The position numbers were made by a program, and so were the translations under genes. From contig JAQICB010000087.1 of assembly GCA_027858745.1 (NCBI GenBank), positions 1 through 36,456 on the forward strand: 36,456 nucleotides of DNA, given 5' to 3'. Below the pieces are notes generated by a model. That model ran no database searches and was not told the origin of the DNA. It saw nothing but the letters and a program-made list of their open reading frames with translations. This document shows, in pieces, positions 1 to 36,456 of the stretch. The first letter of the stretch is position 1. Each line of letters opens with the position of its first letter. Origin of the DNA: Bacteroidales bacterium (GTDB lineage: Bacteria > Bacteroidota > Bacteroidia > Bacteroidales > UBA1715).

Positions 1-706
1 GATATTTTTCTTTCTGTTTATCTGTAAATTGTCTTTCAATATCTCGAACCTGACGTCCCGCTATTGTTCTTATTTTTCGTAATGCAGCTTTTGCTTTCTT
101 ACGTCTTTTGGGGTGTGAATGAAAACGTTGGTCTATAAGTAATTGCTTTAGTGTTCTTGTATAAGTCTGACGCAATACTATGCCTTCTTGTTTGGCTATT
201 TTATTAACCTTGTCAATGATTCGTTTATGTAATTTGGCATCGGTTGGATAAGTAATATTCTTTTCTTGAACTGTACTGTCTATTAATACTTCTTTTTCCT
301 GGGCTTCTTTTCCGAATAATTGAACTGATATTTTTAATAATCGCTCGGCACCTTCCTTTCCGATTCTTTTTCTAAAATGAATAAATTCAGTGGGGTCAAA
401 AGGTTTATCTTTTTGAAAAACAAGCTCACCACTGAAATATTGCCAATAAGGATTTTCTATCCATCTATCAACAATTGCCTCATCGCTCAGGTTATAAATA
501 TATTTAAGCAATAATAAGCCTATCATCCTTCTGATAGGTACTGATGGTCGTCCTATTTCTGAGTAATAAAATGAAAAATCTTCCTCTATTGAATTCCAAT
601 CTATTTTCTTTGATAAAACACATAATTCATGGTCTAAATTAATAAACCGTTCTAGTGGGGTATCAAAAATATTTAATTGAGGGCTCTTATCTTGTTTACC
701 AATCAT
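1..706 (-). mobile_element. IS5-type transposase, C-terminal part beyond the window edge
   Basis: Reading the minus strand from an ATG at 706 gives an open frame of about 235 codons that runs off the left edge, so this is a 5' part only. The protein starts MIGKQDKSPQLNIFDTPLER and carries the N-terminal DUF772-like helical region typical of IS5/IS1182-type transposases (RRMIGLLLLKYIYNLSDE, then WIENPYWQYFSGE). A segment around VLIDSTVQEKNITYPTDAKL looks like the first catalytic Asp of the DDE RNase H fold. It would cut and join the ends of its own insertion sequence. No frameshift is visible in the part present. The IS end should lie between 707 and about 771, but the terminal inverted repeat cannot be defined because the other end is missing. 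The assignment to IS5 rather than a related group is by recall of family motifs. Confidence 0.85.
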
Positions 707-771
707 ATCTGCAAGTTTTTTCTGCAAGATACATATTTTCTTGCAATTTTAAAACTTATCCACAATCTTTA

Positions 772-1035
772 TCAATTGATAATCAATACTATATATGCTT
801 TTTGAGGTTTGACTAAATACATTACAATGACGCAAATTCCATTATGAATAAAGTGACAAAATGATCCATACCAGATTGTTTGTTCTTTGTATCTAAGCCA
901 ACCCAAATATATTCCGGCAGGTATTAACCATATAAAACCAATAAAATTAAAGTGAATAATTGCAAAAGCTAAATCAATTACTAATGGTGAGTTTAGGTTG
1001 TTTCTGTAAACTAAAAGAAAAATACAGATTTTAAT
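772..1035 (-). pseudogene. C-terminal remnant of a CPBP (Abi/CAAX) intramembrane metalloprotease
   Basis: A minus-strand frame stays open for 88 codons between an in-frame stop (1036-1038) and its own stop at 772-774, but has no start codon, so it is a 5'-truncated relic. The translation contains FAIIHFNFIGF, then IPAGIYLGWLRYKEQTIWYG, then CHFIHNGICVIV. These match the last two conserved motifs of the CPBP family (PF02517): a membrane histidine, the glycine-rich helix followed by a polar turn, and HxxxN. The first motif (EExxxR) and the N-terminal helices are absent. The natural C-terminus is retained next to the insertion sequence, which fits loss of the front half by an older rearrangement. 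The family call rests on motif order; function is presumably lost. Confidence 0.6.
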
Positions 1036-1102
1036 TTAAAAACAGAAAAATGGTTGGTTTTTTTTATCCCTTAATGTGCGTGTTTTTTTGAGAAAATGTA
1101 AT

Positions 1103-1465
1103 TTATTGTGTTTGATTTCTTTTTTTGAAAAAGAATGAACTTGTAATTCCGCATATAATTCCAATACCGTTAGCGTAAATATCATATATATCAAATGTTC
1201 TGTTTGATAGTATAGGTTGTAAATATTCTATGGCTATGCTGATTGCAATGGTGGAAAAGAGAATAATTCCTATTAATTTAGTATTAAATTGATATTTTTT
1301 GGAAAAATCAATCATGCTCAAGAATGCGAGTAGAGCGTATATGAAGATGTGAATTGCTTTGTCTTGATGGGCAAAGAAGTATAGATCTGCGTTAAAGTTC
1401 GATGTGGGAGCGAAACTCAGATATAAAATTATGCAAAGCCATATGGTACTTTTCCAAAAATACAT
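1103..1465 (-). CDS. VanZ-like family membrane protein
   Basis: This 120-residue protein has about four hydrophobic segments (residues 5-18, 38-52, 63-80 and 97-112). It carries the VanZ-family (PF04892) signature: a first-loop K-x-x-H (KAIHIF), then E-Y-x-Q (EYLQP), an R-x-F-D-x-x-D motif (RTFDIYD) and A-N-G-x-G at the start of the last helix. VanZ relatives are small inner-membrane proteins; the name comes from teicoplanin resistance, but most members have no known role. The start is 3 nt after the stop of the upstream thioredoxin-like lipoprotein gene, so the two are almost certainly co-transcribed. A role in envelope biology is inference only. Confidence 0.75.
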   Translation of the reverse strand: MYFWKSTIWLCIILYLSFAPTSNFNADLYFFAHQDKAIHIFIYALLAFLSMIDFSKKYQFNTKLIGIILFSTIAISIAIEYLQPILSNRTFDIYDIYANGIGIICGITSSFFFKKRNQTQ

Positions 1466-1468
1466 GTT

Positions 1469-2854
1469 TTACTTAGTATTTGTGAGACTGTATATGTCTC
1501 TTTTGAATGTTTCAAAATCAAGTGGTTTCGATATGATTTTGTTGTTTTCGACAATGAAAATGGTGGGGGTTGCATACACATAAAATGCTTTGGCAAGTTT
1601 GCCGTCCCATCCTTTTTCGTCGCATACCAAATGGTGTTTTGCAAGTGAGGGATGCGAATCAACAAAATCTTTCAATACCTTCTGCGATTGGTCTAATGAT
1701 ATAAATATGGAATTCACAGATTGGTGTTGTTTCATATATTTTGCAATGTCAGGAATCATCTCTTGGCAATGCCCACACGATGTTGACCAAAATATGATAA
1801 CCTGCATGCTTTTGTCGGCGAATTTTTCCGAAGAAATTGTGCTTTTTTGGAGCGTCTGTGTTCTGAATGTGGGGATTGTGCTCCCGATTGTTAATTTACT
1901 GTTTTGCAGAGCTTTTCGTTCCAGTGTTGTTGCATTTTCGGATGAACATTGCTTGTCTTCCAAATATACTTCAGACACAAATTTCATCATTGTTTCATCA
2001 CCCATAGATTCAAATCCGGTAAGTAAATAATTTATGATAAAATCGTATGTGCGTGGGTATGGCAGAGCTTTGTTTATGATTACCATTACTGCATCTTGCA
2101 GTGCTTTGTATGGCTTTTCGCGACTGCGTTTTTGCGAACATAATGTGAGGTATTCTATACTTTTTTTGGTCAAAATATTTGTGTACAAAAGGGTAGTGTC
2201 GGAAAAATTAATATTGTCGAAAAAATGTTTTTTTTCGTATTCATATTTCTCATTACTAAATAATATTTCGGCACTGTATGCTTTACGCGATGCGGTAATT
2301 ACATGCGATGCAAAGGTATTTTTGTATTGTTTGAGCAATTCGCGAGTAAATAATTCTTCCTCGCTTATACGGTTTTCGTACTCTTTTTCTATTTTCGATA
2401 AAAATTCTGAACGAGAATATGTTTCATAGAACGTTTCAAGTTGCGATATGTCTTCGGTAAATTGAGTATAAAATTGCGAAAAGGTGTAAAAAGCCTTGTT
2501 TTCTTCAGACGCCTCAACATGTACGTTTTGTTGGAGTGAGAAAATTTCGGATGAAAAAGATACCTGCGGTTCCTTATTAAAAATAAAGGGGATTTTTAGG
2601 TTTTGTAATTGCGGAAAAATAAATGCATACATGCCAATATCTTGTGTGTTATTAAATTCTGTCCGAAAAATCCCTTTTTCGCCCGAAACTAAAGTATCAA
2701 TAATAGCATATGCATCACCCTCTATTTGTGCAATATAGATTGTTTGTTGAGGGAATCCGTCAATTCGAAATTGTATTGGGTAGGGGCTGCCAATTGATGA
2801 GCAACTGTAGAACAAAAATGTTATTGTAACCCAAATAAAATATTTACTCTTCAT
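1469..2854 (-). CDS. TlpA-like thiol-disulfide lipoprotein with DUF4369-like N-terminus
   Basis: I start this at 2854 (MKSKYF) rather than at an in-frame ATG 12 codons upstream, because this gives a clean lipoprotein signal: a short basic head, a hydrophobic core and a lipobox ending FLFYSC (Cys18). Residues about 22-120 resemble DUF4369, common at the N-terminus of Bacteroidota TlpA proteins. The last 140 residues form a thioredoxin-like domain with the redox motif CGHC inside FWSTSCGHCQEMIPD and a later ATPTIF cis-proline loop. It should sit lipid-anchored facing the periplasm and reduce disulfides, for example in cytochrome maturation or repair. About 460 residues is normal for this group. 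It heads a two-gene unit with the VanZ-like gene and is divergent from rimP. Confidence 0.85.
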   Translation of the reverse strand: MKSKYFIWVTITFLFYSCSSIGSPYPIQFRIDGFPQQTIYIAQIEGDAYAIIDTLVSGEKGIFRTEFNNTQDIGMYAFIFPQLQNLKIPFIFNKEPQVSFSSEIFSLQQNVHVEASEENKAFYTFSQFYTQFTEDISQLETFYETYSRSEFLSKIEKEYENRISEEELFTRELLKQYKNTFASHVITASRKAYSAEILFSNEKYEYEKKHFFDNINFSDTTLLYTNILTKKSIEYLTLCSQKRSREKPYKALQDAVMVIINKALPYPRTYDFIINYLLTGFESMGDETMMKFVSEVYLEDKQCSSENATTLERKALQNSKLTIGSTIPTFRTQTLQKSTISSEKFADKSMQVIIFWSTSCGHCQEMIPDIAKYMKQHQSVNSIFISLDQSQKVLKDFVDSHPSLAKHHLVCDEKGWDGKLAKAFYVYATPTIFIVENNKIISKPLDFETFKRDIYSLTNTK

Positions 2855-2915
2855 ACAAAAAATGTCACTTACTAAAAAACTATTTAGCACGAAAGTAATA
2901 AAAAAAGAAACATTA

Positions 2916-2946
2916 TTTGTGAATACAAGATATTTTTTTATTTTTG
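2916..2946 (+). promoter_or_regulatory. Bacteroidota-type promoter of the rimP-nusA-infB operon
   Basis: TTTG at 2916-2919 and TATTTTTG at 2939-2946 match the -33 (TTTG) and -7 (TAnnTTTG) consensus of the Bacteroidota primary sigma factor exactly, with a 19-nt spacer. Transcription would begin near 2953, about 60 nt before rimP. The transcription start is inferred. Confidence 0.75.
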
Positions 2947-2973
2947 CAGTGATTTATATGGTTGAAGAATGTT

Positions 2974-3000
2974 TTAGGGGACTGTGTCCCCTAATTTTTT
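2974..3000 (+). terminator. Terminator-like hairpin inside the rimP leader (candidate attenuator)
   Basis: TTAGGGGAC (2974-2982) pairs perfectly with GTCCCCTAA (2986-2994) around a 3-nt loop and is followed by six T (2995-3000). It has the shape of an intrinsic terminator on the plus strand only, since the minus strand has no T-run at the matching place. It lies after the operon promoter and 13 nt before the rimP start, and no plus-strand gene precedes it, so it must act on the operon's own leader RNA. The alternative is a dispersed REP-like palindrome. Confidence 0.6.
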
Positions 3001-3013
3001 ATAGAATAGTTAT

Positions 3014-3481
3014 ATGATTCAAAAAGAAGATATACAAATGATTGTACAGGAATTTGTTCAAGGGACCGATATGTTTCTTGTGGAAATTCGTGTGTCTCAT
3101 GTAAATGCAATCAAAGTGTATATTGATTCTTTTTCCGGTGTAGATATTGACACCTGTGTTGAGTTGAGTCGCTTTATTGAAGATCGTCTCAATCGCGAGG
3201 AGGAAGATTTTGAATTACAAGTGTCTTCGGCAGGTTTGTCGGAGTCGTTTCGTGTTCACGAACAATATGAAAAAAATGTTGGCAAAACAGTGAGTGTGCT
3301 TACTTCTGACGGAAAGAAACTGACCGGAGAAATGCAACAGGTAGCAGAAGATTCAATTACACTTGTGTATACGGAAAAAGTAAAAACCGGCCCTAAGGGT
3401 AAAAAAAAGGAACAGGAGCAGACAGCTGTTATTCCTTTTGCTGATATTAAGGAAACAACATTAGTTATAACAATAAAATAA
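3014..3481 (+). CDS. rimP: Ribosome maturation factor RimP
   Basis: The 155-residue product fits RimP, which binds the 30S subunit during late assembly in the cytoplasm. The N-terminal alpha/beta domain (residues 1-80) contains the family pattern V-Y-I-D, then DIDTCVELSRFIEDRL, and FELQVSSAGL, which matches the conserved E(V)SSPG-like turn. The C-terminal SH3-like barrel covers about 85-155 and has a lysine-rich loop (KTGPKGKKKEQ). Length is normal. The gene is first in the conserved rimP-nusA-infB order, with nusA starting 21 nt downstream, which independently supports the call. Confidence 0.95.
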   Translation: MIQKEDIQMIVQEFVQGTDMFLVEIRVSHVNAIKVYIDSFSGVDIDTCVELSRFIEDRLNREEEDFELQVSSAGLSESFRVHEQYEKNVGKTVSVLTSDGKKLTGEMQQVAEDSITLVYTEKVKTGPKGKKKEQEQTAVIPFADIKETTLVITIK

Positions 3482-3502
3482 ATGTTTTAATAAGTATAAA
3501 AG

Positions 3503-4762
3503 ATGAAAATTGAACATCAAAATTTAATCGATACATTTTCAGAATTTAAAGAGCTGAAAAATATTAATCGTCCGACCATGATGCATATTCTCGAGGATGT
3601 GTTTCGAAGTATGTTAAAACGAAAATTTAATATTGAGGAGGATGAAGAGATTCAAAGCAGTTTTGATATAATTATTAATATTGATAAAGGTGATTTTGAA
3701 ATTTGGCATAACCGTGAGGTTGTTGCTGATGATGAATTGGAAAGCACCACGCATCAAATCTCATTGTCTGAAGCTAAAAAAATAGCCGACGACTACGAAA
3801 TTGGTGAAGATGTTACCAATGAGGTGAAATTAGAAGATTTTGGAAGACGTGAAGTGCTTTCAATTCGCCAAAATCTTATTTCACGCATTATGGATCTTGA
3901 GAAAAATAATGTATATAATAAGTATAAAGATCAAATTGGAGAAATTGTAACCGGTGAGGTGTATCAGGTATGGAAAAAAGAAATTCTTGTGCTTGATGAC
4001 GAAGGTAACGAGTTGATTTTGCCGAAAAACGAACAAATTCCTTCTGATTATTTCAGAAAAGGCGATAGTGTTCGTGGTGTGGTTGCTCGTGTTGAAATGA
4101 AAAATAATAATCCTTTAGTAGTTATCTCTCGAACGTCTCCGGTTTTTTTGGAACGTTTGTTTGAATTGGAGGTTCCTGAAATTTTTGACGGTCTTATTAT
4201 TATTAAAAAGATAGTACGTTCGCCGGGTGAAAAAGCTAAAATTGCGGTGGAATCGTATGACGAGCGTATTGACCCTGTTGGAGCATGTGTGGGTATGAAA
4301 GGTTCTCGTATTCATGGGATTGTGCGTGAGTTGCGGAATGAAAATATAGATGTGATTAATTTTACTTCTAATCCTCAATTGTTTATCCAACGTTCATTAA
4401 ATCCTGCACACATTACTTCAGTTGTAATTAACGAAGAAGATAAAAGTGCCGATGTGTTTATGCAACCCGATCAGGTTTCGTTAGCAATTGGTAAAGGTGG
4501 AGTAAACATTAAGCTTGCAAGCCAAATTACCGGCTACAATCTTGATGTGTATCGCGACAATATTGAGGAAGAAGAAGATGTGAATTTGGAAGAATTCTCA
4601 GATGAAATTGATGCGTGGGTAATAGATGAATTCAAGAAAATTGGGTGTGATACAGCGAAAAGCGTATTGAAATTAACTACCGATGATCTTATTAAACGAA
4701 CAGATTTAGAAGAAGAAACAATAGAAGATACTATTAAAATACTTAAGTCAGAATTCGAATAA
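3503..4762 (+). CDS. nusA: Transcription termination/antitermination factor NusA
   Basis: NusA binds RNA polymerase and nascent RNA and modulates pausing, termination and antitermination. The 419-residue product shows the expected order: an N-terminal polymerase-binding domain (about 1-125), an S1 domain (about 133-200, with GEIVTGEVYQVWKKEILV), then KH domains (about 225-345). The KH region contains RSPGEKAKIAVES, DPVGACVGMKGSRI and VSLAIGKGGVNIKLA; the last two hold the GxxG loops. A short acidic C-terminal extension with a helix-hairpin-helix-like end (DEFKKIGCDTAKSVL) follows, as is usual for Bacteroidota, rather than the full pair of acidic repeats of E. coli. It sits between rimP and infB. 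If the leader hairpin is an attenuator, NusA is a plausible autoregulator, as it is in enterobacteria. Confidence 0.96.
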   Translation: MKIEHQNLIDTFSEFKELKNINRPTMMHILEDVFRSMLKRKFNIEEDEEIQSSFDIIINIDKGDFEIWHNREVVADDELESTTHQISLSEAKKIADDYEIGEDVTNEVKLEDFGRREVLSIRQNLISRIMDLEKNNVYNKYKDQIGEIVTGEVYQVWKKEILVLDDEGNELILPKNEQIPSDYFRKGDSVRGVVARVEMKNNNPLVVISRTSPVFLERLFELEVPEIFDGLIIIKKIVRSPGEKAKIAVESYDERIDPVGACVGMKGSRIHGIVRELRNENIDVINFTSNPQLFIQRSLNPAHITSVVINEEDKSADVFMQPDQVSLAIGKGGVNIKLASQITGYNLDVYRDNIEEEEDVNLEEFSDEIDAWVIDEFKKIGCDTAKSVLKLTTDDLIKRTDLEEETIEDTIKILKSEFE

Positions 4763-4814
4763 GTATATAATAGTTATTATTTTTGTTTCGTATTAGCATT
4801 TATAAAAGGGTAAT

Positions 4815-7733
4815 ATGGCCAAACGTTTAAATAAAATAACAAGAGAGTTTAATGTGGGAATCACAACAATTGTTGATTTTCTCGCCAGTAAAGGACACGA
4901 TATTGATTCGAATCCTAATACTAAGATTCCTGATGAGTTGTATGAAATTCTCGAACAGGAATATAGTACTGAGAGCTCGATTAAAAAACAATCTAAAGAA
5001 ATTGATTTAGCTGAAAATAGAAAAAAACAGGAGGTCGTTTCTTTGTCTGATGTTGAAGAAAAAGCTGATGAAGAAGCTGATGAAGAAGACGTTGATGATG
5101 AGTTGCCTGAGCCGAAAAAAATAAGTGTTAAGGTGGTTGGGAAAATGGATGTTGACTCATTTTCAAAAAAACCAAGTCAGAAAAAAGAAGAAGCTGAAAA
5201 GAAAGAAGATTCTGAAGTTGAGGACGAGCTGCAGGAGTCGGAAGAGTCGGAAGAGTTGGAAGAAATCGTTGAGGTTCCGGATTCGGAAGAAACTTCTGAA
5301 GTAGAGTCTTTTGAGGATGATGCTGAAGAAGAAGATTCTCCCGAAGAAAAATCTGCAGAAACTAAAAGTAAAGAGGAAGAAGTCTTTTCAACTTCTGAAA
5401 GAGAAATAGAAAATAATGTTCGTGTGGTTGGCCAGATTGATTTATCTGCCTTGAATCAAAAAACGCGGCCGGATAAAAAATCTAAAAAGGAAAAAGAGCA
5501 AGAGCGGAAAGAGCGGAAAGTACAATTACGGAAAGGAAAAGAAGCGGAGGAGAAACCGGTTGCTGAAAAAGAAAAAGATGAGCGTACGAAAAAGAAAGAG
5601 GAGATTTTTACGCATAAACAAGGTTCCGCAAAATCACCGAAAGTTGTTGGTCAAATTAAATTGGAAGATACCGACGATGAATATAAAAACGGTAGAAAAA
5701 AACGACGGAAACGTATAAAAAACGATAAAATTGATTTGCCACCAAAAGGTACTTCTCTTGGCGATGAAGCTAAGGGTACTCAGAAAGTGAAAGATAATAA
5801 AAAACGAAGAAAAGGGAAGTATGTTGAGGAGCTTTCGGCAGAAGAAATAGATAAGCAAATTAAGGATACCATGGCGAAAATGGGGAATCCGAAGAAAACA
5901 AAATCCTCAAAATATCGTCGAGAAAAACGTGATGCATTTCGTCACGATTTGGAAGAACAAACCGAAAAATCTCACTTAGAACAGAAAATACTGAAAGTTA
6001 CTGAGTTTATTTCTGCCAACGAATTGTCTAATATGATGGATGTTGATGCATCAGAAATTATCAGCACGTGTATGAGTATTGGACTGTTTATTTCCTTGAA
6101 TCAACGTCTTGATGCCGAAACAATTCAAATGATTGCTGAGGAGTTCGGATATCAAGTTCAGTTCGTAACTGTTGATATTCAAGAGGGAATTGTGGAAGAG
6201 GATGATAACCCAGAAGATTTACAGTCTCGACCACCGATTGTTACGGTTATGGGACATGTCGATCACGGTAAAACGTCTTTACTTGACTATGTTCGAAAAG
6301 CAAACGTAATTGCCGGAGAGGCCGGAGGTATTACACAACACATTGCGGCGTATACTGTGAAATTGAATAATGATAAACGATTAACATTCCTAGATACACC
6401 GGGTCACGAAGCATTTACCGCTATGCGTGCTCGTGGTACACAGGTAACAGATGTTGCAATTATTGTGATTGCGGCTGATGATAGTGTGATGCCGCAAACA
6501 GTAGAGGCTATAAATCACGCAGCAGCTGCTGGTGTGCCAATAGTCTTTGCAATTAATAAGGTAGATAAAGAAAATTCTAATTCAGATAAAATTCGTGAGC
6601 AACTTGCCAATATGAATTATTTGGTTGAAGATTGGGGTGGAAAATATCAATCGCAAGAGATTTCTGCTAAATTCGGAAAGAATATTGAGGAATTGATGGA
6701 GAAAGTCTTGTTTGAATCTGAACTTCTTGAATTAAAGGCAAATCCAAATAAAAAAGCACTCGGAACTATTATAGAATCAGAGCTTGATAAAGGATCCGGA
6801 TATGTTTCTACAGTTTTGGTAAGTTCGGGGATGTTACGCGTTGGTGATGTCATGTTGGCGGGTATGTATACCGGTAAGGTGAAAGCTATGTATAATGAAC
6901 GCGGTCAACGTGTTGCAGAAGCGGGGCCGTCTGTCCCGGTTACTATTCTTGGTCTCGACGGTGCTCCACAAGCTGGAGATAGATTTCATGTTTTAAATAG
7001 TGAAAAAGAAGCTCGTGATATTGCAAATAAACGAGAACGTTTGCAACGTGAACAGGAATTGAATGCACAAAAACATGTTACACTCGATGAGATTGGTCGC
7101 CGTATTGCTATCGGTAATTTCCAAGAGTTAAATGTTATTATCAAAGGTGATGTTGATGGTTCTATTGAGGCGTTGGCTGATTCTATTGTGAAATTATCGA
7201 CAGAGGAAATAGTAATAAATGTTAAGCATAAGGCTGTTGGTCAGATTTCCGAGTCGGATGTGCTCCTTGCGTCGGCATCGGATGCCATAATTATTGGCTT
7301 CCAGGTTCGTCCTTCAGCAGCAGCTCGTAAGTTGGCTGAAAAAGAAGGTATTGATATTCGTTTGTATTCTATTATCTACGATGCAATTAATGAATTAAGA
7401 GATGCAATGAGCGGTATGCTTTCTCCGGAAATTAAGGAGGAAATCATTGGTACTGCAGAAATTCGAGAAACCTTTAAAATTCCTAAAGCAGGTACTGTTG
7501 CCGGATGTTTTGTGATTGACGGAAAAATTTCCCGAAATTCAAAAGTTCGGCTGATTCGCGATGGTATTGTTATTTATACCGGCGAACTTGGTTCGTTAAA
7601 ACGATTCAAAGATGATGTGAAAGAGGTAACGAGGAACTTCGAATGTGGTCTTAATATTGCTAATTTTAATGATATAAAAATTGCTGACCATGTTGAAGCC
7701 TATGAAGAGAGAGAAGTTAAGCGTACATTGTAA
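4815..7733 (+). CDS. infB: Translation initiation factor IF-2
   Basis: IF-2 is the GTPase that brings initiator tRNA to the 30S subunit and promotes subunit joining. The 972-residue protein has a short IF2-N module at the start (LNKITREFNVGITTIVDFL) and a long charged linker of about 60-380, rich in Glu, Lys and Ser. A second IF2-N-like helix follows at about 390-460, then the GTPase core: G1 GHVDHGKT at 480-487, G3 DTPGHE at 527-532 and G4 NKVD at 581-584. Domains II to IV follow and end near residue 970. The linker contains three spaced copies of a VVG(K/Q)(I/M) motif, described as a finding. Length is typical for Bacteroidota, where linkers are long. It is the last gene of the operon, 52 nt after nusA and closed by a strong terminator. 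Confidence 0.97.
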   Translation: MAKRLNKITREFNVGITTIVDFLASKGHDIDSNPNTKIPDELYEILEQEYSTESSIKKQSKEIDLAENRKKQEVVSLSDVEEKADEEADEEDVDDELPEPKKISVKVVGKMDVDSFSKKPSQKKEEAEKKEDSEVEDELQESEESEELEEIVEVPDSEETSEVESFEDDAEEEDSPEEKSAETKSKEEEVFSTSEREIENNVRVVGQIDLSALNQKTRPDKKSKKEKEQERKERKVQLRKGKEAEEKPVAEKEKDERTKKKEEIFTHKQGSAKSPKVVGQIKLEDTDDEYKNGRKKRRKRIKNDKIDLPPKGTSLGDEAKGTQKVKDNKKRRKGKYVEELSAEEIDKQIKDTMAKMGNPKKTKSSKYRREKRDAFRHDLEEQTEKSHLEQKILKVTEFISANELSNMMDVDASEIISTCMSIGLFISLNQRLDAETIQMIAEEFGYQVQFVTVDIQEGIVEEDDNPEDLQSRPPIVTVMGHVDHGKTSLLDYVRKANVIAGEAGGITQHIAAYTVKLNNDKRLTFLDTPGHEAFTAMRARGTQVTDVAIIVIAADDSVMPQTVEAINHAAAAGVPIVFAINKVDKENSNSDKIREQLANMNYLVEDWGGKYQSQEISAKFGKNIEELMEKVLFESELLELKANPNKKALGTIIESELDKGSGYVSTVLVSSGMLRVGDVMLAGMYTGKVKAMYNERGQRVAEAGPSVPVTILGLDGAPQAGDRFHVLNSEKEARDIANKRERLQREQELNAQKHVTLDEIGRRIAIGNFQELNVIIKGDVDGSIEALADSIVKLSTEEIVINVKHKAVGQISESDVLLASASDAIIIGFQVRPSAAARKLAEKEGIDIRLYSIIYDAINELRDAMSGMLSPEIKEEIIGTAEIRETFKIPKAGTVAGCFVIDGKISRNSKVRLIRDGIVIYTGELGSLKRFKDDVKEVTRNFECGLNIANFNDIKIADHVEAYEEREVKRTL

Positions 7734-7784
7734 AATGTTACGTTGAACAAATCTTCAATATAAATCTAAAAATATAACACTCAC

Positions 7785-7826
7785 AACCCTGATTTTAATT
7801 TTATAAAATTGAAATCAGGGTTTTTT
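7785..7826 (+). terminator. Intrinsic terminator after infB
   Basis: AACCCTGATTT (7785-7795) pairs with AAATCAGGGTT (7812-7822). The 16-nt loop between them contains a self-complementary AT segment, and a run of T closes the structure. It lies 50 nt after the infB stop and marks the end of the rimP-nusA-infB operon. Confidence 0.85.
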
Positions 7827-7829
7827 GTG

Positions 7830-8238
7830 AATTTTTGTGTTAAAATATATGTTTTGCGACTTTTTCGACCTGAATTTCCGTTGTTAACAGAAAAATCAAG
7901 TTTTCAACAAATACCCGCTTGTCTCTTTGTTTATAAGTAATTCTATGCATTTTATTGAAATGCGTCTTTTTTTGATATTTTCATTGCTGTTTTAAACGTT
8001 CTGTTTGTTAGCGTTTTATATTGTTAAAAAAATATGAATAACTCGAGATAAATAAACTTTATACTCTTTCATTTTACCTCTAATTTTAAACTGACTTTTT
8101 TATTTTTAAATGAATTAATTATTCAATATAAATAAATAGATTCTTTTTTAAGCTTAATACTGCTTAATTTAATGATGGAGGAAATGCTGTAGCTTGTTTT
8201 TGAGCAATATAAAGCCATTATAGTATGTAGCATTAAAA
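7830..8238. other. Long AT-rich gap upstream of nrdJ with no gene
   Basis: About 400 nt with no credible open frame. I looked for a cobalamin riboswitch (B12 box and its conserved core), for NrdR boxes and for an exact TAnnTTTG promoter, and found none I would defend. The nrdJ promoter must lie here, but its position is not clear by eye. The length leaves room for an undefined leader or a small RNA. Confidence 0.4.
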
Positions 8239-10839
8239 ATGAAAATTATGTTTATTCAAGAGAGCAAAATGACAACAGAGAAAATGAAAACAAAAGCTAA
8301 AAATTACACGTACGAAGAAGTGTTAGCAAGTGCTAGAGAGTATTTTAAAGGTGATGAGCTGGCGGCTACTGTATGGATTAATAAGTATGCATTAAAAGAT
8401 TCTGCAGGGAATATCTATGAGAAAAACCCGAACGATATGCATAGACGAATCGCAAAAGAACTTGCGCGTATAGATAATAAGTATGCTAATCCAATGACGG
8501 AGGATCAGTTTTTTGATTTGCTCAAAAATTTTACCTACATAATTCCTCAGGGAAGTCCAATGGCAGGTATCGGAAATAATCATCAAATAGCTTCTTTGTC
8601 CAATTGTTTTGTTATTGGTCAAGAAAATCCGGCTGATTCATATGGTGGAATTCTGCGTGTTGATGAGGAGCAAGTTCAACTTATGAAACGTCGAGGTGGA
8701 GTGGGGCACGATTTGTCGCATCTTCGTCCGAGTGGTTCGGCAGTAAATAATAGTGCCTTGAGTTCTACGGGTGTCGTTTCGTTTATGGAACGCTATTCCA
8801 ATTCGACTCGTGAAGTTGCACAGGATGGTCGACGTGGAGCCCTAATGTTGAGTATTTCTATAAAACACCCTGATGCTGAAAGGTTTATTGATGCAAAATT
8901 AGATAAAGGTAAGGTTACCGGTGCAAATATTTCTGTAAAAATAGATCATGAGTTTATGAAAGCGGTAATTAACGGTACTACTTATATTCAACAATTTCCG
9001 GTCGATTCTCCAAATCCTGATATTACGAAAGAGGTTAATGCACAAGATTTGTGGAACAAAATTGTGCATAATGCGTGGAAATCTGCTGAACCCGGTATTT
9101 TGTTTTGGGATACTATTACTACAGAGTCAGTTCCTGATTCATATGCCGATTTAGGGTTTAAAACAATGTCGACAAATCCATGTGGTGAAATCCCATTGTG
9201 TCCTTATGATAGCTGTCGTTTACTTGCTCTTAATTTGTTTGGATATGTTGAAAATCCTTTTTCTTCGTCTGCAAAATTTAATTTCGATTTGTTTGTAGAA
9301 CATGTTGGCTACGCACAAAGAATGATGGATAATATTATTGATCTTGAAATTGAAAAAATTGATGCAATTCTCGAAAAAATTAATGCAGATCCGGAAGATT
9401 TTGATGTGAAACGTGTTGAGAAAAGTTTATGGGAAAAAATTAAACAAAAAGCAGAGGAAGGTCGCCGTACCGGAATTGGTATTACTGCCGAAGGTGATAT
9501 GCTTGCAGCTTTAGGCTTACGATATGGTACTGACGATGCTACAGATTTTGCGACGGAAGTGCATAAAACACTTGCTATAGAAGCATATCGCGCTTCTATG
9601 GAAATGGCAAAACAACGTGGCCCGTTTAAGGTTTTTAATCCAGATAAAGAACGTAATAATCCGTTTCTGCTCCGTATTAAAGACGCAGATGAGGCTTTGT
9701 ATAATGATATCATGAGTTATGGTCGCCGTAATATTTCAATGCTAACAATTGCTCCTACCGGTTCTACTAGTCTTATGTCGCAAACAACTTCGGGAATCGA
9801 GCCATTATTTATGCCGGTGTATAAACGTCGACGTAAAGTGAATCCGAATGATAGTTCGACAAATGTTTCTTTTGTTGATGAAGTAGGCGATTCTTGGGAA
9901 GAATATAGAGTATTCCATCATAAATTTACGATGTGGCTTGAACTGAATGGCTTTGATGCAGATCATGTAAAAACAGTTCCTCAAGAAGAGTTGGATGCTA
10001 TTGTGAAACAATCTCCCTATTATAAAGCTTCAACAAGTGACGTCGATTGGATGAGTAAAGTAACAATGCAAGGAAAAATCCAGAAATGGGTAGACCACTC
10101 AATTAGTGTTACTATTAATTTGCCCGAAAATGCAACGAAAGATTTAGTGGGTGATTTATATGTGAAAGCCTGGGAAGTTGGCTGTAAAGGTGTAACGGTG
10201 TATCGCGAAGGTTCTCGTTCGGGAGTTCTTATTTCTGATAATAAAGCTTCTAAAAAGAAATTAAATGCAAACTCGAATGGTGAGTTGCCATATATTCCTC
10301 CACAACGACCGCTCGAATTAGATGCTGATGTGGTGCGTTTTCAAAACAATCGTGAACAATGGGTTGCTTTTGTTGGTTTGTTGGAAGGGTATCCGTATGA
10401 AATATTTACGGGTAAAATTGATGAAGATGTATTGCCGGTACCAAAATCTGTGGTGTGTGGTAAAATTATTAAAAATAAATATCAGGGAAATACAAGTTAC
10501 GATTTTCAATATATAGATAAACACGGATACAGTGTTACTTTTCAAGGTCTTTCGCGTATGTTCGATAAGGAATATTGGAATTATGCGAAATTGATTTCCG
10601 GTATTCTTCGTCACCGGATGCCTATTGAAAGTGTCGTGAATCTTGTGTCTTCTATGAGTATTGATGGTGAAACTATTAATACCTGGAAAAATGGGGTTGA
10701 ACGAGCATTAAAAAAATATATTCCCGATGGAACAAAAGTAAGTTCAGGACAAAAATGTCCGGAGTGCGGAAGTACTAATCTTTTGTATCAAGAAGGATGT
10801 TTAACTTGTCCTGATTGTGGTGCGTCAAGATGCGGATAA
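8239..10839 (+). CDS. nrdJ: Vitamin B12-dependent (class II) ribonucleotide reductase
   Basis: The enzyme reduces ribonucleotides to deoxyribonucleotides using adenosylcobalamin as radical source, so it works with or without oxygen. The 866-residue protein shows the reductase barrel features: a cysteine in SLSNCFVIGQ (Cys123, likely one of the redox pair), NPCGEIPL (Cys315, thiyl-radical region) and the APTGS phosphate loop motif near residue 510. The C-terminal part (about 690-840) matches the Bacteroidota long form, and a zinc-ribbon tail begins at Cys840 (CPECG then CPDCG). An in-frame ATG at 8269 (MTTEKMK) could be the true start. The gene stands alone between terminators. No companion subunit is expected for class II. 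Confidence 0.94.
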   Translation: MKIMFIQESKMTTEKMKTKAKNYTYEEVLASAREYFKGDELAATVWINKYALKDSAGNIYEKNPNDMHRRIAKELARIDNKYANPMTEDQFFDLLKNFTYIIPQGSPMAGIGNNHQIASLSNCFVIGQENPADSYGGILRVDEEQVQLMKRRGGVGHDLSHLRPSGSAVNNSALSSTGVVSFMERYSNSTREVAQDGRRGALMLSISIKHPDAERFIDAKLDKGKVTGANISVKIDHEFMKAVINGTTYIQQFPVDSPNPDITKEVNAQDLWNKIVHNAWKSAEPGILFWDTITTESVPDSYADLGFKTMSTNPCGEIPLCPYDSCRLLALNLFGYVENPFSSSAKFNFDLFVEHVGYAQRMMDNIIDLEIEKIDAILEKINADPEDFDVKRVEKSLWEKIKQKAEEGRRTGIGITAEGDMLAALGLRYGTDDATDFATEVHKTLAIEAYRASMEMAKQRGPFKVFNPDKERNNPFLLRIKDADEALYNDIMSYGRRNISMLTIAPTGSTSLMSQTTSGIEPLFMPVYKRRRKVNPNDSSTNVSFVDEVGDSWEEYRVFHHKFTMWLELNGFDADHVKTVPQEELDAIVKQSPYYKASTSDVDWMSKVTMQGKIQKWVDHSISVTINLPENATKDLVGDLYVKAWEVGCKGVTVYREGSRSGVLISDNKASKKKLNANSNGELPYIPPQRPLELDADVVRFQNNREQWVAFVGLLEGYPYEIFTGKIDEDVLPVPKSVVCGKIIKNKYQGNTSYDFQYIDKHGYSVTFQGLSRMFDKEYWNYAKLISGILRHRMPIESVVNLVSSMSIDGETINTWKNGVERALKKYIPDGTKVSSGQKCPECGSTNLLYQEGCLTCPDCGASRCG

Positions 10840-10854
10840 TATAGATATAGGCGA

Positions 10855-10894
10855 AAAAAAAGACCGATTCAAAATAGTGAATCGGTCTTTTTTT
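10855..10894. terminator. Bidirectional terminator between nrdJ and the HU gene
   Basis: AAAAAAAGACCGATTC (10855-10870) pairs perfectly with GAATCGGTCTTTTTTT (10879-10894) around an 8-nt loop. T-runs exist on both strands, so it can end nrdJ (plus) and the convergent HU gene (minus). Confidence 0.88.
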
Positions 10895-10996
10895 ATGATT
10901 TATTCTATATTCTATCCATAATGTCTGTGACTTTATAAGCGTTCTGAACCTAAAAAATTATATCGAACTCAGGTTTATAGACGAATACTAATTGTT

Positions 10997-11269
10997 TTAA
11001 TTTACAGTGTCAGAGAGGTCTTTTCCTGCTTTAAATTTAATAACATTTTTAGCAGGTATAGAAATAGTTTTTCCCGTTTGTGGGTTTCTTCCTGTTCGAG
11101 CCGAACGTTTCGATTTTGAAAACGATCCGAATCCTACTAATGATATTTTGTCACCTTTTTTTAATGAACCGGTAATAGCTCCTGTTAACGCATCTAAAGC
11201 TTTTTTTGAATCAGCTTTTGATAATCCAGATTGAGATGCAATTTGGTCAATTAATTCTGCTTTGTTCAT
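10997..11269 (-). CDS. HU-family DNA-binding protein
   Basis: A 90-residue histone-like protein that bends DNA and compacts the nucleoid as a dimer. It starts MNKAELIDQIASQSGLSKAD, the classic HU N-terminal helix pair. The saddle sequence GDKISLVGFGSF follows, then the DNA-gripping arm RTGRNPQTGKTISIPA with the conserved R-N-P at its tip, and a last helix FKAGKDLSDTVN. Length and motifs fit canonical HU rather than IHF or the longer Bacteroidota HU-like proteins with extra domains. It is a monocistronic unit with its own consensus promoter and a shared terminator. Confidence 0.95.
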   Translation of the reverse strand: MNKAELIDQIASQSGLSKADSKKALDALTGAITGSLKKGDKISLVGFGSFSKSKRSARTGRNPQTGKTISIPAKNVIKFKAGKDLSDTVN

Positions 11270-11313
11270 AATTTTTTAATGTTTGAAGGTTAGTAAAAAT
11301 TTGTTTGTTAATA

Positions 11314-11345
11314 CAAATATATGGTTTTGTTTGTATAAATTCAAA
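11314..11345 (-). promoter_or_regulatory. Promoter of the HU gene
   Basis: On the minus strand, TTTG (11345-11342) and TATATTTG (11321-11314) match the -33 and -7 consensus with a 20-nt spacer. Transcription would start about 40 nt before the HU start codon. Confidence 0.65.
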
Positions 11346-11538
11346 TTTTTATATACTATAATTGCCTTATTTACTTGTATATATGGTTTTTTTGATGCTT
11401 TTGAGCTTGTTTTTATCGTCGTAAATCGTTGATAATCAACATAAAACACCGTACTCTTCTGATAATGAGAATGTTGCTTATTTTTTTTAATTTTTTCAAT
11501 TTCGTTATCAAAATATGATGCGAATGGTGTTTTTTTTA

Positions 11539-11546
11539 TAATTTTG
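11539..11546 (+). promoter_or_regulatory. -7 box for the 11570-17936 operon
   Basis: TAATTTTG matches TAnnTTTG and ends 23 nt before the ATG at 11570. No convincing TTTG is found at the -33 distance, so the promoter may be weak or activator-dependent. The rest of the 300-nt gap (11270-11569) is AT-rich and shows no gene or clear hairpin. Confidence 0.4.
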
Positions 11547-11569
11547 CAATTATTCGCAAATAAACTAGT

Positions 11570-12268
11570 ATGCCTTATAGACGACTTCCAAATACAGATA
11601 AATCTCGAATTCAAGCATTAATAACTGCAATTGAAAAAAGTTCGTTTTGTATGCCAGATGAATTAGCTTTTTCTTATAAAACAGTGCAACGAGCTAAGTT
11701 TTTTTTGCCAACATATAAACAAAGTTTATTTCATAAAGATATTGGACAGTCAAATAAAAATGAAAAGGGCTCGACATACTCTGCATGTAAGAAAAAAATT
11801 AAATTGTATATTTCTCATTTTATTCAAGTTGTGCAATTTTGTATTCTTCGCGACGAATTTAGTGCCGATATTCTTTCGTACTATGGTCTCGAAAAATATC
11901 CTCGAAAAGTACCCTCGCTTCAAACTGATAAGGATATTATTATCTGGGGTGAAAAGATTATTAAAGGCGAGGATCAGCGTGTGATGAAGGGAGAAACACC
12001 TATTTTGAATCCTCGAATAGCTTTAGTGAAAATTCATTATCAGAAATTTCTTGAATCTCAACGTAACCACGCTATACTTAGTAATAAAGATGAACGTGCT
12101 TCTGAATATATTGAGGAACTACGACGAGAGGCTCATGAAATAATTGTTCATATTTGGGATGAGGTGGAACAAAATTTTTCTGATGTGAATCCTCCTGAGG
12201 AACGTCGAAAATTGGCAGAGGAATACGGAATTAAATATGTGTTTCGAAAAGGTGAATTAAAAAGCTAA
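11570..12268 (+). CDS. Conserved Bacteroidota protein of unknown function, first gene of glycan operon
   Basis: I do not recognise a named domain in this 232-residue protein. It starts MPYRRLPNTDKSRIQALITA, a beginning I recall from uncharacterised Bacteroidota proteins. It appears soluble, with no signal peptide or membrane span. Two mainly helical halves can be seen: residues about 10-110, with many Lys and Phe (KKKIKLYISHFIQVVQFCI), and about 150-225, a charged amphipathic helix pair (ASEYIEELRREAHEIIVHIW, then PPEERRKLAEEYG). It stops 3 nt before the first cupin gene and has its own -7 box. It may therefore be an older core gene that donates the promoter to the locus behind it. No function is claimed. 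Confidence 0.8.
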   Translation: MPYRRLPNTDKSRIQALITAIEKSSFCMPDELAFSYKTVQRAKFFLPTYKQSLFHKDIGQSNKNEKGSTYSACKKKIKLYISHFIQVVQFCILRDEFSADILSYYGLEKYPRKVPSLQTDKDIIIWGEKIIKGEDQRVMKGETPILNPRIALVKIHYQKFLESQRNHAILSNKDERASEYIEELRREAHEIIVHIWDEVEQNFSDVNPPEERRKLAEEYGIKYVFRKGELKS

Positions 12269-12271
12269 ATT

Positions 12272-12691
12272 ATGGCAAACAAGCAACATATCGACGATTG
12301 TACTATCATTGATTTTCCGAAAATTATGGATCCGCGGGGAAATCTTTCGTTTATTGAAGGAAACACTCATATTCCGTTTTCGGTAGAACGTTCATATTGG
12401 ATATATGATGTGCCGGGCGGACAAATTCGCGGGGGACATGCGTATACCGACTTGCAGGAGTGTATTATTGCTCTGTCGGGTAGTTTTGATGTGCATATTG
12501 ATGATGGAAACTCTAAAAAAATAATTTCGCTTAACCGCTCATATTATGGCTTGTATGTGCCGTCTATGATGTGGCGGTCTCTGGAGAATTTTTCGACTAA
12601 TGCTTTATGCCTGATTTTGGCATCAAAACCGTATTCGGAGGATTTGTATATTCGCAATTATGCTGATTTTTTAAACGCACAAACCACATAA
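12272..12691 (+). CDS. FdtA/QdtA-type sugar 3,4-ketoisomerase cupin, variant active site
   Basis: The 139-residue protein is a single cupin barrel of the FdtA/QdtA (WxcM-like, PF05523) family. Known members convert dTDP-4-keto-6-deoxyglucose to its 3-keto isomer before transamination to Fuc3N- or Qui3N-type sugars. Family landmarks are DPRGNLSFIEG, ERSYWIYDVPGGQIRGGHA and GLYVPSMMWRSLENFS. The catalytic histidine pair of the family (HxH after the RG turn) is His56 followed by Tyr58 here, so the second histidine is missing. The next gene is a paralogue with the pair intact. This copy may be a binding or heteromer partner, or may act on another sugar. It is co-transcribed, 2 nt before the next start. 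Confidence 0.85.
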   Translation: MANKQHIDDCTIIDFPKIMDPRGNLSFIEGNTHIPFSVERSYWIYDVPGGQIRGGHAYTDLQECIIALSGSFDVHIDDGNSKKIISLNRSYYGLYVPSMMWRSLENFSTNALCLILASKPYSEDLYIRNYADFLNAQTT

Positions 12692-12693
12692 AT

Positions 12694-13116
12694 ATGAGTC
12701 ATTCTGTTACGGTATATGATTGTTCGGTTATTGAATTGCCTAAAATTCAAAATAGAGCGGGAAATATTACGCCGGTTCACGGGAATAAGGAAATACCCTT
12801 TGATATCAAACGCATATTTTATTTATTTGACATTCCGGGTGGGGAGTCCCGTGGTGCGCATGCACATAAGGAGTGTCATCAGTTTTTGGTGGCAGCGTCC
12901 GGTGCGTTTGAAATTGAATTGACAGATGGCGTTATTAGCCGTACGGTAACACTCAACAGACCTAATTTCGGCTTGCATATTCCTCCGGGAATTTGGGCTG
13001 CCGAAAAAGGATTTTCCTCCGGTTCGGTTTGCCTGGTGTTAGCTTCGCATAATTATGACGAGGCTGATTATATCCGAAAATATGAAGATTATTTAGTGTA
13101 TAAACAATTGAAATAA
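12694..13116 (+). CDS. FdtA/QdtA-type dTDP-sugar 3,4-ketoisomerase
   Basis: This 140-residue cupin is the tandem paralogue of the preceding gene and aligns with it without large gaps. It has the full catalytic signature GGESRGAHAHK with His56 and His58, plus GLHIPPGIWAAEKGFSSGSV. It would isomerise a nucleotide-activated 4-keto-6-deoxyhexose in the cytoplasm. The usual partners, a PLP aminotransferase (FdtB/QdtB) and the RmlA/RmlB supply enzymes, are not in the window. They may therefore be elsewhere, or the pair may serve another sugar. Its stop codon overlaps the next start by one base. Confidence 0.88.
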   Translation: MSHSVTVYDCSVIELPKIQNRAGNITPVHGNKEIPFDIKRIFYLFDIPGGESRGAHAHKECHQFLVAASGAFEIELTDGVISRTVTLNRPNFGLHIPPGIWAAEKGFSSGSVCLVLASHNYDEADYIRKYEDYLVYKQLK

Positions 13117-13946
13117 TGCTTACATCGTATTTATTTATTCCGGCAAATCGTCCGACCTTTTTTTCTGCTATTTCGCAGAATAAAGCTGATAATTATATTA
13201 TTGATTTTGAGGAGTCGGTGGCGGAATCGGATGTGAATACGGCATTTGATTCTTTAGCATTTGATACAGGAATTCCTGATAATATATATGTTCGGCCGTT
13301 TTTTTCTGTTTCCGGCCACGGCGTTGATACTTCTTTTTTCGAACGCTTGCTGGAATACGGATTTCGGAAATTTGTTATTCCTAAAATTGAACGGGTAGAG
13401 CATGCTAAACAAATAGCATATGCATGTGGAAAATATATTGACGAGGTGTCGTGTCTCTTTCTTGTTGAAAGTCCGGTGTGTTTATATTCATTATCGCACA
13501 TTATTCAGTTTTCGGAATTGCCTATTACTGCTCTTATTTTGGGAAGTCATGATTTTGCATTGCAAATGGGAATGGAACATTCGCAAAGCACTCTGGAATA
13601 TGCTCATATGCAGGTTTTACATACTGCAAGGGCTTTCGGTTTAGAATGTATCGATTCGGTATGTATGGATATTGAAGGAACTCATGAATTTGAACAAGAA
13701 TGTCGTCGTGCAGTTTCGTTCGGCTACGATGGAAAATGTATTGTTCATCCGAAACAAATTGAGCTAATGTGTTCAATAGAGTATTTTTCTCCGAAAGAAG
13801 TACAACAGGCTCTGGAGGTTCAGGAATATGCTCAGGCACATCCTGATTTTTCGGTTATAAAAATGCATGGAAGAATTTATGAAAAACCACATATGAAACG
13901 AATTAATGCAATAAAAAATTGGAATACACAATATGGCAGCAAGTAA
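13116..13946 (+). CDS. HpcH/HpaI-type CoA-ester lyase (CitE-like), first copy
   Basis: A 276-residue TIM-barrel protein of the citrate lyase beta / malyl-CoA lyase superfamily. Members split or join 3-hydroxy-acyl-CoA esters such as malyl-, citramalyl- or citryl-CoA, using Mg. Motifs in order: YLFIPANRP at the start, NYIIDFEESV (metal-binding region, with EES where most have ED), YVRPFFSVSG (substrate arginine), FVIPKIE, LFLVESP (metal Glu), LGSHDFALQMG (metal Asp) and GKCIVHPKQI near residue 210. It is somewhat shorter than usual and diverged from the second copy at 14405. The start overlaps the cupin stop and the end overlaps the MaoC gene by 14 nt, so translation is tightly coupled. Confidence 0.85.
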   Translation: MLTSYLFIPANRPTFFSAISQNKADNYIIDFEESVAESDVNTAFDSLAFDTGIPDNIYVRPFFSVSGHGVDTSFFERLLEYGFRKFVIPKIERVEHAKQIAYACGKYIDEVSCLFLVESPVCLYSLSHIIQFSELPITALILGSHDFALQMGMEHSQSTLEYAHMQVLHTARAFGLECIDSVCMDIEGTHEFEQECRRAVSFGYDGKCIVHPKQIELMCSIEYFSPKEVQQALEVQEYAQAHPDFSVIKMHGRIYEKPHMKRINAIKNWNTQYGSK

Positions 13947-14391
13947 ATTAGGAAATTATTTCGAGGATTTTACCGAGGGTGAAATTATCGAACACAGTCT
14001 TTCAAAAACAATTTTTGAAAGTGATAATAATTTGTTTAGTCTTTTGACGATGAATCATCATCCGGTGCATACAAATATCGATTATGCATCGAAAAACCAA
14101 CACGGACAAGTGCTTGTAGTTGGTACTTTGGTGTTTAGTCTTGTTGTTGGCATGACGGTTCCTGATATTAGCGGAAAGGCTATCGCTAATTTAGGTTATG
14201 AAGAGGTTACACATTTGAATCCGGTGTTTGTAAACGATACGATATATGCAAAAACACGGGTGATTTCTATAAAAGAATCTCAATCGAAACCTGATAGAGG
14301 AGTCGTGTATGTAGAAACAATTGCGTATAATCAGGACGGAAAGGATGTGTTGTCGTTTCGCAGGCATGTGTTAATAAAGAAAAAAGCTTAA
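13933..14391 (+). CDS. MaoC-type enoyl-CoA hydratase/dehydratase
   Basis: A 152-residue single hot-dog domain of the MaoC family. The hydratase motif is visible as SDNNLFSLLTMNHHPVHTN, with the acidic residue near 30 and the His around 47, then YASKNQHGQVLVVGTLVFSL on the central helix. The LTMNxxPxH form resembles mesaconyl-CoA and itaconyl-CoA hydratases more than R-specific fatty enoyl-CoA hydratases. It would add or remove water across the double bond of a branched or dicarboxylic CoA ester. It lies between two CitE-like lyases, a pairing also found in itaconate and methylaspartate-type pathways. The substrate is inferred, not shown. Confidence 0.85.
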   Translation: MAASKLGNYFEDFTEGEIIEHSLSKTIFESDNNLFSLLTMNHHPVHTNIDYASKNQHGQVLVVGTLVFSLVVGMTVPDISGKAIANLGYEEVTHLNPVFVNDTIYAKTRVISIKESQSKPDRGVVYVETIAYNQDGKDVLSFRRHVLIKKKA

Positions 14392-14404
14392 AATAATACT
14401 CAAT

Positions 14405-15313
14405 ATGGAACAATTTAGCCCACCGTTTTTATTACGGAGTTTAATGTTTGTACCGGCGCATAACGAACGTTTGCTTGCAAGTGCAGCTCGCTCAGAAGCC
14501 GATGTGTTATTGCTCGATTTAGAAGATTCTGTGCAAACAGATGAATATAAGCAAATTGCACGAAAAAATATTGTGGAGCGAGTGCAACACAACGAATTTG
14601 CCAATTATCACATTTTTCCCCGCGTAAATGATCGGGAAAGTGGTCAGTTACTGAAAGATATTACTCAGCTTGCTATTCCCGGTATTGATGGTTTTATGTA
14701 TCCTAAAGCGAAAACAGGCGAAGATATTTATTTTATAGATAAATTGTTAGAAACAATAGAATATGAGCGAGGGTATGAAATAGGCACGTTTAAAATAATT
14801 CCAATTATTGAAACTGCAGCAGCAGTACTTAATGCACAAGATATTTGCGCGGCTTCAAAACGGGTGATAGCTGTTGCTTATGGCTGCGAAGATTTTATTA
14901 GTGATTTGGGAGGAATTCATGATAAAGAAGGCACTAGTTTATTTACTGCTCGTGCAATGATTGCCATGGCTGCCCGTGCTCATAATGTGGCACCAATTGA
15001 TACGGTACATATAAATGTGCACGATTTAGAAGATTTGGAACAAAATATACAGTTGGCGAAAAATCTTGGTTTTGAGGGTATGCTCGTGCTCAATCCCAAA
15101 GAAATACCATTGGTTCACCGTTATTATTCACCGAGTGAAGAACAGGTAAAAGATGCTCGAGAAATGTTGCAATTGTTTGAAGAATCGCAATCTAGCGGAA
15201 AAGGAGTTGCGTTAAAGGATGGCAAATTTATTGGTCCGCCTATGGTTATTGCGGCAAAAAAAGTATTGGCAAAACATGACACAATTAAATCAAAAAATAA
15301 TTTTTGGGATTAA
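14405..15313 (+). CDS. HpcH/HpaI-type CoA-ester lyase (CitE-like), second copy
   Basis: This 302-residue protein has the canonical CitE-like motifs: RSLMFVPAHNERLL, VLLLDLEDSV (metal site), IFPRVNDRESG (substrate Arg), MYPKAK, IIPIIETAAAVL (metal Glu) and VAYGCEDFISDLGG (metal Asp). The lid segment GMLVLNPKEIPLVHRYYSP stands where the first copy has CIVHPKQI. It is closer to true citramalyl/malyl-CoA lyases than the first copy. With the MaoC protein it could build or split a hydroxylated dicarboxylic acyl-CoA. No CoA-transferase or ligase is next to it. The GtrA-like gene overlaps its 3' end or starts just after it. Confidence 0.88.
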   Translation: MEQFSPPFLLRSLMFVPAHNERLLASAARSEADVLLLDLEDSVQTDEYKQIARKNIVERVQHNEFANYHIFPRVNDRESGQLLKDITQLAIPGIDGFMYPKAKTGEDIYFIDKLLETIEYERGYEIGTFKIIPIIETAAAVLNAQDICAASKRVIAVAYGCEDFISDLGGIHDKEGTSLFTARAMIAMAARAHNVAPIDTVHINVHDLEDLEQNIQLAKNLGFEGMLVLNPKEIPLVHRYYSPSEEQVKDAREMLQLFEESQSSGKGVALKDGKFIGPPMVIAAKKVLAKHDTIKSKNNFWD

Positions 15314-15746
15314 ACGAAGCAAAAGAGCCGTTGTATGCATAATACCGTCTTTTTTGTTAGAATATCCAATAGTAAAGAAAATAATTGGTTTTTCCTTTGT
15401 GGGAATATTTGTCACTATTGTGGGCATGACACTCACATTTATTTTACTGAAAATAATCGGTATATCGCCTTATCTGACATATTTTATTAGCTATTTTACT
15501 ACAATTTTATTGTCCTATTATCTCAATAGCCGCTTGGTTTTTAAATCAGGTAAATCAGCACGTAATTTAGTGTTATATTATGTGGTATATGGTATAAGTA
15601 TGCTTATTGGATTGGCAACATTATATATCTACAGATTACTTTTAAACTGGGACGATTTATTGCTTAATTATATGGTTATTCCGATTACCATGGCATGGAA
15701 TTTTTTAGTTTCTTCTAAAATTTTAAAACCGCAAAATTGTGAATAA
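15276..15746 (+). CDS. GtrA-like membrane protein
   Basis: The core (from VKKIIGFSFVGIFVTIVGMT) is a four-helix GtrA-family (PF04138) protein: an F-x-x-V-G first helix, a short loop, YFISYFTTILLSYYLNSRLVF with the family N-x-x-x-x-F motif, and two more helices. GtrA proteins act with polyprenyl-linked sugar transfer in the inner membrane, probably moving undecaprenyl-phosphate-sugar across. The start is unsure. ATGs in frame at 15219 and 15276 both overlap the lyase gene, and a TTG shortly before the first helix would avoid overlap. I give the shorter ATG form. It is followed by an overlapping membrane-protein gene, which suggests the two work together. Confidence 0.82.
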   Translation: MTQLNQKIIFGIKRSKRAVVCIIPSFLLEYPIVKKIIGFSFVGIFVTIVGMTLTFILLKIIGISPYLTYFISYFTTILLSYYLNSRLVFKSGKSARNLVLYYVVYGISMLIGLATLYIYRLLLNWDDLLLNYMVIPITMAWNFLVSSKILKPQNCE

Positions 15747-17235
15747 AAAATTTTTTTTTACATTTCAAAAATATGATGTTCACTCGCGTATAGCTTGTAT
15801 AGGCATATTCATGTTAGTACTTTGGTATATATTTGCTTATTTTGCGGGTGAACGTGTGTGGGTGAATGGTGGAGCAGGTTGGGATGGTAATATTTATGCA
15901 GGATATGCTAAAAGTTTTAGTCATACTTTTTTTAATAAAAAGATAAGTGAGTACTATTTGCAACATATTTTGCCGAGTGCATTATTGCATACCTTAGCAA
16001 AGATATTTCATGTATCATTAGATTCGACGAAAGAAATTGTTCGTGGTTTTTTGATAGTGCAGTATCTTATGTTGATAGGTGTTGCGGTATATATAGCAAA
16101 AATAGCAAAGTTTTTTGCGTTTAGCCGTCAGGTGAAATTTATGTATTTTGCTGCAATTTTTCTCACAGTACCGGTGTTGAAAAAGTTTATCTATTTACCT
16201 ATAGGTACCGATATTACCGCATTGTTTATTGGAACAGCAGCTTTTTATTATTACATAAAACGAAAATACATTTTGTTGTTTATTGTTTCCTTTTTCGGTG
16301 CGTTTGTGTATCCATCACTAATTTATGTGGGGTTTATCTTATTACTCATACCGCAATTAAAAGTAAAACCAACCTATTCGAAAAATAAATTATTTGCTAT
16401 ATTGAAGATATTTATTGTGTTGGGGTATGTGTTTTTTGCATATCAAATATCGCAGTCCGGTTTTAGGAGTGGAAATGCGTCTCAACAATTACATCATCAA
16501 CTTTTATATATAAGTCTTTTCGCCATAGCTCTCTATGGCTATAATTTACTTCGTCCAATATCGGGCACGTATAGGTTTTATGATTTTTCATATGCTAAAT
16601 TATGGAAGCATATTGGTTTAGGAATCACGTTTTTTGCGGCAGTAAAATTTGTATTGTTTTATTTTGCAAGTACTGCGAAAGCTGGTATAACAATCTCACA
16701 TTTTTTCGATTCAATATTGTATGGTTCTATCGTAAATCCTTTTGTTTCGTTAGTCTGTCATATTTCGTATTATGGTCCGATTATTTTTTTTCTGTTGTTT
16801 TTTTGGAAATATATTTATAAACAGCTAGTACAATTAAATTTGCCTATGATACTTGTTGGAGCATTATATTTATTTTTAACACTTGGTAGAGAGAGTCGTC
16901 AGTTTATTAATGCTTTACCTTTATTTGTGACAATAATATGTATGTATTGTAATAAATATACATTTTCATGGAGATTTGTATATATGTTTATTATTATGAG
17001 TCTTGTGTTTTCCAAAGTCTGGTTTCAAATTAATGAAGGTGATATGAGCCATGTAAAAGGTTTGCTCATATATCCTGCTCAGCGTTTTTTTATGATGAAT
17101 GGAGCATGGATGTCAATCACAACATATTATATACATCTGTGTGCAGAAATTATAATGGTAACTGTATTTTATTTATTTTTACGAAAAGAAGATATATATA
17201 AAGATAGTTGGATATTTAAAAAATTAAAAAAATAA
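15739..17235 (+). CDS. Polytopic membrane protein, possible GT-C type glycosyltransferase
   Basis: A 498-residue protein with roughly 11-13 hydrophobic spans. Between the first and second span lies a polar loop with NGGAGWDGNIYAGYAKSF. An aspartate in the first external loop, next to a W-D-G/Y-x-x-A pattern, is characteristic of GT-C lipid-linked glycosyltransferases. No closer family is recognised; an EpsG/Wzy-like polymerase is the main alternative. The frame opens with GTG at 15739, 8 nt inside the GtrA-like gene, and no ATG nearby fits, so GTG is chosen. A GtrA-like flippase followed by a GT-C enzyme is the standard layout for O-antigen or teichoic-acid side-branch modification. Confidence 0.65.
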   Translation: MNKKFFFTFQKYDVHSRIACIGIFMLVLWYIFAYFAGERVWVNGGAGWDGNIYAGYAKSFSHTFFNKKISEYYLQHILPSALLHTLAKIFHVSLDSTKEIVRGFLIVQYLMLIGVAVYIAKIAKFFAFSRQVKFMYFAAIFLTVPVLKKFIYLPIGTDITALFIGTAAFYYYIKRKYILLFIVSFFGAFVYPSLIYVGFILLLIPQLKVKPTYSKNKLFAILKIFIVLGYVFFAYQISQSGFRSGNASQQLHHQLLYISLFAIALYGYNLLRPISGTYRFYDFSYAKLWKHIGLGITFFAAVKFVLFYFASTAKAGITISHFFDSILYGSIVNPFVSLVCHISYYGPIIFFLLFFWKYIYKQLVQLNLPMILVGALYLFLTLGRESRQFINALPLFVTIICMYCNKYTFSWRFVYMFIIMSLVFSKVWFQINEGDMSHVKGLLIYPAQRFFMMNGAWMSITTYYIHLCAEIIMVTVFYLFLRKEDIYKDSWIFKKLKK

Positions 17236-17237
17236 AC

Positions 17238-17936
17238 ATGAGTAAACAAGTAATTATTATTGGTGGCGAAGGTAACGGTGGTGTAGCAGCTGCATGTATT
17301 CAGGATATGCGTGTAAACTACGGTCTAGAAGAATACGAAGTGTATGGTTTTCTTAACGATTTTGCTGAAGAAGGATCATTTATTAATGGTTATCCTGTGC
17401 TTGGTGGTTTAAAAGATATTGACAAATATTCATCTGGTGACTTCTATTTTATCTATGCAATTCATAGTATTTCGCACGCGCCACTTCGTCTTCAGATATT
17501 TGAATCGCTCAATATTCCCGATGAAAAACTGGTAAGCCTTATTCATCCGCTTACTTTTATTGGTGAAGGAACGACGCTTGAACCGGGTGTGATGATTATG
17601 GCGAATTCGTATATTGGTCCTGAAACGAAAATCGGAAAATGTACTTTTGTAATGGCTAATTGTGCTATTGGACACAATAATAAAATTGGTGGATTCTGCC
17701 ATTTTTCTGTTGGAGCAGTATGCTCTAGCGTGCTTACTATTGGCGATGGTTGCGATGTGGCTCTTAATGCAACGGTAATGGAAAAAGTTGTAATGGGCGA
17801 TTTTTCTGTAGTTGGGGCAGGTGCCTTATGTTTAAAGGATGTAGAGCCATATCAGGTTGTGGTTGGTAGCCCTGCAAAACATTTAAAATATGTGAAGCCC
17901 GATGAAACTCTGGATGAGTGGAAGGGCAGAGGTTAA
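17238..17936 (+). CDS. NeuD/PglD-like acyltransferase with left-handed beta-helix
   Basis: The 232-residue protein has an N-terminal Rossmann-like PglD_N domain (VIIIGGEGNGGVAAACIQDM, residues 5-24, then YEVYGFLND). A hexapeptide-repeat beta-helix follows at about 105-210 (IGEGTTLEPGVMI, ANSYIGPETKIG, VVGAGALCLKDV) and ends with GSPAKHLK. His146 in CAIGHNNKIG matches the catalytic His of PglD. Relatives transfer acetyl from acetyl-CoA to an amino sugar or to sialic acid. Here the upstream CoA-ester enzymes suggest the donor might be another acyl-CoA. It is the last gene of the operon, 2 nt after the membrane protein and before a strong terminator. Confidence 0.88.
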   Translation: MSKQVIIIGGEGNGGVAAACIQDMRVNYGLEEYEVYGFLNDFAEEGSFINGYPVLGGLKDIDKYSSGDFYFIYAIHSISHAPLRLQIFESLNIPDEKLVSLIHPLTFIGEGTTLEPGVMIMANSYIGPETKIGKCTFVMANCAIGHNNKIGGFCHFSVGAVCSSVLTIGDGCDVALNATVMEKVVMGDFSVVGAGALCLKDVEPYQVVVGSPAKHLKYVKPDETLDEWKGRG

Positions 17937-17937
17937 T

Positions 17938-17987
17938 GTATAAAAAAAACGAGTAGTTATCATATATAACTACTCGTTTTTTTATAC
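17938..17987. terminator. Bidirectional terminator between glycan operon and xylan locus
   Basis: CGAGTAGTTAT (17950-17960) pairs with ATAACTACTCG (17966-17976) around a 5-nt loop. Flanking A and T runs extend the stem to GTAT/ATAC at its base, with one bulged A. It can end the plus-strand glycan operon and the minus-strand xylanase unit. Confidence 0.88.
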
Positions 17988-18007
17988 AATGAAAAATTGG
18001 TTTAGGT

Positions 18008-19198
18008 TTATTTTATAAATTGAGCTGTCTCTTCACCATTATTAAGTACAACTATATACATTCCCTGTGGCAATGAGCTAATGTCGATTGTTGCCTTACT
18101 TCCGTGAGCACATACCACACCGGCAATGTTTACAATTGAAACTGTTTGAATAGTTTCGACATTCAATAGTGTTACTGTTTCTTGCGTAACGTTTAGTTGT
18201 AAGTTTTGTTCCGGAACAGAATTTATTGGTGTGCCTTCCGCAAGAACAACACGCAGATTGTCGAAATAGACCATACCACCATCTGTTTGAAATGCGATTT
18301 GTTGATAGTCATATGCTTCTAAGTCTGCTGTATTGAATTCAACCGCAGTCCAAGTGTTTGCTGGAACATCATTAAAGTATTGTTCAACATTTGTCGCTCC
18401 CGAAACGGAATTATCCATATGTAATTTTACCGTTGCAGTAGAATCTACCGAATATACATCTACTATCAGTTTTACATGTTGAGAGCGAACGGTATATGAG
18501 CTGCCGTCCCATTTTACTAATGAGCCACCCCATTCTCCCGCAGAACTTTGGTCAATATACGCAACAGAGTCGGAGGTGTTAATGCCTGATTTGTCGATAT
18601 TCTCTTCGAACCCATATGTGCCGGTATTCCAAGTGCTCCATGTCGTGCTGCTTGGTGTTTCGAATTCTTCTACCATTACTTCATCGCCACCCGAAACAGT
18701 TTCTCCTTCAATTAATGTTATATTATCAAAATACACAAGTGTTTCTGCTCCGGCTTGAAATGCAATTTGTTGGTAATTTTTGTATGCTTCTGCACTGATG
18801 TCAAATTCGAGAGTTACCCACGTGTTTGCTGCAATGGTTTTATACATTTCAATCATCGCTTGTTCCGTATCAACCGGATTGTCCATTTGAAGTTTAATGT
18901 TATTGGTAGAATCTGCAGAATACACATCAACTTTTACGGAAATATGATTCGATTGCACATAGTCGGCACCAAGCCATAATACCATACCACTCCATGTTTC
19001 GCTTGATTGGTCCAAAAGTGCAACAGAGTCTGAGGTGTTAACACCGGTTTTGCTTGGATTTACTACTGTCGAAAGCGGTGCGCCCCAGGTAACCCAATTA
19101 CCAAGGCCATTTTCGAAATCATCAATAACAACATTTTCTGCTTGTGTTGTGAGTATTGTTGCACAGAACAATACAAGTGTAAAAATTTTTGTTTTCAT
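18008..19198 (-). CDS. T9SS-exported protein with two CBM-like repeats
   Basis: The 396-residue protein has a signal peptide (cleavage probably after TTQA, residue 20), two homologous beta-sandwich domains (about 22-163 and 172-317), and a C-terminal domain (about 335-396). That last domain ends with the type A sorting signature of type IX secretion cargo (IDISSLPQGMYIVVL). Each repeat opens with a DFENGLGNW- or EFETP-like edge, continues with NTSDSVA and DQSS, and ends with VYFDN, a pattern common in CBM-like jelly rolls. No catalytic domain is present. It is probably a secreted or surface xylan-binding protein, the last gene of the GH10 unit. Confidence 0.82.
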   Translation of the reverse strand: MKTKIFTLVLFCATILTTQAENVVIDDFENGLGNWVTWGAPLSTVVNPSKTGVNTSDSVALLDQSSETWSGMVLWLGADYVQSNHISVKVDVYSADSTNNIKLQMDNPVDTEQAMIEMYKTIAANTWVTLEFDISAEAYKNYQQIAFQAGAETLVYFDNITLIEGETVSGGDEVMVEEFETPSSTTWSTWNTGTYGFEENIDKSGINTSDSVAYIDQSSAGEWGGSLVKWDGSSYTVRSQHVKLIVDVYSVDSTATVKLHMDNSVSGATNVEQYFNDVPANTWTAVEFNTADLEAYDYQQIAFQTDGGMVYFDNLRVVLAEGTPINSVPEQNLQLNVTQETVTLLNVETIQTVSIVNIAGVVCAHGSKATIDISSLPQGMYIVVLNNGEETAQFIK

Positions 19199-19238
19199 AG
19201 TTGTAAATTTTTAGTACATAATCAATTAATAGTTTTTT

Positions 19239-20285
19239 TTAGAATATATTTAAAATAGCATAGACACAATTTTTTGCTTCGTAATTTCGGTCAAACAACA
19301 GGGGATAATCTGTTCTTCCCTCAGTTGGGTGATTGTTCAGCCACGACTGACCGTCATGTACACCCCACACAGTAACTCTACTGATTTTGTTTCGATGTTT
19401 ATAAAACAATTGAAACAAACTTTTATATCGTTCAGAAAGTTTGTTTTCTATGTGTTCGGGTAATTCTTGTTCATATGGATTTTCGTCTCGGGGTAACACT
19501 GAAATGTCGAGTTCGGTTATCATAACATCAACTCCGGCATTGGTATAGGCAATAATGCTGGTTTCTATGTCTTCTAGACTCGGATGCTCAAGATTCCAAT
19601 GTCCTTGCATGCCAACCGCATCAATCCGTATGTTTTTGTTTTTTAAATTATGTATCATGTCGACTACCGCATTTCGTTTGCCTTCAAATGTCATATTATA
19701 ATCGTTATAATATAATTCGGCGGAGCTGTCAACTGAATGTGCTCGTGCAAAAGCTTCTTCGATAAATGCTTGACCCATGTATTTGTAAAACACGGTATCA
19801 CGAAACGAACCGTCATTGTGAAATGCTTCATTTACCACATCCCAACCATGAATAGTTCCTTTGTATCTGCCGGCAACCGAATCAATATGGGTATACATGA
19901 TATTTCGTAGCTCAGCACTATCGGTAATGGCATGAACCCATTCCGGTAATTGGCTGTGCCACAAAAGGGTGTGACCTATCACTTTCAGATTGTTTTCAAT
20001 GCCAAAATTTACAAAAGCATCTGCATCTGCAAAATCGAATACAGATTGTTGGGGTGATATATATTGCCATTTCATGGAATTTTCGGCAGTAATGCTGTTG
20101 AAATGTTTAAGTACAATATTCGTGGCATCTATTTCTTTAGATGTGTATTGTGCTTTGTTTACGGCAACGCCCATAATAAAGCTGTTTGCAAAAGCTGCTT
20201 TAAGTGTGTGTGGCTTAGCCGTCGGTTCTTCTTCTCTACAGGAGTAAACACACAAAAGGACACATATTATATAGAGATACTTCAT
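19239..20285 (-). CDS. GH10 endo-1,4-beta-xylanase lipoprotein, second copy
   Basis: A 348-residue lipoprotein (lipobox VYSC, Cys16) made of one GH10 barrel, which cuts internal beta-1,4-xylosidic bonds with retention. Landmarks: SITAENSMKW (65-73), GHTLLWHSQLPEW, the acid/base Glu153 in WDVVNEAF, NDYN near 194, GMQGHWNL and the nucleophile Glu258 in MITELDI. The late WGVHDGQSWLNNHP region completes the active site. There is no CBM module; the length equals the bare catalytic domain. It starts at the stop codon of the first GH10 copy, so the two are translationally coupled. Confidence 0.95.
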   Translation of the reverse strand: MKYLYIICVLLCVYSCREEEPTAKPHTLKAAFANSFIMGVAVNKAQYTSKEIDATNIVLKHFNSITAENSMKWQYISPQQSVFDFADADAFVNFGIENNLKVIGHTLLWHSQLPEWVHAITDSAELRNIMYTHIDSVAGRYKGTIHGWDVVNEAFHNDGSFRDTVFYKYMGQAFIEEAFARAHSVDSSAELYYNDYNMTFEGKRNAVVDMIHNLKNKNIRIDAVGMQGHWNLEHPSLEDIETSIIAYTNAGVDVMITELDISVLPRDENPYEQELPEHIENKLSERYKSLFQLFYKHRNKISRVTVWGVHDGQSWLNNHPTEGRTDYPLLFDRNYEAKNCVYAILNIF

Positions 20286-21403
20286 TATTCAGATTTTTCT
20301 TGAGAATATTTTTCTGCTGTTTTCATAATTAATTTGTATGCTCTTTTGGGTTTATAGTTGCGATTAAATACAAGCGGATAATTTGTGCGACCGCGAATAG
20401 GCCAGTTGTTCAGCCACGAATCTCCATCGTGTACGCCCCAAAAAGTAACTCGACTTATTTTATCGTGATGTTTTAAGAAAATATTGAAAATATCTTCGTA
20501 TCGTTTTGCTAAAAGTATATCAACCGAGTCGGGTAAAAAGTTGGGATACGGATTCATTTTTTCACTTTCTTCAAAATTTTGATTGACATCGGCACCTTCT
20601 AAATCCCATGGGTTTGGTAGCACGGTTATGTCTAATTCTGTAATCATTACTTTAATACCTAATTCAGAATATGCAATAATACTTTCTTCAATTGCTTCGA
20701 GACTTGGCCAGTTCAGATTCCAGTGTCCTTGCATACCTACACCGTCAATTTTAACGCCCTGAGCTTGTAATTCTTTTATTATACGAATTGCACCTTCTCG
20801 TTTAGGTGTATTCACCAAATTATAGTCATTATAATACAATTCGCAACTACTGTCAACTTCATGTGCATACTCAAATGCTTGTTTTATATAATCTGGTCCT
20901 ATAACTTTAAAAAAAAACGATTCTCTAAGTGTTCCATCCTCGTTAAGAGCTTCATTCACCACATCCCAGCCATCGATTTTTCCTTTGTATTCACCCATTA
21001 CGCGGTATATATGTTCTTTCATAACTGCATCTAAACGTGCAGAATCGGAAATTGCCTGAACCCATGGTGCTAACTGACTGTGCCATACTAATGTGTGACC
21101 CACAATAAACATGCTGTCTTGCTCACCCAATGCGACAAAATCATTGGCAAACGAAAAATTGTACCGGTTTTGTTCAGGATGTATTTGTTCCCACTTCATA
21201 ATGTTTTCGGGAGTAATGCTATTGAAATGTTTTTTTATCAGCAATCCGCCATCATAATCTCCACCCGATATGTGAGCATTATTTATTGCAACACCAATAT
21301 AAAAATACGGATTAAATGTTTCTTGTAAAGATTGCGATTGGTGTTGTGTTTTACAGGAAAAAAAACTAATTGCAGCTAATGTGATAATTATTGTTTTTCT
21401 CAT
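20285..21403 (-). CDS. GH10 endo-1,4-beta-xylanase lipoprotein, first copy
   Basis: A 372-residue lipoprotein (lipobox SFFSC, Cys17) with a GH10 barrel. Key positions are ITPENIMKWE (63-72), GHTLVWHSQLAPW, acid/base Glu151 in WDVVNEAL, GMQGHWNLNWPS and nucleophile Glu256 in MITELDITVLP. After the nucleophile strand it has about 20 extra residues (from NPWDLEGADVNQ) that are missing in the second copy. This loop borders the substrate cleft in GH10 enzymes, so the two may prefer different xylan decorations. It is the first gene of the minus-strand unit, facing the GH30 operon across about 200 nt. Confidence 0.95.
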   Translation of the reverse strand: MRKTIIITLAAISFFSCKTQHQSQSLQETFNPYFYIGVAINNAHISGGDYDGGLLIKKHFNSITPENIMKWEQIHPEQNRYNFSFANDFVALGEQDSMFIVGHTLVWHSQLAPWVQAISDSARLDAVMKEHIYRVMGEYKGKIDGWDVVNEALNEDGTLRESFFFKVIGPDYIKQAFEYAHEVDSSCELYYNDYNLVNTPKREGAIRIIKELQAQGVKIDGVGMQGHWNLNWPSLEAIEESIIAYSELGIKVMITELDITVLPNPWDLEGADVNQNFEESEKMNPYPNFLPDSVDILLAKRYEDIFNIFLKHHDKISRVTFWGVHDGDSWLNNWPIRGRTNYPLVFNRNYKPKRAYKLIMKTAEKYSQEKSE

Positions 21404-21460
21404 TGCACTTATTTTTAGAGCATATCTTATATATATACTGTTTTTTTTGTTGATTTATAG

Positions 21461-21476
21461 CAAAGTACGTATTTTT
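21461..21476 (-). promoter_or_regulatory. Candidate promoter core of the GH10 unit with shared 10-mer
   Basis: On the minus strand AAAAATACGT (21476-21467) runs directly into ACTTTG, giving TACTTTG at 21467-21461, which is a TAnnTTTG box one base short. The same 10-mer precedes the -7 element of the divergent GH30 promoter. Confidence 0.4.
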
Positions 21477-21556
21477 CGCATATTTTATTTCTTTTTTATA
21501 AAATAAAATTGTACATTTTAGATGCTAATGTAATATATTTTTTATAATTTAGTTTC

Positions 21557-21585
21557 TTGTTAACGTAAAAAATACGTTATGTTTC
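21557..21585 (+). promoter_or_regulatory. Candidate promoter and operator of the GH30-to-GH43 operon
   Basis: TTG (21557-21559) and TATGTTTC (21578-21585), 18 nt apart, approximate the -33 and -7 boxes. A perfect inverted repeat, TAACGTA-AAAAA-TACGTTA (21561-21579), fills the spacer, a typical repressor operator position. The regulator is not in the window. Confidence 0.45.
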
Positions 21586-21611
21586 GTTTTTTTCCACAAA
21601 AAAATTGAAAA

Positions 21612-23378
21612 ATGAAAAAAAGCGCATTATTTGTTTGTTCATTATTTTACATATTTTATGGTTTTTCTCAAAATATGATAGATAATGGTAATTTTGAAAA
21701 TGATTATGAAAAATGGAATCGACTGACTGGCACTAACGGTGCCATGTCGTTTTATTCTTTAGATTTAGCTGTGGTATATGATGGTGCTCAGTCTATGCGT
21801 GTCTCTACAAAATCTGTGGGGGACAATCCCTGGGACAACCAGATGGTTCATGATGGGTTTTATCCAAAAAAAGATGAAGAATACAAATTACGTTTTTTTG
21901 CGTCAAGCAAAGAGGGAGAGGTTGATATAAAAGCGGTTATTCAGAATACGACATATAGTGAAAAAATATTTACCATTACTCCCGAATGGAAGGAATATGA
22001 GTGGACATTTACTGCTCAAGAGGACTATTTACAATTAAAATTTTTCTTTCACACCTTAGGTACGGTGTATCTCGACAATATTGCAATTATTGATAAAAAC
22101 TATAAACCGGTGCATGTTCTTTCAACTGACACTCTTATTGTTGATTATGCAGTACATCATCAAAAAATTGAGGGCTTTGGTGCTGCGTTGGCATTTTATG
22201 AAAATTGGATAACCGATCATCCTTCGAAGGAGGAAATGTATCGGTTAGCTTTTCAGGATTTGGGACTCGATTGGTTACGTATTCGAAATGATTATAAGTA
22301 TACAAATAATTATGCGGAATTTTCGAAAGAATTTGTTGATAAAGCAAAACAATGGCGCGGCGATTCCATTCGCATTCTTATGTGTGGCTGGTCGCCTCCG
22401 GCTGATTTGAAAAGTAATAATGATGTAAATAACGGAACCTTGAAAAAGGATGAAAATGGTTTTGTCTATCAACAATATGCGGACTATTGGAAAGAGGCTT
22501 TGTTGGCATATCAAGAAGCTGGCATTTATCCCGATTGGCTGAGTATTCAAAACGAACCCGATTGGTTAACTGATAAATGGGAAACCTGTAAATTTACTCC
22601 AACAGAAACTGAACAATACCCAGGATATGATAAAGCTTTTGCTGAAGTTATGAAAAAGTTTGCGGATATCGAACAAAAACCTTTAATGTTGGGCTCGGAA
22701 ATGTTGGGTATAGGTAATAATCAGTTTTATGCGTATAATTCTCCTCTCAAAGATAACCCTAATTTATTTGCCTATGCATACCATCTGTATAATGGTGGTG
22801 ATCCGGAAAAACCGGATAGTTATAATGCTGCTTTGCAAAATATTAAAAAGGATTTTTCGAACAAACCAAATGTGATGACCGAGTTCGAACATCGCAAGGG
22901 AAAATGGTATAAAACATCGTGGTTGATGAATAATTTGCTTACAGAAGCAAACTTGACTGCTTATTTTTATTGGGATTTGATATGGCCGAATGCAGGCTTG
23001 ATAGATATTGATAATCCATATGATAAAGGTGGCTGGCGAAACGTAAAGGGCTTTCAAAAAACAGAGCATTATTATGCGTTTAAGCATTTTAGTAAATTTT
23101 TGGATGCGGGAGATGTTCGTGTTGAACATCAAAATTCTAATAATTTTTTACGAAGTTCGGCATATATGTCTGCCGACAGTACACTTACCATTGTTATTAT
23201 TAATCCTACAGAAACAGAAATCACAAGTACTCTACAAATACCACATTTTGCGAGAAAATCATCTGAAATTATTCAATCGGTTTCGGATAATTTTTTTGCA
23301 TTACTCGGGAAGATTCCGGCTGACAATCGGCTTGTTCTTCCTCCGGAATCTGTAACAACAATTGTGATGAAAAAATAA
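21612..23378 (+). CDS. GH30 glucuronoxylanase-like enzyme with N-terminal CBM-like domain
   Basis: The 588-residue protein has a signal peptide (cleaved near GFSQ, residue 20) and a CBM4_9-like jelly roll (about 21-160, NGNFENDYEKW to VYLDNIAI). A GH30 barrel with its beta side-domain follows (about 172-588). GH30 marks are QKIEGFGAALAF (184-195), CGWSPPADLKSN (258-269), acid/base Glu315 in SIQNEPDW, YHLYNGG, and nucleophile Glu424 in VMTEFEH. WSPPA with QNEP suggests the xylanase subfamilies, which cut xylan next to glucuronosyl branches; this specificity is inference. No lipobox or T9SS tail is visible, so it is probably periplasmic or released. First gene of the plus-strand operon. Confidence 0.9.
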   Translation: MKKSALFVCSLFYIFYGFSQNMIDNGNFENDYEKWNRLTGTNGAMSFYSLDLAVVYDGAQSMRVSTKSVGDNPWDNQMVHDGFYPKKDEEYKLRFFASSKEGEVDIKAVIQNTTYSEKIFTITPEWKEYEWTFTAQEDYLQLKFFFHTLGTVYLDNIAIIDKNYKPVHVLSTDTLIVDYAVHHQKIEGFGAALAFYENWITDHPSKEEMYRLAFQDLGLDWLRIRNDYKYTNNYAEFSKEFVDKAKQWRGDSIRILMCGWSPPADLKSNNDVNNGTLKKDENGFVYQQYADYWKEALLAYQEAGIYPDWLSIQNEPDWLTDKWETCKFTPTETEQYPGYDKAFAEVMKKFADIEQKPLMLGSEMLGIGNNQFYAYNSPLKDNPNLFAYAYHLYNGGDPEKPDSYNAALQNIKKDFSNKPNVMTEFEHRKGKWYKTSWLMNNLLTEANLTAYFYWDLIWPNAGLIDIDNPYDKGGWRNVKGFQKTEHYYAFKHFSKFLDAGDVRVEHQNSNNFLRSSAYMSADSTLTIVIINPTETEITSTLQIPHFARKSSEIIQSVSDNFFALLGKIPADNRLVLPPESVTTIVMKK

Positions 23379-23427
23379 ATAATACTATGGTAAATAATTT
23401 GTGGCATACACTTAAAGCCATTTTTTT

Positions 23428-25509
23428 ATGAAAAAAAGATATATTGTATTACTGTGTTTATGTGGAAGTCTTTTCTTCGCTAGTGCTCAAAAAATTAGCA
23501 ATTTCTCGAACTCTTTTGAGGATTCTACTCAGCAGATAGAAAAGCGGAAATATGACGGAATTCGGTTTTCGGGATATGTTCGTTCTGTATTCTTTTATCG
23601 CGATGTTGATGTATATGAATTGGGCGATCAAGGGAGATTGACCTTGCCCAAAAATATTTCTCTTGGCGATGCCTACGATGAGCCGATTATTCATTTAGAA
23701 ATGAATGCCAGCCCATTTCCGGCTACAAATATCGCAACTGAATTAGCTTTTGATAATCGCTTATTGCGTGGCGGTTCGTTTAATGAAACAGTTGATGAAA
23801 ACGGTCGTATGGGAAGTGCATGGCATATGTTTAATTTTAAGGCTGAAACCTTTACCAGTTTCGGTTCTTTTAAATTAACTGCCGGTGGCGGTGTAAATTG
23901 GTTTCGCATGACTCCGCTTATTATGTGGTCGGCAAATGATTTCAACAGTCGCATTGAATTATTCGATCGTATGCCGTGGGAATATCAGTCTAATGATTTT
24001 GAACGCTATTCTGCATACTACAATCAGGGCGATATTCCTCGTGAAGATAAGGTGGGGAATAGTTCAACACAAGGAGTTATTTTGGAAGGATTTGATTTGC
24101 CCGGACAAGGTAACGCTGCATTGGTTGTTGGTAAGGCTTCGGGAAGTGCCGGTTTTCAAAGTTGGGAAGATAAACGTCCCCAAAATTTAATGGCACTTCG
24201 ATTGAATCGGGCTTTTGGAAAACATTCCTTTGGAGTGAATTATATCAACCAATTTGGTCATGTTGAAAATGAGATAAGCTACACGAAAATTACCAAAGAT
24301 TCTGAAATATATTATATTGACGCAACCAAAATAAGTCAGTTGGCAACAACTGTTGACGGTCTTCTGCAGCTGAATAATAATATACGTCTCAATTTCGAAA
24401 TTGGTGCGGGTTCGTATTTAAGTCAATTGTATAATGACGGACTCAAGGAGAATATTGAACCCGGTGTTGAAAACGTTAGTACGTACAAGCGGAATTGGGA
24501 TGAGTTGCTGATGGCGGAGGTTACATTTGCTAATTTGCCAATTCGTGTGCAAGGATATCGAATTGGTGAGCAGTTTGTGAATTTTGCCTCTTCGGTCCAA
24601 AATACTTCAATCGAAAAAACGGGTTCAGCCGCTGAACAAACAATGTCGAACACTTCATGTTATCCCGGGTTAATTCCGCAAATTGGTCAAACGACTAATA
24701 ACAGACAGGGAATTAATGCTTTTTTTAATAAATCTTTTGGTGATTTTAAAACGCATGCCGGATATGGTATTTCGCAAGAATTAACCAATTTTGCCGGAGA
24801 TGTTCGCAATGGTGCGCGGGTTTCAGAATTTGCGTCTGACCCCGACAGTGCGACAATTGCTTCGTATACAAATAGTATCACGTTTCAGCATTCATTAAAT
24901 AAACTGGCACGTTCCCGTTTCGGCTTTTGGGAAACAAATACCGGTCCGTATTCGCGTATTCATAATAAATATCGTCAATCATACGAAAATATCGTAATTA
25001 CCGATACTGTTGTTGATTATAAAAAGTCTTATGCAAGTATCGAGTTGGAGTTGAAGTATAAAACAATTTTGTTTAATCGTCCGGTGATCTTTACGAATTA
25101 TATTCAGTATAATTCTGTACAAGAAAACCTGTCTCTTATTCCAAAATTCAACGACGAGGCATTTGTCCGCTTGTTATATAACGAATTTACTATGTTTTAT
25201 AATATTCAACATAATATTACTTTGGTGGGATTGCTTGGGTACGAAACCGTACAAGGAAATAATCGCACTGAATTGGCGAACGAAAATGGGGATTTAATTC
25301 TTGATGAAAATGGTGCTATTGTGTTTGATGAAAACGGAAATCCGATTAATCAAATTGATTATGGCTATGGGTTTGGAATTGATTACACATTTGCAAGTCG
25401 TGCCAGTCTGCACTACCGTCATCGCTGGTATTCTCACGAAGATACACATTTTATATTGGATACATTTAAAGGTAATGAAGCAACAATTGAACTTAAAATA
25501 TTTTTTTAA
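23428..25509 (+). CDS. Outer-membrane beta-barrel protein in xylan operon, unknown family
   Basis: A 693-residue protein with a signal peptide (cleaved after ASAQ, residue 21). It then shows alternating aromatic/polar strands throughout (RFSGYVRSVFFYRD, SFGVNYINQFGHVENEISY, ASLHYRHRWYSHE) and ends ATIELKIFF, with the C-terminal aromatic that marks outer-membrane barrels for the BAM machine. It has no CarboxypepD_reg or plug domain and no TonB box, so it is not SusC. Near the end lies a short Asp/Asn-rich repeat (NENGDLILDENGAIVFDENG), perhaps a Ca-binding turn. I do not recognise a named family. Position right after the GH30 gene suggests a xylooligosaccharide channel or surface scaffold. Confidence 0.75.
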   Translation: MKKRYIVLLCLCGSLFFASAQKISNFSNSFEDSTQQIEKRKYDGIRFSGYVRSVFFYRDVDVYELGDQGRLTLPKNISLGDAYDEPIIHLEMNASPFPATNIATELAFDNRLLRGGSFNETVDENGRMGSAWHMFNFKAETFTSFGSFKLTAGGGVNWFRMTPLIMWSANDFNSRIELFDRMPWEYQSNDFERYSAYYNQGDIPREDKVGNSSTQGVILEGFDLPGQGNAALVVGKASGSAGFQSWEDKRPQNLMALRLNRAFGKHSFGVNYINQFGHVENEISYTKITKDSEIYYIDATKISQLATTVDGLLQLNNNIRLNFEIGAGSYLSQLYNDGLKENIEPGVENVSTYKRNWDELLMAEVTFANLPIRVQGYRIGEQFVNFASSVQNTSIEKTGSAAEQTMSNTSCYPGLIPQIGQTTNNRQGINAFFNKSFGDFKTHAGYGISQELTNFAGDVRNGARVSEFASDPDSATIASYTNSITFQHSLNKLARSRFGFWETNTGPYSRIHNKYRQSYENIVITDTVVDYKKSYASIELELKYKTILFNRPVIFTNYIQYNSVQENLSLIPKFNDEAFVRLLYNEFTMFYNIQHNITLVGLLGYETVQGNNRTELANENGDLILDENGAIVFDENGNPINQIDYGYGFGIDYTFASRASLHYRHRWYSHEDTHFILDTFKGNEATIELKIFF

Positions 25510-25512
25510 ATC

Positions 25513-27246
25513 ATGATGAAAAAGGTTTTTATTTTAGCGGTTATTGTGGGGTTAGCATATTATACCCACGCTCAAAATACGTATTTTACCGGTATGGGTA
25601 GAGCATTGTTTTCTATCGATGAAATGACCGATGAGGTGCAACCCGAGGGACAGCAAAATGCATCATCCGGATATACTGTATTTGATTTGGGCATTAATGT
25701 CGAAAACGAAGGTCTTATGCGTGCCGGTGCAATTATTCGGGCTCGTAATGAGTTTGGTGGTTTTTATGCCGACGGGAGTTCGACTCTCGCAATCCGTCAA
25801 ATGCAGATTGAAGGTATTATCGGAAATCGAGTAAAGTTTGGTATTGGTGATATTTATTTGCATCAAACACCATATACTATCTGGAATTTTAATGAAAGCT
25901 TTATCGATTATGAAGCTGATATTTTTAGCATGAGACGAAATGTGGTAAATTATGAAAATTATTTTATTGACAATAATTGGCGAGTACAAGGTGTCAATAC
26001 AGAAACAACTTTGCATTTTATGCAGGGTATTAAAACGCTCGGTCTTCAGGCATATGGAGCTCGATTGTTGGAATCTGACCTGTTAACTATTCCCGATAGA
26101 TTAATGTATGGCGGTCGGGTGTTTATCGTGCAAAGTGATTTGCTTAAGTTGGGTGGAAATGTAGTCAGTATCAGTGATATTTTGGGTACAGTAGATTCTT
26201 CTGAGGTTGATTATGATAATACGGTTGTTACCGGAGATATGATTTTCCAATTATTGAAAAAAGATGCTATTACAATTAATCTTATTGGAGAAGGAGGTAT
26301 TTCTTCAACTGCTTTGCGTGAAGATGTATCGAGTGTCGATAAAGATAAAGATGATTTTTTTTATGAATTTGGTGTAAAAATGCAGTATGCTCCAAAAAGT
26401 AAAATCGGACTACAAATAAATTACCGCGATGTTGGTCCCGATTTTAACAGTCCGACAGCACAAACGAGACGAATTATTGAAAATCCTCAAGACTATTCTT
26501 TGGAGTCATTTCCTCACTTTAATGATGCTTCGACTCTTCGTTCCATGACAATGCTCGATAGAGTTTCGCAAGAATATGGATTGTATAATGGCAGTATTTC
26601 GACGGGTTTAATGGATTATTTACCTCAATATAATAATATAGAACCATACGGACAGGCTACGCCAAACAGACGAGGACCTTCTGCTATTCTTTCATACAGC
26701 GATTCTTTGGAAGTGGTAAGCTTTACCATGAAAGCTGATATGCTTTCCGAAATTTATTCGGCCGGAGATACGGCAACGCGAGCTCACAGAAAGTTTATCG
26801 GACTAAAAGGTGGTGTTGAGTATAATGCTCACAAAACGTTTGATTGGGAAAAAGAGGTGATTCTTACTCTTGGCGGAAAATATGAATCGACTACTCGTGA
26901 CGGAGATGTACCGATTGATTTGCAAACTGTGTCGCTCGACTGTGGGCTAAATGTGGAAACTATTGAAAATTTACATGTTTTGCTCGGGGCAAAAGTATTA
27001 CAATCGCAAGGGAATGAGGCTTTGCCCGTAATGAACAGACTGAATGAGGTAACTACCGGAACAACTCCTGTTACGCTCGATTTAACAGAAACCTTATTTG
27101 GTTTCGGATTGCAATACACGTTCTCGAACACAGCTTATTTTTCAACGCAATATATTTTAAATGATTATGAAAATCTTGTTCCCGGGCAGGAAAAATATAC
27201 ATTTTCAACAAATCAATGGTTCTTTACATTCAATATTAGTTTTTAA
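25513..27246 (+). CDS. Second outer-membrane beta-barrel protein in xylan operon, unknown family
   Basis: A 577-residue protein with a signal peptide (cleaved near YTHAQ, residue 21), a beta-rich body and a C-terminus NQWFFTFNISF ending in Phe, as in outer-membrane barrels. The first part (FTGMGRALFSIDEMTDEV, then GAIIRARNEFGGFYADGSST) looks like porin strands, and later strands such as KSKIGLQINYRDVGPDF are regular. There is no plug or TonB box. It starts 3 nt after the previous barrel gene. The two do not look like simple duplicates, but they share an overall plan, so they may form a pair. It could be an oligosaccharide porin. Confidence 0.75.
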   Translation: MMKKVFILAVIVGLAYYTHAQNTYFTGMGRALFSIDEMTDEVQPEGQQNASSGYTVFDLGINVENEGLMRAGAIIRARNEFGGFYADGSSTLAIRQMQIEGIIGNRVKFGIGDIYLHQTPYTIWNFNESFIDYEADIFSMRRNVVNYENYFIDNNWRVQGVNTETTLHFMQGIKTLGLQAYGARLLESDLLTIPDRLMYGGRVFIVQSDLLKLGGNVVSISDILGTVDSSEVDYDNTVVTGDMIFQLLKKDAITINLIGEGGISSTALREDVSSVDKDKDDFFYEFGVKMQYAPKSKIGLQINYRDVGPDFNSPTAQTRRIIENPQDYSLESFPHFNDASTLRSMTMLDRVSQEYGLYNGSISTGLMDYLPQYNNIEPYGQATPNRRGPSAILSYSDSLEVVSFTMKADMLSEIYSAGDTATRAHRKFIGLKGGVEYNAHKTFDWEKEVILTLGGKYESTTRDGDVPIDLQTVSLDCGLNVETIENLHVLLGAKVLQSQGNEALPVMNRLNEVTTGTTPVTLDLTETLFGFGLQYTFSNTAYFSTQYILNDYENLVPGQEKYTFSTNQWFFTFNISF

Positions 27247-27249
27247 GGT

Positions 27250-28428
27250 ATGGAAAAACGAATCGTATATATATTATTTTTATTATTGAGCACTGCCGGA
27301 TGTAAAGTTACTTTTGAAACTATTTCGCTCGATCAGAATTATATGAAAAGTCTTCATTCCGGTGAAAAAATAACATCAGAACAAATTGTGATTTCCGGAA
27401 AACCGGTTTTGTCTTACAATAATGGTGATTTGCTTTCAAACCGAAACTGGTGGAGTCTAAAGGGAATAAACGTACACAAAGAGGATGAGATTGTGGTTGT
27501 TGATTTCAATAATATTGGACCAACATATACGCCGTTTGGTGCGGATTTACCCTTACTGGATTTTGCTAAAGAGGATGTGGTTATTAAAATTACCGCCCGT
27601 GCTGAAGGGGTCAATGGCGATGTGCCATTGTTGAGTATGCAATTTGATGATTCCGAAGGTTTGCAGGCAAATGCAAAACGTCCCGAAGCTCGTATTGGAA
27701 ATACTGAGGAATTCCACGATTATTATTTCGATTGTAGTGATATGTGGCTACAAATGTATCCCGATAAAAAGGAGGTAAATGCTCACATTATTAATAAAGT
27801 TTTATTCTTCGTAAACCCTGGAAATACCGGTTTTACCGGGAAAATTTTTATTAAAGAATTTCAGGCATTACCTATAGATTCTCTCAAAGAAAATCCTGAA
27901 TTTAAAGTTCCGGTCGGGAAAGAAGGTGGTGTTGTTTCGCATTTTGACTCGAAAGATATTTCAGATTGGTGGACTGCCGGAAGCTATTCTTTATCGTGGT
28001 CACCCGATAGTTCTCTAAAAGTAAATTGTTCTCAAGTTGGTCCCGAATATGGTTCTTTTGGTGTAAAATTGCCCGAAACAATGAATATGAAAATGGCATA
28101 TAAAATTACGCTGAAGGCTCGTTACGAAGGCGAGAGCTATCCGGAATTACGTATCGATGTCAAAGATTACAGTGGGTATATTTCGAATGGAAGTCCGGCA
28201 ACAAATTGGCTTGAACCAACCGAAAATAAAGAGTTCGTGACGTATGTTTATATTTATAAAAAAAATATATTTCAAGCATATCCTGTTCGTCGCGAATTGG
28301 ATAAGGAACGCATAACAGAGTTGTTGTTTTTCGTAAACCCAGGTAAGGAGGCATGGTCCGGTACAATTTATATTGATGATATAGAGGTTGTATATACCGG
28401 TTTGGGTGGTAGAAATTCTGAAAGATAG
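27250..28428 (+). CDS. Lipoprotein with two tandem beta-sandwich repeats, putative xylan binding
   Basis: The 392-residue product is a lipoprotein (LSTAGC, Cys18). Its body is two copies of one domain of about 160 residues (about 48-215 and 228-385). Matching points are NIGPTYTPFGADLP against QVGPEYGSFGVKLP, VIKITARAEG against KITLKARYEG, MQMYPDKKEVN against FQAYPVRRELD, and VLFFVNPGNTGFTGKIFI against LLFFVNPGKEAWSGTIYI. The fold resembles CBM-type jelly rolls; no catalytic residues can be named. A surface glycan-binding role, like that of SusE/SusF, is inferred from anchor, repeats and position 3 nt after the barrel gene. Confidence 0.75.
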   Translation: MEKRIVYILFLLLSTAGCKVTFETISLDQNYMKSLHSGEKITSEQIVISGKPVLSYNNGDLLSNRNWWSLKGINVHKEDEIVVVDFNNIGPTYTPFGADLPLLDFAKEDVVIKITARAEGVNGDVPLLSMQFDDSEGLQANAKRPEARIGNTEEFHDYYFDCSDMWLQMYPDKKEVNAHIINKVLFFVNPGNTGFTGKIFIKEFQALPIDSLKENPEFKVPVGKEGGVVSHFDSKDISDWWTAGSYSLSWSPDSSLKVNCSQVGPEYGSFGVKLPETMNMKMAYKITLKARYEGESYPELRIDVKDYSGYISNGSPATNWLEPTENKEFVTYVYIYKKNIFQAYPVRRELDKERITELLFFVNPGKEAWSGTIYIDDIEVVYTGLGGRNSER

Positions 28429-28437
28429 ATTTGTAAT

Positions 28438-29979
28438 ATGGTAAATTTGGCACATATGATACATATTAATAATAGCTGGTTTTTTCTTTTTGTTCTTGTA
28501 TTGTTTGCGAGTTCTTGCAATCATAAATATGATGATACGCAGTTCCCGGAACCGGATCCGACAGAGAGTAGAATTGAGATATTAATTTCTGATTTTGACG
28601 GGAATGGTTTATTTCCGGATTTGTGGAACAGTACCAACGACGGCTCAGAAATGACGGATTATGATTTGTTACCAAATCCGGATTCTGAACAATCGGATAC
28701 GTCTTTATATATGGCAGGAACAGATAAAAATAATAACTGGTGGGTCGGTACTGCTTTGGGTGGCGACAATATGGGTGACCCATTCGGATTGCCTGCTGAT
28801 GCTTCGAAAATAACGATTCAATTTGATTTGTATGCGGTGAATGAATATGCTAATATTGAAATACAATTGCAAGAGGCTGATGGTGATGTGTTTTCATGGA
28901 ACCTCGGTGGCGATGGTGGTCTGTCTCCTTCGGTTGGCAGTTGGAAAACATTTCAAACAGTACCGCTCAGTGAATTTAATTTGGCTGATTTTAATAATGG
29001 TGAAAATGGGGATAAGCAGTTAGCTCCCGATTTGTTGGCAAATATTAGTCTTGCTCTTATTTCGGGTAATTCTACCGGAAATTATACGGCATTGTATCTT
29101 GATAATGTAAAGTTTGTGGTGCTTGAAACAAGTTATGTTGCAACACCCACAAATTTATGTGCAGAGGCTGTTTCTCAATCGCAAATTGATTTGTCATGGG
29201 CAGATAATTCTGATAATGAAACAATGTTTGTTATTGAACGTGCTGTTGCCGATAGTGAATTTCAAACGCTTGTTACACTTGATGCTAATGCGTCAACATA
29301 TTCTGATATGGGCTTGCAATCGTCTACCTCATATGTATATAGAGTACAGGCATTGTATTATCAAAAACAATCGAATTATTCGAATGTTGTTACGAAAAAA
29401 ACACTGCAGGGACAAGTAGTAACTATGCTGCTTTCTACTTTCGATAATGATGAGCAGGGCAAACTGCCGGGAAAATGGGAGCAAACAAGTGATGTTGCAG
29501 AATTGGCTGAATATGGTTTTGTTGTAAATCCTCTCGCTCTGGAAAGTACCGATACTGTATTGTTTATGCAGGGAACTGATTCTGATTCTGATTGGTGGAT
29601 TGGTACCGCTATTGGTGGAAATCGAAGTGCCGGAGAGGTCTTTGATTTGCCTGCTGATGCAAATAAGATTTCTATTCGGTTTGATTTGTATGCCGGAAAT
29701 GCAACCACCAATTTGGATTTGCAATTGCAAGAAGCTGATGGAGATACCTTTGTGTGGAATTTTGGTGGTGATGGCGGTTATCAGGCTTCCGAGGAGGAAT
29801 GGGTAACGTATACCGTGCCTTTATCTGATTTTTATTTGTCCGGGTTTGAAACAAGTGGCGATAATGTATTGGCTCCCGAATTATTATCGAATGTAAGTAT
29901 TGCACTCATTTCTGGTAATGTTCAAGGAAATGAGGCTATTGCATATATAAATAATGTAAAATTTATTATCTCGGACTAA
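28438..29979 (+). CDS. Lipoprotein with CBM-like / FN3 / CBM-like domains
   Basis: A 513-residue lipoprotein (lipobox FASSC, Cys27; an ATG at 28456 would give a shorter signal). Two homologous beta-sandwich domains (about 45-230 and 327-513) flank a fibronectin type III domain (about 235-322: PTNLCAEAVSQSQIDLSWAD to SYVYRVQALYY). The repeats align closely, for example WWVGTALGGDNMGDPFGLP with WWIGTAIGGNRSAGEVFDLP, and LQEADGDVFSWNLGGDGG with LQEADGDTFVWNFGGDGG. FN3 here would be a spacer. It is likely a surface xylan-binding protein in the same complex as the preceding lipoprotein and barrels. No enzyme domain is present. Confidence 0.78.
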   Translation: MVNLAHMIHINNSWFFLFVLVLFASSCNHKYDDTQFPEPDPTESRIEILISDFDGNGLFPDLWNSTNDGSEMTDYDLLPNPDSEQSDTSLYMAGTDKNNNWWVGTALGGDNMGDPFGLPADASKITIQFDLYAVNEYANIEIQLQEADGDVFSWNLGGDGGLSPSVGSWKTFQTVPLSEFNLADFNNGENGDKQLAPDLLANISLALISGNSTGNYTALYLDNVKFVVLETSYVATPTNLCAEAVSQSQIDLSWADNSDNETMFVIERAVADSEFQTLVTLDANASTYSDMGLQSSTSYVYRVQALYYQKQSNYSNVVTKKTLQGQVVTMLLSTFDNDEQGKLPGKWEQTSDVAELAEYGFVVNPLALESTDTVLFMQGTDSDSDWWIGTAIGGNRSAGEVFDLPADANKISIRFDLYAGNATTNLDLQLQEADGDTFVWNFGGDGGYQASEEEWVTYTVPLSDFYLSGFETSGDNVLAPELLSNVSIALISGNVQGNEAIAYINNVKFIISD

Positions 29980-29984
29980 ATGAT

Positions 29985-31601
29985 ATGTTCTTAAACAATG
30001 TGAAAATAGCTGTATTTTTCTTTGTTCTTGTGTTTTTCTTTTCGTGTGCCAATCAAAAATCGCAACATGAAAAGGATGAACAGGGAACAATGTATATAAA
30101 TCCTGTACTTCCGGGTTTTTATCCCGACCCAAGTATTTGTAAAGCTGAGGGCTATTTTTATATGACTCACAGTACATTTCAGTTTTTTCCGGGCTGTCCT
30201 CTTTTCCGTAGTGCCGATTTAATTCATTGGGAACAAATTGGTAATATTTTAGACAGAAAATCGCAACTTGCTATTGATAGTGTTTTTTCTTCGGGAGGTG
30301 TTTTTGCCCCGACACTTCGTTATCATAATGGTACGTTTTATCTTATTACCACGCTTATTGGAACACCCAATGGCGGTAATTTTTTTGTAACTGCTCAAAA
30401 CCCGGCTGAGCCATGGTCTGAACCAGTAAATATTGATATGCCGGGCTACGACCCCGATTTGTTTTTTGATGAATCGGGACGGGTATATGTGACGGTAAGT
30501 AATGGTGAAGCGATTGTCCAGTCTGAAATAGAAATTGAAACAGGAAAATTACTTTCGGACCCAAGGGTTATTTGGGAAGGAACCGGTGGACGTTTTCCGG
30601 AAGGGCCTCATCTGTATAAAAAAGATGAGTATTATTATTTGCTTATTTCCGAGGGCGGAACAGAATATGGTCATTATGTTGTTATTGCTCGTAGTAAATC
30701 GGTTGATGGTCCTTTTGAATCAGCTCCGAATAATCCCATATTAACACATCGCGATAGAGGTAATCATACCCTACAAGCGACTGGACATGCCGATTTTGTG
30801 CGAGCCGATGATGGCTCATGGTGGGTTGTTTTTCTCGGTTTTCGAAAAGCGGGGTGGTCATATCATCATTTGGGAAGAGAGACTTTTTTGGCTCCGGTAA
30901 ATTGGAAAAAAAATTTATGGCCGGTTATATATAACAATGGGGAGGTTGAATACGAAATGTATGCTGATCTTTTGGAACAGGTGCCAATAAGACAATCATA
31001 TGCAGAGACCGATTTTTCGGATACTCTCGGGCATGAATGGTTGTATCTGAGAAATCCTGATATATCAAATTTTTGTGTGCGTAATAATGAACTTCAAATT
31101 GATGGAAACAGGTACACTTTAGATGATGTACAATCACCTTCGTTTGTCGGAGTACGGCAACGTCAGTTTGATGTTGTGCTAGAAACAAAAGTACGTCTTA
31201 CCGGTAAAGAAGCCGGACTTTCGGTATTTATGGACGAAGATCATCATTATGAACTTGGAATAAAAAAGAATAATGAGGGATATACGGTATTTTCTCGTGC
31301 AACAATCGGCTCATTATCAAATGAATTGAAATCAATTTCAATCTCGGATAATAGGGTGACTATGTATATTTATTCAGATAAAGAATATTATTATTTTAAT
31401 ACGATAATTCAGAACGACACCATATCTCTCGGGAAAATGGAATGTCGTTACCTCTCTTCAGAAGTTGCGAGTGGATTTACCGGCGTAATTCTGGGTATGT
31501 ATGTGTATGGAAATAGGTCGCGAGCTATTTTCGATTATTTCCATTATATGGAACGTAATGTGATTACGCCTTCTGTATCAAAATTTGAGTCAGATGAATA
31601 A
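29985..31601 (+). CDS. GH43 lipoprotein, beta-xylosidase / arabinofuranosidase type
   Basis: A 538-residue lipoprotein (FFFSC, Cys21) with a five-bladed GH43 propeller (about 35-330) and a C-terminal beta-sandwich (about 345-525) of the kind found in GH43 xylosidases (GH43_C2-like). Catalytic positions: base Asp48 in YPDPSIC, pKa modulator Asp156 in GYDPDLFFD and acid Glu206 in RFPEGPHLY. It acts by inversion, freeing xylose or arabinose from chain ends or branches. The anchor keeps it at the outer membrane or in the periplasm. The 5-nt gap before it and 8-nt overlap with GH67 after it show coupling. Exact substrate cannot be read from motifs. Confidence 0.9.
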   Translation: MFLNNVKIAVFFFVLVFFFSCANQKSQHEKDEQGTMYINPVLPGFYPDPSICKAEGYFYMTHSTFQFFPGCPLFRSADLIHWEQIGNILDRKSQLAIDSVFSSGGVFAPTLRYHNGTFYLITTLIGTPNGGNFFVTAQNPAEPWSEPVNIDMPGYDPDLFFDESGRVYVTVSNGEAIVQSEIEIETGKLLSDPRVIWEGTGGRFPEGPHLYKKDEYYYLLISEGGTEYGHYVVIARSKSVDGPFESAPNNPILTHRDRGNHTLQATGHADFVRADDGSWWVVFLGFRKAGWSYHHLGRETFLAPVNWKKNLWPVIYNNGEVEYEMYADLLEQVPIRQSYAETDFSDTLGHEWLYLRNPDISNFCVRNNELQIDGNRYTLDDVQSPSFVGVRQRQFDVVLETKVRLTGKEAGLSVFMDEDHHYELGIKKNNEGYTVFSRATIGSLSNELKSISISDNRVTMYIYSDKEYYYFNTIIQNDTISLGKMECRYLSSEVASGFTGVILGMYVYGNRSRAIFDYFHYMERNVITPSVSKFESDE

Positions 31602-33735
31602 AATGGCATTAAGCATATTACTGTGTGTTGTCGCACTATTTGTTCATGCGGAAGACGGGTATGATGCATGGCTCCGGTATCAACCAATTGCAGATGAACA
31701 GCTACGAACAGAATATGCTCAGTATATACAATCTATTGTGGTTTTTCAGGAGCATCCAACACTTGATGCTGCGTCTGCTGAATTGCAGGATGCATTGAAT
31801 GAAATGCTGCAGACAGAAATTCTAATATATAATGACGTACAAAAACCTTCGGTAATACTTGCAACAGTTGATAAAGTGCCATTTACATATAGTGAGTCAA
31901 CTGAACATCTCGGTGATGAGGGCTTTCATATTTTCGAAAAAAAGTATAATTCACATTCGTGTATTGTTGTAACAGGAAATACGGAAATAGCTGTTTTGTA
32001 CGGCTCATTTCATTTATTGCGACTCATTCAAACGCAACAAAGTATTACCAAATTAGCAATTACCGAAGTGCCCACAATTGATGTGCGTGTGTTAAATCAT
32101 TGGGATAATCTTGATGGGAGTGTTGAACGAGGTTATGCGGGGCAATCAATATGGCGATGGTTCGAATTGCCCCAAGTGGTTTCTCCGCGTTATCGTGACT
32201 ATGCCCGCTACAATTCATCTGTTGGTATAAATGGTACAGTACTGACTAATGTAAATGCGAATGCAGATGTGTTAACGACGGAATATTTAGATAAAGTTCG
32301 GGTAATTGCCGATGAACTTCGTCCTTACGGTATTAAGGTGTATTTAACGGCTCGATTCAATGCACCTATAGAAATTGGCGGATTAGGAACAGCCGACCCT
32401 CTTGATGCAAGTGTACAAGAATGGTGGAATAAAAAAGTAGCTGAAATCTATACTAATATTCCTGATTTTGGTGGATTTTTGGTTAAAGCTAATTCTGAGG
32501 GACAACCCGGTCCGAATGACTATGGTCGTAGTCATGCTGAAGGTGCAAATATGCTCGCCCGTGCTTTGCAAATATATAATGGTATTGTTATGTGGCGGGC
32601 GTTTGTGTATAGTAATAAAGAGCCAGAAGACCGGGCAAAACAAGCATATAATGAATTTAAACCGCTTGATGGCGAATTTGAAAAAAATGTACTGATTCAG
32701 ACTAAAAACGGTCCGATAGATTTTCAACCCCGAGAACCGTTTCATCCGCTTTTTGGAGCAATGGAGCATACCCCACTTATGATGGAGTTTCAGATTACTC
32801 AGGAATATCTGGGGCAAGGATTTCATGTGTGTTATCTGGCACCGCTCTACAAAGAGTGTTTGTCTGCCGATACCTATGCACGTGGCGAAGGTTCTACCCT
32901 TGCAGAGGTAATTGATGGTTCGCTTTATGATACTCAATTAACCGGAATAGCAGGGGTTTCAAATGTCGGAAACGACCGCAATTGGACGCGTCATCCTTTA
33001 GCACAGGCAAATTGGTATGCCTTTGGCAGATTGGCGTGGAATCATGAATTAACTTCAAAACAAATTGCGGAGGAGTGGATTTGCATGACTTTTTCGCATA
33101 ATAAAAAAGTGGTAAATACAATGTTGGATATTATGTTGCAATCGCGGGAAACGGAGGTCATGTACACGTCGCCTTTGGGATTGCACCATCAAATGGCATG
33201 GCACCACCATTATGGTCCGGGTCCGTGGGTAGACAATAAACCGCGAGCAGACTGGACTTCGATATATTATCATAATGCAGATTCTACAGGCATTGGGTTT
33301 GACCGCACAAAAACAGGAAGTAATGCTGTCGCTCAGTATTATCCGGAAGTACAAGAACGGTTTGCTTCATTGGAAAACTGTCCGGAAGACTATTTGCTTT
33401 GGTTTCATCATGTGCCGTGGGAGTATACAATGAATTCGGGCAGAACAGTCTGGAATGAGCTCTGCTACATGTACCATACCGGTGTGCAGCGTGTAGAGCA
33501 GATGCAGACACAATGGGATTCTCTCGAAGGATATATTGATGAACAGCGCTTTAGTCACGTGCAGTCATTATTAAAGATTCAACACAATACAGCATGTTTA
33601 TGGCGAGATGCAAGCGTTTTGTATTTTCAAACATTTTCGCATAAACCATTGCCGAAGTGGTTTCCTAATCCCACACAAACGCTGAAAGAATACAAACAGA
33701 TAGAATATAAATATTTACCCGGAAGTCAGTTTTAA
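31594..33735 (+). CDS. GH67 alpha-glucuronidase
   Basis: The enzyme removes (4-O-methyl-)glucuronic acid from the non-reducing-end xylose of xylooligosaccharides, acting after GH10/GH30 cleavage. From the ATG at 31585 the product has 716 residues; I prefer MNKMALS (31594), which gives a clean signal peptide ending LFVHAED. An N-terminal beta domain (to about 160) is followed by the barrel. GH67 residues, numbered from 31585, are Glu305 in KANSEGQPGP, Asp379 in GPIDFQPREP and Glu407 in FQITQEYLGQG. RVLNHWDNLDGSVERGYAG and WTRHPLAQANWYAFGRLAW also match the family. Length is normal. A periplasmic location is likely. Confidence 0.95.
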   Translation: MNKMALSILLCVVALFVHAEDGYDAWLRYQPIADEQLRTEYAQYIQSIVVFQEHPTLDAASAELQDALNEMLQTEILIYNDVQKPSVILATVDKVPFTYSESTEHLGDEGFHIFEKKYNSHSCIVVTGNTEIAVLYGSFHLLRLIQTQQSITKLAITEVPTIDVRVLNHWDNLDGSVERGYAGQSIWRWFELPQVVSPRYRDYARYNSSVGINGTVLTNVNANADVLTTEYLDKVRVIADELRPYGIKVYLTARFNAPIEIGGLGTADPLDASVQEWWNKKVAEIYTNIPDFGGFLVKANSEGQPGPNDYGRSHAEGANMLARALQIYNGIVMWRAFVYSNKEPEDRAKQAYNEFKPLDGEFEKNVLIQTKNGPIDFQPREPFHPLFGAMEHTPLMMEFQITQEYLGQGFHVCYLAPLYKECLSADTYARGEGSTLAEVIDGSLYDTQLTGIAGVSNVGNDRNWTRHPLAQANWYAFGRLAWNHELTSKQIAEEWICMTFSHNKKVVNTMLDIMLQSRETEVMYTSPLGLHHQMAWHHHYGPGPWVDNKPRADWTSIYYHNADSTGIGFDRTKTGSNAVAQYYPEVQERFASLENCPEDYLLWFHHVPWEYTMNSGRTVWNELCYMYHTGVQRVEQMQTQWDSLEGYIDEQRFSHVQSLLKIQHNTACLWRDASVLYFQTFSHKPLPKWFPNPTQTLKEYKQIEYKYLPGSQF

Positions 33736-33768
33736 TGAGTACATTTAATTACTAAAAAAATAACTACG

Positions 33769-35193
33769 ATGAACCGTCTAGAAAAAATTTCATTAGGAGA
33801 AAAAATCGGATACAGCTTGGGAGACTTAGCTGCAAACTTGGTTTTTCAGACATTAATTACGTATCTCGCCTATTTTTATACCGATGTGTACGGCTTAGAA
33901 CCGAAAGTTGCAACGCTTATTATTTTTACGGTCGGCATTGTTGCTGCGTTTTTGTTTAACCCCATTATGGGAGCTGTAGCTGATCGCACCAAAACCCGCT
34001 GGGGAAAGTTTCGCCCTTGGATTTTGTGGACTACTGTGCCACTTGCTATTACTGCAATTTTGGCATTTAGCACGCCGGATTTTTCAACTCACGGAAAAAC
34101 CGTATATGCAGCAGTAACCTATTCTCTTTTGCTTTTACTGTATGCTGCCAACAACCTTCCTTATGCGGCTTTGAGTGGCGTTATTACCGGAAATATGTCG
34201 GAGCGAAATAGTATTTCTTCGTACCGATTTGTCGCCGTCATGCTTGCTCAGTTTTTTGTGCAAGTGTTTATGTACGATATTGTGCTGAAAGTAGGAGGGG
34301 GAGACAAGGCTCTTGGTTTCGAAAAAGTAGTTACATTTCTTGCTATTTTAGGGTCGGTGTTGCTACTTATTACATTTTTTACGACTAAAGAACGAATTGT
34401 GCCCAAACCCGAACAAAATTCTTCGCTCAAACAAGATGTACGCGATTTGTTTTCGAACAAACCATGGATAATCATGTTGTTGGTAACCATTAGTGTGTTT
34501 ATGACATTATCCTTAAAAGGAGGTTCGTATTTATATTATTTTGAAAATTATTTGAACAAACAAGCCTTAGCAGAATTTTTATTGCCGCTCAAAGGTGTAT
34601 TAGATTCGATAGGGTTAAGTTATGAATCTGTTCCTTCAATGGGATTTAGTGTGTTTAATGCCGGTGGTATTTTATGTATGATTATCGGGATTGCATTCTC
34701 GCGAAAACTTGCCGACACATACGGAAAACGTGATGTGTTCCGTTCTGCTTTGTTTTTGTCAATGCTTTTTTTAGTGGTGTTTTATTTTTATTCTCCCTAT
34801 GCAATCCTGCTCGTGTATATCTCGCAAATTTTACATGGTTTTTTCTATGGGTTAACCATTCCACTGTTGTGGGCAATGATTGCCGATGTTGCCGATTTTT
34901 CTGAATGGAAACATAATCGCCGTGCAACAGGTATTATTTTTTCTGCAATGATGGTCGGACTTAAAGCGGGAATGAGTCTCGGACAAGGTCTTATTACGTG
35001 GATTTTGGATATTTTTGGCTATGTGCCAAAATCTCCTGAACAAACGGAAACAGCAATTTACGGAATTAAATTATTAATAAGTGTGTTTTCTGCTCTTCCA
35101 TTTCTTGTAGCAGTTGTGTTATTGTTATTTTATGAAATAGATAAAAAAATGGAAACACAATTAGAAACAGATTTACTTGAAAGTCGAAAATAA
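33769..35193 (+). CDS. GPH-family sugar:cation symporter
   Basis: A 474-residue inner-membrane protein with about 12 helices, of the glycoside-pentoside-hexuronide:cation symporter (MelB/XylP/XynB-like) family in the MFS superfamily. It starts with KISLGEKIGYSLGDLAANL and has FNPIMGAVADRTKTRWGKFRPW in the loop between helices 2 and 3, the GPH version of the MFS loop. NLPYAALSGVITGNMSERNS is the family's helix 4-5 region, and IADVADFSEWKHNRRATGI comes late. It most likely takes up xylooligosaccharides or aldouronic products with Na or H. It sits between the periplasmic GH67 and the cytosolic GH43, as in classical xylan operons. Confidence 0.92.
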   Translation: MNRLEKISLGEKIGYSLGDLAANLVFQTLITYLAYFYTDVYGLEPKVATLIIFTVGIVAAFLFNPIMGAVADRTKTRWGKFRPWILWTTVPLAITAILAFSTPDFSTHGKTVYAAVTYSLLLLLYAANNLPYAALSGVITGNMSERNSISSYRFVAVMLAQFFVQVFMYDIVLKVGGGDKALGFEKVVTFLAILGSVLLLITFFTTKERIVPKPEQNSSLKQDVRDLFSNKPWIIMLLVTISVFMTLSLKGGSYLYYFENYLNKQALAEFLLPLKGVLDSIGLSYESVPSMGFSVFNAGGILCMIIGIAFSRKLADTYGKRDVFRSALFLSMLFLVVFYFYSPYAILLVYISQILHGFFYGLTIPLLWAMIADVADFSEWKHNRRATGIIFSAMMVGLKAGMSLGQGLITWILDIFGYVPKSPEQTETAIYGIKLLISVFSALPFLVAVVLLLFYEIDKKMETQLETDLLESRK

Positions 35194-35217
35194 TATTCAT
35201 TAAAACATATTTGTCTT

Positions 35218-36246
35218 ATGCCTGAAGATAGTATTGAACACATAGATTTTCACCGATTAAACAAACATGCAATTTCACAAGCATTGGTAACACACATGTA
35301 CACAGCCGACCCTTCGGTACACGTGTTTAATGGGAAAATATACATATATCCTTCGCACGATTTCGATGCCGGTATTCCATTTAATGATAATGGCGATCAT
35401 TTTGGTATGGAAGATTATCATGTGTTGTCAATGGATGCAATAGATAGCAAACCTGAAGATCATGGTGTTGTTTTGCATGTGAAAGATGTACCTTGGGCAG
35501 AACGACAAATGTGGGATTGTGATTGTGCACACAAAAATGGAAAATACTATTTGTATTTTCCCGCTAAACGAGCCGATGGTATATTTCAAATAGGTGTGGC
35601 TGTGAGCGACAGTCCTACCGGACCATTTGAGCCACAGCCCAAACCAATGAAAGGCAGTTATTCCATAGATCCTGCCGTGTTTCAAGACACAGACGGAAGT
35701 TATTATATGTACTTCGGGGGAATTTGGGGCGGACAGTTGCAAAAATACCGCGATAATAAATATGGCGAAATGTATGATGTTCCTCCGGAAAATGAATCCG
35801 CACTTGCGCCGCGTGTGGCAAAACTTTCAGATGATATGCTCGAATGTGCCGAATCGCCAAAAGCTGTTTCTATAGTAGATGAAAACGGCATACCACTTCT
35901 TGCAGGCGACAATGACCGTCGTTTTTTCGAAGCATCATGGGTGCATAGATATAAAGGGAAATATTACTTTTCCTATTCCACCGGAGATACTCATTTTATA
36001 AATTATGCAATAGGAGACAATCCCTACGGTCCGTTTATCTTTGCAGGTATAATTTTGAAACCCGTAGTTGGCTGGACAACCCACCATGCTATATGCGAAA
36101 TACAGGGAAAATGGTATTTGTTTTACCACGACGCCAGCCTCTCAAAAGGTATTACCCACCTTCGGTCTCTGAAAGTTACCGAATTGAAATATGACGAAAA
36201 TGGTGCAATTCAAACAATAGATCCGTATCCGGGATTGGAGCGGTAG
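35218..36246 (+). CDS. Cytoplasmic GH43 beta-xylosidase / arabinofuranosidase
   Basis: A 342-residue single-domain GH43 enzyme with no signal peptide, so cytosolic. Catalytic positions: base Asp31 in YTADPSVHV, pKa modulator Asp151 in SYSIDPAVFQD and acid Glu238 in RRFFEASWVHRY. The MEDYHVLSMD and DCDCAHKNGKYYLYFPAKR blades and WTTHHAICEIQGKWYLFYHD match the GH43_1-type xylosidases that often sit next to a GPH symporter in Bacteroidota. It would split imported xylooligosaccharides into xylose. It is quite different from the lipoprotein GH43 at 29985 and lacks a C-terminal sandwich. Last gene of the operon; no clear terminator follows. Confidence 0.92.
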   Translation: MPEDSIEHIDFHRLNKHAISQALVTHMYTADPSVHVFNGKIYIYPSHDFDAGIPFNDNGDHFGMEDYHVLSMDAIDSKPEDHGVVLHVKDVPWAERQMWDCDCAHKNGKYYLYFPAKRADGIFQIGVAVSDSPTGPFEPQPKPMKGSYSIDPAVFQDTDGSYYMYFGGIWGGQLQKYRDNKYGEMYDVPPENESALAPRVAKLSDDMLECAESPKAVSIVDENGIPLLAGDNDRRFFEASWVHRYKGKYYFSYSTGDTHFINYAIGDNPYGPFIFAGIILKPVVGWTTHHAICEIQGKWYLFYHDASLSKGITHLRSLKVTELKYDENGAIQTIDPYPGLER

Positions 36247-36261
36247 TAACTTGATTTTAAA

Positions 36262-36372
36262 CCGGAGTTCGACGTAATTTTTACTGTTCAGATCCTTGTT
36301 TGTATTATTGTGTGCTTTAATACTTGGCTGAATTTGTAACCTGAGTTCGACGTAATTTTTCGAGTTCAGATT
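36262..36372. repeat. Two direct repeats of about 33 nt in the 3' non-coding tail
   Basis: CCGGAGTTCGACGTAATTTT (36262-36281) and CCTGAGTTCGACGTAATTTT (36340-36359) differ at one base. Both are followed by a second match (GTTCAGAT) ending at 36293 and 36371. The 45-nt spacer is unrelated. Downstream there is a small hairpin, AGCTC-CGCT-GAGCT, and a palindrome near the window end (ATAGCGAGCTAT). The structure resembles a dispersed intergenic repeat or mobile-element end. A minus-strand frame through it repeats LNSKNYVELR and is an artefact of the repeat. Confidence 0.7.
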
Positions 36373-36456
36373 AGCTCCGCTGAGCTCGTCCTTTGTCCTC
36401 GGTTGATATAAAAAGCAGTTTATCAAGGCAAATTATTGAATAATAGCGAGCTATTG

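Follow-up and report, generated by a model that had tools for sequence, protein, structure and literature searches.

In the Bacteroidota, SusCD is commonly treated as synonymous with glycan uptake, and surveys of genomes detect PULs through SusC/SusD pairs. A different arrangement, the cluster chu_1276–chu_1280 of Cytophaga hutchinsonii, was named an atypical PUL by Zhang et al. in 2025 (PMC12016534). The cluster was reported in only two more cellulolytic species (PMC12016534) and is known from C. hutchinsonii, C. aurantiaca and Sporocytophaga myxococcoides. SusC and SusD are dispensable for cellulose use by C. hutchinsonii (PMC12016534). CHU_1276 and CHU_1277 are outer-membrane proteins required for cellulose use (PMC12016534), and deletion of chu_1279 or disruption of chu_1276 or chu_1277 stops growth on this substrate (PMC12016534, PMC5553014). 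CHU_1277 was described as a porin that takes part in the assimilation of cello-oligosaccharides (PMC5553014), and CHU_1278 is predicted to be a two-domain beta-sandwich protein (PMC12016534). CHU_1279, which is SGBP-B-like, is located in the outer membrane and binds cellulose, and cells that lack it do not grow on cellulose (PMC12016534). Since growth is still restored by variants of CHU_1279 with poor cellulose binding (PMC12016534), binding is not the sole task of this protein.

The DNA analysed here (the window, 36,456 nucleotides) is the entire contig C119 of a host genome of 2.9 Mb, which is 98% complete in 169 contigs. Nine consecutive plus-strand genes at 21612-36246 encode GH30, two barrels (A and B), two lipoproteins (LP1 and LP2), GH43, GH67, a GPH symporter and a second GH43, while two GH10 genes (19239-21403) are divergent from this run. 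We conclude that the locus is a variant, linked to xylan, of the atypical PUL known from Cytophaga. Every open reading frame of the preliminary description was found at its coordinates (Table 1). The tight packing of barrels and lipoproteins that it reported, 3-9 nt apart, was seen again, with gaps of 3 nt (A-B), 3 nt (B-LP1) and 9 nt (LP1-LP2), followed by 5 nt between LP2 and GH43; GH30 and A are separated by 49 nt. The true start of GH67 is probably an ATG a few codons inside the open reading frame. The GH43 that lacks a signal peptide is probably cytoplasmic, and the protein with the CBM6/35-like stretch is probably exposed on the surface.

Table 1. Genes of the xylan-linked locus, with positions in the window and the evidence for each assignment.
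Feature	Position	Strand	Evidence
Protein with CBM6/35-like stretch, weak T9SS sorting tail	18008..19198	-	Pfam, all slightly below cut-off; weak relative (24%) in the same place in genome G004
GH10 xylanase, second copy	19239..20285	-	Pfam E 7e-101
GH10 xylanase, lipoprotein signal	20285..21403	-	Pfam E 3e-99; 68% to the same-place gene in G004
GH30 + CBM4_9, glucuronoxylanase-like, signal peptide	21612..23378	+	Pfam; 68% to the same-place gene in G004
Barrel A, outer-membrane beta-barrel, CHU_1276 homologue, 693 aa	23428..25509	+	blastp, AlphaFold
Barrel B, outer-membrane beta-barrel, CHU_1277 homologue, 577 aa	25513..27246	+	blastp, AlphaFold, profile homology to A
LP1, surface lipoprotein, two CBM-like domains, homologue of cellulose-binding SGBP-B-like CHU_1279	27250..28428	+	blastp, aromatics
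LP2, surface lipoprotein, SGBP_B_XBD - fn3 - SGBP_B_XBD, in the place of CHU_1278	28438..29979	+	Pfam, hhalign
GH43 + GH43_C2, beta-xylosidase/arabinofuranosidase-like, lipoprotein signal	29985..31601	+	Pfam E 1e-80
GH67 alpha-glucuronidase (N/M/C domains), signal peptide	31585..33735	+	Pfam E 5e-153
GPH-family sugar:cation symporter, inner membrane	33769..35193	+	TIGR00792 above cut-off; PF13347 (MFS_2)
GH43 without signal peptide	35218..36246	+	Pfam E 1e-23

The enzyme set matches the breakdown of glucuronoarabinoxylan, which the enzymes suggest as the substrate. Pfam recognised the GH30, both GH43, the GH67 and the two divergent GH10 proteins, in agreement with the nearly complete set described before, and the GPH importer of the operon was likewise borne out by TIGR00792 and PF13347. 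These two GH10 genes are the only ones in the host genome.

The occurrence of Sporocytophaga among the matches to barrel B led to C. hutchinsonii. The antigen peptide KDINQMDANADSPK of CHU_1279 (375 aa) and ten published residues of this protein (Q48, W89, F92, F180, E204, E212, Y253, F256, F343 and Q375; positions from PMC12016534) all fall in one open reading frame, which shows that the genome examined is that of C. hutchinsonii and that the three preceding open reading frames are CHU_1276, CHU_1277 and CHU_1278. In blastp comparisons, A matched CHU_1276 with 32% identity over 727 columns (E 2e-112) and B matched CHU_1277 with 39% over 613 columns (E 2e-130). The barrels had been called orphan; this did not hold, as both have many homologues. 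The profiles of A and B are also homologous to each other (hhalign 98.8%, E 5e-17, 507 columns), and by this sequence criterion the two proteins are distant paralogues.

AlphaFold models of the single barrels were built from 71-row alignments. The model of B (pLDDT 92.1, pTM 0.87) has 22 long strands, and that of A (pLDDT 83.9, pTM 0.85) has about the same number. The strands start at residue 45 in A and at residue 22 in B, and both models open straight into the barrel with no plug before it. Pfam contained no plug family matching A, B or 70 relatives of each, and the models align to TBDT chains only past the plug. The absence of a plug, noticed previously from the letters of the DNA, is therefore upheld by both approaches. 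The best structural matches were generic, namely pilus ushers, OprD-type porins, AlgE, chitoporin and TBDT barrels with 7-15% identity. Foldseek TM values against solved structures did not exceed ~0.5, Z reached 16, and the Foldseek/VIA matches singled out no one porin family for A or B.

Searches of Pfam, NCBIfam, PHROGs and PDB sequences assigned no family to either barrel. B gave only a partial match to the generic Pfam barrel model OMP_b-brl, and the match of A to CNDH2_C (E 8e-4, below the cut-off) was taken as chance. Two further candidates were rejected: a phage-related origin, for which generic barrel matches alone were obtained, and a degenerate SusC, since the hhalign probability against the SusC proteins of the host genome was just 1-3%. 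Sugar porins such as chitoporin, maltoporin and ScrY, like the OprD-type channels, are barrels of 16-18 strands that are not known to have lipoprotein partners. The barrels of the window share their lack of a plug, and such proteins are among the best structural matches; unlike them, B is modelled with 22 strands, and no sequence relation was seen.

Both lipoproteins consist of duplicated CBM-like domains, as had been proposed. LP1 carries two CBM4_9-like repeats behind a STAGC lipobox and aligns with CHU_1279 over the full length (33% over 380 columns, E 1e-53, blastp). The aromatic residues Y253, F256 and F343 of the C-terminal domain, through which CHU_1279 binds cellulose, correspond to Y267, F270 and F361 in LP1, and the N-terminal domain of LP1 has an aromatic set of its own (Y93, F96, F187). 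LP2, with an ASSC lipobox, contains two SGBP_B_XBD domains and an fn3 domain between them; PF18329 matched two stretches above the cut-off (E 5e-16), and PF00041 was matched as well. LP2 thereby has the SGBP-B layout, that is, a lipoprotein with tandem beta-sandwich, putatively glycan-binding domains (PF18329). No clear blastp match was obtained between LP2 and CHU_1278 (E 0.008 over 41 aa), and only the C-terminal domain of LP2 is remotely like the CHU_1278-type family, here termed LP3 (hhalign 92%, E 5.5e-7).

The window and the chu_1276–chu_1280 cluster thus share homologous A, B and LP1/CHU_1279, a second lipoprotein, a glycosidase, the placement of all of these on one strand and the absence of SusC and SusD. 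They differ in their enzymes, GH10, GH30, GH43 and GH67 in the window in place of the GH9 found next in C. hutchinsonii, and in the second lipoprotein, which is SGBP_B_XBD-fn3-SGBP_B_XBD instead of the CHU_1278 type, the two lipoproteins standing in reversed order. Moreover, the host of the window belongs to a different order from C. hutchinsonii and has a GPH importer within the operon. The locus is like SusCD PULs, for example the xylan PULs of Bacteroides, in combining surface enzymes, binding lipoproteins, barrels, periplasmic and cytoplasmic enzymes and an importer, to which a sibling locus (ADurb.Bin217) adds a hybrid two-component regulator. Unlike them, it has neither a TonB-dependent SusC nor a SusD, and its barrels are plug-less and show no profile similarity to SusC.

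We consider it likely that the locus encodes a SusC/SusD-free outer-membrane complex for the capture and uptake of glucuronoarabinoxylan, homologous to the CHU_1276–CHU_1279 set. Xylan would be cut at the surface by the GH10, GH30 and GH43 enzymes, and the chain would be held at the cell surface by LP1 and LP2. The oligosaccharides may then cross the outer membrane via A and B by a non-TonB route, perhaps through a heteromer of the barrels with the lipoproteins. In the periplasm, GH67 would remove glucuronic acid, the GPH symporter would import the product, and the cytoplasmic GH43 would finish its degradation. Uptake may be diffusive, which would be consistent with the missing plug. The preliminary description had suggested a different kind of glycan capture and uptake complex. 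A complex that is not of the SusCD type remains the best-supported reading, with which the mutants of the C. hutchinsonii homologues agree (PMC12016534), but the arrangement has a precedent in the Cytophaga atypical PUL.

The main rival explanation is that A and B form a scaffold or assembly platform for presenting or exporting lipoproteins and enzymes of the surface, while the oligosaccharides enter via general porins. The best structural matches include, apart from porins and TBDT barrels, the pilus ushers FimD and PapC (Z ~14-16, 337-370 residues, rmsd 4-5), which would suit such a role; the barrel models, however, are without the extra domains of an usher. That CHU_1279 is physically present counts for more than its binding (PMC12016534), and the cell-surface beta-glucosidase activity is altered in CHU_1276 and CHU_1277 mutants (PMC5553014), both of which would fit a scaffold. 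Meanwhile, the poor growth of chu_1276 and chu_1279 mutants on 0.1% glucose (PMC12016534) points to uptake, and the barrel pair also travels with quite different enzymes of the starch and beta-glucan type. We regard the scaffold as unlikely.

A true SusC/SusD pair might instead serve xylan from beyond the contig end or from elsewhere in the genome, leaving A and B as accessories. Neither SusD (PF07980) nor SusC (TIGR04056) gave a match on the contig, in line with the lack of both noted before. It should be noted, however, that the contig stops 210 bases past the last GH43, leaving the right-hand limit of the locus out of view, and that the host genome contains three SusD and three full SusC elsewhere. 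A SusCD system elsewhere, which would have spoken against the first description, was looked for among these genes. One SusC/SusD pair lies beside an alpha-amylase and GH130 (C140), another has no adjoining glycosidase (C164), one SusC without SusD (C66:12524-15475) is found beside an esterase with a T9SS tail, and one SusD stands alone (C101). The neighbours of all of them were inspected, and none is located at a contig end beside xylan genes. An adjoining SusCD on another contig was rejected on these grounds, and the search of the SusC/SusD neighbours and of GH10 turned up no SusCD locus for xylan anywhere else in the host genome. Among 14 genomes of the host family, there are only 0-3 SusD per genome, and barrel A is present in 7 of the 14. 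Such SusD numbers are very low for Bacteroidota. A role for SusCD in xylan uptake by this host is accordingly improbable. Two SusD of the host family, of the C164 and C101 types, seem to be conserved orthologues unlinked to glycosidases.

For the survey of relatives, aligned barrel B was compared with genome contigs, and the best 80 of 194 relatives were taken; barrel A as a single query found no relative there. The loci sample was drawn by similarity to the B of the window and hence leans to near relatives, and four of the 88 loci are second copies of a contig already counted. A lies directly upstream of B on the same strand in 85 of these 88 loci, with a median gap of 6 nt. Downstream follow either LP3 (CHU_1278 type) and LP1 (CHU_1279 type), or LP3 and LP4 (CBM30). 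Of 79 loci, 60 had one or more of the listed glycosidases and none had a true SusC or SusD, the one match in L027 covering an N-terminal domain of 63-78 aa only. In control stretches of ~90 kb of the host genome away from the unit, the only such enzyme was a GH31 in C108, ~12 kb from the second copy of the unit. The gene-neighbourhood survey suggested earlier has thus shown both the adjacency of the barrels and their association with glycosidases. That A and B are housekeeping porins standing beside xylan genes by chance is already disfavoured and very improbable, because, for all their generic porin-like folds, their order is conserved in three xylan loci and in the 85 of 88, they have lipoprotein partners and glycosidase neighbours, and their homologues have a published essential role.

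The A-B unit was found in 50 of the 395 genomes sampled from the class and in 6 of 395 genomes drawn from the phylum, and barrel A in 17 of 19 genomes of the Sporocytophaga/C. hutchinsonii family. A protein search showed that the host genome carries a second A-B pair (C108:28.5-32.1 kb) and that other genomes have such pairs as well. Separate trees of A and B contain an identical 22-member clade (SH-aLRT 100) with C. hutchinsonii and three xylan loci, and the C108 copy sits in the other clade of both trees. LP1 is restricted to the first clade (17 of 22 members) and LP4 to the second (40 of 50). These results indicate that the A-B pair is an old, co-inherited unit.

The neighbouring enzymes vary and are of the cellulose, beta-glucan, starch, xyloglucan or xylan type. 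GH9 accompanies the unit in C. hutchinsonii and its kin, GH3 is found in 29 loci, GH16 in 13, a GH2/GH5-like TIM barrel in 36, and a pectate-lyase-like protein in L063. The order GH10/GH30-A-B-LP1-LP2 is kept in ADurb.Bin217 (L029/L030) and bin9 (L041). In the former, the locus continues directly with the hybrid two-component regulator of the PUL kind and with GH10-CBM6 and GH43-CBM6 proteins.

On balance, we lean towards the view that A and B with two lipoproteins represent a second, general system by which Bacteroidota acquire glycans at the outer membrane, one that depends on neither SusCD nor a TonB plug. This system would have substrate-specific versions for cellulose, xylan, starch, beta-glucan and xyloglucan, would be based on a duplicated plug-less barrel family outside Pfam, and may be the main route in certain families that have hardly any SusCD. 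When the literature was searched for PULs independent of SusC, the Cytophaga work alone was obtained, and in the literature covered the spread of the unit over Bacteroidota, with links to several glycans, appears not to have been described. The unit is invisible to surveys based on SusC/SusD, although it is present in ~1/8 of the sampled genomes of the class. It connects cellulose uptake by Cytophaga, a puzzle of long standing, with loci for xylan, starch and beta-glucan in other lineages, and soluble substrates such as xylo-oligosaccharides and malto-oligosaccharides make the mechanism easier to test than crystalline cellulose does.

Several related loci deserve separate mention. Sister to the xylan barrels is a group (L042, L043, L044) located beside T9SS alpha-amylases (GH13) and GH97, a probable starch version of the unit. 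In the second host locus (L027, C108:20000-36200), the barrel pair is followed by LP3, a CBM30 repeat lipoprotein and GH5, with divergent GH2, GH31 and a sugar kinase; this copy looks like a xyloglucan version. Ten barrel A matches were found in one Cytophagaceae MAG (G1018, L063), where the unit may have expanded to serve several substrates. In 19 loci of Flavobacteriales/Crocinitomicaceae (e.g., L090, L099, L103), the array A-B-LP3-LP4-GH3 is recurrent, and near it are an unnamed protein of 280 aa, a GH2/GH5-like TIM-barrel protein and a NUDIX/NrtR-type regulator. The CHU_1279-type lipoprotein is represented by two open reading frames with further repeats in L048:12896-14819 (Sporocytophaga) and L047:8352-10300; the proteins may be longer tandem versions, or the assemblies may contain frame breaks.

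To the right of the last GH43, the window contains two copies (36260-36370) of a motif close or identical to GAGTTCGACGTAATTTTT. This dispersed intergenic repeat was seen only in the host genome, where it recurs on several contigs (also in L006, L009, L028, L037 and L039).
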